Source: a virus. From it: a stretch of 50,104 nucleotides of DNA. A program made the translations under genes and the position numbers. Shown here piece by piece: positions 1-50,104 of this stretch. Below the pieces are notes generated by a model that saw nothing but the letters and a program-made list of their open reading frames with translations, was not told the DNA's origin and did no database searches. Numbering within the stretch: the first letter of the stretch is position 1; each line of letters starts with the position of its first letter. Location: positions 1 to 50,104 of IMG/VR virus record IMGVR_UViG_3300042293_000657; one strand, given 5' to 3'.

Positions 1-654
1 AGTAATGTTCACTGGTACTGCTAGTAGTTCATGAGTATTTTTATTCTCATATAATATTATACCGTTTTTCTTCTTATAGATTTTCATATAAATTAGAAGC
101 TGCACGATATGATATGTACTAGCCTTCTTAGATCTCTTATGCCTATCAAAAGAATCATGGTTGGTTGTCTTAATTTCCACCACATACTCTGTATTATTCC
201 AATTGATAAAACTATCTGTGTAACCAAAGATAGGTGGGTCCTCATTAATTGTCTTTCTTTCGTTATCAATTAAGATACCAGAATCTTCTAATGCTTTTTG
301 AATACGAGCGTGCCTATCTGAACCACTATCCATGTTAGTGATAACCTTGCCACTCTTGTACTCATAAAATTCTGCACCATCAAATGCTAGATACCAATAC
401 CTTGGGCATACGCCATGATTCCACACCAATGTTGATGGAGCGAAAGTTTTCTTCTGCATGTGCTTTGGAACATTGTCTTTACGATAGCCTTCTTCTATGG
501 CCTCAACAAGTCCAGAAAGGGGGCCAGAGTCCTGGAACTCTGACTCGTCTTGCATCTCTGTTTGCCACGCAGTTTCTAACTCTTCAAACTTTTCCACATC
601 CTTTAGCACACTCTTGCTCTTTTTTAGAATCTTACTTACAATTGTTTTAGCCAT
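1..654 (-). CDS. Cas4/RecB-like PD-(D/E)XK exonuclease, 3' end outside window
   Basis: 218 codons are visible from an ATG at 654, preceded by an AAGGTG ribosome site; the reading frame is still open at the window edge, so the C-terminus is missing. The segment GYTDSFI, then about ten residues on VVEIKTT, then QLLIYMKIY, gives the D...EXK...QxxxY signature of the PDDEXK_1/Cas4/RecB nuclease family. An upstream RHARIQ helix fits the usual N-terminal conserved histidine, and CPRYWY holds a cysteine where Cas4-type enzymes start their iron-sulphur cluster; the three C-terminal cysteines would lie outside the window. In phages such enzymes process DNA ends during recombination. It is the last gene seen in the leftward replication operon, downstream of recA and a resolvase-like gene, and starts one base after its neighbour's stop. 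Confidence 0.72.
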   Translation of the reverse strand, partial: MAKTIVSKILKKSKSVLKDVEKFEELETAWQTEMQDESEFQDSGPLSGLVEAIEEGYRKDNVPKHMQKKTFAPSTLVWNHGVCPRYWYLAFDGAEFYEYKSGKVITNMDSGSDRHARIQKALEDSGILIDNERKTINEDPPIFGYTDSFINWNNTEYVVEIKTTNHDSFDRHKRSKKASTYHIVQLLIYMKIYKKKNGIILYENKNTHELLAVPVNIT

Positions 655-655
655 G

Positions 656-961
656 TCACACCTTCACTAGATATTTTAGAGATGCAACAATCTTATCAAG
701 TTCTGCTGCAGTTGTGTAATAGATATTTTTCTTTGCTGTATTTCCTTTTTCTACGTTAGTCATCCACCTGGCTTGCAAAGCTAGTTTTGCTGCAATTGCT
801 TGCATACGAACAATTTCTACAGATGCAACGGCAAGGGGAATGTCTGGCTTTAGAATTAGCTTGGTTATAAACTCTAGTGCTTTAGTAAGTTCTTCATCTT
901 CCATGAACTCTGCAATATTATATAAATCATTAATCTCTTGTAGCGTACTCTTATCCGTCAC
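656..961 (-). CDS. small helical protein of unknown function
   Basis: 101 residues from a GTG start at 961 that lies inside the end of the upstream nuclease gene (11-base overlap); it ends one base before the start of the Cas4-like gene. The protein looks entirely helical: an acidic first 40 residues rich in Glu and Leu, a hydrophobic centre, then a basic stretch with paired lysines around residue 75. No catalytic motif, cysteine cluster or membrane segment is visible and I do not recognise a family. Its place between two nuclease genes suggests a role in DNA recombination or as a partner of one of them, but that is context only. Tight coupling on both sides supports it being a real gene. Confidence 0.7.
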   Translation of the reverse strand: MTDKSTLQEINDLYNIAEFMEDEELTKALEFITKLILKPDIPLAVASVEIVRMQAIAAKLALQARWMTNVEKGNTAKKNIYYTTAAELDKIVASLKYLVKV

Positions 962-1256
962 TTTTCTCTCTTATCTCTCGTAGTTCTTCGAATTCATTCC
1001 ACTCAATTATAGCAAGTCTTGTCTTGTGTGTGTCTCCAAGAACAATCATGAGGACTGGTGACTTTTCTGGATCTGTCTTTAATGTGTCTGTACATATCTT
1101 TGCCCATACATCACGATTTATAGAAAATGATTTAGAGTATTCCTTTACATCAACTATGTACCTGTCAAGGCTTCCGTCAGCTTTTTGTATCTTTCCCCTA
1201 CCAGAGTTCTTGTGTGGGGTCGCACCTATTCTTCTAAGTTCAGCACGCTCGCTCAT
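951..1256 (-). CDS. putative Holliday-junction-resolvase-type nuclease (PD-(D/E)XK)
   Basis: 101 residues starting at an ATG that overlaps the previous stop as TAATG. The N-terminal half carries NSGRGKIQ followed by LDRYIVDVKEY: a glycine/basic motif, then an Asp and a D-x-K strand. This is the layout of small archaeal-type and phage resolvases (GSGS, then D, then (D/E)xK). The next helix, SINRDVWAKICTDT, resembles the conserved helix after the catalytic strand in these proteins. The expected role is cleavage of branched recombination or replication DNA. It is encoded just after recA and a zinc ribbon and before a Cas4-like nuclease, which supports a recombination cassette. The family assignment is by motif shape only; another small restriction-fold endonuclease is possible. 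Confidence 0.5.
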   Translation of the reverse strand: MSERAELRRIGATPHKNSGRGKIQKADGSLDRYIVDVKEYSKSFSINRDVWAKICTDTLKTDPEKSPVLMIVLGDTHKTRLAIIEWNEFEELREIREKSDG

Positions 1257-1399
1257 TAGTAACCCCTGTCTCTTTTTATGTTGACGGTAGAGACAGTATC
1301 ACAGTCTTTACACTTCCATGTAATATCAAGAACGGCTGGGTAGAATCTTGCTGTTGATATTTTTTGCTGACAACTTTGACAAGAAAATTCTCCATGCAT
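1256..1399 (-). CDS. 47-residue zinc-ribbon protein
   Basis: Two CxxC pairs (CQSC near residues 7-10 and CKDC near 31-34) separated by a short beta-rich segment form a classic zinc ribbon. I chose the ATG at 1399 because it lies 10 bases after the recA stop; a frame open further upstream would have to start inside recA. The stop overlaps the start of the resolvase-like gene (TAATG). Proteins this small are common in phage replication blocks and usually bind nucleic acid or a protein partner. A link with RecA or the resolvase is suggested by position only. Confidence 0.65.
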   Translation of the reverse strand: MHGEFSCQSCQQKISTARFYPAVLDITWKCKDCDTVSTVNIKRDRGY

Positions 1400-1409
1400 C
1401 ACTTCATAC

Positions 1410-2417
1410 TTAGAGTAGCTTGACAAGTTCTTCTGCTTTCTCTGGGTTCTCCCTAAGCCACTCAATCACCTTTGCACGCCCCTGGAACCTCTCTCCAAGG
1501 ACGGTATACCATGCTCCACCCTTTTCAACCTTACCAAGTTGCTCTGCAACGTCTAGGACTTCTGCAATATTGTCCACGCCAATATTATCGCCGTCAAAGT
1601 AGAAATCATACTGACCGCTGATAAAAGCGGGTCCAGTCTTATTGAAGTCCACATTCCATGTAACACTTCTTCCAATTTTCTTTTCAATTAATTTATCTCC
1701 TGTTGCTATCTTGTCTTTGATTGCTTGGTTTTCTGATTCACTAGACCAAAGTTTTACAATGGTGCTAGAGAAAAACTTAACAGCGTGACCACCAGTTGGA
1801 GCGTGGCTGACATACATAGCCCCAATTTGATTTCTTTGTTGAGATATAAGAATCAAAAGGGTTTGCTTTGTCTGGTTGTTTGCATAGTTAAGCATCTTCA
1901 CGGCATTAGTCATGTCTCGTGCTTCTGCACCAATTTGCTTTGTGTTCTCAAGTTGCTTTAGTTCTGAGCTATCCTTTTCAAAGTAGATTGCTGGAAGAAG
2001 GGCAGAGATAGAATCTACAACAATTATGTCTGCTCCTGCTGACATAAGCTGTGTAGCAACATCTACCATATCATTGACAGTTCTGGCCTGAGAGTAGATT
2101 AATTTCTCTGGATCTGCCCCCAGCTTCTTTGCCCAGTCTGGATCAAACGATTGTTCTGCATCTATCCAAGCACAGATCTTTCCTTCTTTCTGAGCCTCAC
2201 CAATCATCTGTAAACAAAAGGATGATTTTCCTGCTGACTTGTTTCCCCAGATAAGTATTTGACGACCATATGCAAGACCACCTTTTAGTGCATTGTTTAG
2301 TCCAATGCTTGGAGTCTTTTGCTTATGTACTTCAATTCCTGATGCTGATGTAATTTTCTTTCTAAGCTTTGGATCTAACTGAGAAAGAACTGATTCCATA
2401 TTAATAGTATCTGACAT
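1410..2417 (-). CDS. recA: RecA-like recombinase
   Basis: 335 residues, close to the size of bacterial RecA. Walker A is GNKSAGKS at residues 58-65, the catalytic Glu is in DAEQSFD (Glu88), and Walker B is IIVVDSISAL (Asp135). A loop-2 region reading TGGHAVKFF, about residue 215, corresponds to the PGGNALKF of bacterial RecA. The protein should form ATP-dependent filaments on single-stranded DNA and drive strand exchange, repairing or re-circularising phage DNA and supporting recombination-dependent replication. The start overlaps the mazG-like stop as TAATG, so translation is probably coupled. Sequence between motifs diverges clearly from cellular RecA, as usual for phage-encoded versions. 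It is followed by nuclease genes that would act in the same pathway. Confidence 0.93.
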   Translation of the reverse strand: MSDTINMESVLSQLDPKLRKKITSASGIEVHKQKTPSIGLNNALKGGLAYGRQILIWGNKSAGKSSFCLQMIGEAQKEGKICAWIDAEQSFDPDWAKKLGADPEKLIYSQARTVNDMVDVATQLMSAGADIIVVDSISALLPAIYFEKDSSELKQLENTKQIGAEARDMTNAVKMLNYANNQTKQTLLILISQQRNQIGAMYVSHAPTGGHAVKFFSSTIVKLWSSESENQAIKDKIATGDKLIEKKIGRSVTWNVDFNKTGPAFISGQYDFYFDGDNIGVDNIAEVLDVAEQLGKVEKGGAWYTVLGERFQGRAKVIEWLRENPEKAEELVKLL

Positions 2418-2743
2418 TATGCCAGTACCCCATGCATTCTTTCTCTTTCTGTATTATATTTTACTTTTTCAACTAAAGACTCTTCGATGGATTTGTTAGT
2501 ATAACCATCACGAACAAGTCCAGCCCATAAATCTAGGGTACGAATTATAATGTCTGACAACTCTTTGACTACACTATCGCCACCCTCCTCTTTACGCATT
2601 GCTTCTAAGACCTCTGTGGCCTCTGAATGAATCATTGCAATCTGCTTCATATAAAAGATCAGACCGTTATTTGCTTCCCAGAAGCCTTTGTCAATAGCAT
2701 TGCTATGAATCTCAAATGCTAACTCATCTATACCGTATGTCAT
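2417..2743 (-). CDS. MazG-like nucleotide pyrophosphohydrolase
   Basis: 108 residues with the two metal-binding helices of the all-alpha NTP pyrophosphatase superfamily: HSEATEVLEA (Glu41, Glu44) and KELSDIIIR (Glu61, Asp64), followed by a C-terminal KYNTERERMHG tail typical of MazG-like phage proteins. These enzymes hydrolyse (d)NTPs, or the alarmone (p)ppGpp in some proposals, to monophosphate and pyrophosphate, adjusting the nucleotide pool during infection. It starts inside the dnaE stop (ATGA overlap) and ends in the recA start (TAATG), so it is embedded in the replication operon. Single-domain size matches phage and minimal MazG rather than the two-domain E. coli enzyme. Confidence 0.83.
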   Translation of the reverse strand: MTYGIDELAFEIHSNAIDKGFWEANNGLIFYMKQIAMIHSEATEVLEAMRKEEGGDSVVKELSDIIIRTLDLWAGLVRDGYTNKSIEESLVEKVKYNTERERMHGVLA

Positions 2744-5700
2744 TTACTTATCTCCTTTACTGTTATCGTTCCATCTTTAAGTTCGTTCATTAAAAGCTTT
2801 TGAATACTTCCTGGTTCGCATTTCATGTAGGCTTCAGCAAACATAGTCGGAAAGACAACGACAGGAATTAGATTACGATCATAATCTGCAAGAACCATAT
2901 GAGCCATTCTCTTTCCTGCTTTTGTTACTCTAGGGTTAAAAGATAGCACAAAATACTCATTTTGTCCATATGGCAAGGTCTTGTAGTTTAAGAACTTTGT
3001 CAATGGTGACTTTACTTTATCAGCATCTTCTACCTGTAAAAAATCTGCTATTCGATTACTTGCTGAAAGAATTATGTATGTCTTTCCTACTTCTATTTTG
3101 CTATCTTCTTCATCAAAGATTCCTACCATACCCGTCTTGTCCATAAACTCTACACGACACCACCCCTTGCCACGCTTTATCTTTTTAGCCATTCCCATAA
3201 CAATATGACTCTTGGACTCATCATAGTCTTCAGTGTTGTCAATATATGCATAGTAATGGGAGGGAATGTTCATAGAGAACTCTGGAAGGTTTAAGTATTC
3301 GTAGAGGTTATCCCTAACAGTATCCTCATTTCGTGGATGATCTGGAAAGGTTAGTGCTCCAATTGCATCCAAAGCTTCTATTGCCCTTGAGTTTATTCCG
3401 CTACCCTTTTTAAAAGCAATATCTCTTACTTCTTGGTAGGAGTTAAATGGCCTATTAGCCATAATCTTTGAAGCAACTCCATCAGATATCCACTTGATTG
3501 CTGACAAACCAAACCTAATACCTTTGCCTTCTATCTTAAAGTCTATATCAGATTCATTAATGTGAGGAAGCTTTAAGCTAATATTCATACGCTTTGCCTC
3601 AATAAGATACTCTGTTCTAGCATCCTTATCCTTCTCATTCTTAAGAATTGCAAACATAAACTCTGTAGGATAATAAAACTTTAGCCACGCTGTCCAATAG
3701 GAAAGCATTGAATAGGCTACGGCGTGAGACTTGTTAAAAGAATATCCTGCGTGAGCCTCAAAGTCATGCCATAGATTTTGTGCTTGGAATGGACTTATAT
3801 ATGCTGATGCATTAGAGACAAACTTATCTTTAAACTGATCAAACTCTGTTGCATCCTTTTTCTTTCCAATAATCTTTCGAACCTTGTCTGCTTCTACCAT
3901 TGTCATTCCACCAAGAGTTGTGCAAGCCTGCATGACCTGCTCCTGATAAAGAACGCAGCCATATGTATCTTTAAGGTGTTGATTCATTAGTGGATGAATA
4001 TATTCTATGGTATTCTTTCCATGCTTGCGAGCCATATACTCTTTACCAATGGTATTCATTGCACCTGGCCTAACCAGTGCGTTTGATGCTACTAACTCCT
4101 CAAATGTTCTGACACCCATCTTAACAATAAGATTTGTATATGGCGTTGCCTCACATTGAAAGACTCCCTTTGTGTGACCATCTGAAAGCATTTGATAAAC
4201 ATGCTTATCCTTCATGTCAAGTTCTTTTAGATTTATATCTAATCCATAACGAGACTTGATACTGTTTAGCGTATCATTGATTACTGTTAGTGTCTTTAGA
4301 CCAAGTGCATCAATTTTAATTAGACCGATATCGGCTGCCTCTTCCATGTCAATTCCAACAACAGGGATGCGCTCCTTAGTGGAAGGGCTTATTCTAGTTT
4401 CAAGTGGAGCGTAATTAAAAATTGGTTCCTTGGCTGTAACGATTCCAGCAGCATGAATGCCTGTTCCACGAATTCGACCTCTTAGTTGTTCGCCATACTT
4501 TTCAACCTCTGGGTACTTATCACGGAACCACTTAGTTGATGATGATCGACAGTAGTCTTCCCATGTATCAACAAGCTTAAGTACTTTATTAACATCTGGA
4601 AGAGGAACGTTAAGGATACGAGAAACGTCACGAACTACACCCTTGTCCTTAAACTGCAAGAATGTTGCAATAGATGCGACATGCTTATATTCCTTCTCAA
4701 GGTACTCTTTTACCTCGTCACGCCGTGAATCCTGAATGTCTGTGTCAATATCTGGAAAGTCATTTCTATCTGGGTTAATGAATCGGAAGAACAGTAGGCC
4801 GTGTTCAATTGGATCAACCTCTGTAATTTCAAGAGCATAGCAGACAAGAGATCCTGCTGCAGAACCACGACCTGGACCAATGAGAATACCCTGACTCTTT
4901 GCCCACGCAATCATATTGTGAACCACAAGGAAGTATGGAGCAAAGTCTTTATCTTGAATAACTTCTAACTCTTCTTTGATACGATCAAGGTATTCTTCTT
5001 TTTTGTCTAAGCCTCTAAGCTTTAGACCAGCCATTACTAGGCTACGCAATTCTTTTTGAGGATGATCTACCTTTATTGGTAGAAGGTTTAGGTTGCTTTT
5101 AATTTCATATTCTTCTACCTTGTCTGCAATCTCAAGGGTATTGGTATAGATACTTTCATCTGTGACACCCTCTGCATCCATAGCACTCTTCATTTCATCA
5201 TAAGAAAGAAGGTGGATATCAAATGATCTAAAGCTCATCATTCTATCTGCACCATATAGATAGTCAAGTCTTTCCATCATGTCTTTGTATGATGTTGACT
5301 TCTCATATGAAACGTCTTTTTGAAGCTTTGCATGTGTATTAAGAGCCAGCATCATCTCTTGCACTACCTTCTGATCTGGTGTGCAATGATGACAGTCTGG
5401 AGTAGTTATGCACTTTGCTCCTGCTTCTTGAGCAAGATTATAAAGCTCCATATTCATGCCAGCAACATTGTGTGGCATAAGTTCTACATAAAAATCATCT
5501 TCAAATCTATCTTTAAACCATTTAATGTGTTGCTTTGCTACTGCATACTCGTCTAACTCAATAGCTTTATTGATGAGACCAGACATGCAGGCAGTGGATA
5601 CTATAAGACCTTCGCCATACTTATCAAGAACTTCAAAGTCTATGCGTGGTTTCCTATAGAATCCCTCTGTCCAGCCTATCTCGTTCAGCTTGTTCAAGTT

Positions 5701-6012
5701 CTGTAAACCAATTTGATTCTTGGCAAGGATTACAATATGATTATAGATAAGGTCAAGGGGGTTTTCCCTTTCATTCTTATCTCGTTTATCAAATCTATCA
5801 GCGGTAATATAACCTTCGATACCAAGGATTGGCTTTATACCCTGCTCTTTTGCAGCACGATACATAGGTCTGTGACCAGACAGCACCCCATGGTCTGTAA
5901 TTGCAATGGCAGGCATCTCTAGAGTTTTTGCACGAAATGCATACTCCTCTGGAGTTGATACACCATCCATTAGACTAAAATGGGAATGAACATGAAGCGG
6001 AACGTAATTCAA
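2740..6012 (-). CDS. dnaE: DNA polymerase III alpha subunit (DnaE-type replicative polymerase)
   Basis: Replicative C-family DNA polymerase. With the TTG start at 6012 it is 1090 residues; a TTG at 6054 would add 14 residues but overlap the SSB-like gene. I prefer 6012 because the PHP domain then begins at once (YVPLHVHSHFSLMDG), four bases after the upstream stop. Order: PHP domain (about 1-270), GPGRGSAAGS palm motif near 385, catalytic Asp pair in FPDIDTD near 422, third Asp in IKIDALGLKTLT near 565, HHH/thumb elements including YGCVLYQEQVMQ, and a C-terminal OB fold (VEFMDKTGMVGIF). All nine PHP metal ligands known from bacterial DnaE appear present, unlike E. coli DnaE. No clamp, clamp loader or separate epsilon subunit is in the window. 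It overlaps the mazG-like start by four bases. Confidence 0.95.
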   Translation of the reverse strand: MNYVPLHVHSHFSLMDGVSTPEEYAFRAKTLEMPAIAITDHGVLSGHRPMYRAAKEQGIKPILGIEGYITADRFDKRDKNERENPLDLIYNHIVILAKNQIGLQNLNKLNEIGWTEGFYRKPRIDFEVLDKYGEGLIVSTACMSGLINKAIELDEYAVAKQHIKWFKDRFEDDFYVELMPHNVAGMNMELYNLAQEAGAKCITTPDCHHCTPDQKVVQEMMLALNTHAKLQKDVSYEKSTSYKDMMERLDYLYGADRMMSFRSFDIHLLSYDEMKSAMDAEGVTDESIYTNTLEIADKVEEYEIKSNLNLLPIKVDHPQKELRSLVMAGLKLRGLDKKEEYLDRIKEELEVIQDKDFAPYFLVVHNMIAWAKSQGILIGPGRGSAAGSLVCYALEITEVDPIEHGLLFFRFINPDRNDFPDIDTDIQDSRRDEVKEYLEKEYKHVASIATFLQFKDKGVVRDVSRILNVPLPDVNKVLKLVDTWEDYCRSSSTKWFRDKYPEVEKYGEQLRGRIRGTGIHAAGIVTAKEPIFNYAPLETRISPSTKERIPVVGIDMEEAADIGLIKIDALGLKTLTVINDTLNSIKSRYGLDINLKELDMKDKHVYQMLSDGHTKGVFQCEATPYTNLIVKMGVRTFEELVASNALVRPGAMNTIGKEYMARKHGKNTIEYIHPLMNQHLKDTYGCVLYQEQVMQACTTLGGMTMVEADKVRKIIGKKKDATEFDQFKDKFVSNASAYISPFQAQNLWHDFEAHAGYSFNKSHAVAYSMLSYWTAWLKFYYPTEFMFAILKNEKDKDARTEYLIEAKRMNISLKLPHINESDIDFKIEGKGIRFGLSAIKWISDGVASKIMANRPFNSYQEVRDIAFKKGSGINSRAIEALDAIGALTFPDHPRNEDTVRDNLYEYLNLPEFSMNIPSHYYAYIDNTEDYDESKSHIVMGMAKKIKRGKGWCRVEFMDKTGMVGIFDEEDSKIEVGKTYIILSASNRIADFLQVEDADKVKSPLTKFLNYKTLPYGQNEYFVLSFNPRVTKAGKRMAHMVLADYDRNLIPVVVFPTMFAEAYMKCEPGSIQKLLMNELKDGTITVKEISK

Positions 6013-6016
6013 GTTA

Positions 6017-6670
6017 TTACCAATCCACACTAGTAGATGTAGTGGGATCGTCAAAACCTAAATAAAATGACTCTTGATCGGCGTAAGGAACCTTTCTAAT
6101 CGCAGATTCCAATGGTAGTACTTCGTGGCCCGACCAGTCAAACTCTTCCGTATCTGTTGCTCCTGGAATAAGAATATAGTTTGTCTCTGTTCCTTTTCCA
6201 TTTCTTTTTAGCTTCCATACCATATTCGTAATGCCTTCTGATTCCATAGCATATTCACGAACAGTACTAAATGTTGCAGACTTTGCAACACCCATGCTCC
6301 ATACGGCTACATATGGATCTTCCATTCCGTCATCAACTAAAACATTGATGTAGAATCTTAGACGACCAGCCCAGCCAGCCTTGGGGTCTTTACGGTGCAT
6401 CTCTTCTGCCCAGTCACGACCTTCTGAATCCATAGTATCTAGAGCCTTACGGCGATAGTCCTTTGGATTTGTGTGCTCTTTGACTACAATGGCTAGGCCA
6501 TTCTTTTCGTTGTAGTGCTTAGAGTCTTCATCAAGTTCATTAACAAACCTGATCTTTACGCTCTGACCATCTTCTAGCTTTAGCCAGCGTACTCGTGGTC
6601 CTGATGCTGAATTTCCACGAGGCTTGTCTAGTGCCTCATTAATGTCTTTGAGACCTTTAATTATACTCAC
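6017..6670 (-). CDS. putative single-stranded DNA-binding protein
   Basis: 217 residues from a GTG at 6670 with a good AAGGAG site seven bases upstream. The segment VRWLKLEDGQSVKIRFVNEL is the usual first strand pair of phage SSB-like OB folds, followed by mixed strands with conserved Trp and Tyr residues (RLRFYINVLVDD, VAVWSMG) suitable for base stacking. The C-terminus is acidic and ends in DDPTTSTSVDW, similar in character to the acidic protein-binding tails of SSBs. It should coat single-stranded DNA for the helicase, primase and polymerase encoded on either side. It lies between primase and dnaE genes and ends with tandem TAA TAA codons. I identify it by motif character and context; no cysteine zinc site of the T4 gp32 type is seen. 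Confidence 0.62.
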   Translation of the reverse strand: MSIIKGLKDINEALDKPRGNSASGPRVRWLKLEDGQSVKIRFVNELDEDSKHYNEKNGLAIVVKEHTNPKDYRRKALDTMDSEGRDWAEEMHRKDPKAGWAGRLRFYINVLVDDGMEDPYVAVWSMGVAKSATFSTVREYAMESEGITNMVWKLKRNGKGTETNYILIPGATDTEEFDWSGHEVLPLESAIRKVPYADQESFYLGFDDPTTSTSVDW

Positions 6671-6695
6671 TTTTATTCTCCTTATATAGTAGTTG

Positions 6696-7646
6696 CTACT
6701 GTAAAATGTAGCTTATTTCATCGTCAAACTCTGAGACAAACTCTGATATTCTTTTATCATCCATGTCAGAAACATCTTTAACATCAGATGGTAGGTTTCC
6801 TATCACAAGTGAATGACCAAGGGATGACTTCATCTTTTCCTGCATACCCTTGCCAGCCTCATCATTGTCGGATATTAGTATTATACTATTAAAATACTTT
6901 TTAAGCAACTCTTTCTGTCGCTTATTTACAGATGCCCCTAATGTGGCAACCGCATGAGCACCTACCTGCTCAAGTCTTATTGCATCAAATGATGACTCAA
7001 CTACAAAAACTTTATCATATCTCTTAGCTCTTGATATGTTAAACATTGTCTTACTTCTTGGAAGTCCTGGACTATTCTTAAAATCTTTTCCTTCAATTGA
7101 CCTAGCAACAAAGCCGACTAGCATTCCATCTGGAGCCTGTATTGGAATGGTTATCATATCTTGCTTTTCAGAGTAGCCAATGAGGTACTTCTCTACGCTT
7201 GCCTTCTGTATTCCCCTACCCTTTAAATATCCTGCAGCCCTTGAAGAAGACAATGCATTTTTGTTTAAAGCACCTATTAGTTCACTGTTGAATTCAATAA
7301 ACTCATCTTCTTTGTCAAGTATCTTTGACAGGTCATCAAGGATGTTTGACTCTTGCTGCTTTGAATGTATCATTCTTGCTGCCTCAAAAAAACTTCTTTT
7401 TGTTGCAAACATTACGAACTCTGTTAGGGATTTAGATTCTTGACAGCCAAAGCAGTAAAACTGACCAGTCTCTTTAGAAACTTCTGCTGCTGGTGTTCTA
7501 TAATTATTATGGTAGGGACAGTAAATGATAAAGTCAGTCTCTACTTCATACTCTACATTTACTCCACTGGACAGGAGGACTCTTTTGACTTGCTCTTCTG
7601 AGTAGGTCGTAAAATCGCTTTGTTTTTGTCTATCCCTGATAAGCAT
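6696..7646 (-). CDS. DnaG-type DNA primase
   Basis: 316 residues. An N-terminal CHC2-type zinc finger uses Cys43, His46, Cys65 and Cys68 (CPYHN ... FYCFGC). A TOPRIM domain follows: VFVVESSFDAI supplies the catalytic Glu near 210 and LISDNDEAGKG the DxD pair near 255. It lacks the C-terminal helicase-binding domain of cellular DnaG, so its contact with the DnaB-like helicase must differ. It makes RNA primers for the DnaE polymerase. The ATG at 7646 has an AGAGGAAAG site, although this puts the first 88 bases inside the preceding gene; a start further in would remove helix residues before the zinc finger. It is followed after 25 bases by the SSB-like gene. Confidence 0.9.
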   Translation of the reverse strand: MLIRDRQKQSDFTTYSEEQVKRVLLSSGVNVEYEVETDFIIYCPYHNNYRTPAAEVSKETGQFYCFGCQESKSLTEFVMFATKRSFFEAARMIHSKQQESNILDDLSKILDKEDEFIEFNSELIGALNKNALSSSRAAGYLKGRGIQKASVEKYLIGYSEKQDMITIPIQAPDGMLVGFVARSIEGKDFKNSPGLPRSKTMFNISRAKRYDKVFVVESSFDAIRLEQVGAHAVATLGASVNKRQKELLKKYFNSIILISDNDEAGKGMQEKMKSSLGHSLVIGNLPSDVKDVSDMDDKRISEFVSEFDDEISYILQ

Positions 7647-7882
7647 TGAGCTTTCCTCTTTCCAACGAATACTCCATAAACTGATAGGATGAATTTAAAA
7701 CTTTTGCCAGTATACTCTACTGAAAAGTCTGGGTCAACATCATATCTAATGACATAACCTTTGTTTTGCATTATAACTTTTAAAAGATCTATGTACTGCT
7801 CTTTAATTCTTGGAATGGTGGCTTCATCATATATCTCTCCGTCTATCTCAAATCTTTTAATATTCTTATGTAGAAACACCAT
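7559..7882 (-). CDS. conserved-looking hypothetical replication-block protein
   Basis: 107 residues, beta-rich in the middle, with an alternating strand pattern DPDFSVEYTGKSFKFILSVY followed by GVFVGKRKAQ. There is no recognisable catalytic site. The ATG at 7882 is six bases after a TATAAT box, so the mRNA may begin at the start codon itself; there is no ribosome site. The last 88 bases overlap the primase gene in another frame, and the primase ribosome site lies inside this gene, suggesting coupled expression. I have an impression of similar small proteins between helicase and primase in actinobacteriophages but cannot confirm it. Function unknown. Confidence 0.7.
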   Translation of the reverse strand: MVFLHKNIKRFEIDGEIYDEATIPRIKEQYIDLLKVIMQNKGYVIRYDVDPDFSVEYTGKSFKFILSVYGVFVGKRKAQCLSGIDKNKAILRPTQKSKSKESSCPVE

Positions 7883-7888
7883 ACACTA

Positions 7889-7899
7889 ATTATACTATT
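7889..7899 (-). promoter_or_regulatory. promoter -10 box giving a probable leaderless mRNA
   Basis: On the minus strand AGTATAAT ends at 7889 and only six bases (TAGTGT) separate it from the ATG at 7882. Bacterial transcription normally starts six to eight bases after the -10 hexamer, which would be the start codon. No Shine-Dalgarno sequence and no convincing -35 box are visible. Confidence 0.5.
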
Positions 7900-7907
7900 T
7901 TAATTTA

Positions 7908-9128
7908 TTAAAGATCTTCCATATCCTTGTATAAGAATCTTCCACTATCAAAGTCAATTTGAACTAAAAACTCTCCTAAGTACCCGTGGCGATTCTTTCT
8001 AAATACGCACTCAAGAATATCTGAGGAGGGTTGGCGACCAAGGGCAAGAACCCAGTCAGCATCATATGCTAGTTGCTTAGACCATGCTACTTGACCAAGT
8101 GCAGGAACAGTATTCATGTTTGTGGCATCATCTGGTGTAGCAGAAGCAATTGCAACAATAGGAACCTGCTCACTAATAGCAAGAATCTTTAACTCACGAC
8201 TAATGTTTTTAATTTTAACAGTTTCGTTATCAGTTGGACTATTTGATTGCATAAGCTGAATGTAGTCTACAAATACAATGTCTGGAGAGTACTGATCAAT
8301 CTTTCCTCTCAGTACTGCTGGACTTACTTCTCCAAGACCATCATTAGAAACAATCTGGAAAGAAGGCATGTTCTTTAGGTATGTACTTCCCCACCGCTCA
8401 AACTCTTCAATATCAACATCTCCAGCACTCATCTTTCGATGAGAGAACCTTCCATCTGCCATGATAGTGTAGACACGATTACGAACTTCGCTCTCCGTCA
8501 TTTCTAGAGAAACTACAAGTGGCTTCTTTCCGTTCTTCCATGCCTGAACAGCCATGAACAATGCTAACCAAGACTTACCAATTGCTGGGTATGCAAGAAG
8601 AATACCAAACTGACCTGGCATAATCCCTGCTGGAAGATAGTTGTCAAAGCCAGCAAGACCTGTCTTGATTCCATGAGACCCTAGCCTTGCCATTTCCTCT
8701 ATGTGCTTAAAGTATTCAATAGCACCTTCAAGATCAACTGCATCAATGTCACGAATTTCAGCAGTAGTTCTTTTTAGCTCTGATGTTTTTGATATAAGTT
8801 TATCCAGAGCATCCACTGGCTTGTTATCATTAAGCAATGCTGCACTAGACTTAAGAATATCTTTAAGAGAGAAATCAAGAACACTTGACCTTAACTCATC
8901 AAGGTGATGCTTAGTTGCCCCCACCTCTGCAATAGGCTCAAAGTCTCTAAACTTTTCTACTACCAAAGACACTGGTGGCAGCGTGGTGTTTTGTTCAGCA
9001 TAGTCACGAACAAAGTGCCAGATATCTTTATGCGTTCTAAACAAAGAGTCTGGGTTTGCTTGTAACAGAACATGAATCTGCTTGTCATTAAGTACAGCAG
9101 ACAGTACCTTTGCCTCTAAGTCTTGCAT
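7908..9128 (-). CDS. DnaB-type replicative DNA helicase
   Basis: 406 residues with an N-terminal helical domain (about 1-110) and a RecA-fold helicase domain. Walker A is YPAIGKSW near residue 177, resembling the RPSMGKT of DnaB; next come SLEMTESEVRNR, Walker B IVFVDYIQLMQ near 275, ADWVLALGRQ and a C-terminal FRKNRHG carrying the arginine-finger region. It should unwind DNA 5' to 3' as a hexamer and recruit primase. The start is the ATG at 9128 with GGAGG just upstream; an ATG at 9143 would contain that ribosome site and is rejected. It overlaps the upstream stop as TGATG. The neighbours are primase and SSB-like genes. Confidence 0.92.
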   Translation of the reverse strand: MQDLEAKVLSAVLNDKQIHVLLQANPDSLFRTHKDIWHFVRDYAEQNTTLPPVSLVVEKFRDFEPIAEVGATKHHLDELRSSVLDFSLKDILKSSAALLNDNKPVDALDKLISKTSELKRTTAEIRDIDAVDLEGAIEYFKHIEEMARLGSHGIKTGLAGFDNYLPAGIMPGQFGILLAYPAIGKSWLALFMAVQAWKNGKKPLVVSLEMTESEVRNRVYTIMADGRFSHRKMSAGDVDIEEFERWGSTYLKNMPSFQIVSNDGLGEVSPAVLRGKIDQYSPDIVFVDYIQLMQSNSPTDNETVKIKNISRELKILAISEQVPIVAIASATPDDATNMNTVPALGQVAWSKQLAYDADWVLALGRQPSSDILECVFRKNRHGYLGEFLVQIDFDSGRFLYKDMEDL

Positions 9129-9433
9129 CAACCCTCCAACCATTTTTTTGCGCCAGCCCTAAGCTTTTTACGCAATTCCCGATCTTCACTGTCTTGTCGT
9201 CTAGATTGTATTACTTTTTCAGAGTTATAAGAAAACCATGTCCAATCTGGACTTGCAGATACAGAAAAATAATACTCTATTGCTTCTACGCATTGATCAT
9301 ATCCATATGAATCGATCATTGCATCGGCAGCCCATTGCTGAGAAAAAAGATTAATATCTTGATTCTTGCCTGACTCCTGAAGCTTTTTCTTGAACTTATC
9401 CATAAGTGCAAAACGCAGCTTCTTGTCAGCCAT
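9128..9433 (-). CDS. hypothetical protein coupled to helicase gene
   Basis: 101 residues, mostly helical, basic at both ends (KKLRFALMDKFKKKL at the start, ELRKKLRAGAKKWLEG at the end) with an aromatic centre (YYFSVSASPDWTWFSYN). Start and stop are both fused to neighbours (TAATG and TGATG). The basic, tryptophan-containing helical make-up and the position immediately before a DnaB-type helicase would suit a helicase loader or adaptor, but no loader motif is recognised, so this is inference from position. Function otherwise unknown. Confidence 0.65.
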   Translation of the reverse strand: MADKKLRFALMDKFKKKLQESGKNQDINLFSQQWAADAMIDSYGYDQCVEAIEYYFSVSASPDWTWFSYNSEKVIQSRRQDSEDRELRKKLRAGAKKWLEG

Positions 9434-9639
9434 TATGACTCGTCAAGTTCCTTCTTGGCATCAGATACTTTCTGAATGACCTGAGCCTCAACAAAATTAT
9501 ATACCCTGTCCATGGCTGCTTCTTTTTCTTCACCTTCACGAACAAAGTCTGTACATCCAAGATCTACACGCAAACTCTGAAAGTTTCCAAGGTTTAGTGT
9601 GTACCCAAGGTTAACCGTAACGCTTGTGTTATTTGACAT
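9433..9639 (-). CDS. small hypothetical protein
   Basis: 68 residues from an ATG at 9639 with AGGAG seven bases before it; a longer frame starting at 9669 would run through that ribosome site and overlap the upstream gene, so it is rejected. The first half alternates polar and hydrophobic residues as beta strands (SVTVNLGYTLNLGNFQSLR) and contains DLGCTDFVREGEE; the second half is an amphipathic helix. It does not resemble a DNA-binding motif I can name. It lies between an HTH gene and the helicase-adjacent gene in a coupled series, so it is probably expressed with the replication proteins. Confidence 0.62.
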   Translation of the reverse strand: MSNNTSVTVNLGYTLNLGNFQSLRVDLGCTDFVREGEEKEAAMDRVYNFVEAQVIQKVSDAKKELDES

Positions 9640-9647
9640 ATTTACTC

Positions 9648-10187
9648 CTAATAGGTATCTTCCTGCCATACAGGAATGAATCGACCATCTTTTGTTTTTG
9701 CATAAAGCATTAGTGCATCACCCATCTTACCACGCAGCTCTTGCTCTGTCAATACATGATTGTTTGTTATCTTTCCATCTTTTCTTGGTCTTCCTCTATG
9801 CAAGGAACCCATGACTCTTCTAATTTCAAAAACATCATCTTCTGAATAGTAAGATTTTTTTGTAAACATTCTCTCACCACCAGGAAGGATGCCCATAGGG
9901 GGTCTAATAAGACCTCTATGTATATATCTGTACAATTGCATGTTACTTCTATTTAAAAGCCTTGAGGTGTTTGAAAATGTATAAGCTCTTTTCCGATGTT
10001 TCTTAAAATCAGAAAGCAACATTGTCTGCTCTTTTGCTTCGGTTATATTATATAGATAGACGATGTTTGATCCACGGTTTGATGTTATCAGACGCATTAG
10101 GTTTTTGTCAAGAAAAAATATAACTGCGCTAGCTTTTATGACCCGTTGATTATTATCGTCCTGGCCTTCTCTGCCTTTTCTAACCAT
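9648..10187 (-). CDS. HTH (MerR/excisionase-like) DNA-binding protein
   Basis: 179 residues. Residues about 68-95 (YTFSNTSRLLNRSNMQLYRY, then IHRGLIRPP) form a winged-helix/MerR-like helix-turn-helix in which the recognition helix is followed by a turn and a 'GLI-PP' wing, as in excisionase and phage regulators. GRPRKDGKITNN resembles an AT-hook-like minor-groove element, useful on AT-rich DNA. The C-terminus ends in LYAKTKDGRFIPVWQEDTY. The ATG at 10187 lacks a clear ribosome site and overlaps the upstream zinc-ribbon gene by 52 bases; internal ATGs at 10097 and 10022 are alternatives. It probably regulates phage genes or binds a replication origin, and heads the replication block. Confidence 0.65.
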   Translation of the reverse strand: MVRKGREGQDDNNQRVIKASAVIFFLDKNLMRLITSNRGSNIVYLYNITEAKEQTMLLSDFKKHRKRAYTFSNTSRLLNRSNMQLYRYIHRGLIRPPMGILPGGERMFTKKSYYSEDDVFEIRRVMGSLHRGRPRKDGKITNNHVLTEQELRGKMGDALMLYAKTKDGRFIPVWQEDTY

Positions 10188-10336
10188 TGAATTGAATTCC
10201 CAAACTTAGATGGTGGATGGAACATCTTTCTAAATCCACAATTTATACAAAAAATTTCTAGATGGTCGTGTGAGCTATGAACCCGATCAACAAAAACTTT
10301 TCCCCTGCATTTTTTACAACTTAAAGAATTACTCAT
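10136..10336 (-). CDS. zinc-ribbon protein, first gene of the replication block
   Basis: 66 residues with CKKC near residues 7-10 and CINC near 30-33, spaced as in a zinc ribbon, then a basic tail. The ATG at 10336 follows an extended -10 box by eight bases, so the transcript may be nearly leaderless. The 3' end overlaps the HTH gene by 52 bases. Small ribbons like this often bind RNA polymerase or nucleic acid. As the promoter-proximal gene of the DNA-metabolism transcript it could be regulatory, but there is no direct evidence. Confidence 0.62.
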   Translation of the reverse strand: MSNSLSCKKCRGKVFVDRVHSSHDHLEIFCINCGFRKMFHPPSKFGNSIQWLEKAEKARTIIINGS

Positions 10337-10344
10337 TTAGAGAA

Positions 10345-10353
10345 ATTATATCA
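10345..10353 (-). promoter_or_regulatory. extended -10 promoter TGATATAAT for the replication block
   Basis: An exact TGATATAAT 9-mer lies in the 23-base gap between the last structural gene and the zinc-ribbon gene, ending eight bases before the ATG at 10336. It is one of five exact copies in leftward intergenic gaps. No -35 box is visible, consistent with a TGn-extended -10 promoter. Confidence 0.55.
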
Positions 10354-10359
10354 CAGGGA

Positions 10360-10788
10360 TTACAATATGGAGAATCCAACAGCGATAAGATTAACAAAGA
10401 TATCTAAGCTACCACCCGTATTGAAAGTTACCCTAAAAGTACAACTTGATGTTGAGATGTTTTTTAATACAACAACTGCGTCATCTCCAACGCTAGAGGA
10501 GGCTCCAGAAACAATTGTAGCTGTTACGACTGGGTTGCCACTAAAAGGAGGGTATGAGACTGTGTAGTCTACAACGTCCCCATCTGTCTTGTTTGTACTA
10601 GAAAAAACATTGACAGTCTTAGCAAAAATTTTTATATCTGCTGTTTTTGTGTTTAGGTCATTGACAGTAGAAAAGGCTGAACTTCTATCCCCTACTAAAG
10701 TAGTAAGCTGATTAACTTGTCCAGCTATCTGAGATATATAATCTACATCTAATGGCTGACCTCTATTTGGTGTTGCTAATATTCCCAC
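10360..10788 (-). CDS. virion structural protein, probable tail-tip/fibre component
   Basis: 142 residues from a GTG start with GAGGAG upstream. A helical N-terminus (about 1-55, with LDVDYISQIAGQVNQLTTLV) probably trimerises or docks. The remainder is a small all-beta domain (VVDYTVSYPPFSGNPVVTAT ... SCTFRVTFN) of the size and strand pattern of phage carbohydrate-binding or lectin-like fibre tips. It is the last gene of the tail operon, after the baseplate series. Assignment to a lectin fold is inference; a structural role follows from context. It has its own promoter in the preceding gap. Confidence 0.6.
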   Translation of the reverse strand: MGILATPNRGQPLDVDYISQIAGQVNQLTTLVGDRSSAFSTVNDLNTKTADIKIFAKTVNVFSSTNKTDGDVVDYTVSYPPFSGNPVVTATIVSGASSSVGDDAVVVLKNISTSSCTFRVTFNTGGSLDIFVNLIAVGFSIL

Positions 10789-10804
10789 AAAATCTCCTCG
10801 TTAA

Positions 10805-10813
10805 ATTATATCA
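10805..10813 (-). promoter_or_regulatory. extended -10 promoter TGATATAAT overlapping a stop codon
   Basis: The TGA stop of the upstream tail gene is itself the TGA of TGATATAAT. The box ends 16 bases before the GTG at 10788, leaving a leader of about ten bases occupied by the GAGGAG ribosome site. Confidence 0.55.
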
Positions 10814-11590
10814 TGGAACAAAAACAATGTTGTCAGTAGCAAACAAAACAGATCCACTTACCTTTTCTACAACATTTGGATACCCGCCAATTTCTGGAGG
10901 TTTTATAAAATTAATATTTGATCCAGGGGTATAAACGCTAAAATTAGAAGAACTATCTATTCTTGATACCTTTTTTATTCCTGAAAATAAAGAGTAGTCA
11001 ATTTCTGATCCGTAAGTAATTTGATTGTTAAAACTTATATTAACATAATCTCCAACAGATAGGGAGTGTGATCTTGCTAAAAAGTATTGGAGGTAGTTGC
11101 TAGTTCTGCTTACGCCATCTATATTAATTGGTGTATTTGAAACAATAGGGTACTCTGGAAGTTTTACCATTAATTGCAATCCATAATAGGAGAGGCTATT
11201 AAATGACACAAGATCCATAGGTTTTTTTGCTATGGTTAAAGAGTTAGTGCTTTTTCTTCCTAGATATTGAATTGCATCATAAGAATATAATGTTGCAAAA
11301 GTTCCTTCTGTTATAGTTTTTAAAATATATCTAACATAAACATCAAAGTTTTGATTGATGTCGGAACTATACCAAAAGGCATCTACCCTATTATTTCCTT
11401 CTGAATAAGCATTATAAGATGCTGAAGCAGAAGAAAAGTTTATCTGCTCTAGTGCTCTCTTAACCTCACCAATTACTGACCAATCAGAGTATAAGTTTTT
11501 ATTTCTATTTAAAACCCTATATCTTAGTTTGTTGGTTAAGTCTGTAGAAAGGTCTGGTAAATCAGATTTTGCAATAACAACCTTTGGCAT
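10811..11590 (-). CDS. minor tail/baseplate protein
   Basis: 259 residues. The N-terminus has RYRVLNRNKNLYSDWSVIGE, the repeated 'RYR...N..SDWS' phrase of fibronectin/Ig-like domains in phage structural proteins, and most of the rest is predicted beta strand with many Ser, Tyr and Asn. There are no cysteines in key positions and no enzyme motif. It starts as TAATG at the end of the larger upstream tail protein and ends at a promoter, so it belongs to the baseplate transcript. It is likely an attachment or tail-tip component, with the exact role unknown. Confidence 0.62.
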   Translation of the reverse strand: MPKVVIAKSDLPDLSTDLTNKLRYRVLNRNKNLYSDWSVIGEVKRALEQINFSSASASYNAYSEGNNRVDAFWYSSDINQNFDVYVRYILKTITEGTFATLYSYDAIQYLGRKSTNSLTIAKKPMDLVSFNSLSYYGLQLMVKLPEYPIVSNTPINIDGVSRTSNYLQYFLARSHSLSVGDYVNISFNNQITYGSEIDYSLFSGIKKVSRIDSSSNFSVYTPGSNINFIKPPEIGGYPNVVEKVSGSVLFATDNIVFVP

Positions 11591-12993
11591 TAGACAATGT
11601 TCACCCCGAACCTATATTCTATATACCCCTGAGAGTTTTCTGTTTTCTCAATTGGTTGAGCAGCGTCATAAGAATTTTTTAATTTTGAATAAGCAACCAT
11701 GCCATACAGTGGATTCTCTGTGTTTTCATTGTCTAATCTTATTCCATCAAAAGCTACATAAGATCCGTCGTAGTTGGAAGCACTGTTTAGTGTCTGAGCA
11801 TAAATTTTTAATCCGTCAACACGAGCCCAACTAAAATCTGCTCCTGTACTAAAGTCTTTAATTTGTTTTGAAATAACAACATATCTTGATGCAGATAGTT
11901 CACCAGAGGTTAGGAGCTCTGTTGCTGTTGCAATCTGACCACTTATACTGTCAAGGAAATCAAATCTTAATCTAGTTTTTGCAGGAGGACTTTCTGCATC
12001 TATATTTTTAGATAATACGCTTAGCGCAAACTTTATATAATCCTCTGGAGAGTTTTTGCTAGCATTCAATCTTAATGACGTAGTAAAAATATGTTTTTGT
12101 ACACTAGAGAACTCCATGGAGTCGTTGGAAAAAGTTGTCATATTTCCTGGAACAACTAGGCATCTATCATAAAGTCTGGAGTTTTCATATCTAGTTTTTC
12201 TTTCATAAAAAGTAAAAGCTTCATTGTTAGAATTAATGAATAATGCATAAGCAGCAGAACCCGTTACTGGATCTAGGAATGTTGCAGAGCTAACGTTTCC
12301 AGATGTATCTGCAATGCTATCTGTTACAAGACTTATTGCGTTATCACTTTCTACTAATGATGCAGAAATATTTTTATAAACCCAACCTTCTGTTGTTAAG
12401 AAACCAGAAATAATTCTGCTATCGTAGTTAAGGGCTAAGCTATTGTTTGAGGATGGATATAGGGCAATCTCAGTCATTTGATATCTTTGGTCTGATGGTA
12501 GTTGACCTTTAAAAACAATTCTTTCTCTATCGTATGATGCTGTTCCTGTGTCAGAAGCACTAGCACTCCAGCTTGCTGGGGTAGCCGATGCAGAAGTAAA
12601 TGTTTGAGAATAGGTTATTTGATTTGATGTTGTAGTATCAACTACATAAATGCCTTCTTTAATATCATTTGAAGTATTGGAGAGGCTAAAATCTATGGTT
12701 ACTGAATCCCCCAACTTCATACCGTGGGGTCCAGCTAAATCAACTGTAACTACGCCATTGGTTTGTTGCCAGGAATCTATGTCAATAACAATGTTGTCAC
12801 TAACTAGTCCACGAGAAGTCACTGGAATCCTAAAAGCCTCAAAATCCATTGATTGTTTTGTAGTGGATGACTGATCTGTCTCATCTAAATCTAAGGGAGT
12901 GGCTCCAACTCCTACTGAAATATAAGCTGCATACTCAGGAGATTGCCCCAAAAGATATTTAGTTATGATATTGTTTCCCTTATTAGTAATCAT
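11590..12993 (-). CDS. minor tail/baseplate protein
   Basis: 467 residues, Ser/Thr/Asn-rich and all beta in character. The first 60 residues (NNIITKYLLGQSPEYAAYIS, VGVGATPL) and the segment FKGQLPSDQRYQMTEIALYP match in style the 'initial docking' part of phage tail-tip proteins, where a symmetric core carries receptor-binding domains. Residues about 240-460 look like a jelly-roll or carbohydrate-binding domain. The ATG follows GAGGG and overlaps the upstream gene by 11 bases. It is expected at the distal tail. Confidence 0.65.
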   Translation of the reverse strand: MITNKGNNIITKYLLGQSPEYAAYISVGVGATPLDLDETDQSSTTKQSMDFEAFRIPVTSRGLVSDNIVIDIDSWQQTNGVVTVDLAGPHGMKLGDSVTIDFSLSNTSNDIKEGIYVVDTTTSNQITYSQTFTSASATPASWSASASDTGTASYDRERIVFKGQLPSDQRYQMTEIALYPSSNNSLALNYDSRIISGFLTTEGWVYKNISASLVESDNAISLVTDSIADTSGNVSSATFLDPVTGSAAYALFINSNNEAFTFYERKTRYENSRLYDRCLVVPGNMTTFSNDSMEFSSVQKHIFTTSLRLNASKNSPEDYIKFALSVLSKNIDAESPPAKTRLRFDFLDSISGQIATATELLTSGELSASRYVVISKQIKDFSTGADFSWARVDGLKIYAQTLNSASNYDGSYVAFDGIRLDNENTENPLYGMVAYSKLKNSYDAAQPIEKTENSQGYIEYRFGVNIV

Positions 12994-13444
12994 TTTCCCT
13001 CACACTATTAATTTTACCATCTGTTTCAATTTGTAGTTCAACAAATTCTGTTTCTTTTATATTTTCAAATTCAATTACAAGATTGTCTCCATCAAAATAA
13101 ACGTTTGTCAAAAGGTTGCTTGGTGGAAGCAACTCATTACTTGAATAGAATTTATCTTGGGGTATTTTACTAACTAATTTAATTGAAAACTGATCAAAAA
13201 TAGATTTGTAAGATGCTTTGTTTATAAGTATAAATGATGGGTCAAAGTCAATTGCTATCTTTTTTAAATTTATTATTGTAGAATATGACAGGTTTATTCC
13301 AGAAATAGTGTCGTGCCTAACTAGGTTTATTAAACTTGTTCCTCCAATATCTTGAAAAAGAAATTGTTCTATTTCTGCTACGCTCACAGATTGAGAGCTT
13401 ATGTTTACAATATCTCTTGATGGAATCTTTATTGCATCTGTCAT
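12983..13444 (-). CDS. tail-associated structural protein
   Basis: 153 residues, coupled on both sides (ATGA overlap with the large tail protein upstream, 11-base overlap downstream). The sequence is a helical N-terminus (VSVAEIEQFLFQDIGG) followed by strands ending in NVYFDGDNLVIEFENI. I do not recognise a family. A baseplate or tail-hub role is inferred from being enclosed within the tail-tip gene series. Confidence 0.6.
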   Translation of the reverse strand: MTDAIKIPSRDIVNISSQSVSVAEIEQFLFQDIGGTSLINLVRHDTISGINLSYSTIINLKKIAIDFDPSFILINKASYKSIFDQFSIKLVSKIPQDKFYSSNELLPPSNLLTNVYFDGDNLVIEFENIKETEFVELQIETDGKINSVRENDY

Positions 13445-16400
13445 ATTATTTCAACCACCTTAATTGATTGGCCTGGGCCGTCCAAGGATCTTGAATATGA
13501 TATATCCTGAACGACAAACCTAGTCTCTGGATCAACATATTCTATTTCACCTGGCATCATATAGTCTATTGTAACAATGTCTCCAAGTTGCAAATGGGGC
13601 ATTGGAAAGGTATTGATAACTATTTCTCTTCTGGGTTCCATAGTCTTCTCTATTAACCATCCCATTAAACTATTTGCATCATCTTCTGATTGAATATACA
13701 TAGACTCTAAGCTAAACTCTTTTAGCCCGTATCTAGATCTGCTTGCTTTAATTTTATTATATTTTTGCAGACTAATGTTGGGAGAAGTAATTTCGTTACC
13801 TTGGTAAGAGGGGTCTGAATAATTAGAAAGTTTGTTAAAGTATTTATCTACAGATAAAACTTGTGTTGTATTCTGAGTAAAAGTTATCCCCAAGATCCTT
13901 AAATAATTTCCCGTAGTTTCGTCTAAGACAATTGCCTTGTCTGATGAATTAAATATTAAAAATTCTGATTCATACGCCCCTCCGTAAAATTTAGAAACTG
14001 TGTAGCCTCTATCGTTAGAAAATGTTTTAGCAATTTTTGAATAAAAAGAAGGGTAGGCTAGGTCATATTTAATGTTAAAATGGGCACACTCCCTCATGAT
14101 TGTTCCAAACTCTTCAAAGTAAACTTTGTATTGAGTATTTGTATCTGGACTAATGCCTGTTAGGTATGTCGATTGAACCATTCCAGATATTGCGTATTTT
14201 CTAAGAAACTCACTGGTAGATATCCCATTCTCATCAAAGACATTATTGGTTTGAGATATTTGACTATTTGTATTTTTAGCAACAAGGTCATCTAGTGCAT
14301 ACATGTTTTCAAACATACAATGAGAGCTTCCTCTAACGAATAGAGCCATGGATGTGTTGATCGGTAATGGGCTTGTGTCATTAACTATTTGAATAAGTAT
14401 GTTGTTTATGTATAAATAAAATCTTATTCCTCCCCCACTTAAAGATTCATATTCAATTGATAAGTCATAAACTGTAGACTCTTCAGTAGTAGCGATTCTG
14501 TCTTGACCAACAAAAAATCCAGAGTCAACAAGGATGTTTGACAACCCTCCCCAAAGTTTTATAGGGGTAGCTGGAGAATTAGCGGTGTCTCCAACTTTCA
14601 CATTTTTATTTACTTTGTAAAATATTATATTATGCAGTGTTGAATTTATTTCTTCAGAATCATCTGCCAGAATATAGCTATCTATGTTTGTTTCATTTAG
14701 TGATGCAATCTCAAAATAATACCCGCTACCATTAGTTGGGTCTACCATAATACCCATTCCTCCAGAACTTGCATTTACACCAAATGAGCTTGGATTGCTT
14801 GGTGATTGCAAAGAAAAATAGTTACTTGATCCATTTGAGATTTGTCCAGAGTTTCTATTGACTTTTCCAATGATCCTCATCCTGGTTCCAAAACTTCTAA
14901 AAGAAAAATTAGTAGAGAGGTCCTTGTAAACATAAGAGACAAGATCTCTTGGGCTGGGAACAACTGGGTCTGATGCTGGACCAGTAATGACAAGTGCAGA
15001 AGATTGAACTGCCCCAGAGTCTGTTACTAAAAGATTATTTACTTCACCCTCAGCAAAAACTTTTGAAGACATGAAGTTTTTTATTATTCCATTTCTTTTA
15101 GACTTTCTAGCAACAGTATTTATTTCTGCTAGCTCAACTCTCTGTGTAGTGCTTATCACTGGATTAACTATGCTTGCCGTAGGCTTGTTAGAAAAAATAA
15201 GATCTGAATACATTTTTAAACCGTAGGTATTATCGTTGTCTGACCAATAGGGGTTAAGACCTGCGGAATGAAAAGTTATTTCTGTTCCAAATTGATTTCT
15301 TCCATGAACCCTTACATCTCCATTTTTTAATATTGCAGACTCATTTACATTTTCATAGTATGGCTCAGAGTATATTCTTACCCTACCCGTTGGAAACATC
15401 TTTCCATTAAAGGCTAGGCTGCCAAAGTACTTCTGATACTCTTGGTTGCTTGATATCCAAACTACTGGTTCAGCGGAAGATGGGACAGAGTATTCAACGG
15501 CATCAAATCTAATAATTTCTCCATTGGCGTATAAGTAACCTTGAAATCTTGGAAGCCAGTAAACGCTTTCTCCAAAATCAATAATGTTGTTAACCACTTG
15601 ACGATTTGCAACATAAGGAGCACTTGCACTAATGGGGTTGTTTAATGCCATGGCTCCCAGGGCGTAGCCACTTGAGACCTTGTTAGCTTCGTTAATAGTC
15701 TTGGTTTCATCAGTTGCTGCAACCTCCCACAAAAGAACTGGCTTATACTTATAAACTCTTTCGGAATCTAGTTTTAGCATTGAAGATAGGCTAGAAACTT
15801 CTCTTTGAATATATCTGATGGTGTACATGATTTGTCCACTATTGATAATTCTTGTTTGATTATCTGAGATGGATTCAATGTTTGCAATCGTGTCATCGTT
15901 ACCTAAAAGAATCATGTCGGTTTCTCTATCGGTAGCATCTGGGAATAGAAACTCTTTTGACATAACGATAAAATTATTGTATTCATCAAAGAACATTGCA
16001 GTTTGTGTAGCAACAGCCAGTCTTTGTAAGATCTCTGCAACGCTTACATTTGGTTCTACAAAAAAGAACGGAAGAATCGGGTCGTTTGCTGATGTAATAT
16101 TTCTAAAAGAGTAATTACTAAATCCTATATAATCTAGCATTGTAGATATGGCATAAGTTAGAGTAGTTTCTTGGGTAAGAACACTTGGAGCATTTGTTGT
16201 TTCTAATCTAAAAAATAAATCTCTTAGGGGAATAGATATTGTTGAGTCTCCCCCAGATGGTCTTGGAAATTCTTCTGCATAAAAAGTTTTAATGGGAACA
16301 TATTTATCATACCCGTTTACATTTAAAATTGTTTCGTATATAACAAACTTGGTATTTTGTCTTGCGTATTCAGATACAATACTTCCCGTCAAACCATTAA

Positions 16401-17736
16401 AGATATTAGCTTCTGTAAAAATGTTATTAAAGTTTGCAATGCTAATTGCTCCATTTGAAACTGAAAGAGATCCTACAGGAAGGCCCATGCTTTGATTTGC
16501 AATAGATTTTGTTATGTCAAATGACTCTGTATAATTTGAAAGGTTTACTACTAGTCTGGGAGATATTTCTATAACATCTAATGAAGAATCTGAAGAGTTC
16601 ATTGTTTTTACAACCACTCTAATCCCCCTTATTTGTTCAAACTCTGTAAAAAAATTCTCTCCATTAACTGTGTAGTAGATTGGATCTGATGGCTCTGTTA
16701 CTGTTCCATTAGTCTTAACGATAGTTTCTTCATATAAGGACCATCCATAACTAACACTAGAGGTAGTCCATTCTGAACCGTCCCATATTTTTAATACACC
16801 TTGTGGGTTTGAGTCATCATCAACAATATATGCATAGCCCACAAGAGATCCCTGGTTGGGAAGCAAGGATGTAGTTGTTCTTCCAAGATAAGTAAATGTT
16901 GTAGCAAATCCTAGTGGGACTTTGATTCCATAAAAAATTTCTAAGTGACCATCTTTGGGAATTATTGGAGAGTCGTCTAGTCTTAAAGAGTTTTCATTAA
17001 ACTCAATTGCATCTACCCAAGAGCTTCCCTTTAGTACTTGTATTTTAAATCTTTGTGGAACTGTAGCGTTTGAGTATGCAAAGAGAGGGTCTTCAATTAC
17101 TAAGTCCCCTGAAGTTCTCATGCTGCCAAGGTTAACTGATCCTACGTTTGTTTGAATCTTTACAACAATTCTATTTGCATTTACAGGATTCTTATAAACA
17201 ATAAATGGACAGGCATCATCAATACCATACCCATCTATCCCGATAGCAGCGGGAGTTGAAATTCCTCTCTCTGTTCCATTTTCTGTTCTGTAAGAACTCC
17301 AATATTTAAAGTAATCATTACGAGAGGGCATGTAGTATCTTGGCCTATCGCCAGATCTAACATTGTCAATATATGATCCCGCTAAAAATCTTGCTTTATT
17401 TATTCCAGACCTTGGTCTAAATGGAAGAAGGCAGTCTCCCAGAGAGTAGTACAAGTCTTTTGTTTTATCTACAACAGAAAAATTTTCATCTTCAGTATCT
17501 GAGTACTCTTTGTATGAAAGCTCAGCTTCTGTATAGTAGTCTCCAGTATCAAACTCATCGTATGTAGATATTGCTTCCAGGAACTTTGCTTCTGTCCCAA
17601 ATGGGCGGTAGCGATAGTTTCCAACTCTAGAAACATTATCTAAATCATTTAAATTAAACTCAGCTAAGATGAGAGAGGATATCTTTAATGAGTGACTATT
17701 GGAAAACGCATCTTGTAGGTCTGAGTCCTCAAACAT
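13441..17736 (-). CDS. large tail-tip/baseplate hub protein with LamG-like insert
   Basis: 1431 residues beginning TAATG at the end of the distal-tail gene. The middle (about 480-640) reads like a tail-hub domain (YAISTMLDYIGFSNYSF, VSVAEILQRLAVATQTAMFF, DEYNNFIVMS), a form common in gp27/Tal-type proteins that test insertion competence. Residues about 960-1170 contain alternating strands and a GGIRFYLYINNILIQIVND hairpin typical of concanavalin A/LamG sandwich domains, which bind carbohydrate. The C-terminus (LQLGDIVTIDYM ... FVVQDISYSRSLDGPG) returns to the hub type. No peptidoglycan hydrolase motif is obvious. It probably closes the tail tube and carries a sugar-binding domain. Confidence 0.68.
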   Translation of the reverse strand: MFEDSDLQDAFSNSHSLKISSLILAEFNLNDLDNVSRVGNYRYRPFGTEAKFLEAISTYDEFDTGDYYTEAELSYKEYSDTEDENFSVVDKTKDLYYSLGDCLLPFRPRSGINKARFLAGSYIDNVRSGDRPRYYMPSRNDYFKYWSSYRTENGTERGISTPAAIGIDGYGIDDACPFIVYKNPVNANRIVVKIQTNVGSVNLGSMRTSGDLVIEDPLFAYSNATVPQRFKIQVLKGSSWVDAIEFNENSLRLDDSPIIPKDGHLEIFYGIKVPLGFATTFTYLGRTTTSLLPNQGSLVGYAYIVDDDSNPQGVLKIWDGSEWTTSSVSYGWSLYEETIVKTNGTVTEPSDPIYYTVNGENFFTEFEQIRGIRVVVKTMNSSDSSLDVIEISPRLVVNLSNYTESFDITKSIANQSMGLPVGSLSVSNGAISIANFNNIFTEANIFNGLTGSIVSEYARQNTKFVIYETILNVNGYDKYVPIKTFYAEEFPRPSGGDSTISIPLRDLFFRLETTNAPSVLTQETTLTYAISTMLDYIGFSNYSFRNITSANDPILPFFFVEPNVSVAEILQRLAVATQTAMFFDEYNNFIVMSKEFLFPDATDRETDMILLGNDDTIANIESISDNQTRIINSGQIMYTIRYIQREVSSLSSMLKLDSERVYKYKPVLLWEVAATDETKTINEANKVSSGYALGAMALNNPISASAPYVANRQVVNNIIDFGESVYWLPRFQGYLYANGEIIRFDAVEYSVPSSAEPVVWISSNQEYQKYFGSLAFNGKMFPTGRVRIYSEPYYENVNESAILKNGDVRVHGRNQFGTEITFHSAGLNPYWSDNDNTYGLKMYSDLIFSNKPTASIVNPVISTTQRVELAEINTVARKSKRNGIIKNFMSSKVFAEGEVNNLLVTDSGAVQSSALVITGPASDPVVPSPRDLVSYVYKDLSTNFSFRSFGTRMRIIGKVNRNSGQISNGSSNYFSLQSPSNPSSFGVNASSGGMGIMVDPTNGSGYYFEIASLNETNIDSYILADDSEEINSTLHNIIFYKVNKNVKVGDTANSPATPIKLWGGLSNILVDSGFFVGQDRIATTEESTVYDLSIEYESLSGGGIRFYLYINNILIQIVNDTSPLPINTSMALFVRGSSHCMFENMYALDDLVAKNTNSQISQTNNVFDENGISTSEFLRKYAISGMVQSTYLTGISPDTNTQYKVYFEEFGTIMRECAHFNIKYDLAYPSFYSKIAKTFSNDRGYTVSKFYGGAYESEFLIFNSSDKAIVLDETTGNYLRILGITFTQNTTQVLSVDKYFNKLSNYSDPSYQGNEITSPNISLQKYNKIKASRSRYGLKEFSLESMYIQSEDDANSLMGWLIEKTMEPRREIVINTFPMPHLQLGDIVTIDYMMPGEIEYVDPETRFVVQDISYSRSLDGPGQSIKVVEII

Positions 17737-18317
17737 TAAACTTCCTCAAGACTAACAGATATATCCCACATGTCATAATTTGTTCCGCCACGTTTAATTA
17801 CGTCATGGTCAAATGAGGAAAAGAATACCTGTAAAACTTGATTATATTCTGCTAAATGACCATAGGTATTTTCAGTAAACTCATTGTATTTATCATATGC
17901 AAGAAGAATATAAAACGATCCTGTATGATTTTCATACCAATTTACAATGTCTACGCCTCCAGCTCCTAAGTCTGCTGTGAAATCTTCTACATTGTTGGTC
18001 AATACGCCAAGATCAGAAAATGTTGCAGATGCGGAAAATGCACGGGAAGGCAAAAGATTCCATGAAAAAGAAAGTCTCTGTTTATCTGCTATGTGATAAG
18101 ATCTCATAGTTCCATTAATCATTCTTTTTTTGTTCTCTATTCTTTCACAAGATATAGAAATCTCTGATCTATTGTGGTCAGAAAGAATTATAAAGTCTTC
18201 AAATTCTGTGCCAACTGGAACAAACTTTCCATTGCTTTTTTCATATGCATCAGCCCAGACAATTGCTTGGGGTCTTGAATAAGCAGATCTTCCAGCCATA
18301 TATAAACTATTAGCCAC
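17736..18317 (-). CDS. distal tail (Dit-like) or minor tail protein
   Basis: 193 residues from a GTG at 18317 that overlaps the tape-measure stop by eight bases; AAGGAG lies inside the tape measure end. The protein is beta-rich, with SEISISCERIENKKRMINGT, QRLSFSWNLLPS and a C-terminal WDISVSLEEV. That is the usual style of the first gene after the tape measure in siphoviruses, which joins the tail tube to the tip. A length near 200 fits the N-terminal domain of Dit proteins. The identity is inferred mainly from gene order. Confidence 0.58.
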   Translation of the reverse strand: MANSLYMAGRSAYSRPQAIVWADAYEKSNGKFVPVGTEFEDFIILSDHNRSEISISCERIENKKRMINGTMRSYHIADKQRLSFSWNLLPSRAFSASATFSDLGVLTNNVEDFTADLGAGGVDIVNWYENHTGSFYILLAYDKYNEFTENTYGHLAEYNQVLQVFFSSFDHDVIKRGGTNYDMWDISVSLEEV

Positions 18318-21300
18318 GGATGTTATTACTCCTTATACCTTTATTTTCAGTCATTTTAATCTTTTGCATCACGGCGTTTGCTACATCATTTGCATCCATG
18401 TCGGAGCCATTTAACGTTACGTTTACATTATAATTATACATTGATCCAGACTTTTCTGTTTTATTAGAAGAATTGAAAGAGTTAGTTTTCATAGTTGGGA
18501 AGACTTGACCATTTAGTAATTCTAGTAAAGGTCCATATTGTTCTGCAACTCTTTTTCTTACAACAAATTCCCCTGGGGTGAGCAGAGCTGGAACCTTGTC
18601 TGTCATTCCTCTTCCAGGAACGATAGATCCATATGCATATTTTTTAGCTGATCCTCCATACATCATTCCTGGAGCACGTTCTGTAGATCCTTTGTAATTT
18701 ACCATTCCACCTATAGCATAATTAGAAATAAAACCACCAAAAGCTCTGTTTGCTGCTCTTGCTTTTGCTGCATTTGCTGCTGCTCTTACTGCTGCTGCTG
18801 CATCTGCTGCCCTATCTGCTGCTGATGGTCCTGCTACTCTTTTTGCCGCTGCTTCCGCTGCTGCTCTTGCCCTGTCTGCTGCTGCCGCTGCTGCTGCTTT
18901 TGCTCTTTGTGCTTCTGCTTCATTTGCTTTTGCTTGCGCTGCTGCTCTCGCTTTTGCTGCATTTGCTGCTGCTTCCGCTGCTGCTCTTGCTGCTGCTGCA
19001 TCTCTTACTGCTGCTGCTGCATCTGCTGCCCTATCTGCTGCTGATGGTCCTGCTACTCTTTTTGCCGCTGCTTCCGCTGCTGCTCTTGCTGCTGCTGCCA
19101 ATCTTGCTGCATCTGCCAATCTTTGTGATTGATCTGCTGTTGGTGTTGGTGCTGATGGTGCTGATGGTGTTAATGTTTTTACTGGTGGTATATTAACAGA
19201 ATTCGATCCCCCTCCACCGCTACCGCCGAGGTACCCGCCACCAGTGGTTAGGGCTGGACCAGCTGGATTTAAAAGCATCCCGCTTTGACCAATAGGGTAA
19301 GGGTCGGGTGCTGGCTCTGCTGGTGTTGCTTCTGTCTCCCCAGCATTATCTCCTGGAATAGTTTTGTTTAAACGATCTTGATCCTTTTGGAGATCTTTTA
19401 ATTTAACTCTAAGATTTTCTAGCGCCTCTGCAGCGTTATTATATTTTGTTGCAAGCCTATCGGCTTCATTATTTATTTGTATTTGCAAGTCATATATTTT
19501 ATTTTCAGCAGGTAGTATTTTAGTACTTTGAATTATATAAATCTCATCTTGAATTACTCTTTGTCTCATCTGAAGATCTTCAATATCTTTATTAATCTTT
19601 TTCTTTTGCTTTTCTATTTCAAGAATTTTATTTTGAATGTTTTGAGTTGCTTTTTCTTTTTGAGACTCAAGAGCAGATCTTGCCTCTTCTCTACTTTGTC
19701 TGGCAAGTTCTTGTGACATTCCCAAAGCACCTTGGGCTGCAGCAGCAACGTCACCACGGGAAAGTGCTTGAGCAACATCAAGTTGCCCCTGCTTAAGTTT
19801 TGCAATATTTTCTTCTCTGTTATATATTTCATCAAGAGCTTCAATTTGAGCATCATATGCTTCAGAAGTTTTATCAGATAGTTCTTGAAGCTTTTCTATT
19901 TGATCGTCAAGGGGTTCAAGTTCTCTTTGCTTAAGTTCAATGTTTCTACCAATTATATCAACTTCTTGTTGTTTTCCTCTAACAATCTTTTCTTGCCCGT
20001 CAATAATTTTTTGCTGAGCTTCAACCAGATCTTCAAGAGGTTTAACTATCTCAATCTCTTCAATCTGACGTTGAACATCTTTTATTTCCATAAGGTTGTC
20101 GCGTTTTTCTTGTTCAAGTCTGCCTGGATCTCTAGCATATTCTGCTGCTTTTAATTTATTATAAGCATCTGTAAGGAGTTCTACCTTTCCAGTAGCATCC
20201 CCTGCTTTTAATCCCGCTGCTGCCAGTGCAGCAGCTAACTCTGGAGTTTTTCCTTCATTAATAAAACCTAGTTCTGCAACTAATAATGATGTTTGAGTTT
20301 TCATGTCAGTAATAGACCCTGAAATTTTTTGAGCTTGATTGATTATAGGAGCATCTCTTTCTGCTGCTTCTCTCGCTTCTTTAAAAGCTTGTAATTTTTG
20401 ATTAATCTCCCTTTTTTCTTCTTTACTTGTTCCTTTATCTTTTAGTTTTCTTCTTAGCTGTTGAGCATAAAGAAGATCTTCATCAGAAATGAGTTCTCTA
20501 ATAGCATTTATGTCATCTTCATATAGACCCTTGTCTGCTAATTTTTTATTGTATTGTGAAGAAAGAGCAGTTTTTTTAGACTCTTGAACCAATGCTTGTG
20601 GAGTTAATGCAGCCATTGCTGCGGCGTCTGAAATCTTTGTTTTTTGGTAATCAGCATATGCTGCCTTGACTTTTTCAAGTCCACCCTTGATAAGTTTTAG
20701 TCCTGCTGCACCTTGAGACCTTAAATATTCTAAAAATTCAGGTGCAAATGGGCCAGCTATAAAGTTTTTAAATCCTTTTTCATTTTGAAGATTTGATATA
20801 CCTTTAAAGGTTTCCCCTGATAATTTTGCTTGTTCTTTAAGTTGTTGGGCTATTGACTTTTCTCCACCGCCACTACTACCTGAGCTAGATCCAGAGCCAG
20901 GAATTGGTGCAACAGTTGCCTCTACTAATGCTTTTTCTGTACCTATTTGACTTTGCAAAGATGCAATTCTTTTCAAAATTATTTGTCTTGATTCTGCATC
21001 TGTCGCAGTTTTTAGTGCTGCCATTGCACTGTTTAATTGCATAACAAGTGATAAATTTTTAACTTCATATCCCATTCTTATTTCAATCATTTGTTCTTGA
21101 ACAACTGGATCTAATTTATCAAAGTTTTTAAATTGTTCTCTTAGTCCAGCTATCGCATTTGCTGCTGCTTCTTGTGGAGTTCCTCCTGCTATATTTTTTC
21201 CACTATAAGCAACAGCAATATCTATCATTGCTTTTTTTCTAATTTCTGAATTACCACTTTCTAAGTCTTTCATGGCTTTGTTAAGTTTTATAACATTTTT

Positions 21301-24300
21301 TGATACTTGCTCTGGAGTAAGTGGTTTTCCTTCTGCGTCAAGGGTTAGAAATTCCATTGCTGCAGTCATATTAATATTTGGATTAAGATTTTCAATAATT
21401 TTCCATTGATCTTTTAATGTTTTTGCAGCAGCACCAAATTTTAATAAATCTGCTGGGTCTGTTGTGTCAATTTTCAAACCCTTTATCATTTCATCTGGCA
21501 AAGACATAATATCTTCCTGCGCTATGGTTAACTTTGTAATTGATGAAATCATTTCTGCTGGAGTATTTTCTCCTTCAGTTTGAATTACATATCTAATTAC
21601 TTTTTCAACTACCCCACCTTCTGCTGCTCTAGCAAAAGCTTTGTTGATTTTTTCTGATCCATCTACTTCTCTAACTGCTTTTCCATAGGCATCACTTTTT
21701 TGAATTGCGACTGCCTGCTCTACTCCAACTGATCCTGAAAGAGATTGAAGTCCGAATGCAATGTCTGTTCGTCTTCTTTCTTGTTCTTCAGGAGAAATAA
21801 TATTTCTTCCTGTATCTCCAGTCTGTATTCCAGCAGACTTAAGCGTTTCTATACCAGTTTTTAGAAGATTTTCTGGTAAGGATGCAATATAATTTTCAAT
21901 TAAAGCTGTATTTCCTCCAGCTGCTTCAAATTCCTTACCTATTGTAACAACATCACTTGACTGTCCCTTTGTAATTCCTGGAATATTTTGTGCAAACGTA
22001 ATAAATTGTGCAGTAGCAATACTTGCTCCATCTCGCAATGCCTTAAGTGCATCAACGTTGTACATAATTTCTTGACCAAATTGAGCAGCTTGTTCAGCAG
22101 TCATGTCTCCAGCAAGTACGGATGCTTTAATTGCCTCATTTAGTCCCTCAAGATCGACCTCTCTTGCAAGATCTTGTGCTTCTTTTGATTCTTCAACTAA
22201 GGAGGTTTGTTGTGTAGAATCAAGTTCACCAAAAGATTTATCAAATTGTACATCTGCTTGTTGCTTAACAAATTCTTTTTGATAAGCTGATTGTGAGGGC
22301 GTTATTACATCTACCATCCCCAATGCCGCCCCCACTAGGTTTCCACTAAGTAGGCTTAATGCAGGCCTCAAATAATCTTTTGATTCGCTAAAGCCAAGGG
22401 AAGATGTTCCAATGTTTGTTGAATTAGTAATTGCACCTACCTGATCTTCTGTATAGCCTGCTGCAACCATTTGTTGATCCAGAGCTTGTCTTGCGGCACC
22501 TTGTTCAGCAGCATTGCTAACAGATTTTTTAATAACATTTGTGTATTGTTCTTGAGCCGTTCTTGCTTCTGTTATTGCAGTATGATATTCGTTCCAACCA
22601 ATTGTTCCTTCTGCGTATTGCTGTTCGGCAACTCCAATTACATTTCCATAATCTTGAATTATTTGTGTGGCTGCCCCTATAGCTCTACCAGCGGTTTCAT
22701 TTGAAAGGCTTGCTTCCCCACTTGATACTGCAAGTTTTGCAAGAGAACCATCGGCATCAACTGCCGCTTTACGCATATCAGCAATTTCTTTTATAGCAGA
22801 AGTTCCAGTTTTTTGTCCTGATATAGATGAAACAGCTTGATTTGAAAGAACAGAGTCTCCAAGTTTTAATCCTACTGCTTTAGCAAAAGTAGTTGCTGCT
22901 TTCTGATCCATCATTCCAGATGCTATTGCTGTCTTTAAATAATCTGATAGTTTTTGGAATCTTTCAGCAGATGTTGAATTTTGAAGATCTTCAATAAACT
23001 TTTGTCCAGCACCAGATTCAAATACCCCAGAGAATTCATTTGCGATTGTTGCTTCTTCTTCTGAAGAAATTCCCATTACTGCTTTTTGTCTGGCTTGTGC
23101 AGGAGTTTCTGTTCCTAGTACTTGTGCCATTGTATTTAATGCATTTGCAGTAGCACCAATATTTGCTCCAAACTCCGCTGCTTTAGTGGCAGCATCATCT
23201 ACACTCTTTCTCCAAATATATAATCCAGCACCTACTGCTGCTAAAGCTGCTGCTACTGCTGCTGCTGGAAGTGCAATTGCAGCAAGTGGTGCTAGCATTG
23301 GTCCAAGCATTGGTAGCATACTGCCCATGCTAAGAGCCATTCCTCCAGCATTCATGGCTGCCCCTAGTCCTGCATTTGATTCACCAACAGAGCCTGCACC
23401 CATCATTAAGGCTCCACCAGCCATTCCTATGCCCATGGAAGCTCCCATGCCCTTCATTCCACCCATAGATTGAAGACCTCTACCAATGGCTGAGTTTGCT
23501 TTATTTTCTTTTCCAAATCCAAGTGTTCTTGAAGAAAATCCTCTTTGTCTTGTAGTTGTTGTTCTTCTAATTGCTATGGCACGACCAATTTCTCTTCCAA
23601 TTGTTTTATCATCCATAGCATTTCTACCCAATACTGCGTCTGACTGATATTCATATATTGGGGAACCTTTTTGTGCAAGAGCCTTTGCCTTTTCTGGATC
23701 TTTAATTGGCTTTCCATCTGCACCAAATCCAATGATATCTCCACCTTCTGCATATCCCATTAAAGTTCCATTATTAACAGAGCGTAGTAAATCTAAATTC
23801 TTTTTTGTAGCATCTTTATTGATAACAAATTCACCTGGAGTAAGTACTGCTGGTACTGTGTCTTTATTCCCTACCCCTGGAACTATGTTTCTAGATGTTT
23901 TTGTTGAATCAAATATTTCTCCACCAATATTTCTCATCTGAGGAAGAATGCCACCCATGTTAAGTTTTGATACAACATTTGGATAAGATACTTCTCTTCC
24001 TCTTCCCCAGTTAACAAAGGCAGCCATATTTTCAGATTCATCATAAAGTCGATCTAAGTCGGGCTTTGCTTTATCGCGGGAAACTTCTCCTCTAACAATT
24101 GCCATTCTTATTTTTTTAATTTCTTCTTTTGCCTTGTCGTATCTTGCTTGAGCTTCTTCTCTTTCTACAATTCTAGTTTTTGGCCTTCCCGTTAGTCTTG
24201 CACCTAAAAGGGCAACCTCTTTTTCGTCAAGGATTTCATTACTTGCTGCTGGATTATTTATTCTTTGTTCATCTCTGGGAACAATTCTTCCGCTTACATC

Positions 24301-27300
24301 AAAGTATTTTTCTCCCTTCTTTATAGAAGTTTTATAAATTGTAGGAATATTTGATTCTTGTAAATCATCAATAATCTTTTGATGACCAGCAATAAATTCT
24401 TGATCTCTTTTAATTCTTTCTTCAAGTTTTTTCTTGTTGGCTTTCCAAATAACACCACCAGATGCTTGAATTTCTTCTGGAGTTAGTCTTAAACCTAATG
24501 CCCCATTTTCTTGATTAAATGGAGACCATGTTTTCAAAGGGTGTGGACCATCTGGCCCCAAAGATCTTAACCAATCTATATCTCTTTTCATTCCTTGACT
24601 TCTTTGAGCAATTTGGAATTTTGAGTTATTCATTTTGTCAAATAATCTAGAGCTTTCTATAAATCTTCCAACACCCTTACCTGTTGACCAGCTAGAGACT
24701 TCCTTTAAAGTTCCTCCGCTTATTGGGTCAACAGATCCTCTTGTTATGTCTATCTTTTTTCTAGATGTAGACAATCCTCTTTTTATGTTTGCTGGGATGT
24801 TTTGCAACATGTCATCTCTATTTGATTGACTAATAGATGTTGTCATTCTTGAGAACCATTCAACAATGTTTGCTGGGATGCGGCCTCTTGCACCTCTTGC
24901 TGCATTTGCTGCTGCAGCAATTCCTCCTCCTCCTAGCATTGAAATCATTCCACCCATATTAAGTTGGGACGATTCTGACATAACGTATCTTCCTGATGAT
25001 TTTCCAGTGCTCTTTAATCTTGATGTTCCTTGCATTCTTAAAGAGTCGTATAGTTTTTCAGGAAGATTTCTTTTTAAAATATCTGTAAAGATATTATCAA
25101 ATTCTCCTGGTTTAAGAGGTGTTTCGCCTATACTTCCAAATATATTTCGTGCATCATTGTATGATCTTTCTATTGCTGGAATAGATATTGTGTCTGGTAT
25201 ACCTAGTCTTCTTGCAGCTTCCAGCTGCAAAGAAAATGGATGAGCAGGAGTGTTTGCAAGATCGTTATAGATATCTTCTCCAGTTATCTTTCCAAAAGAA
25301 GGTCCACCTTTAAGACCTTGATTAACTCTTGGTGATTGCCAAATCATTAACCCTGGATGATAAGTTCTTTCATCATCAATTTTAATTCCCTTGGCAACGT
25401 GACCTCTTTGCAAAAATTCTGCAGACAACATGCTTTCGTCCAAAACATCTCTTCCAAGGCTAGAGCTTGAACCCATTATTCTTTTTCTATCATTTTTTTG
25501 CAATCCCCCTCCCGTACCCGTCAACCAACCTGGAAGCAAGCCCCGTGAACTTCCCGACAATCTTTGAAAGTTTTTCATTAACATTCCTATATTGGCATAC
25601 TGTACTCCAGGAATCATTCCACCCTTGTTTGCATGAGTGGCTTGACCAGATCCTCTTAGACCTGCATAATCAAGAACTCCTTCAGGTCTTCCTAGATTTC
25701 CAGCTTCTCTTCCTGCAAGGTTTCCAATATTTATCTGTCTACCATCCATGTCAACATAAAGATCTTTTTTATTTTTTCCTGATGAATATTGAATTCCTCT
25801 AGCATCTAGGGTTTGTTTTATTAGTGGCAAAGATGCATTTGCATTTACAGCATCTCCTTGAAGCACATCCCTTATAAAATCATTTCTTCTTGTTTTGGGA
25901 AATCCAGCAGAGTCTAAATATTTTCTTACAGCATTACGAGAGGCTTTTTCAAATCTTCCGTTAGTAATACCTGTCATTGGAAGTTTTAAGATTTCTTCTT
26001 TATAAATTCTGTCAAAAACATTTCTATCTAATTTTGCACCCAAATAACTGTCTAGCTGTTTTGCCAATGGGGAATAAACATCTGGTGTATTCAATTCTTT
26101 AAGAAGATTATCTCTTGTTAAATCCCCTCTCATCATAGCTAGGTTTGAGTCTTGAGACATTCTAAAAGTTAGGTTTCCACGAGTTTTTAATCCAAGCTGT
26201 TCTGGACTAAACCCAAGTCTTTCAACAGCAAATCTTAAAGTGTCTACCCTTACATTTTGTCCTTTTTGATATTTTCCAGTTAAAGTATTGTATAGGTCTT
26301 GTGAGCTTCTTGAGGATGCTGCGTTTGATGCTTGAGTTTTTCTAGTCCCCCCTCTACCGCCCATTGCAATTGGAATAGTTGCTGCCTCTTGTCTTTGAGT
26401 CTGTACTCTTGCCATAACTCTTTGCATTGCAGCGGTCATACCTGCCCCACCACCAGTATTCAACATAGAGACTGGCTTTCCACTATTAATGGCATGAAGC
26501 AAAGAGAAGTTTTCCTGTGTGGCCTTTTTGTTTACTACAAACTCTCCAGGTGTTAGAACTGCTGGGACGGTATCTCTATTTCCAACCCCTGGAATAGTGC
26601 CTCCACTGTTTCTTGCAACTATTGGAAGAGGTCTGCCTGCAAGATTTGACGATCCTCCTCTAGCCCTAGTCATTGCTGCGCCAGGAATTGCAAATGCTCC
26701 TCCTGCGACTGAAGCTTTTGAGGCGTCCATCATTCTTGCAGCAAGAATTTGATAAGAAGCTGCTAATTCATCAACTGCTGTACTTGCTACTCCAGCAGCT
26801 AAAGGCTGGTCTCTTAATGCCATATTTACAAACTCAGTGGATTGTCCCAATTGCATTGCAGCGTTTGCTGCGTCCATTTCTGCAAGACTCATGTATTTTA
26901 ATGTTTGACTTACTGCCTGAATTGAACCAGATATTCCACCTTTTGTAAATCCCTTAAAGGCTACTCCAATAACATTTCCAAATTTAATAAGAGTTCCTGT
27001 TAGGTTCATTAACAAACCTAAAAACATAGTTCCTGCTGGGATTAAAATACCAGTAATTACTGTTCCAAATCCAATAAACTTTTTAGCAAAGTCTGGTAAA
27101 GAATTAAATTTTTCTACTAGGCTTCCTAGAAATTCAAGAACAGGAATAGCTAGTTGAGTAAACATTTCTCCAATTGGAGCTATGGCAAGCTTTAGTCTTT
27201 CCATTGCTGCGACAAATTTTGTTGCAGAAGAATCTTCAATAGCACCAAGTTCTTTTGTAGCAGAAGCAGCAAGTTGTGCTGCTGACAATGCAGCAGTATC

Positions 27301-28671
27301 CATAACTCGTGAAGCTTGAGATCCATCCTTAATAATATTATTAAACAAAGCTCCAAGTCTTGCATACTGGTATTTTCCAAATACCTTTTCAAGTGCTTGT
27401 TGTTTTCCAAATTCATCTAGAGTAGCTAATGCTCTAGCAAAACCTTGAACAGTTCCCATAAGATCTCCGCGATTTGCGTCAACAATTGCATTGATATTTA
27501 TACCAAGTTCGCCTAGCTTTTCTACTGCTCTGTTTGTTGGGTTAATCAAAGAGGCAAGACCAGATTTTAATGCGTTTGCTCCTTGAGCAGCAGAAACACC
27601 GCCTTCCTGCATAGCAGCAAGCATTGCAGCCATGTCTTCTACAGATCCACCAAGACCTTTAATAACTGGAGCAACTCTTGGAATAGCCTGTGCAAGATCT
27701 TGCAGGGTAACAACTGTTTGGTTTTCTACCATGTTCAAAAAGTTAATTGTTTTTGTTAAATCTTTACTCTGTAGACCAAAGGCTGTTTGCAAAGCTATTG
27801 TTGTTTCAAGTGCTTCACTTTGTTCCATTTGACCAAGTGTTGCAAGTCTAGTTGCTTCTCTGGTTGCATCAATAAGATCTGCGCCCTGGGAACCAGCAGC
27901 GGCAGCTTGAGCAGCCAGACCAATAGTATCTTTTACTGCAATTCCATACTTTGTATATTCTTTTGCCAATTCCTTAACAGCTTCAAGGTTTGCTTCCATC
28001 TCTTCTGGTGGTGTAAAAGCATCTCCATAAACTTTTCTAAAGTTAATTGTTTCTTTTTCAATTTCTCTAAATACTTTTCCAGATGTGGCTGCAAAAATTG
28101 TAAGTGGTACTGTAAAGCCAACCATAAGCTGACGACCAGCCCACTGAGTATTCTTACCAAAATTAATCATTGATGTCGTTGATTGGGTAAGCATTGCTCT
28201 ATGAATTGCTAATTTTTGTGCTGAAACTGCTGCTTGAGAATTAAAGGCTTGAAGAGGTCTAATTGCAAGTGACTCTCTAAATCCATTTGCTGCTGAACCA
28301 GTGGCTATAAATTGAGTTTCTAATGCTGATGCACGGGCATTTGCCAATGATAGGACTGCTGCTGCTTCATTGCTACCCTTTTTAAATCTTGCGTTAAAGA
28401 ATTGACCTATTGTTCCTTGTCCCTTTTGAAGAGTCTTGTCTAGTCTAGAGGCAGCGGTTTGCATCCTTACTGTTTCTGCACTAAATAATCCTCCAGCATT
28501 AACCATCTCAGAAAGCTCTGATGCAAGATTTTTTGCTGCGCTAGCTTGAACTCTATTGTTAGTATTTAAAGCTGACTGAAATGAGTTTATCTGAGCCTGA
28601 AGCTGCCTAAGACTTTGAGCAGCGTCACTAGTATTGATGTTGACATCAATATTAACTCTAGTATTTGCCAC
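18310..28671 (-). CDS. giant tail tape measure protein
   Basis: 3453 residues from a GTG at 28671, two bases after the chaperone stop, with GAGG upstream. It sets tail length and is ejected with the DNA. Residues about 200-420 (EGGVSAAQGANALKSGLASL, LGELGININA) match the PhageMin_Tail tape-measure domain. Hydrophobic membrane-type segments lie near 530-565 and 1735-1825. Three copies of a 'PGxGxxDxVPAxLTPGEFVV' segment sit near residues 692, 1595 and 3348. Residues about 770-1570 hold unrecognised soluble-looking modules. A coiled coil spans about 2845-3105, and an alanine-rich tract with an exact internal duplication spans about 3175-3300. No lysozyme, NlpC/P60 or transglycosylase motif was recognised. 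At 1.5 angstrom per residue the tail would be near 520 nm. Confidence 0.95.
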   Translation of the reverse strand: MANTRVNIDVNINTSDAAQSLRQLQAQINSFQSALNTNNRVQASAAKNLASELSEMVNAGGLFSAETVRMQTAASRLDKTLQKGQGTIGQFFNARFKKGSNEAAAVLSLANARASALETQFIATGSAANGFRESLAIRPLQAFNSQAAVSAQKLAIHRAMLTQSTTSMINFGKNTQWAGRQLMVGFTVPLTIFAATSGKVFREIEKETINFRKVYGDAFTPPEEMEANLEAVKELAKEYTKYGIAVKDTIGLAAQAAAAGSQGADLIDATREATRLATLGQMEQSEALETTIALQTAFGLQSKDLTKTINFLNMVENQTVVTLQDLAQAIPRVAPVIKGLGGSVEDMAAMLAAMQEGGVSAAQGANALKSGLASLINPTNRAVEKLGELGININAIVDANRGDLMGTVQGFARALATLDEFGKQQALEKVFGKYQYARLGALFNNIIKDGSQASRVMDTAALSAAQLAASATKELGAIEDSSATKFVAAMERLKLAIAPIGEMFTQLAIPVLEFLGSLVEKFNSLPDFAKKFIGFGTVITGILIPAGTMFLGLLMNLTGTLIKFGNVIGVAFKGFTKGGISGSIQAVSQTLKYMSLAEMDAANAAMQLGQSTEFVNMALRDQPLAAGVASTAVDELAASYQILAARMMDASKASVAGGAFAIPGAAMTRARGGSSNLAGRPLPIVARNSGGTIPGVGNRDTVPAVLTPGEFVVNKKATQENFSLLHAINSGKPVSMLNTGGGAGMTAAMQRVMARVQTQRQEAATIPIAMGGRGGTRKTQASNAASSRSSQDLYNTLTGKYQKGQNVRVDTLRFAVERLGFSPEQLGLKTRGNLTFRMSQDSNLAMMRGDLTRDNLLKELNTPDVYSPLAKQLDSYLGAKLDRNVFDRIYKEEILKLPMTGITNGRFEKASRNAVRKYLDSAGFPKTRRNDFIRDVLQGDAVNANASLPLIKQTLDARGIQYSSGKNKKDLYVDMDGRQINIGNLAGREAGNLGRPEGVLDYAGLRGSGQATHANKGGMIPGVQYANIGMLMKNFQRLSGSSRGLLPGWLTGTGGGLQKNDRKRIMGSSSSLGRDVLDESMLSAEFLQRGHVAKGIKIDDERTYHPGLMIWQSPRVNQGLKGGPSFGKITGEDIYNDLANTPAHPFSLQLEAARRLGIPDTISIPAIERSYNDARNIFGSIGETPLKPGEFDNIFTDILKRNLPEKLYDSLRMQGTSRLKSTGKSSGRYVMSESSQLNMGGMISMLGGGGIAAAANAARGARGRIPANIVEWFSRMTTSISQSNRDDMLQNIPANIKRGLSTSRKKIDITRGSVDPISGGTLKEVSSWSTGKGVGRFIESSRLFDKMNNSKFQIAQRSQGMKRDIDWLRSLGPDGPHPLKTWSPFNQENGALGLRLTPEEIQASGGVIWKANKKKLEERIKRDQEFIAGHQKIIDDLQESNIPTIYKTSIKKGEKYFDVSGRIVPRDEQRINNPAASNEILDEKEVALLGARLTGRPKTRIVEREEAQARYDKAKEEIKKIRMAIVRGEVSRDKAKPDLDRLYDESENMAAFVNWGRGREVSYPNVVSKLNMGGILPQMRNIGGEIFDSTKTSRNIVPGVGNKDTVPAVLTPGEFVINKDATKKNLDLLRSVNNGTLMGYAEGGDIIGFGADGKPIKDPEKAKALAQKGSPIYEYQSDAVLGRNAMDDKTIGREIGRAIAIRRTTTTRQRGFSSRTLGFGKENKANSAIGRGLQSMGGMKGMGASMGIGMAGGALMMGAGSVGESNAGLGAAMNAGGMALSMGSMLPMLGPMLAPLAAIALPAAAVAAALAAVGAGLYIWRKSVDDAATKAAEFGANIGATANALNTMAQVLGTETPAQARQKAVMGISSEEEATIANEFSGVFESGAGQKFIEDLQNSTSAERFQKLSDYLKTAIASGMMDQKAATTFAKAVGLKLGDSVLSNQAVSSISGQKTGTSAIKEIADMRKAAVDADGSLAKLAVSSGEASLSNETAGRAIGAATQIIQDYGNVIGVAEQQYAEGTIGWNEYHTAITEARTAQEQYTNVIKKSVSNAAEQGAARQALDQQMVAAGYTEDQVGAITNSTNIGTSSLGFSESKDYLRPALSLLSGNLVGAALGMVDVITPSQSAYQKEFVKQQADVQFDKSFGELDSTQQTSLVEESKEAQDLAREVDLEGLNEAIKASVLAGDMTAEQAAQFGQEIMYNVDALKALRDGASIATAQFITFAQNIPGITKGQSSDVVTIGKEFEAAGGNTALIENYIASLPENLLKTGIETLKSAGIQTGDTGRNIISPEEQERRRTDIAFGLQSLSGSVGVEQAVAIQKSDAYGKAVREVDGSEKINKAFARAAEGGVVEKVIRYVIQTEGENTPAEMISSITKLTIAQEDIMSLPDEMIKGLKIDTTDPADLLKFGAAAKTLKDQWKIIENLNPNINMTAAMEFLTLDAEGKPLTPEQVSKNVIKLNKAMKDLESGNSEIRKKAMIDIAVAYSGKNIAGGTPQEAAANAIAGLREQFKNFDKLDPVVQEQMIEIRMGYEVKNLSLVMQLNSAMAALKTATDAESRQIILKRIASLQSQIGTEKALVEATVAPIPGSGSSSGSSGGGEKSIAQQLKEQAKLSGETFKGISNLQNEKGFKNFIAGPFAPEFLEYLRSQGAAGLKLIKGGLEKVKAAYADYQKTKISDAAAMAALTPQALVQESKKTALSSQYNKKLADKGLYEDDINAIRELISDEDLLYAQQLRRKLKDKGTSKEEKREINQKLQAFKEAREAAERDAPIINQAQKISGSITDMKTQTSLLVAELGFINEGKTPELAAALAAAGLKAGDATGKVELLTDAYNKLKAAEYARDPGRLEQEKRDNLMEIKDVQRQIEEIEIVKPLEDLVEAQQKIIDGQEKIVRGKQQEVDIIGRNIELKQRELEPLDDQIEKLQELSDKTSEAYDAQIEALDEIYNREENIAKLKQGQLDVAQALSRGDVAAAAQGALGMSQELARQSREEARSALESQKEKATQNIQNKILEIEKQKKKINKDIEDLQMRQRVIQDEIYIIQSTKILPAENKIYDLQIQINNEADRLATKYNNAAEALENLRVKLKDLQKDQDRLNKTIPGDNAGETEATPAEPAPDPYPIGQSGMLLNPAGPALTTGGGYLGGSGGGGSNSVNIPPVKTLTPSAPSAPTPTADQSQRLADAARLAAAARAAAEAAAKRVAGPSAADRAADAAAAVRDAAAARAAAEAAANAAKARAAAQAKANEAEAQRAKAAAAAAADRARAAAEAAAKRVAGPSAADRAADAAAAVRAAANAAKARAANRAFGGFISNYAIGGMVNYKGSTERAPGMMYGGSAKKYAYGSIVPGRGMTDKVPALLTPGEFVVRKRVAEQYGPLLELLNGQVFPTMKTNSFNSSNKTEKSGSMYNYNVNVTLNGSDMDANDVANAVMQKIKMTENKGIRSNNIRG
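18510..18628 (-). repeat. VPALLTPGEFVV motif, third tape-measure copy
   Basis: Codes PGRGMTDKVPALLTPGEFVV and the following helix. It is the most diverged of three copies of the same roughly 40-residue segment in the tape measure; the others are near 23755-23885 and 26490-26598. Confidence 0.8.
18783..18870 (-). repeat. 88-base exact direct repeat, copy A (alanine-rich tract)
   Basis: Identical, base for base, to 19002-19089. It codes an Ala/Arg-rich helix containing KRVAGPSAADRAADAAAA. The 219-base spacing is a multiple of three, so recombination between copies would delete or add 73 residues in frame. Confidence 0.92.
19002..19089 (-). repeat. 88-base exact direct repeat, copy B (alanine-rich tract)
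   Basis: Second identical copy of the repeat at 18783-18870. The sequence between and around the copies is also GCTGCT-type alanine codons, pointing to local slippage or duplication as the origin. Confidence 0.92.
23755..23885 (-). repeat. VPAVLTPGEFVI motif, second tape-measure copy
   Basis: Codes PGVGNKDTVPAVLTPGEFVI plus NKDATKKNLDLLRSVNNG, almost the same as the copy at 26490-26598. It closes the block of unrecognised soluble modules and precedes the hydrophobic tract. Confidence 0.85.
26490..26598 (-). repeat. VPAVLTPGEFVV motif, first tape-measure copy
   Basis: Codes PGVGNRDTVPAVLTPGEFVV plus NKKATQENFSLLHAINSG. This phrase recurs in many phage tape measures; here it marks the start of the module block at about residue 692. 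Confidence 0.85.
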
Positions 28672-28672
28672 T

Positions 28673-29340
28673 TTAAATTACCTCATAGTCAAGTCCTGCG
28701 CCAATTCCGAATCCAGTTCTTGAGGCATTTTTGCCACGAAGAGTAGTTATGTCCTTTGGATCGTTTGACGCGCCCTTGCTATTAGCCTTTGCTTTTATTT
28801 TTTCCCATGTGTCCATGGCATTGGATTTTGATTTATCAATATCTACACCTTGAATTGCTGCAAAGAATTTCTTGTTTTCATAATCTTCTTGATTCTTTGC
28901 TTCAAGGATTGCGACTAGTTCTGGCATTGATAAATTATCCTCCAATTCTTGGTAATCTTTCCAGTGTCCCAGAAGGAATACCCTTGATTCTAGTACGACG
29001 AGATCTAGCTCTAGCCAGCTAGAGCCGCCGCCAGTGCGTTTGGGTCATTCAACTTAATACCAGATGCTACTTCAATAATTTTGTACACCGTTGGTAGATC
29101 AATGACCTCTTCTAGCTTTTCTTTTGTTGCGTAATCCTCGTTGTACTGCTTCATTGCAATTACTGCACAATCAAGAAGCAGGTCCATTGACTTAATGTTG
29201 TCAGATGCAATATCTTCATCACCAATCTTCTGGAACTCCTTCATAAAGTCACGAAGAAGTGTAATCTTTAGTGGTCGCATCTTGATGTTTACTCCATCAA
29301 TTAGCTCTACTTCTACTGTTTCATATACGCTCGTTGCCAT
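28673..29340 (-). CDS. tail assembly chaperone G-T fusion made by -1 frameshifting
   Basis: Frameshift product of the chaperone gene: bases 29340-29038 are read in the first frame, then 29038-28673 in the -1 frame, 222 residues in all. The heptamer CCCAAAC at 29044-29038 is correctly phased (zero-frame CCA AAC, shifting to CCC AAA). After the slip the product reads RTGGGSSWLELDLVVLES, continues with VFLLGHWKDYQELEDN, and runs without a stop to 28675. In lambda-type phages the short G and long GT forms, in fixed ratio, coat the tape measure before tube assembly. The second frame has no convincing start of its own (a TTG at 28945 only), and the tape measure follows immediately. This supports the fusion as the real form. 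Confidence 0.85.
29011..29340 (-). CDS. tail assembly chaperone G (short form)
   Basis: 109 residues ending at TAG 29011-29013. It has a beta-rich start (VYETVEVELIDGVNIKMRP) and then helices, the usual small chaperone before the tape measure in siphoviruses. The ATG at 29340 follows AAAGGA by seven bases and lies 28 bases after a TGATATAAT promoter and a terminator, so the chaperone/tape-measure transcript is separated from the tail tube gene. Its 3' end carries the slippery site described for the fusion form. Confidence 0.82.
   Translation of the reverse strand: MATSVYETVEVELIDGVNIKMRPLKITLLRDFMKEFQKIGDEDIASDNIKSMDLLLDCAVIAMKQYNEDYATKEKLEEVIDLPTVYKIIEVASGIKLNDPNALAAALAG
29038..29044 (-). 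promoter_or_regulatory. programmed -1 ribosomal frameshift site CCCAAAC
   Basis: A canonical X XXY YYZ heptamer in correct phase near the 3' end of the G gene, 25 bases before its stop codon. Downstream, the minus-strand sequence from about 29024 to 29004 can form alternative short hairpins (CTCTAG with CTAGAG, or TCTAGCT with AGCTAGA), candidates for a stimulatory structure. Confidence 0.82.
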
Positions 29341-29367
29341 TATAATCCTTTCTGGGGTTATATATAA

Positions 29368-29376
29368 ATTATATCA
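29368..29376 (-). promoter_or_regulatory. extended -10 promoter TGATATAAT for the chaperone/tape-measure transcript
   Basis: An exact 9-mer placed nine bases past the U-tract of the tail-tube terminator and 28 bases before the chaperone ATG. The leader of about 20 bases includes the AAAGGA ribosome site. No -35 box is present at the usual distance. Confidence 0.58.
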
Positions 29377-29385
29377 TAGGCATGT

Positions 29386-29428
29386 AAAAACTTAGCCCGT
29401 CCAACCTTTTGGCTGAACGGGACTAAGT
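29386..29428 (-). terminator. intrinsic terminator after the tail tube gene
   Basis: In the minus-strand RNA, ACTTAGTCCCGT (29428-29417) pairs with ACGGGCTAAGT (29400-29390) with one bulged base. The loop has internal CCAA/TTGG pairing, and the stem is followed directly by five T residues. It lies 31 bases after the tail tube stop. Confidence 0.8.
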
Positions 29429-29458
29429 ATATATTATTTAGTTTTTATTAAATTGTTA

Positions 29459-30142
29459 TTACGGACCTAGTACGCGGTCTACGATCTTGCCGTATGAACC
29501 ATTTGATGCTGGTAGAAGACGGAAAGATACCTCGAACATTGTTGGCTCGTCACGTTTTGCTGAAGCCGTTACACTCTCAATTGAGAGGGCACGGTGAGCA
29601 ACATAAACACGCTCAACGCTGTCTGCACCTGTAGCTGCTGGATCGCCAGATCCTGGACCTACAGCTATAATTGCACGTTCTAGTGGAACCTCACCAAGAT
29701 TACCAGATTGAATAACCATTGATTTCTCATCTGGATCATTGTCATCATAGTCTGCATCAGAACCTGCTGTTGCTACTACTAGATTTTCTAGAGTACCTTC
29801 AGCAAATGCTGTTACTAGGTTGACCTGCATACCCTGCTTGTATAGACGAGCTACGTCAAGGAGCTGATCTACCTGAACCTCACCGAAGTCTGGCTGGAAC
29901 TGAATTTCTAGACCGTTCATAGTAAAGCCTACGTTTCTCCAGTTGGCAGAAGCTCCCGCTGCTGACAATGAATCTGCGTAACGTGTTCCATCAACGAATG
30001 CTGGAATATCAGATGCTCCTGCTCCATCAAATGCGTATACTGCTGGTGTTGAACCTTCAACATACTTAAGTGAAGATGATCTTGCTACGAAGATCTGAGC
30101 TGCACCTACGATAATATTTCTTGAATCACCTAAAGTTGCCAT
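29459..30142 (-). CDS. major tail tube protein
   Basis: 227 residues. Its position directly before the chaperones and the tape measure, and its content of alternating strands with a central NGLEIQFQPDFGEVQVDQLL, match siphovirus tail tube proteins. The protein is rich in Ala, Gly, Val and Asp and visibly richer in G/C-ending codons than its neighbours, as is the capsid gene, consistent with very high expression. The ATG at 30142 follows AGGGGTG by 11 bases. The gene has its own 103-base upstream gap and its own downstream terminator, so it can be made in large excess over the tape measure. The tail should need hundreds of copies. Confidence 0.83.
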   Translation of the reverse strand: MATLGDSRNIIVGAAQIFVARSSSLKYVEGSTPAVYAFDGAGASDIPAFVDGTRYADSLSAAGASANWRNVGFTMNGLEIQFQPDFGEVQVDQLLDVARLYKQGMQVNLVTAFAEGTLENLVVATAGSDADYDDNDPDEKSMVIQSGNLGEVPLERAIIAVGPGSGDPAATGADSVERVYVAHRALSIESVTASAKRDEPTMFEVSFRLLPASNGSYGKIVDRVLGP

Positions 30143-30232
30143 ATTTTTATTTCACCCCTTATTTCTTTTTTTTTATTTGTATTACATTTATTGCCTTTGT
30201 TGCTTGGCGTGGGGCGTTTCCTCATCTTTATT

Positions 30233-30238
30233 ATAGTG
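30233..30238 (-). promoter_or_regulatory. candidate -10 box upstream of tail tube gene
   Basis: TATAAT in the 103-base gap between the tail terminator gene and the tail tube gene. The leader would be about 80 bases, longer than usual in this window, and ends in AGGGGTG near the ATG. No good -35 box is seen, and a second TATAAT-like sequence lies about 25 bases upstream at the end of the preceding gene. Confidence 0.35.
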
Positions 30239-30245
30239 GCATAAT

Positions 30246-30764
30246 TTAGCCATTATTATAGATGTTTGTAGTGTGATAGTCATATTTTATAACGACATTG
30301 GTTGAAAATGTTTTTTGAAGCCCCAGGGTTTCTGTGCTATTGCCTACATAATTAACTTGAGAAGCATTTATGCAATGAAAGTTTATTTTGTTATTCTGTA
30401 TAGTTTGACCAGCAAATTGATTTACATCAAATGCCGTTCTATCTTCTCTATCTGCAACATTAATAATAAAATCTCTCCAATAAAAGATCTCTTCTAGACT
30501 TGCCCCTCTTATTGAATACATCATCTGGGCACACTTGACTGGATAAAAATACTTATTGTTTACTCTTCCTTTCATAAAAGAGTCATATATGATGTAAGGT
30601 TTAGGTCCCCATTTTGCATCCCCTGATTTATTATCTGAAACAGGAAAAATTGGAGTGACCCCTGAATATGTTGAAAAAGAAAATCCAGGAACATTAGCTG
30701 CCCCGTTAAGCTCAAATTGTTTCCATATATATTTATTTATTATTGGCTCTACTAGATTACTCAT
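30246..30764 (-). CDS. probable tail terminator/tail completion protein
   Basis: 172 residues, mixed alpha/beta (GPKPYIIYDSFMKG, SLEEIFYWRDFIIN). It occupies the slot just before the tail tube gene where siphoviruses encode the protein that caps the tube and joins it to the head. The ATG has GGAGAAG immediately upstream, within the end of the preceding gene (8-base overlap). Identification is mainly by gene order; the sequence family is not recognised directly. Confidence 0.52.
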   Translation of the reverse strand: MSNLVEPIINKYIWKQFELNGAANVPGFSFSTYSGVTPIFPVSDNKSGDAKWGPKPYIIYDSFMKGRVNNKYFYPVKCAQMMYSIRGASLEEIFYWRDFIINVADREDRTAFDVNQFAGQTIQNNKINFHCINASQVNYVGNSTETLGLQKTFSTNVVIKYDYHTTNIYNNG

Positions 30765-31446
30765 AGTCTTCTCCTGGGGAATTTATTATCCAACTTAGAG
30801 CTGATTGTCTGCCAATAGATGAGGCTCTTTTTGATTTTACTGCAGAGTTAAATCCTGACTCAAACTCTCTTGACTTTGTAAAATAATCATAAAATCTTAT
30901 AGACCTTAGATATACTTGATCAAAGTAATTGTTATAAAACTCTTCAAAGGCTCTAACAAAAGATCCTCTAACTTCTTCCCCTCCAGGATTTTCTATTACA
31001 ATTGGTCCAGTCCTAAAAAATTCTTCACCGTCAATTTGAAAGAATAATGCTTGAGCACTTACTTCATTTACCTGAACAGCTATGCCTTCTTCCATTATCT
31101 CTGCTTTGTCAAAGAAAGGCTCTGATCCATTTTCTGGAATGCTTGTTGATGACAAAAAATTTGATGAAACCTGGACTTTCTTTCCAGAAAGAACTTTTTT
31201 TAATTCTACTAGCCTTGCTCCAGGGTCTCCAACCTGCCCCCACTCATATACATGATGAAGCATTCCTGGGTTTGTTCTAGCAAGAACATCAAGGTATTGA
31301 TAAAAAGCAGAGATGCTTGTGCTAGCCAACTTGCTTGCTACATATGACTCTTTGGCTTTAGTTTCTTTTATGAATCCCTCTGAATAATCAACTACATTGT
31401 TTAATACCTTCATAGCTTCTTTAGAATTTATTTTTATAGTATACAA
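30757..31446 (-). CDS. head-tail joining (HK97 gp10-like) or neck protein
   Basis: 229 residues if the TTG at 31446 is used, which overlaps the upstream gene by 13 bases; the ATG at 31413 is an alternative. LHHVYEWGQVGDPGARLVEL followed by KKVLSGKKV is a phrase shared by phage head-tail/minor tail proteins of the HK97 gp10 type. The C-terminus is a long helix rich in Phe and Tyr ending in a basic SVGR-like turn. It sits between a stopper-like and a tail-terminator-like gene. The exact role (tail completion or neck) is not resolved. Confidence 0.5.
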   Translation of the reverse strand: MYTIKINSKEAMKVLNNVVDYSEGFIKETKAKESYVASKLASTSISAFYQYLDVLARTNPGMLHHVYEWGQVGDPGARLVELKKVLSGKKVQVSSNFLSSTSIPENGSEPFFDKAEIMEEGIAVQVNEVSAQALFFQIDGEEFFRTGPIVIENPGGEEVRGSFVRAFEEFYNNYFDQVYLRSIRFYDYFTKSREFESGFNSAVKSKRASSIGRQSALSWIINSPGEDYE

Positions 31447-31880
31447 GACTGATCATCTGCCCGTCTTAGAAAAATTCTATACCCAAAAAAATTATGGAAT
31501 GGATCAAACATGGGCTCTACATTTCCTATTTCAAAAACAGTTGGCTCATCTAAAATTTCAAACCAAACAACTTTTCCGCTTGGGTCTTTTATATTTGTTA
31601 TTAAAATTTCTGTTATGGAATAAGAAATATCGTCGCTTGATTTTAATATTTCATCTGCTGTTCTAAAGTCTAGTTTATAAGAATACTCAATAAACTTTTC
31701 TGAACTAATAGCATTTGCAATAGCAGAGTCTGGTCTTTCTTTTATGGCTGAGCAATTAATTACTCTATCAAAAGACCAAGTGTTTACCATTTCCCCAAAT
31801 GAACTTTGCTCAGCGGTAGAGTAATATATATCTGCTGTCATTGGATACATGAGATCTGACAAGTTTCCATTAGGCAACAT
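31434..31880 (-). CDS. probable head-tail stopper protein
   Basis: 148 residues starting TAATG at the end of the adaptor gene. It opens with a small beta-barrel pattern (MTADIYYSTAEQSSFGEM, later NCSAIKERP) like SPP1 gp16/HK97 stopper proteins, which plug the connector after packaging, and ends with FFGYRIFLRRADDQSCIL. Slot and size both match. Sequence similarity is suggested, not verified. Confidence 0.55.
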   Translation of the reverse strand: MLPNGNLSDLMYPMTADIYYSTAEQSSFGEMVNTWSFDRVINCSAIKERPDSAIANAISSEKFIEYSYKLDFRTADEILKSSDDISYSITEILITNIKDPSGKVVWFEILDEPTVFEIGNVEPMFDPFHNFFGYRIFLRRADDQSCIL

Positions 31881-32749
31881 TAGATTACCCCTGGTCGAAT
31901 TCTATTCTTATATCTTATTAGTAGTTTGTCTACAATCAAGTTTCCTGTACCCGCAGAAGATCCTGCTGCAAACTTAATCTTAAATTCTTTGTTATCAAAC
32001 TCAGTTATGTTTCTACTAAAGTACCTTGTATTTCCTTGAACTAAATCTTGCATCAGCATTTCACAAGCCTCTTCAATATCTGATGGAATAACTTGATATC
32101 CAAAGCTGGCATCAAGTAGGTAGTCAAATCCAGGAGAGAATGTTACTGCATAGTTTCTATCTCTCCACACCTTGGTGTATTCAACTTTATTCTGAATTTC
32201 ATCTTCAAGTACAATTGAGCTTTTGTCTATGCTTATCTTATATTGTTCATATGAGTCATCATCTTTTATATAAATAACTTCATTGTTCTCCCACATTTGA
32301 TAAAGAACAACAATTCTTTCATCAATGGGTAAATAGTCTATTCCCATTCCAATAACTTCTTTTAGTTTACGAACGAATTGAAAAGACCCTACCTCAGCCT
32401 CAATAATTCTTCTCGCTACTTTCTCTGCTTCTACAGCTTGACCAGTAGTAATTCCAAGTTTTGTTTTTACCGTTGTAAGATCGCAATAGGGCTTTACAAT
32501 ATCTATGCCTGCGGATAGAACAAGGTTGTTTGATGGGTCATATACGTTTGCAAAAAGATTTACAGAATAGACAAGGTATTTGGAGTTTAATGTAAACCTT
32601 GCAACCTTTGAAGCATTAGATGTTGCTGATGCAGAAAAAGATTCTCCTGTAAATAAGTCTTCATACTGCATAACATATTGTAAAGATGCAGATGGCATTA
32701 CGAGATCAATATAAATTGATGTTGTTTCTGGTAGTCTAAGAATTTCCAT
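31880..32749 (-). CDS. head-tail adaptor/connector with N-terminal Ig-like domain
   Basis: 289 residues. Residues about 1-95 are strands with paired aromatic residues, an Ig-like addition. The rest resembles head-tail adaptors (gp6/gp15 type): CDLTTVKTKLGITTGQAVEA opens a helical domain, and SDIEEACEMLMQDLVQGNTR is the standard long helix of that family. It is expected to form the ring under the portal. The ATG has GAGG eight bases upstream, overlapping the end of the previous gene. The N-terminal addition makes it longer than typical adaptors of 100-150 residues. Confidence 0.6.
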   Translation of the reverse strand: MEILRLPETTSIYIDLVMPSASLQYVMQYEDLFTGESFSASATSNASKVARFTLNSKYLVYSVNLFANVYDPSNNLVLSAGIDIVKPYCDLTTVKTKLGITTGQAVEAEKVARRIIEAEVGSFQFVRKLKEVIGMGIDYLPIDERIVVLYQMWENNEVIYIKDDDSYEQYKISIDKSSIVLEDEIQNKVEYTKVWRDRNYAVTFSPGFDYLLDASFGYQVIPSDIEEACEMLMQDLVQGNTRYFSRNITEFDNKEFKIKFAAGSSAGTGNLIVDKLLIRYKNRIRPGVI

Positions 32750-32751
32750 TT

Positions 32752-32994
32752 TTATACCTCAAAAGCTGAGGCAACTTCTTGCGGAGTTGCTTGCCTTACC
32801 TTATCTGAAATTTTTAACCACTCTTCAGCTTTATCAGAATCTACGATAGTGTAGCCATTATTTAGTCTTCCAAGAGATGGGTGGAAAATGGAATTAGGAG
32901 CAAAGAGCGCAACTTTAACTGGATCTGTTTGTGTTTTTTGTATTTTAGATTGTGTGTTTTTTACAGATACCTTTTTTGTGGGACTTGATTCCAT
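32752..32994 (-). CDS. small conserved head-region protein
   Basis: 80 residues from an ATG at 32994 with AGGAGG six bases upstream; an ATG at 33009 is rejected because the ribosome site follows it. A basic, lysine-rich N-terminus (1-28) is followed by GRLNNGYTIVDSDKAEEWL and QATPQEVASAFEV, a pattern I associate with small proteins between capsid and connector genes in actinobacteriophages. It has its own promoter after the capsid terminator. It may be a capsid decoration or head completion protein; function unknown. Confidence 0.6.
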   Translation of the reverse strand: MESSPTKKVSVKNTQSKIQKTQTDPVKVALFAPNSIFHPSLGRLNNGYTIVDSDKAEEWLKISDKVRQATPQEVASAFEV

Positions 32995-33011
32995 AATTCC
33001 TCCTATCATTT

Positions 33012-33020
33012 ATTATATCA
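33012..33020 (-). promoter_or_regulatory. extended -10 promoter TGATATAAT after the capsid gene
   Basis: An exact 9-mer 18 bases past the capsid terminator stem. It ends 18 bases before the ATG at 32994, leaving a short leader filled by the AGGAGG ribosome site. It restarts transcription for the connector genes. Confidence 0.58.
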
Positions 33021-33029
33021 TCTCAATAA

Positions 33030-33069
33030 ATGCTTAAGAGGGGAGCCAATCGACTCCCCTCCGCTGCAT
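33030..33069 (-). terminator. hairpin terminator after the major capsid gene
   Basis: A seven-base GC-rich stem, AGGGGAG (33039-33045) with CTCCCCT (33054-33060), and an eight-base loop 20 bases after the capsid stop, with further weak pairing of ATGC and GCAT on the flanks. The T-tract that follows is poor (CTTAAGCATTTATT), so termination may be partial, letting some transcripts continue into the connectors. Confidence 0.6.
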
Positions 33070-33079
33070 TTAGAAACAA

Positions 33080-34081
33080 TTATGACTTTTCGCCGTAAGC
33101 TACTGCGTCTGTTTCTTCGATCTGCACACCAAAACGAACGAACACTGTATATTCTACTGTGTCTTTCTTTGGCTTGAACTCGCGGTGGACTGTAACATCT
33201 CTCTGGAATCCCCAAATTCTGTTTTCTGGGAATGTTAGTGAGACATAATCATCTGGCATGTAAGGAACTTCCATGATGGGTAGTCCAAGAACGCGGTACT
33301 GTAGTGGAGCACCGACAATCTGTGGAACGCTACCGTCAACAATTCTTTCTACAATTCTTTCGGAATTGAAGTTGCCTGTTTGGGCAAGACTGTTAAGTAG
33401 GCTTGAGATTGTTGGTGAACCTGCATAGAACTTCATTGCAGATCTTGAACCACGGTACTTGCGTGGCATGGCTAGGACAATATCTTGTAGATCCTGTACG
33501 GTCCATGCTGAACCGCTGGAAGTGACAGATGCTGCCTGGTTTCCTGCGGCTTCTTTTGCATAGAAGCCCTGCATAATCTTCAAGAAGTTGTTTGTTCCTG
33601 AACCTGTACCGTTAATTGCAAGATCTTCAAGATCGTTTGCAAATGCGCGAGTCATAGAGCGAACTAGGTGATCTTCAAGCTGGGCACCCTCGATATTATC
33701 TTCGAGTGCTTCAGTTGCAACTTCCCAGTCTAGTCTAATCTTCTTTGTTACGATCTCTACTTTAGTGAATGCTACGTCTGCGTTTGTGTATGTACCATCA
33801 GCCTGATTTGCTGCACGGATTACACGCTCGCCTACATTTAGCTTCTCTAGTTCTGCAGTGTTAGAACGCATAGTTACTCTACGACCATCTAGAGCTAAAA
33901 CTTGCTGCTCCCAGATGTATTCGATGAACTGGCGGGACTGCTCAGGATTGAGAATACCACCATCATCAGTTGTGCTACCAACGACACCCAAATCACCTGC
34001 TGCGGGATTTGTAATTGCGCCAATACCACCAGAGACTACTACGCCTGCGTCTGCTGATTTTTCTAAAATTTCTTCTGACAT
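33080..34081 (-). CDS. major capsid protein (HK97 fold)
   Basis: 333 residues from an ATG at 34081, nine bases after AGGAGGTG, the strongest ribosome site in the window. The frame is open further upstream to 34147, but that would run through the ribosome site. Features of HK97-type capsids: an N-arm (EQSRQFIEYIWEQQVLALDG), an extended-loop region (KVEIVTKKIRLDWEVATEAL), the P-domain helix (LEDHLVRSMTRAFANDLED), and an A-domain end with IMEVPYMPDDYVSLTFPENR. The ordinary prohead protease encoded upstream should trim it. The gene is followed by a hairpin, and its codon use is richer in G/C-ending codons than nearby genes, both consistent with it being the most abundant product. No separate decoration gene is identified with certainty. 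Confidence 0.88.
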   Translation of the reverse strand: MSEEILEKSADAGVVVSGGIGAITNPAAGDLGVVGSTTDDGGILNPEQSRQFIEYIWEQQVLALDGRRVTMRSNTAELEKLNVGERVIRAANQADGTYTNADVAFTKVEIVTKKIRLDWEVATEALEDNIEGAQLEDHLVRSMTRAFANDLEDLAINGTGSGTNNFLKIMQGFYAKEAAGNQAASVTSSGSAWTVQDLQDIVLAMPRKYRGSRSAMKFYAGSPTISSLLNSLAQTGNFNSERIVERIVDGSVPQIVGAPLQYRVLGLPIMEVPYMPDDYVSLTFPENRIWGFQRDVTVHREFKPKKDTVEYTVFVRFGVQIEETDAVAYGEKS

Positions 34082-34104
34082 TTTACTTTTCACCTCCTGT
34101 TTTA

Positions 34105-35472
34105 TTACCGATATAAGTCGGCGGAATTGAGGAAACGACCGCCCCACATCGATTTACTTATTTTTTCTCCCTGTACGATCCCGCCAAGATCGCCAGACTT
34201 GCGAACAGCCGTGTCTTCCTCTATCGCGGATACACGCTGTCCAAACTCTTCAACATTGCCTTTAACAACCTTTACCTCTTGTGAAACGTTATTAACTGAG
34301 CCAGTAAGTTCCCCTACCTTATCTGCAATGCTTTTTACTGCTGCTGCTAGATCTGCTACTGCAACAACTACTGAATCCTTGATTTCATCTACAGATTTCG
34401 CCAAGTCTTCATCGCTGTCTGCAGGAGTTGTGGATGTCTCTACAGCTTCTTCTACAGCTTCCTCGTCAGCAGACTTTTCAACAATCTCTTCGACTGCCTC
34501 TTCTACTGCTGCTTCTTCAATAACTTCTTCAATTGCCTCTTCAACTGCTTCTTCAATCTCTTCGACTTCTTCGGCGAGTTCTTCTGCAACTTCTTCAGCT
34601 ACTTCTTCAGACTTTGTTACTAAGTCTTCTGCTGGATCTGTACTCTTATTTCTATTTAGAATTCCCACATTAATCCCCTCCTTTTCATTGTTGTCAGCAA
34701 TTGACTTGGCTACTTCGTCAACCGCCATTGTTATATCAGATTGTTCATCTGAAACTTTTACAGTATAGCTCTTTATAAGATTTCCGATTGTTTCTGCTTT
34801 AGAAGTATCGCTGCTTTCTACAAAACCAATATTTGTCATGTGTCTATCGCAGCTTGGGCAAGAATATTGTGACTTCTCGCTAATAATAACCATTTCGCTT
34901 GAGTTGCACCAGTAAACATTCTCTAGGTAGTTTTTCTCAAGGATGTCTGCTCCGTTAAACTTTTGTACAGAAACAACGTTTGAGTCAGGGTTCGCTGGAT
35001 TATCAACAAGTGAAAGCTCAAAAAGATCATAATCTTTAATCATTCTAATTGGATTATCCATTCCTTTAGTATAAATATCTTCTGTATCATTAATTTTTCC
35101 GCCAATAGAAAATCCTGTAAGAATTCTTTCTGTTACCTTGTGCCAGGTATCTTGAGCACCTTTGGATACATATACATCAACAAAGATGCCATTATGAATT
35201 TCTCCGCTTTCTTTGTCAAAGTATTTATCTCTTTTAAAAGAAACTACTTTTCCTACTGCTAGGGGTGTGTGTTGCTCTCTTACATTACCCCTAAAACTGT
35301 CAAAAGCTTTTTCTGAGGCTTCAATAGAAACAATGTCTCCCTGCTTGTCAACAACATCTGTTGTCGCCCAACCAGAAACAATTCTTTTTTCTGCGTCTAT
35401 CTTTTGGATAGGCATAAGAATTGAAATGTTTTCGCCGCTTGTATTCCAAAAGGCTTTTTCTAATGAATTCAT
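34105..35472 (-). CDS. prohead protease fused to acidic scaffold
   Basis: 455 residues. The N-terminal 180 form an XkdF/U35-like serine protease: GWATTDVVDKQGD, His68 in EQHTPLAVG and Ser122 in GFSIGGKI, then DLFELSLVDNPANPDS. Cysteines at CPSC near 208 and a nearby Cys suggest a small metal site. Residues about 285-345 are almost only Glu, Val, Ala and Ile (EEVAEEVAEELAEEVEEIEE and so on), then a helical coil (DLAAAVKSIADKVGELTGSV), giving the internal scaffold that is cut away on maturation. The C-terminus ends in WGGRFLNSADLYR, suitable for binding the capsid protein. The gene overlaps nothing; the capsid start is 24 bases downstream. Its promoter area contains a TGATAAAAT and a TACAAT box. 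Confidence 0.78.
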   Translation of the reverse strand: MNSLEKAFWNTSGENISILMPIQKIDAEKRIVSGWATTDVVDKQGDIVSIEASEKAFDSFRGNVREQHTPLAVGKVVSFKRDKYFDKESGEIHNGIFVDVYVSKGAQDTWHKVTERILTGFSIGGKINDTEDIYTKGMDNPIRMIKDYDLFELSLVDNPANPDSNVVSVQKFNGADILEKNYLENVYWCNSSEMVIISEKSQYSCPSCDRHMTNIGFVESSDTSKAETIGNLIKSYTVKVSDEQSDITMAVDEVAKSIADNNEKEGINVGILNRNKSTDPAEDLVTKSEEVAEEVAEELAEEVEEIEEAVEEAIEEVIEEAAVEEAVEEIVEKSADEEAVEEAVETSTTPADSDEDLAKSVDEIKDSVVVAVADLAAAVKSIADKVGELTGSVNNVSQEVKVVKGNVEEFGQRVSAIEEDTAVRKSGDLGGIVQGEKISKSMWGGRFLNSADLYR

Positions 35473-35481
35473 CTTGTCACC

Positions 35482-35512
35482 ATTGTATCGTTATAATTTA
35501 GTAATTTTATCA
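35482..35512 (-). promoter_or_regulatory. candidate -10 boxes before the protease gene
   Basis: On the minus strand TGATAAAAT (35512-35504) resembles the repeated TGATATAAT motif with one change. A second box, TACAAT (35487-35482), ends nine bases before the ATG at 35472. Only a weak ribosome site (GGTGA) is present. One of these probably drives a head-gene transcript; which one cannot be told from sequence. Confidence 0.4.
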
Positions 35513-35523
35513 CATTTTATATA

Positions 35524-37071
35524 TTATTGCGTTGTACGACCTTCTCCACCAGCATTTCTTCCTGTTGGAGAATTTGGACCATCTGTTGCATTATTTTGTC
35601 TTTCTGTGTCGCGTGATCTTTGGGTAGTATTCTCTGCTCTTTGCTGAGCAGTTAATTGAAGTGGATCTTGTCCACCCTGTCTCATTGGCAATCCAAGCCT
35701 CATTCTAACTTCATTTGGAACAACAACCTGGGCCTTAAGATATCTTTCATCAATCTGACTCTGTGTATTTTCATCTGTAAGAGTAAGTTCGTTTAGTTTA
35801 AGATCAAACATATCTGTTTTTTCTTTTACAATTTTATTAAGAACCTTCTCCAACATTCTTTGGGCTGGCCTTGATACCTGTTCTTTAAATGTTCTATCAT
35901 TTGCTAGTGCCGCCGCAATAGACATTCCTTGTCCACCACCAACTTTTGAAATAGGAACCTGATGAGACATTAAGATATCATTTGTATTTGATACATGATA
36001 CTTTTGGAAAGATCCGTCCTGAATACCATTTTCAATTGGCTCCATTTTAAACTCAACTTTATTATCAGGTGAGTCTGCAGGAAGTGGTAGGAAAAGAGTT
36101 CTATGATTCTGTCCACGCAATCCAGACTGCATGAACCTAAATAGTTTTTCCTCTGACTCTGCACTAAGTCTTGCTCCCTTGAGGGTAACAATATAACGAG
36201 GAACTGCTTTATTCTCAAAGTAATCAATGTTATATCTGCTAGCTAATTGATCTCCAACAATAGCCATTGATGATGATAAAGCGTCTGGGATACCATAGTA
36301 GCTATTTCTAGGTGTGTACTTCTTAAAATGAATAAGCTCGTTTGGTCTTGGATCATTGGTAATATTGTTTGGAGTTTTTTTGTCTTGAAAGTTTTTAAAG
36401 AATACTGTTTTTTGATTAACTATTTGAACGTATCCATCTCTTAATCTACGAACACGGATTGTTGTCGCAGGAATATGTCCAAGGTAACCAATTTCTCCAG
36501 TTACAGTTCTACCAACTTCCATGTAACCATTCCCTGTTGCTTCATAGTCTGTCCAAACTTTTTCTAAAACATGGGTAAAGGTATCTTCATCATTGCGAGA
36601 TTCAAGCCAGTCCATTAAATCTTTTTTAGCACGCTCAATTTTTCTATGCGCTCTTCGCAACTGATCATCTGTGTCTGCATCTTCAAGTCTATCCATTACA
36701 GCTTCTGTAATGTCAAAGCCGTATCCAAGTCCTACAATATTTGCTACCTTGGCATTGATTGATGAGTGGTTTGCAAAAGAGCTATCAAAAAATGTAGCTA
36801 ACTCGTCAAGGTTATAGGGTGGAATAACAACATCAAAAAGTCCATACGCTGTTGTAATATCTTGTAAAGGAAGTAACTGCTTTGATTTTGTATCTTGTTC
36901 GCCTGTCCAAACTTTGGTCATTCTTGATACACGGCGTTTAAAGTTTGCATCTAAACCATCATACTTTTTTACTTGATCAACTTCTGCATTGAATTCGTCA
37001 TAAGACTCTTTCTTCGTAGAACTCTTATCTAGATTGTCAATCTTTGCACGGTACTCTATTTCATTATCCAT
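35524..37071 (-). CDS. portal protein
   Basis: 515 residues from an ATG at 37071, seven bases after AGAGGT; earlier in-frame ATGs at 37077 and 37116 place that site badly. Recognisable portal features: DLMDWLE ... EDTFTHVLEKVWTDYEATGN (wing/clip), MEVGRTVTGEIGYLGHIPAT and ELIHFKKYTPRNSYYGIPDA, the typical 'H...P....YG.P....A' phrase of the PBSX/SPP1-type portal family. Later come SHQVPISKVGGGQGMSIA and a C-terminal Gln/Asn/Gly-rich tail that is probably disordered. A dodecameric ring at the capsid vertex is expected for packaging and tail attachment. The start overlaps the preceding stop by eight bases. No terminase gene precedes it. Confidence 0.87.
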   Translation of the reverse strand: MDNEIEYRAKIDNLDKSSTKKESYDEFNAEVDQVKKYDGLDANFKRRVSRMTKVWTGEQDTKSKQLLPLQDITTAYGLFDVVIPPYNLDELATFFDSSFANHSSINAKVANIVGLGYGFDITEAVMDRLEDADTDDQLRRAHRKIERAKKDLMDWLESRNDEDTFTHVLEKVWTDYEATGNGYMEVGRTVTGEIGYLGHIPATTIRVRRLRDGYVQIVNQKTVFFKNFQDKKTPNNITNDPRPNELIHFKKYTPRNSYYGIPDALSSSMAIVGDQLASRYNIDYFENKAVPRYIVTLKGARLSAESEEKLFRFMQSGLRGQNHRTLFLPLPADSPDNKVEFKMEPIENGIQDGSFQKYHVSNTNDILMSHQVPISKVGGGQGMSIAAALANDRTFKEQVSRPAQRMLEKVLNKIVKEKTDMFDLKLNELTLTDENTQSQIDERYLKAQVVVPNEVRMRLGLPMRQGGQDPLQLTAQQRAENTTQRSRDTERQNNATDGPNSPTGRNAGGEGRTTQ

Positions 37072-37411
37072 TGCCATACCTCTTAATTCCCTTTGATGCA
37101 TCCATCCAAGCTCCAATATCGGTTTCAGAAGGGATTAGTCCATCCTTCATTCTATCGAGCTGTTCTGAATGCTCTTCATCTGTAAGTCTTCTTTGTCCTG
37201 CGCGAAAGACGGCTTCTCCTTCTGGAAAACCGTAGTACGCTGCTGCTTTTCTAATTTTAGACATTGCCTCAATATCCCCACGACGAGATGGAATATTCAT
37301 AGTGTTTCCTTCTCCATCTGTCACAATCTTTCCTTCAGGTGTTTGCCAGACGTAGATTCCGTCGTTGCCTTGTTTTTCTATGACAGTTATTTTGGGTTTT
37401 GGCATGTTCAT
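37064..37411 (-). CDS. small protein upstream of portal
   Basis: 115 residues from an ATG at 37411 (37420 and 37405 are alternatives). It contains GIYVWQTPEGKIVTDGEGNT, a WW-like strand pair, and later RKAAAYYGFPEGEAVFRAGQ plus RRLTDEEHSEQLDRMKDGLI, which looks helical and basic/acidic. I associate this type with genes near portal genes in actinobacteriophages. It overlaps the portal start by eight bases. A TACAAT box with a TGG extension ends seven bases before this ATG, so a leaderless transcript is possible. Function unknown; a packaging or head accessory role is inferred from position. Confidence 0.65.
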   Translation of the reverse strand: MNMPKPKITVIEKQGNDGIYVWQTPEGKIVTDGEGNTMNIPSRRGDIEAMSKIRKAAAYYGFPEGEAVFRAGQRRLTDEEHSEQLDRMKDGLIPSETDIGAWMDASKGIKRYGNG

Positions 37412-37418
37412 GACAACC

Positions 37419-37427
37419 ATTGTACCA
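37419..37427 (-). promoter_or_regulatory. extended -10 box TGGTACAAT before the portal operon
   Basis: TGGTACAAT on the minus strand ends seven bases before the ATG at 37411, without a ribosome site between. It lies just after the ribonucleotide reductase gene, giving the head operon its own promoter. Confidence 0.45.
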
Positions 37428-37450
37428 TAATTTGCCTGACTTACTTAATT

Positions 37451-39400
37451 TTAGGCAACTGCTGAGCCGAAATCAACTATCTCGCAAACCCCCGCCGTAC
37501 AACTTAGCTCTTGACTACCAGTAGTTGTATCAACTGTTTCATAAAGACTAAGAACTGACCAATCAATTGTTGTTGGCATCTCACTTAAAGACTTCTCATA
37601 TTCTTCTTTTGTTATTTCTTGATATGGAGCCTGCTTGTATGTATGCTCTGAAGATGGTAAGAATGAAACTCCTCCAACACTATCAAAGTTATCGTATACC
37701 CATGACCCAACTCTTAGCCACTCATCCTCACGAACATTAATTGTTACTGAAGGATTATGTTCTGTCCAGTGCTTACGATATGTTTTCCACATTTCAAGAT
37801 GATCAATTGCAGTAAGATCTTTAGTGAGTACTGAATTTTTTGGAGCCTTAATTGGAAAATAAAAAACGGTAGTATCTTCTGGCTTCATTACATCTGGTTC
37901 ATTTGGAATACCAGCATCTTTAAGAAATGATGTTAGTGGATCTTTATTATCTCCACGAACTGATCGCAAGTAGTATTCTGAGTACCAAGGATGAATGCCA
38001 GAGGATACCCCAGTCAACTGAGAAACTGTTCCAGAAGGCTTAACGCATGTAATAGATAGGGATGGATTGATTCCAAGCTTCTCTGCTTCTTGGCTATTAG
38101 TCAAAACAGATTCTTCTCTTAGTGAATCCAAGATTCCTGGAAGATCTTTGTTATTTGTTGACGTAATTTTATTTCCATATATTCCTGTCAAAGATACTCC
38201 AAGAAGCCTTTCTTCTTCGCAGTTATCCTTCCATGTCTTTCTAATGTATTTAAAGTTTGTCAATGTTGATTGCCATGTTCCAAGGATTGTTGCTAAACGA
38301 ACTTTTTCAGCTAAATCCTCTACCTTGTCATCTGCTTCAATAACTACCTCAGTTAAATTGCAAAACTCATTTGGACGCAGAAGAATTTCTCCACATGGAT
38401 TTGTACCCATTACCTTTGATGAGTCACGGCGACCAAACTTGTCAACGTGCTTGCGAACACTCTCTATGTTATAGATTCCACGTTCACCAGATTTTGACTC
38501 GTATAGGTTTCTCCACTCTCTTAAAAATTGAGCGGTATTTGGTTTAATATTATAAACCGCTGAGTTATTAGCTAATGCACGCTGACCGTTATCTTCCCAC
38601 CACTGTCCTGACTTTGCTTTAGCCATTTCAAAATCATCAAGATTAGAAAGAGAGATTAGTGCAGAACGTCGTACTCCTCCAACAACTACAACCTCTCCAA
38701 TCTTACACATTAGGTCATGCGCCTCAATTGATTTAATTCTTCTTCCAGCAGAGTTGCGGAAAATATCAATAGTAAATCTAAATAGAGAATCAAGTGGATC
38801 TGGGCCAGATGCTCTTCCACCAAAAGTCTTTAGGCGTGCTCCTGCTGGCCTAACTTTAGTTAGATCCCACTTTGGAATTTGTCCTTGATAAAGAAGTGCA
38901 ATAAGTTCTTTGTATGATTTTGCCCATCCTAATTTTGAATCATCTACTACAATAACTGTGTCTGTCTTGTAGAGTTCTTCTGCAACAACGGGAAGTAGGC
39001 TCATGTATTTTTGTTCAACAGAGAATCCAACTCCAGTACCGTTCATTAAAATATACATTGCTTCATCAAAGGCTCTAGGACTATCCACTGCAATAAATGA
39101 GCAGTTGTAAGCTGCAATATGGTCTCTGTCAAGAGCTGGTCCTGCGGTCATCAAAGCACGCATAGAAGGCATGATCTTATGATTAATAACTGCATTACGA
39201 ATCTCTTCAAAAGTCTTGTCGTTTTCGCTGTAACCATGGTTTGTTACCAAATGGTTTTTCATGAAAGACATGTAACGATCTACTGTCTCTACCCAAGTCT
39301 CTCTTCTGTTCTCTGATTCAATCCAGCGAGCGTATCTGCTGATGTGGATAAAGTTTCTGTAAAAGTCTTTGATAGACCCGTGATCGTTAATAAGTGACAA
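37451..39400 (-). CDS. nrdJ: adenosylcobalamin-dependent (class II) ribonucleoside-triphosphate reductase
   Basis: 649 residues from a TTG start at 39400, directly after an in-frame stop, with AGAGGAAG 11 bases upstream. Active-site cysteines are Cys100 (YNCSF), Cys336 (NPCGEI, with Glu338) and Cys347, 11 residues later. These correspond to the three cysteines of Lactobacillus leichmannii RTPR, whose last two share that spacing. A C-terminal CTAGVC (CX4C) pair would re-reduce the site. GTGVGFSVEQ and LANNSAVY are further family phrases. The enzyme makes dNTPs from NTPs using coenzyme B12, supplying the replication block. It is about 90 residues shorter than RTPR. No small subunit is needed or present. 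It is read from a divergent promoter region shared with the rightward pair. Confidence 0.9.
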   Translation of the reverse strand: MSLINDHGSIKDFYRNFIHISRYARWIESENRRETWVETVDRYMSFMKNHLVTNHGYSENDKTFEEIRNAVINHKIMPSMRALMTAGPALDRDHIAAYNCSFIAVDSPRAFDEAMYILMNGTGVGFSVEQKYMSLLPVVAEELYKTDTVIVVDDSKLGWAKSYKELIALLYQGQIPKWDLTKVRPAGARLKTFGGRASGPDPLDSLFRFTIDIFRNSAGRRIKSIEAHDLMCKIGEVVVVGGVRRSALISLSNLDDFEMAKAKSGQWWEDNGQRALANNSAVYNIKPNTAQFLREWRNLYESKSGERGIYNIESVRKHVDKFGRRDSSKVMGTNPCGEILLRPNEFCNLTEVVIEADDKVEDLAEKVRLATILGTWQSTLTNFKYIRKTWKDNCEEERLLGVSLTGIYGNKITSTNNKDLPGILDSLREESVLTNSQEAEKLGINPSLSITCVKPSGTVSQLTGVSSGIHPWYSEYYLRSVRGDNKDPLTSFLKDAGIPNEPDVMKPEDTTVFYFPIKAPKNSVLTKDLTAIDHLEMWKTYRKHWTEHNPSVTINVREDEWLRVGSWVYDNFDSVGGVSFLPSSEHTYKQAPYQEITKEEYEKSLSEMPTTIDWSVLSLYETVDTTTGSQELSCTAGVCEIVDFGSAVA

Positions 39401-39416
39401 TTAAAAACACTTCCTC

Positions 39417-39425
39417 TGTTAGAAT
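39417..39425 (+). promoter_or_regulatory. extended -10 box for the rightward small gene, overlapping the reductase promoter
   Basis: TGTTAGAAT on the plus strand (TG at 39417, TAGAAT at 39420-39425) lies 44 bases before the ATG at 39470. It shares two bases with the -10 box of the leftward reductase promoter (39429-39424), so the two promoters cannot be occupied at the same time. Confidence 0.42.
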
Positions 39426-39453
39426 TATATGTAAGGTCAATTCTACCAGACAA
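39424..39453 (-). promoter_or_regulatory. promoter for class II ribonucleotide reductase
   Basis: On the minus strand TTGTCT (39453-39448), an 18-base spacer and TATAAT (39429-39424), 23 bases before the TTG start at 39400. The -10 box overlaps the opposite promoter. Confidence 0.6.
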
Positions 39454-39469
39454 AGACAAAGGAGTCAAA

Positions 39470-39685
39470 ATGAAGTTAACAGTCAAAGACATTCACACAT
39501 ATAACAATTTGGTAAGGAGGGGCAAGGCAACGCCTCTTGGAAATGCTAGTCAAATTTTAATTCCAAGGGAACTTGATAATGAAGAAGTTGTGCTGTATGA
39601 TATTGCCAGTGGAGATGTAATTCACCCAGGGACTAATATGATAGAAAATATTAAGTCAGTTATTGACAAAGCACTATCTAGTTGA
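39470..39685 (+). CDS. small rightward protein of unknown function
   Basis: 71 residues on the plus strand with AAAGGAG five bases before its ATG. It looks like a compact alpha/beta protein: a basic start (MKLTVKDIHTYNNLVRRGKA), a central LIPRELDNEEVVLYDIASGD, then an amphipathic helix. The segment around residues 25-45 has a SpoVT/AbrB-like swapped-hairpin feel, but I cannot assert it. Together with the lysin gene it is one of only two genes on this strand, so it could be expressed at a different time from the leftward operons. A regulatory or host-takeover role is possible; nothing in the sequence shows it. Confidence 0.68.
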   Translation: MKLTVKDIHTYNNLVRRGKATPLGNASQILIPRELDNEEVVLYDIASGDVIHPGTNMIENIKSVIDKALSS

Positions 39686-39718
39686 TACCATAACAGGGTG
39701 GAGGGAGGGAATAGATCT

Positions 39719-39746
39719 AATCTATAAACAAAATAGATAGGTTTTT
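39719..39746 (+). terminator. weak hairpin with T-tract after the small rightward gene
   Basis: AATCTAT pairs with ATAGAT(A) across a seven-base loop, followed shortly by five T residues. The stem is AT-rich, so termination would be weak; it lies upstream of the lysin promoter. Confidence 0.35.
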
Positions 39747-39778
39747 CCCCTAAGAATAGAACATAAAGGACCACAAAC

Positions 39779-39808
39779 TTGACAATTCATACCTTTTGAT
39801 GTTATGCT
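39779..39808 (+). promoter_or_regulatory. strong sigma-70-type promoter of the lysin gene
   Basis: A perfect -35 TTGACA at 39779-39784, an 18-base spacer ending in TGT, and TATGCT at 39803-39808, making an extended -10. Transcription would start near 39815. The leader carries AAGGAGG at 39831-39837, eight bases before the ATG at 39845. Confidence 0.72.
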
Positions 39809-39844
39809 AGATAGGTTGTTGCCGCCGCACAAGGAGGAAAACAG

Positions 39845-40375
39845 ATGAAAACAAAACTGCTAGGAGGTGTATTAGTTATGACGATGGTTCTTTCTGGATC
39901 TACAAACTTGGCTAATGCTACCAACGAACAGGTGTATGCTAAGTCTGCACCGAGCACGGCGGAGGCTATTCAGCCTGTCGTAAAAGTTACAAAGGTTGAA
40001 AAGCCAAAGAATAAGATATGTAAGAACTGGTTGGTGAAACATCTTCACAAACATGGATTCCGTGGCGAAAACTTACGCGAAGCGTGGGCAATTGTTATGA
40101 GAGAATCTGGTGGAAATGAAAAGACAATTTCATCAACCAATGATTATGGAATGTTCCAGTTTAACCACTATGCACATAAAGACGCATCGTGGTGGGACTC
40201 AAAGAAATTGCTTACAAGAGATTACAATACTCAAATCGCATATAAGAAATCCAAAGGTGGAAAGACATGGTATATGTGGGATATTGATGGTCATGGTAAA
40301 TGGAAGGCAGAGTGGTCACCTCGCTCTATCTATGAAAGATATGTAAGCTGGTACAACAAGTACCCATGCAAATAA
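39845..40375 (+). CDS. secreted lysozyme/transglycosylase-like protein (probable lysin)
   Basis: 176 residues. It starts with a Sec signal peptide (two lysines, a hydrophobic core VLVMTMVLSG and a probable cut after ANA, residue 25). After a Pro/Lys linker the domain at about 60-176 contains the lysozyme-fold signature: AWAIVMRESGG with a catalytic Glu87, then NDYGMFQFN, as in SLT, goose-type and resuscitation-promoting-factor-like muralytic enzymes. Cys59 and Cys175 could form a disulphide bond enclosing the domain. It should cut the peptidoglycan glycan chain from outside the membrane. Export by Sec removes the need for a large-pore holin, and none was found. It has its own strong promoter and terminator and opposes the flow of the structural operons. 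Confidence 0.8.
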   Translation: MKTKLLGGVLVMTMVLSGSTNLANATNEQVYAKSAPSTAEAIQPVVKVTKVEKPKNKICKNWLVKHLHKHGFRGENLREAWAIVMRESGGNEKTISSTNDYGMFQFNHYAHKDASWWDSKKLLTRDYNTQIAYKKSKGGKTWYMWDIDGHGKWKAEWSPRSIYERYVSWYNKYPCK

Positions 40376-40387
40376 AATAAAATAGTT

Positions 40388-40455
40388 AAACCCCCTATCG
40401 GAAAACAACCAAAGAAAATAATTTGGTGGCAATGACAATTCGGTAGGGGGTTTTT
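40388..40455 (+). terminator. strong intrinsic, probably bidirectional terminator
   Basis: AAACCCCCTATCG (40388-40400) pairs with CGGTAGGGGGTTT (40441-40453) with one G-T pair, followed on the plus strand by TTTTT. An inner hairpin ACCAAA/TTTGGT occupies the loop. Read on the minus strand, the same stem is followed by TTTAACTATTTTATTTT, so it can also stop the glycosyltransferase transcript ending at 40457. Confidence 0.85.
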
Positions 40456-40456
40456 A

Positions 40457-41551
40457 CTATAGGTCTCTGATTTGATGCATTACTTCATTCCAGTCTTTAC
40501 CGCGAACTTCCATAGACTGATACTTTTTAATATTTTCCATATTTCTCTCAACGTCTTCTTTACGAACCTTTGGGTCTAGAAGCTCTTCTAAGTGGCCTAT
40601 CCACTCTCTTTCATTGTTTGCTACTCTTCCAATACCCTGCTCTTCTAAAATGGCGTACTCAGGGCTGTAAGAGGCAACCCATGGCACACCAGCAGCACTA
40701 TACTCAAGCCCCTTGATTCCAGACTTTGCATAATTAAATCTTACATTGTTAAGAGGAACAAGACCAATATCAATTTTTCTAAAAAGTTCTGGGTAATAGT
40801 GAATTGGCTTCATTGGCTCTTTTGTTGTTTTTACTGATTTTGGTATTCCAAGTTGATTAGAAGCCACAGGAGCATTAATAACATTTCCAGAATGATGAAA
40901 GGATAGGTGGTTGCTTTCTATAAATTGACCAATCCAAGGTGACAATGTTTCTAGATCCATTGATCTCCATGGAGTAGCACCTACCCATCCTAGGTTGGGG
41001 AGTCCACGAGAATGATCTTTTCTTTGTTTCCAACGATCTATGTCTATACCATTACGAACAAGGAATACATTATTAAAACCCTTTTCATTTTTATAAAAAT
41101 CATAAAGGAATGGGGTAGAAGTAATAATTGCATCTGCATTCTCAATAATAAACATGTAGTGATCTCTATTATTATTAGGATTATTCTTAGGATCTGTAGT
41201 AGTGTAAGCCATGTTGGTTTTTTCTAAACCCTCAAACCAATCGTCAATGTCTACAACTATCTTTTGCCCCATCTTTTTTGCTTCCAATATTTTAGAAGCA
41301 ACTGACTCAAGCATTATTAATTTAAGAACAATTATGTCCCAACCATGAATAGCTTTTTTGTCTGGAACCAGCAATCCAAAACCATGTTCATTATTCCATC
41401 CAGGAAATCCAATTGCAGTATCCCAGTCATTCTTTTCTAGTTCTTTCATTGGCAAGAAGCAGCGATACCAAGCACAACCGTTTGGTTGCAAGGGTTTTGT
41501 GCCAAATGACCAGTCGTATGTAAGGAAACAAACTGTAGGATGAATATCCAT
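40457..41551 (-). CDS. GT-B glycosyltransferase
   Basis: 364 residues. The segment around 285-310 (KSGIKGLEYSAAGVPWVASY) is the C-terminal nucleotide-sugar binding motif of GT4/GT1-like GT-B transferases, and IENADAIITSTPFLYDFY with VFLVRNGIDIDRW are the usual inter-domain phrases. The N-terminal part VDIDDW and GWDIIVLKL also fits the fold. It transfers a sugar from a nucleotide donor; the acceptor could be a virion protein, DNA or host glycan. It directly follows the LamG fibre gene and has the best leftward promoter in the window. The ATG at 41551 has GGAG seven bases upstream. Confidence 0.78.
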   Translation of the reverse strand: MDIHPTVCFLTYDWSFGTKPLQPNGCAWYRCFLPMKELEKNDWDTAIGFPGWNNEHGFGLLVPDKKAIHGWDIIVLKLIMLESVASKILEAKKMGQKIVVDIDDWFEGLEKTNMAYTTTDPKNNPNNNRDHYMFIIENADAIITSTPFLYDFYKNEKGFNNVFLVRNGIDIDRWKQRKDHSRGLPNLGWVGATPWRSMDLETLSPWIGQFIESNHLSFHHSGNVINAPVASNQLGIPKSVKTTKEPMKPIHYYPELFRKIDIGLVPLNNVRFNYAKSGIKGLEYSAAGVPWVASYSPEYAILEEQGIGRVANNEREWIGHLEELLDPKVRKEDVERNMENIKKYQSMEVRGKDWNEVMHQIRDL

Positions 41552-41572
41552 AAAACTCCAATCGTTTTTCTC

Positions 41573-41601
41573 ATTATACTGTAGATGCAGGAAAAGGTCA
41601 A
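41573..41601 (-). promoter_or_regulatory. consensus promoter of the glycosyltransferase gene
   Basis: On the minus strand TTGACC (41601-41596), a 17-base spacer and TATAAT (41578-41573). The leader of about 15 bases includes GGAG before the ATG at 41551. It begins just before the stop of the upstream fibre gene. Confidence 0.72.
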
Positions 41602-41604
41602 GTC

Positions 41605-44600
41605 CTAGAAAGAAGAGACTTCAAAGGTTTTCCATTTAACATCTGTGAACACATCTGAACCGTTTGAATAAACGCTTAAAGAAGAAATGTCATCTGTAAC
41701 AGAGACAGATATTCCTAGCTGACTGTTATATTCATACTCTCCATCAATTGTTCTTTGATCTGGGACTGACTTATAGGTTGAGCCCTTCCAAGAAGCCCCT
41801 GAAGAACCTACCTCTCCATCGTAAGCATCTTGCCAGGAATTTATTTCAGCTGGATCAGCGGAGTCATTAATATAGACTTGGAACCACTTCTTTTCAATTC
41901 TTTTACTTGTGTTCAATAAAAAGTTTGCAAACTTATATTCAATAATATTATTAAAGACTAGTCCAGAATATAGTTCTAATCTGCCAGTGAAGTTGTCACA
42001 TGTTATTGGGTTAAGGAAACCAAGTGTTACCGATGACCACTGTCTTGGATATAGTACTGGATAATTTACCTTTTCCCCGTCTTGGTAAAATTGTAGATCT
42101 TGAAGCTCTTCCCCTGTGCTGTAATCGTATGACTTTAGAAATGCTCTATTTCCCCCGTCTAATGGTTCTAGGTAAAGATCTACATCTGACGTTTCTGTTT
42201 TTATTTTAGCAATAACAAAAGGGGTTGTTGGAAAAATTTTCAAAGGACTTCTTGACCAAAACTGAAAACCATTAATGTAGTACTCATCTTCTTTGGCCTT
42301 GTTTATTGGAACAATTGCTCCACGAACATAATCAGAGTCAAATATATTTGCGTATATCCCAGAATATTCTGTAAGGTAGAGATACGGAGAAGAGTCTTTG
42401 TATATAGTAATTGGATTCTTTTCTTTATAATTAAACAAGTACTTTTCTCTTGAAAATGGAAAAACAGAGTTTGCATACTTAGTACCTATCTCATATGGAG
42501 ATTGATCATCAAAAGCTAAGGACGATACTTCCATTCTTTTAAGAGACATTTTTTTCTTATTGATTCCCCTGACAGTGAGTTCAAGGTGTATCCCTAGATA
42601 GTATTCTTTGAAGTCTGGGAGCTTTGGAGGGAAAATTATTGTATTATCAACAACTGGATACCTTGTATTTTCATACTCTGATATATCAAAAGAAACCACG
42701 TTGTTAGAAGAAAGAGTAGCTGTGTTTGTAAAATCTTTATATGGCTTTTTACCAGCATCAGTATACTTTTGAAAAGAAATATAAGATATGATGTTTGCGT
42801 CAATTATTTCCCCATCCATCTTAGTTTCTCCATAAATTTCATATCCACCTAGCACAACGTTGGAGATATCTTCGTTATATTTATATATTTTTTCAAAGTC
42901 TCCGTAAGTTATTGCCTTTGGACCTGGGGGTAGCTTTACATACCTATGCTGGTCCATTCTTCTTTTGGGTGAGTCTATGTTAAATTGCAACATGTCTAAG
43001 TCATAGTAAAGTTCGTTCTGACTGTTTGTTATGTATTTTCCAAAGAATGAAAGTGGTTGAATATCTTCCCAATACCCTGCCACACCAATATCTAAAGTTA
43101 CAACGTTTTCCTCTTCAATAGGAATTAGAGAATAGTTTGCAGTATAATCTATAAGTCTTTCATAAACATTTTGGCTTTCAGATACTTGATTTATAAAACC
43201 ATTTTCAAAGAAAAAACTTAAATCTTTTTCAAAAAAGAACTGATTATTAAAGTGAATTCCAAATATTTTACCTAAGAAAGAACTTTCAAAGTATCCACCG
43301 ACATTTAAAGATATAGCCTCTAGCGACGAAAAAAAGTTTCCAATTACAGAATGCTTTTTTGATTGTATTTCGTCTAGACTTACTCCTGCAACAAAATATT
43401 CATTGGCTTGTATAGTTTCAGTTTTAAGTACTGTAGAAGTCCCACTGGAAGATGTGTGATTATAGGTTAGTGAACCTAAGCTCAATGTAACATCTATTTG
43501 TTCATTATTTGTTTTATTCTTAAATACAATTATTTTTTGATTAGATGTCTGAGTAACTGGAGATTTAAATACTCCACAAATTGAAGAAAGTCTGTCTGAA
43601 ATAACTTTCAAACTATCATAGTATATTGTTGGATCTGAATTAAATATATCTTGCTCTACTTCAGAGAACGTAGCAGAAGCAGCTATGTTTTCAGAAAAAG
43701 GCTTCATTAAAAAATATGCATAATCTTCTAGATCATTATCGTTTACATTTTTATTTTCTTCAAACCACTTGTCAGTTAAAATTAATTTTGAATTTCTTTT
43801 TAGTTGAATTTCTGGCAAATCATAGTCGGGGGTTGTCATGTATGTTGAAGTAGTATCTAAATTGTTTGCATAACCACTTCTCCAAGATGTTAAGTCTGGA
43901 TATAAAACATTTGTTGAATAACCTGAAAAAGAATAATCAAAGAAGGTTGATTTTGTTGAAAGAATTTCAGTTGAGTTATTTATTTCAGCAACACCCTGTC
44001 CATACACAAATCTTCTTTTTGCTATTTCTAATGGTAAAAGATAAGGGGTAATTGATATGCAATCAATCTCAAAGGGGTAAATTAAAGAGCTTCCATATAC
44101 CCCAATCCAATCCTGATCAAGAAGCTCTGGGGAATATTTATCTAAAAGCGTTACGCTATTTAAATCAAATGGCATGGTGATAACCTGTTCTCCATTTATC
44201 AATAGAACTGCCTCTGTCTCTGAGTATTTAAAATGAATTAACATTGGCCTGTACCATTTACCAACAAAATAAGATTTTGAATAATATCCAATCTTTATAG
44301 TAATAAATCCTTCTTCTACATATATTCCATCATTAGATTGAACTGGACCAATTATTCTTATTGGATTTGCCGATACGTTGTCCATTCTTACCCAGGCTTC
44401 TAATGTGTAATTGTTATACTTACCCGAATCATTTAGAAATCCGCTTCCTGGAAATATTATTGATGGATTATTATCTGGAGCTTCAACAACCCTTGTTGTG
44501 TGATTAGAACCAAACACCATGGGGATTCCAAAATTCTCTGCAAATATTTTATTATTTTTAATAAGATAGTAGCCATTCATTTCAGTATTTGTTCCATAAG

Positions 44601-45270
44601 AATCTAGGGTTACCGAAGTATAGGCAGATGCAGAAGTTAAAAGGTGATGAAGATTATCTGGGAAGTCTTGTTCATTGAATCCAGAGTTTATATTGCTATA
44701 ATTTTCAGACCACTGACCCAAAGACACTCCATTAAACTGAGTTTTAAATTCAAATAATGGAACTGGTAAATCTAGATATATTGTTCTAATAAAAAAAGTT
44801 ATATTACTGTTAAGTGGTAAATCAAATGTATGAGAAATTTTTTGCCAACTGGAAGCTGATTTTAATTTATATTCAGAGAAGTACTCTACTCCATCATAAA
44901 TTACTCCGATTTCAAAAGACTTAATGAATACAGAAACTGCGTGGACATGTGTAGAAAAGCAAGCGGTTCCTCTAGAATTACTAAAGTCTGCTGAACTATT
45001 TAAAGTAAAGCTACTAGCTATAGTAGAGGAGTTGGTTGCAGAAGAGCTTTTAGTAAAGCTAGATGAGTTGCTAGAAGGGAAAGGGGTATCTGAATAATCC
45101 GATACCTCAGTTTCCGTTAAGTCTGTTAATGTCCAGTTAGCCTGATTTCCAAGGTCTTGCCTTGAATCCGAAAACAACTGCAAAAACGTAATGTTATCAT
45201 CTAGAGGCCATAAAGCTAATGGGTGTTCTGAAAAAATTTTTTCTGCATATAAGTTAGAATTGGTTACCAT
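41605..45270 (-). CDS. giant virion fibre/attachment protein with LamG-type domain
   Basis: 1221 residues, Ser/Thr/Tyr/Asn-rich with mostly beta-strand character. Residues about 245-420 form a concanavalin A-like/LamG sandwich (YNNYTLEAWVRMDNVSANPI ... VLLINGEQVITM ... DWIGVYGSS), the usual fold of phage carbohydrate-binding fibre parts. The rest contains further repeated sandwich-like stretches (FEISEYENTRYP, KWFQVYINDSADPAEINSW). The N-terminus has LWPLDDN, as in other LamG fibre leaders. It lies apart from the tail-tip genes and is enclosed by glycosyltransferase genes, which may modify it. The start at 45270 follows a TGATAAAAT box by nine bases. The receptor is unknown. Confidence 0.7.
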   Translation of the reverse strand: MVTNSNLYAEKIFSEHPLALWPLDDNITFLQLFSDSRQDLGNQANWTLTDLTETEVSDYSDTPFPSSNSSSFTKSSSATNSSTIASSFTLNSSADFSNSRGTACFSTHVHAVSVFIKSFEIGVIYDGVEYFSEYKLKSASSWQKISHTFDLPLNSNITFFIRTIYLDLPVPLFEFKTQFNGVSLGQWSENYSNINSGFNEQDFPDNLHHLLTSASAYTSVTLDSYGTNTEMNGYYLIKNNKIFAENFGIPMVFGSNHTTRVVEAPDNNPSIIFPGSGFLNDSGKYNNYTLEAWVRMDNVSANPIRIIGPVQSNDGIYVEEGFITIKIGYYSKSYFVGKWYRPMLIHFKYSETEAVLLINGEQVITMPFDLNSVTLLDKYSPELLDQDWIGVYGSSLIYPFEIDCISITPYLLPLEIAKRRFVYGQGVAEINNSTEILSTKSTFFDYSFSGYSTNVLYPDLTSWRSGYANNLDTTSTYMTTPDYDLPEIQLKRNSKLILTDKWFEENKNVNDNDLEDYAYFLMKPFSENIAASATFSEVEQDIFNSDPTIYYDSLKVISDRLSSICGVFKSPVTQTSNQKIIVFKNKTNNEQIDVTLSLGSLTYNHTSSSGTSTVLKTETIQANEYFVAGVSLDEIQSKKHSVIGNFFSSLEAISLNVGGYFESSFLGKIFGIHFNNQFFFEKDLSFFFENGFINQVSESQNVYERLIDYTANYSLIPIEEENVVTLDIGVAGYWEDIQPLSFFGKYITNSQNELYYDLDMLQFNIDSPKRRMDQHRYVKLPPGPKAITYGDFEKIYKYNEDISNVVLGGYEIYGETKMDGEIIDANIISYISFQKYTDAGKKPYKDFTNTATLSSNNVVSFDISEYENTRYPVVDNTIIFPPKLPDFKEYYLGIHLELTVRGINKKKMSLKRMEVSSLAFDDQSPYEIGTKYANSVFPFSREKYLFNYKEKNPITIYKDSSPYLYLTEYSGIYANIFDSDYVRGAIVPINKAKEDEYYINGFQFWSRSPLKIFPTTPFVIAKIKTETSDVDLYLEPLDGGNRAFLKSYDYSTGEELQDLQFYQDGEKVNYPVLYPRQWSSVTLGFLNPITCDNFTGRLELYSGLVFNNIIEYKFANFLLNTSKRIEKKWFQVYINDSADPAEINSWQDAYDGEVGSSGASWKGSTYKSVPDQRTIDGEYEYNSQLGISVSVTDDISSLSVYSNGSDVFTDVKWKTFEVSSF

Positions 45271-45279
45271 TATATCTTA

Positions 45280-45288
45280 ATTTTATCA
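45280..45288 (-). promoter_or_regulatory. extended -10-like box TGATAAAAT before the LamG fibre gene
   Basis: One-base variant of the repeated TGATATAAT motif, ending nine bases before the ATG at 45270. There is no Shine-Dalgarno sequence, so initiation would be nearly leaderless. Confidence 0.42.
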
Positions 45289-45325
45289 TGAATGAGCGTG
45301 AAAATATTGAGATATTTTTTACATT

Positions 45326-46267
45326 CTACTCTAGTGAGTTATCAAAACTAACCCATTTATCAATAATTTTTTCTGCATTTCTTTTTTCATAAAGATCTTT
45401 TACTTGCTGGGATGGATCAAATTCTCCATTTTTTACCATCTTTAATGATTTCAAAAACCCTTCTTTGTATCTTTTTAACAACTCTGACGAAGACTTTGTG
45501 CTAAAAAAGTCAACAACAACTCCATGATCCATAGAGGTTTCTGGAAGAACTCCAATATTGCTGTAAACGCACAGGTTTCCAGTAATCATTGCCTCTGCTT
45601 GAACAAGGCAACTAGTCTCCTCAAAAATTGATGGGTAAGCGTGTATATGAGACTCTGAAAGCTTTTTTAAGAATGTGTTTCTTGGGGTTTTTCCGTAGAA
45701 TGTAATTCTTTCGTCTTTTAGTAACTCATCCAATGCAGGGTTTTCTGGTTGCTGTTCTGGATAGAAATCATTATAGATGTCTAGCTGAAAATCATCATCT
45801 ATCGCGCATACCGTTTGCAATAAAACGTCTAGACCTCTTGATGCTTGAGATGCGTGAATAATCTTGGGCCTTGTGACGTTATCAAACTTAGAAGCATCAA
45901 AAGGTATTTTTTCAACCGCATACTCTATAACGTGAATCTTGTCTGGATCTATTCCTAGCTCAATTGCAGTTCTTTTTTTATGAAAATTAGAAAGAACTAC
46001 AACCTTATGAATAGTTTCCAGAAAATCTTCCTTTTTTAAAATACCTAGCCCTCCGTCATCTACTTGATTTGGATTTAGGTGAAGCCACAAGATATTTTTC
46101 TTGTCTTTATTAAAAACATCTTCTAATGAATGTGGTCTTCCAGGTATTGATATACATCTATAGTTATGTAAATTTTTTATTTCAGGAAGAACATTTTTAT
46201 GAAACCACTTGGTTGCCACTTCTGTTCCACCCAAGTTATTATTTTCCCATGGAAAAATATCTTGCAT
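45326..46267 (-). CDS. GT-B glycosyltransferase (GT4-like)
   Basis: 313 residues. The C-terminal half has the family signature YPSIFEETSCLVQAEAM (Glu-x7-Glu) followed by GNLCVYSNIGVLPE, which binds the donor nucleotide sugar. NVTRPKIIHASQASRGLDVL is the start of the second Rossmann domain. The N-terminus begins abruptly at MQDIFPWENNNLGGTEV, with the GGTE loop typical of GT4 enzymes, so the protein is complete though short. GGAG lies six bases before the ATG. It is one of three transferases around the LamG fibre gene. Confidence 0.78.
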   Translation of the reverse strand: MQDIFPWENNNLGGTEVATKWFHKNVLPEIKNLHNYRCISIPGRPHSLEDVFNKDKKNILWLHLNPNQVDDGGLGILKKEDFLETIHKVVVLSNFHKKRTAIELGIDPDKIHVIEYAVEKIPFDASKFDNVTRPKIIHASQASRGLDVLLQTVCAIDDDFQLDIYNDFYPEQQPENPALDELLKDERITFYGKTPRNTFLKKLSESHIHAYPSIFEETSCLVQAEAMITGNLCVYSNIGVLPETSMDHGVVVDFFSTKSSSELLKRYKEGFLKSLKMVKNGEFDPSQQVKDLYEKRNAEKIIDKWVSFDNSLE

Positions 46268-46318
46268 GTAAAACTCCTAAAATGTAGTTAAACTAAAAAA
46301 CTATTTTTACAAAAGACT

Positions 46319-46630
46319 TTACTCTTCAATTGAGACTTGTTCTTCTTCTAAGCCTGTTTCTAGCTCTAGCTCTGTATTTAGCTCTGGCACTGGCTCTGGT
46401 TCTGGCTTTGACTCTCTTTCAGAATCTTTTGAAATTCGTGGAAAAGGTGCATCTTCATTTTCAAGTGAGTCTAGAAACTCTATCGCCCACTCTGTAGCAT
46501 CTCCAATGCTTTCAAAATCATCCCCATTAGGCCAAAACGGTTGTCTTAGTCCAGGAACATCTGCTCCATCATAAAACACCTCAACTGTGTATGGTGCTTC
46601 TTCTGATATTGTATATCTGTTGTTATGCAT
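46319..46630 (-). CDS. small acidic hypothetical protein
   Basis: 103 residues with a globular front (YTVEVFYDGADVPGLRQPFW, then SIGDATEWAIEFLDSLE) and a disordered tail of alternating Glu and Pro/Leu (residues about 72-103). AAGGAGG lies before the ATG. The front half resembles small phage fibre-associated proteins in style only. It sits between two glycosyltransferase genes and downstream of a TGGTAAAAT box. Function unknown. Confidence 0.6.
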   Translation of the reverse strand: MHNNRYTISEEAPYTVEVFYDGADVPGLRQPFWPNGDDFESIGDATEWAIEFLDSLENEDAPFPRISKDSERESKPEPEPVPELNTELELETGLEEEQVSIEE

Positions 46631-46652
46631 TTTTAATTCCTCCTTTACAGTA

Positions 46653-46661
46653 TTTTACCAT
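46653..46661 (-). promoter_or_regulatory. extended -10-like box TGGTAAAAT
   Basis: Lies over the stop of the upstream glycosyltransferase gene (the TGG and TAA of Trp-stop form its first six bases) and 22 bases before the ATG at 46630, leaving room for a short leader with AAGGAGG. Confidence 0.4.
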
Positions 46662-47317
46662 GAAATCTTTACTCTCTTTGTGTGTTCAACAAGAACTTGT
46701 GGATCAAAGTATATATCCATTTCGTTTCTATAAGCATCTATACACCAGGATATATCTTCTCCTATCATAACTGCAATTGTTGTACCGTCGCTTTTTTGCA
46801 TATTTTGTGTGTAGTGCTTAAACCAAGGTCTTTCTATTTTTTCAAATACACCAGACTTCATTGCTATAAAGCCAAATCCAGCACTTTGAATCTTTGTTAC
46901 TTCATTCATGTTCATAATTTCTTGTCTTGGGAAATATTCATTGGTCTCCCAGGAATGGACGCTTGTAGTTTGATTATCTGCTAAGAGATAGGCACCTGTA
47001 ATTATGTCATGATCTGATTCGTATAGTCTAAAAAATTGCCAGGTTTTCCAGGATATGTCTGAATCAATCCAAAAGATTTTATCATAAGAAACTGTTCCAC
47101 CTAATGGACCAGTGTCATCTGGATTTAAGGAAGTAGTTTCTCCTCCTGAAGACATTGCTAATTCTCTTGCATTATATACTAAAGAACCAGAGGCATTTAG
47201 AAATTTATAAGTTATTCCTCTATTTGAACACTCTGCTAAAGTTTCAGCTAAACTTTTTACATATTCCGCCTCCATTGATGAACCTGGAGTAACAATTAAA
47301 ACATTATAATGCTTCAT
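46655..47317 (-). CDS. GT-A glycosyltransferase
   Basis: 220 residues of GT-A type. VYNARELAM and FWIDSDISW carry the D-x-D donor/metal site near residue 84, followed by GAYLLADN. GEDISWCIDAYRNEMDIYFD near 185 and a final VLVEHTK supply the acceptor-side acid and a metal-binding histidine. Phages use this arrangement for enzymes that modify their own glycans or virion proteins. The ATG is preceded by AAAGGAAAA, with a TGATATAAT promoter 35 bases upstream. Donor and acceptor unknown. Confidence 0.75.
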   Translation of the reverse strand: MKHYNVLIVTPGSSMEAEYVKSLAETLAECSNRGITYKFLNASGSLVYNARELAMSSGGETTSLNPDDTGPLGGTVSYDKIFWIDSDISWKTWQFFRLYESDHDIITGAYLLADNQTTSVHSWETNEYFPRQEIMNMNEVTKIQSAGFGFIAMKSGVFEKIERPWFKHYTQNMQKSDGTTIAVMIGEDISWCIDAYRNEMDIYFDPQVLVEHTKRVKISW

Positions 47318-47352
47318 TTTTTCCTTTTTTTTAGGTGTTTTTTACTGTATAT

Positions 47353-47361
47353 ATTATATCA
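47353..47361 (-). promoter_or_regulatory. extended -10 promoter TGATATAAT before the GT-A gene
   Basis: Fifth exact copy of the 9-mer, in the 61-base gap after the unknown helical gene. Its leader of about 28 bases is longer than at the other copies and contains a run of A before AAAGGA. Confidence 0.55.
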
Positions 47362-47378
47362 TAGGGTTATTTTCCAGG

Positions 47379-48146
47379 CTAATTTTCTAGCTCTATCATA
47401 GAAGAATAATCCAAGGGTAGTAATCCACGAGACTGAGCATAATCCAAAGAACAACTAGCAAATTGATCTGCCAAACTATTTAACCAATTTACTACCATCT
47501 CATGTGAGGGTGCTTGACCATCAGCAATTAATCCAGATTCTTGTGATAATAGGCTAGTTACATGGGCCTGAGCTACAGCACCGTTAATTCCAAGTTGAAA
47601 CAAATAAATATGATTTCCTTCATCAATAATTCCACCGCGTGAACGTGCTGCTGTCAATGCTTGCATAAACGCAGTCATAACATGGTGTCTAGCCTGATCC
47701 ATTTCATATTCTTCTTCAGATTGATGACCAATAATATCTACTATTTGATCATATTGCGTTGTTAAAAATGCAAGTTTTCTTATTGCTCCCCGTGCAGCCG
47801 CCTCTGTTCTTACTAGTTCACTTTTCAATTCATCAATATCAATAATTAAATCTTCAGAATCAAATCCTGATGCAACTAATAATTCTTGTTCTTTACGACG
47901 AATTTGTACATCTTTACGACGTACTGCTACTGATGCTTCTTCTAATGCTGCCCTTGTTTTTAAAATACTAGCAAGTAAATGCTTTGCTGTTTCGCTTGCT
48001 GTTAAATCAGTAACATCTAGAGCAACTGTTTTAAATTGTGAAGAAGATTTTTGAAAAATCTCAGAGTCACGAGCAACAATTTCAGCATGATTAGATACTT
48101 TTTCTGTTATTTCTTTATATTGATTAGCTTTTATAATATTGCTCAT
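47379..48146 (-). CDS. helical/coiled-coil protein of unknown function
   Basis: 255 residues, coupled by an ATGA overlap to the end of the beta-propeller fibre gene. Residues about 55-150 are heptad-like helices (VRRKDVQIRRKEQELLVASG, ELKSELVRTEAAARGAIRKL); the second half is compact and mixed (FMQALTAARSRGGIIDEGNH, QLGINGAVAQAHVTSLLSQE). No signal peptide, membrane span or catalytic motif is seen. Position just after a fibre gene would suit a fibre assembly chaperone or a fibre-associated structural protein; this is inference. I do not recognise the family. Confidence 0.68.
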   Translation of the reverse strand: MSNIIKANQYKEITEKVSNHAEIVARDSEIFQKSSSQFKTVALDVTDLTASETAKHLLASILKTRAALEEASVAVRRKDVQIRRKEQELLVASGFDSEDLIIDIDELKSELVRTEAAARGAIRKLAFLTTQYDQIVDIIGHQSEEEYEMDQARHHVMTAFMQALTAARSRGGIIDEGNHIYLFQLGINGAVAQAHVTSLLSQESGLIADGQAPSHEMVVNWLNSLADQFASCSLDYAQSRGLLPLDYSSMIELEN

Positions 48147-50104
48147 CCTAGACCCCCATGAGCGTTTGAAAGAGCGGCAAGGGAAATTTGCACCTCTGTT
48201 AAGTCACCAAAGCTTGTTGCGTTGGCAGTAGTGGCTATGGTTATGTAGTCTAGGGTGTTAGAACCGCCATAACCACCACCAAAGATACCACGGGTTGTAG
48301 ATGAACACGCAGCAAGCTCACGCCTTGCAACATTCAAGTCACCAAAGTCTGTTGCATTACCAGTAGTAGCGATAGTAATATAGTCTATTACGTTGGAGGG
48401 ACCATTACCGCCACCAAATACACCGCGAGTTGTGGATGAGCACGCAGCAGTTCCTTGTCTAGCAATTGTCAAGTCACCAAAGCTTGTTGCGTTGGCAGTA
48501 GTGGCTATGGTTATGTAGTCTATTGAGTTAGTAACTGGGCTTGATCCAGCAAAAACACCGCGAGTTGTGGATGAGCACGCAGATACCTGTGATTTAGCAG
48601 CCGTTAAGTCACCAAAATCTATGGCGTTGCCAGTAGTGGCTATGGTAATGTACTCCATGGTGTTGGTAAAGTCTCCAGTATATCCACCACCAAATACACC
48701 GCGAGTTGTGGATGAGCACGCAGCAATGTCTTTTGTAGCAGCCGTTAAGTCACCAAAATCTATGGCGTTGCCAGTAGTGGCTATGGTAATGTAGTCCATG
48801 GTGTTGTAATTAGAACTGCCAGAAAACCCACCACCAAATACGCCGCGAGTTGTGGAAGAACATCCAGCAAATGCATATCTAGCAACGGTCAAGTCCCCAA
48901 AGTCTGTTGCGTCGCCTTGAGAAGAGATGGTGATGTAGCTCATCGTATTGGTGTTAGATGTTTGGTATCCTCCACCAAATACACCGCGAGCAACTATTCC
49001 TCCTTCTACTACCCCATCTGCTTTTGCAGAAATAAGAAGTGACCAGTTAGAGGAAGCAGATAATGTTCTCAAAGTCCAATTAATACCATCGGTGGAGGTG
49101 TATGCATTGGCAGAGTTTCTTTCTACAGAAACAAACTGGTTGTCAACGTACTCTATATCATACCAAACTGTGCTATTTGGCTTAGTGGTAAGGGTCCAAG
49201 TAATTCCGTCTGCGGAAAGTGCCACATCCCATGAATTTCCTACTGCAACAAATGTATTATTTCCAAAAGCAACTGCATTGTATATTGTAGTGTTTGCTGC
49301 AGGTATGGTGCTACGGGACCAAGTTTGAGCATCGTATGAGTAAATTGATCCAATATTTGCTCTAGTTCCTACTCCAACCATAATGTCTACTGCAGATAAA
49401 TTTTTTCCTACAGCAAAATCATTAATACTTAAGGTTCCAGTAGGGTTGGAAAAACCTGTCCAAGTAATACCGTCAGTTGAGTGATGAATGTTAGGGTTAT
49501 TGTTAGTAGAACTTGCCCTAACAAACCTTCCTAGACCATATTTAAAGGCAGATCCAGAACCAGTTGTGCTTGGGGAGCTGCCTACTGTCCAAGTGATCCC
49601 ATTAGTGGAGACTGCTGTTACTGTTGAAGCCTGGGCCGTTATGATGTATTTGTTTGATCCGTTGTAGGCTATTCCCATAGTACTTGGGTTAGTGTTTGCT
49701 GTGATAAATGTTGCAGGGAATAGATTGCTAAGGTTCCAAGACACGCCATTGGTTGAGTAGATAACTGACTTTCTTCCTGCTGCCACAAACTTGCTGCCAT
49801 CGTAAAGTCCCTTGTACTTTTCTCCACCTATTGCTTGAGTTGCGGCAGTCCAAGTGATGCCATCAGTGGTAATGTTTGTTACTGACTTGTCATCTAGGGT
49901 GACCATGGTGATGGGCTGGGCAGGGACAGAAACAGGAGTTTTTGTGGTGTAGGCTTGATTCTTAGAGATGAGTGCAGTCCAAGTAGCAGAGTTAGTGAGT
50001 GATCTTGAAGTCCAAGTAATGCCATCGGTAGAGGTGTATGCATTGGCTGAGCTTCTTTGAACAGCAACAAACTGGTTGTCAAAGTATTCTACGTCATGCC
50101 AAGT
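48143..50104 (-). CDS. beta-propeller tail fibre/receptor-binding protein, 5' end outside window
   Basis: 653 residues visible; the frame is open to the window edge, so the true start lies further right and the internal ATG at 49906 is not the start. The upstream part repeats an Asp-box-like 'STDGITWT' phrase about every 50 residues (BNR/sialidase-type blades). Six tandem kelch-like units of about 45 residues follow, each starting RGVFGGG, then DYITIATTGNAxDFGDLT and ending in CSSTT. The two repeat types probably form two beta-propellers or one long fibre. The newly visible end (TWHDVEYFDNQFVAVQRSS) is another blade, similar to VWYDIEYVDNQFVSVER further on. Adjacent transferases and fibre genes suggest receptor recognition. 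DNA repeats make it prone to recombination. Confidence 0.75.
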   Translation of the reverse strand, partial: TWHDVEYFDNQFVAVQRSSANAYTSTDGITWTSRSLTNSATWTALISKNQAYTTKTPVSVPAQPITMVTLDDKSVTNITTDGITWTAATQAIGGEKYKGLYDGSKFVAAGRKSVIYSTNGVSWNLSNLFPATFITANTNPSTMGIAYNGSNKYIITAQASTVTAVSTNGITWTVGSSPSTTGSGSAFKYGLGRFVRASSTNNNPNIHHSTDGITWTGFSNPTGTLSINDFAVGKNLSAVDIMVGVGTRANIGSIYSYDAQTWSRSTIPAANTTIYNAVAFGNNTFVAVGNSWDVALSADGITWTLTTKPNSTVWYDIEYVDNQFVSVERNSANAYTSTDGINWTLRTLSASSNWSLLISAKADGVVEGGIVARGVFGGGYQTSNTNTMSYITISSQGDATDFGDLTVARYAFAGCSSTTRGVFGGGFSGSSNYNTMDYITIATTGNAIDFGDLTAATKDIAACSSTTRGVFGGGYTGDFTNTMEYITIATTGNAIDFGDLTAAKSQVSACSSTTRGVFAGSSPVTNSIDYITIATTANATSFGDLTIARQGTAACSSTTRGVFGGGNGPSNVIDYITIATTGNATDFGDLNVARRELAACSSTTRGIFGGGYGGSNTLDYITIATTANATSFGDLTEVQISLAALSNAHGGLG
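48150..48990 (-). repeat. six tandem kelch-like units, about 135-144 bases each
   Basis: The units are nearly identical in places: 48201-48252 equals 48471-48522 (52 bases) and 48595-48652 equals 48736-48793 (58 bases), both without mismatch. The unit length is a multiple of three, so recombination would add or remove whole blades in frame. Confidence 0.85.

Follow-up and report, generated by a model that had tools for sequence, protein, structure and literature searches.

The genes for the major capsid protein (MCP) and the tail tube probably lie in two transcription units, each ending in a hairpin that is followed by a new promoter, the two being tied post-transcriptionally by base pairing between the tube leader and the 3′ end of the protease gene upstream of the MCP gene. 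Comparison of related phages establishes the cassettes, their conservation and a complementarity that carries both covariation and codon constraint; from these sequences we infer that a conserved mRNA–mRNA pairing couples capsid and tube expression.

Gene map and hairpin–promoter cassettes

The window, that is, the whole stretch of DNA analysed, comprises positions 1–50,104 of IMG/VR virus record IMGVR_UViG_3300042293_000657, an uncultured fragment of 38% G+C. The genes relevant here are the following, all on the minus strand:

34105..35472, minus strand: head maturation protease gene (PHROG 9427, E 1e-103)
34098–34093, minus strand: Shine-Dalgarno sequence AGGAGG of the MCP gene, read from the sequence
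33080..34081, minus strand: MCP gene, ATG at 34081 (PHROG 1623, E 1e-71; 38.5% identity to its StarPlatinum MCP homologue)
32752..32994, minus strand: leading gene of the connector unit, whose transcription is predicted to restart behind the MCP gene, ATG at 32994 with AGGAGG at 33004–32999
29459..30142, minus strand: tail tube (major tail protein) gene (PHROG 2175, E 3e-30; annotated as "major tail protein" in Streptomyces phage relatives)
29011..29340, minus strand: leading gene of the unit whose transcription is predicted to restart behind the tube gene, in tail assembly chaperone position (PHROG 10504; synteny with the chaperone genes of Kenrey and StarPlatinum)

A longer MCP reading frame from 34147 overlaps the protease gene, and ATG 34081 was taken as the start. 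For the gene behind MCP, the first ATG (33009) was rejected in favour of 32994; its leader, counted from the promoter, is thus short, about 11 nt.

The block portal–protease–MCP–connectors–tube–chaperone–tape measure is syntenic with that of the Stanwilliamsviridae, and both MCP and tube proteins are homologous. In this family (Streptomyces phages StarPlatinum, Kenrey, Muntaha and Coruscant) gene order is identical to that of the window, the gaps behind MCP and tube are similar and carry a hairpin and a promoter, and the leaders are likewise complementary. The window differs in being a 38% G+C fragment from an uncultured source, with an MCP of about 38% identity, and it is known from a 50-kb fragment alone, whereas Stanwilliamsviridae genomes measure about 125–135 kb. 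No tRNAs were found in the window, comparison with Rfam gave zero matches, and a host search among genome contigs found no relative. Strongly conserved DNA within the tape measure gene was explained mainly by a conserved peptide.

The two cassettes consist of the following elements:

33027..33072, minus strand: hairpin behind MCP, with an inner stem of 11 bp (33062–33052 / 33047–33037) and an outer stem of 7 bp (33072–33066 / 33033–33027)
33012..33020, minus strand: extended -10 TGATATAAT, predicted promoter of the connector unit
29390..29428, minus strand: hairpin behind tube, resembling an intrinsic terminator, stem 29428–29411 / 29406–29390 followed by UUUU
29368..29376, minus strand: extended -10 TGATATAAT, predicted promoter of the chaperone/tape-measure unit

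Both stems are rich in G+C and of similar predicted stability (-28.2 kcal/mol, z -6.45, behind MCP; -26.6 kcal/mol, z -6.39, behind tube), and TATAAT follows the stem end at 19 and 16 nt, respectively. The spacing of the Shine-Dalgarno sequences is compatible with a predicted transcript start 6–8 nt past the extended -10. TGATATAAT occurs six times in the window, each time on the minus strand, which is the coding one; 1.04 occurrences are expected on both strands together, and none of 100 shuffles reached six. Generic scans of the window perform at chance (59 sigma-70 promoters against 60.2 expected; nine terminators against 12.4 expected), so that proof of the cassettes rests on comparison with relatives.

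In this comparison, the MCP gene is followed by a hairpin and then by TGNTATAAT in 85 of 86 distinct relatives, the stems themselves being variable; behind the tube gene the same arrangement is found in 66 of 79, or in 72 of 79 when TGNTA[T/A/C]AAT is allowed. Among random control windows, 2.7% contain TGNTATAAT and 15% reach z<-2. An extended -10 precedes the post-tube gene in 72 of 77 relatives, as compared to 0–14% at the remaining boundaries represented by 20 or more relatives. StarPlatinum carries cassettes behind both genes; the site after the tube gene is weaker in Kenrey, and the cassettes of Rhodococcus phage Trina are weaker as well. The outgroup Peregrin retains the stem behind MCP; in Peregrin and in the outgroup KimJongPhill the gene annotated as tube is preceded by almost no gap, which makes a separate leader impossible there. 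The sequence-only reading, according to which each of the two genes is followed by a hairpin and, within 20 bases, by a new promoter, is borne out by these data.

The hairpins would end the transcripts, and the extended -10 behind each of them would restart transcription for less abundant genes, the connectors in one case and chaperone and tape measure in the other; capsid and tube genes would thus terminate two units, protease–MCP–hairpin and tube–hairpin. It is possible, although we think it unlikely, that the hairpins are instead stems that protect or process mRNA 3′ ends, the promoters merely adding transcripts to a read-through operon. The MCP stem lends itself to that explanation: its U-tract is weak, UUAAGCAUUUA directly follows the stem in place of a U-tract, and the terminator scan, finding no T-run, does not list it; this stem may indeed mark a processed or protective 3′ end and not a classical terminator. 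The tube stem, on the contrary, has its U-tract and is listed by the same scan, and strong stems placed directly ahead of restart promoters in more than 100 relatives have the form expected for termination and restart.

Complementary elements in the tube leader and the protease 3′ end

TATAAT is found upstream of the protease gene in 74 of 79 relatives and is absent from the 500–130 nt preceding MCP in 74 relatives of the window's group. As judged from these motifs, MCP is carried on the protease transcript, with no promoter of its own in the window's group, and insulation alone can therefore not set the MCP level. The proposal that the cassettes insulate the two genes and restart transcription behind them consequently stands in part: the cassettes, conserved across a large group of phages and distinct among neighbouring boundaries, are compatible with insulation and restart, but the MCP unit is cotranscribed with the upstream protease and not insulated from it.

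Three elements, all on the minus strand, link the two units:

30230..30235, minus strand: -10 (TATAAT) of the tube gene's own predicted promoter
30209..30224, minus strand: tube leader element UGAGGAAACG-CCCCAC, just past the tube -10, where the mRNA is predicted to begin
34128..34147, minus strand: MCP-side element GUGGGG-CGGU-CGUUUCCUCA, within the protease 3′ end; the MCP start lies 47 nt downstream

In the window, UGAGGAAACG of the tube leader is complementary to CGUUUCCUCA on the MCP side, and the 9-mer GAGGAAACG is present in exactly two copies, at 30215–30223 in the tube leader and, inverted, at 34129–34137. In relatives a -10-like hexamer lies 0–9 nt upstream of the leader element, which is therefore most likely the 5′ end of the message. 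The predicted duplex comprises about 10 bp and, past a bulge of variable size, a second helix of 4–8 bp. For 63 pairs, the energy of each genome's own duplex is -26.7, against -12.4 ± 3.6 with shuffled tube leaders. Both elements are predicted to be more open than the remaining MCP leader.

Complementarity is retained despite sequence change in Streptomyces, Rhodococcus and environmental relatives. Complementary pairs, written as MCP side/tube leader, are ACACUUCCUCA/UGAGGAAGUGU (StarPlatinum), GGCAUUUCCUCA/UGAGGAAAUGCC (L220), GAUCAUUCCUC/GAGGAAUGAUC (L213), CUUUCGUCGUU/AACGACGAAAG (L241), CUUCUUCCAA/UUGGAAGAAG (L191), GUAUUUUUCUCA/UGAGAGAAAUAC (L314), AAUCCUACC/GGUAGGAUU (Trina) and GUAUCUUACC/GGUAAGAUAC (L167). 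In an alignment anchored on TCCT/AGGA and selected for best pairing, both of which inflate the covariation measures, 85.9% of cells are paired (39–52% in slid controls), double-change cells number 68 against 24.8 ± 3.8 expected (0 of 500 shuffles), and every variable pair is altered on both sides. Part of the listed pair sequences and a test for complementary runs are independent of the anchor: runs of at least nine bases occur in 53% of 43 cluster representatives, compared to 6.6% of control windows from the same genomes. Pure Watson-Crick runs are short in L164 and L058. A swap test on the longest match had low power, the elements being common to close groups, and its same-sense control was elevated by the shared Shine-Dalgarno sequence. 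Matched changes in both elements across many relatives suggest that the messages pair.

The inverted elements might also be two oppositely oriented DNA sites for a single phage regulatory protein of drifting specificity. A changing DNA-binding protein would likewise produce coordinated change at both sites, and the tube element does stand where a transcription unit begins; we nevertheless consider this improbable, given that the MCP-side site is within a coding region away from promoters, the orientation is always the one that RNA pairing requires, G-U pairs are tolerated (eight at one position), a third exact copy is absent from the window, and the second helix matches separately beyond a bulge of variable size. 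There is a similarly small chance that the pairing occurs in cis, a protease-to-tube read-through transcript folding back over about 4 kb and joining both leaders. Leaky stems would produce such transcripts, but the position of the tube element right behind its -10-like hexamer, and the presence of a stem–promoter cassette and the tube promoter between both sites, speak against it. The positions of promoters and stems are compatible with the two partners being carried on separate transcripts.

Codon usage at the MCP-side element is constrained: Phe is encoded by TTC in 69 of 69 sequences, although TTC makes up 11% of Phe codons, and Arg by CGT/CGC in 67 of 69, although these account for 12%. 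That the encoded protease C-terminus (WGGRFL), a peptide conserved within the window's group, is the only cause of conservation on the MCP side, the match in the tube leader being a coincidence or a relic, is scarcely credible, as rare codons are fixed, the variable third base of Gly falls in the unpaired bulge, in Rhodococcus phages the site overlaps or follows the protease stop codon and is still complementary with a different sequence, and the covariation already contradicts it.

Proposed coupling and relation to known systems

According to the preferred reading, pairing between messages, the tube mRNA would base-pair through its 5′ end, in trans during infection, with the protease 3′-end site, about 45–75 nt upstream of the MCP start, and the pairing would serve to keep capsid and tube output matched. 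In the favoured specific version, the protease–MCP mRNA would open the tube leader and release its Shine-Dalgarno sequence; in a close second version, cleavage of the duplex would separate MCP from protease. Blocking the tube element in L081, a close relative 100% identical to the window, is predicted to free the tube Shine-Dalgarno, from 6.1 to 0.8 kcal/mol. With the full duplex blocked, the mean gain in opening was 1.29, against 0.28 for other windows taken as controls, a weak trend; at least a third of the relatives show little or no such effect, and a shorter block over the tube element gave none. Release of the MCP Shine-Dalgarno by the pairing was rejected, its computed opening being unsupported.

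The strength of promoters and of ribosome binding is the usual explanation for the proportion of capsid to tail parts in phages. In T7, the terminator Tphi directly behind gene 10 (capsid), together with separate promoters, raises capsid output. The stem at 33027–33072 is likewise placed directly behind the capsid gene. T7, however, uses its own RNA polymerase and does not have its terminator fused to the promoter that comes next, whereas here the restart site resembles a host-type extended -10 and a second copy of the cassette follows the tube gene. Like extended -10 promoters of the sigma-70/HrdB class, TGNTATAAT has no recognisable -35; in contrast to that class, the hairpin or its tail fills the -35 region, which leaves the extended -10 or a phage factor as the basis of recognition.

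Our literature search, in which subscription papers were incompletely covered, found no report on such capsid/tube mRNA pairing or on transcription in Stanwilliamsviridae. A 5′ leader is reported to act in trans by base pairing in Listeria (leader-derived Rli51; PMC11394854), and RNase III CLASH is reported to have recovered mRNA–mRNA pairs in Staphylococcus (PMC9217828). There, as predicted here, part of one message pairs with a different message; the Listeria and Staphylococcus pairs are host regulators, whereas the pairing proposed here would join two messages of a single phage, those for its two most abundant virion proteins, and their complementarity has been kept over a whole phage group.

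Whether tail-tube and protease–capsid messages form a two-mRNA stoichiometry device, pairing directly and locking their outputs with no dedicated small RNA, in a form retained across Stanwilliamsviridae, Rhodococcus Trina-type phages and environmental relatives, we judge to be evenly balanced. If true, direct pairing between the mRNAs for the two main virion proteins would add a new layer to late-gene control. The covariation is visible in cultured Streptomyces phages, in which the pairing is directly testable, and the stem–promoter cassettes may serve as landmarks by which the capsid and tube genes of uncultured phages can be annotated.

Structural genes and hairpin–promoter cassettes

The analysis is based on one uncultured fragment (50,104 bp, ~38% G+C) and its database relatives, by sequence comparison and predicted folds. 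The structural genes are carried on the minus strand and were assigned by profile matches and synteny:

35524-37116 (-), portal
34105-35472 (-), head maturation protease
33080-34081 (-), major capsid protein (MCP)
30246-32994 (-), connectors
29459-30142 (-), tail tube
29011-29340 (-), chaperone position
18310-28671 (-), tape measure

Their order is identical in the Stanwilliamsviridae (Streptomyces phages) and in the Rhodococcus phages Trina and Francesca, the nearest of these sharing 38% identity in MCP and 44% in the tube. An ORF at 37451-39400, which precedes the portal in the direction of transcription and adjoins the head genes, has a ribonucleotide reductase match. Within the tape measure gene, ~70 bp of DNA (28101-28172, -) is 87-95% identical to Streptomyces phages, no comparable match to them being found in the rest of a 12-kb query; the stretch mainly reflects conservation of the peptide GKNTQWAGRQLMVGFTVP, together with some bias in codon usage.

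The sequence-only reading correctly placed hairpins behind the MCP and tube genes (33039-33060 and 29386-29428), each followed by TGATATAAT (33020-33012 and 29376-29368). The predicted folds amount to -28.2 kcal/mol for the MCP stem and -26.6 kcal/mol for the tube stem (z -6.4 each). The window has six copies of TGATATAAT, every one of them on the coding strand; about one copy is expected. A generic scan of the window would not single out these hairpins or sites; conservation, unlike that scan, does. A stem followed by TGNTATAAT lies downstream of MCP in 85 of 86 distinct sequences and downstream of the tube in 66 of 79 (72 with one-base variants), with differing stem sequences and a spacing of 2 to 40 nt. 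In a wider set taking in the Streptomyces and Rhodococcus groups, stems with z<-2 are found behind MCP in 116/118 sequences and behind the tube in 121/121, and an extended -10-like site in 114 behind each gene; among random windows, 15% reached z<-2 and 2.7% held an exact TGNTATAAT. Across the fetched loci, which overlap, the motif is present 339 times on the coding strand and 17 times on the opposite one. The cassette is real, and the best reading is that the stem would end the transcript and the promoter restart it.

Three further TGATATAAT copies (10345-10353, 10805-10813 and 47353-47361), also on the coding strand, each immediately precede a gene, and none has an obvious strong hairpin shortly ahead of it; promoters of this type therefore also occur away from capsid and tube. 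Another is within the tape measure gene (19952-19960).

Transcription of MCP and tube

In 74 relatives from the window's group, the region 500 to 130 nt ahead of MCP holds no TATAAT; one precedes the protease in 74/79 relatives. As MCP shows no promoter of its own, it is most likely made from a shared protease–MCP message, and a terminator behind it cannot alone raise capsid over protease. Stem and restart fit the proposal that the cassettes insulate both genes; for MCP it is qualified by the missing promoter and by the weak U-tract of its stem. The window's own sequence upstream of the protease (35473-35602) lacks TATAAT and has just TGATAAAAT and TACAAT.

The tube, unlike MCP, has a predicted promoter of its own: its leader element is conserved in relatives and preceded at 0-9 nt by a -10-like hexamer.

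Complementary elements of tube and capsid

30209-30224 (-), tube leader element
34128-34147 (-), MCP-side element in the protease 3′ end

A stretch at the protease 3′ end, 47 nt before the MCP start, is matched in reverse complement by the tube leader element, UGAGGAAACG. The 9-mer GAGGAAACG occurs in the window at exactly these two places, in opposite orientation, and a second short helix, CCCCAC/GUGGGG, extends the pairing beyond a 4-nt bulge. Over 63 pairs, mean duplex energy was -26.7 kcal/mol between own partners and -12.4 +- 3.6 when the tube leaders were shuffled. The match is kept in other groups, where both sides have changed.

Matching elements in other phages and relatives' loci (L handles); some relatives are left out, their MCP starts being miscalled
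StarPlatinum (Streptomyces phage): ACACUUCCUCA matches UGAGGAAGUGU
L220: GGCAUUUCCUCA matches UGAGGAAAUGCC
L213: GAUCAUUCCUC matches GAGGAAUGAUC
L241: CUUUCGUCGUU matches AACGACGAAAG
L191: CUUCUUCCAA matches UUGGAAGAAG
L314: GUAUUUUUCUCA matches UGAGAGAAAUAC
Trina: AAUCCUACC matches GGUAGGAUU
L167, relative of Trina: GUAUCUUACC matches GGUAAGAUAC

An alignment of 65 distinct element pairs used the core as its anchor and was selected for the best pairing, and is hence biased towards pairing; in it, 85.9% of cells were paired, 7/7 variable pairs had changed on both sides, and double-change cells numbered 68, against 24.8 +- 3.8 in shuffles (0/500); sliding the partner lowered pairing to 39-52%. 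An anchor-free test gave runs of at least 9 in 53% of 43 cluster representatives and in 6.6% of same-genome control windows. All 69 relatives of the window's group have TTC as the Phe codon, a triplet that makes up 11% of the Phe codons used by the window's genes, and 67 have CGT or CGC as the Arg codon (12% by the same measure); this codon choice is an independent sign beside the covariation.

A literature search of partial coverage found no report of such capsid/tube leader pairing. To our knowledge the complementary leaders are undescribed so far, and as a mechanism they would be RNA–RNA regulation in a new form.

Possible effect of the pairing

Predicted accessibility of both elements exceeds that of the rest of the MCP leader. 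In predicted folds, pairing brings no release of the MCP Shine-Dalgarno. For that of the tube, release is strong in the type to which the window belongs (6.1 to 0.8 kcal/mol in L081, a close relative 100% identical to the window) and has a mean of 1.29 kcal/mol, against 0.28 for other windows, but it is weak or absent in at least a third of the relatives. From this we rank the effects, and infer first that pairing may couple tube and capsid expression, in either direction. Among the most likely single effects, the protease–MCP message might, tentatively, open the tube leader; somewhat less probably, duplex cleavage would separate MCP from the protease, an effect that also suits the site's location, right where the protease gene ends; and, less probably again, pairing would protect the tube 5′ end.

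The protease 3′ end also holds a second small hairpin, CGAUC-UUGGCGG-GAUCG (~34174-34194, -), located upstream of the MCP-side element. In relatives both its sides change (CGACC/GGUCG; GACG/CGUC in Streptomyces phages), and it also codes for the conserved peptide SGDLGG.
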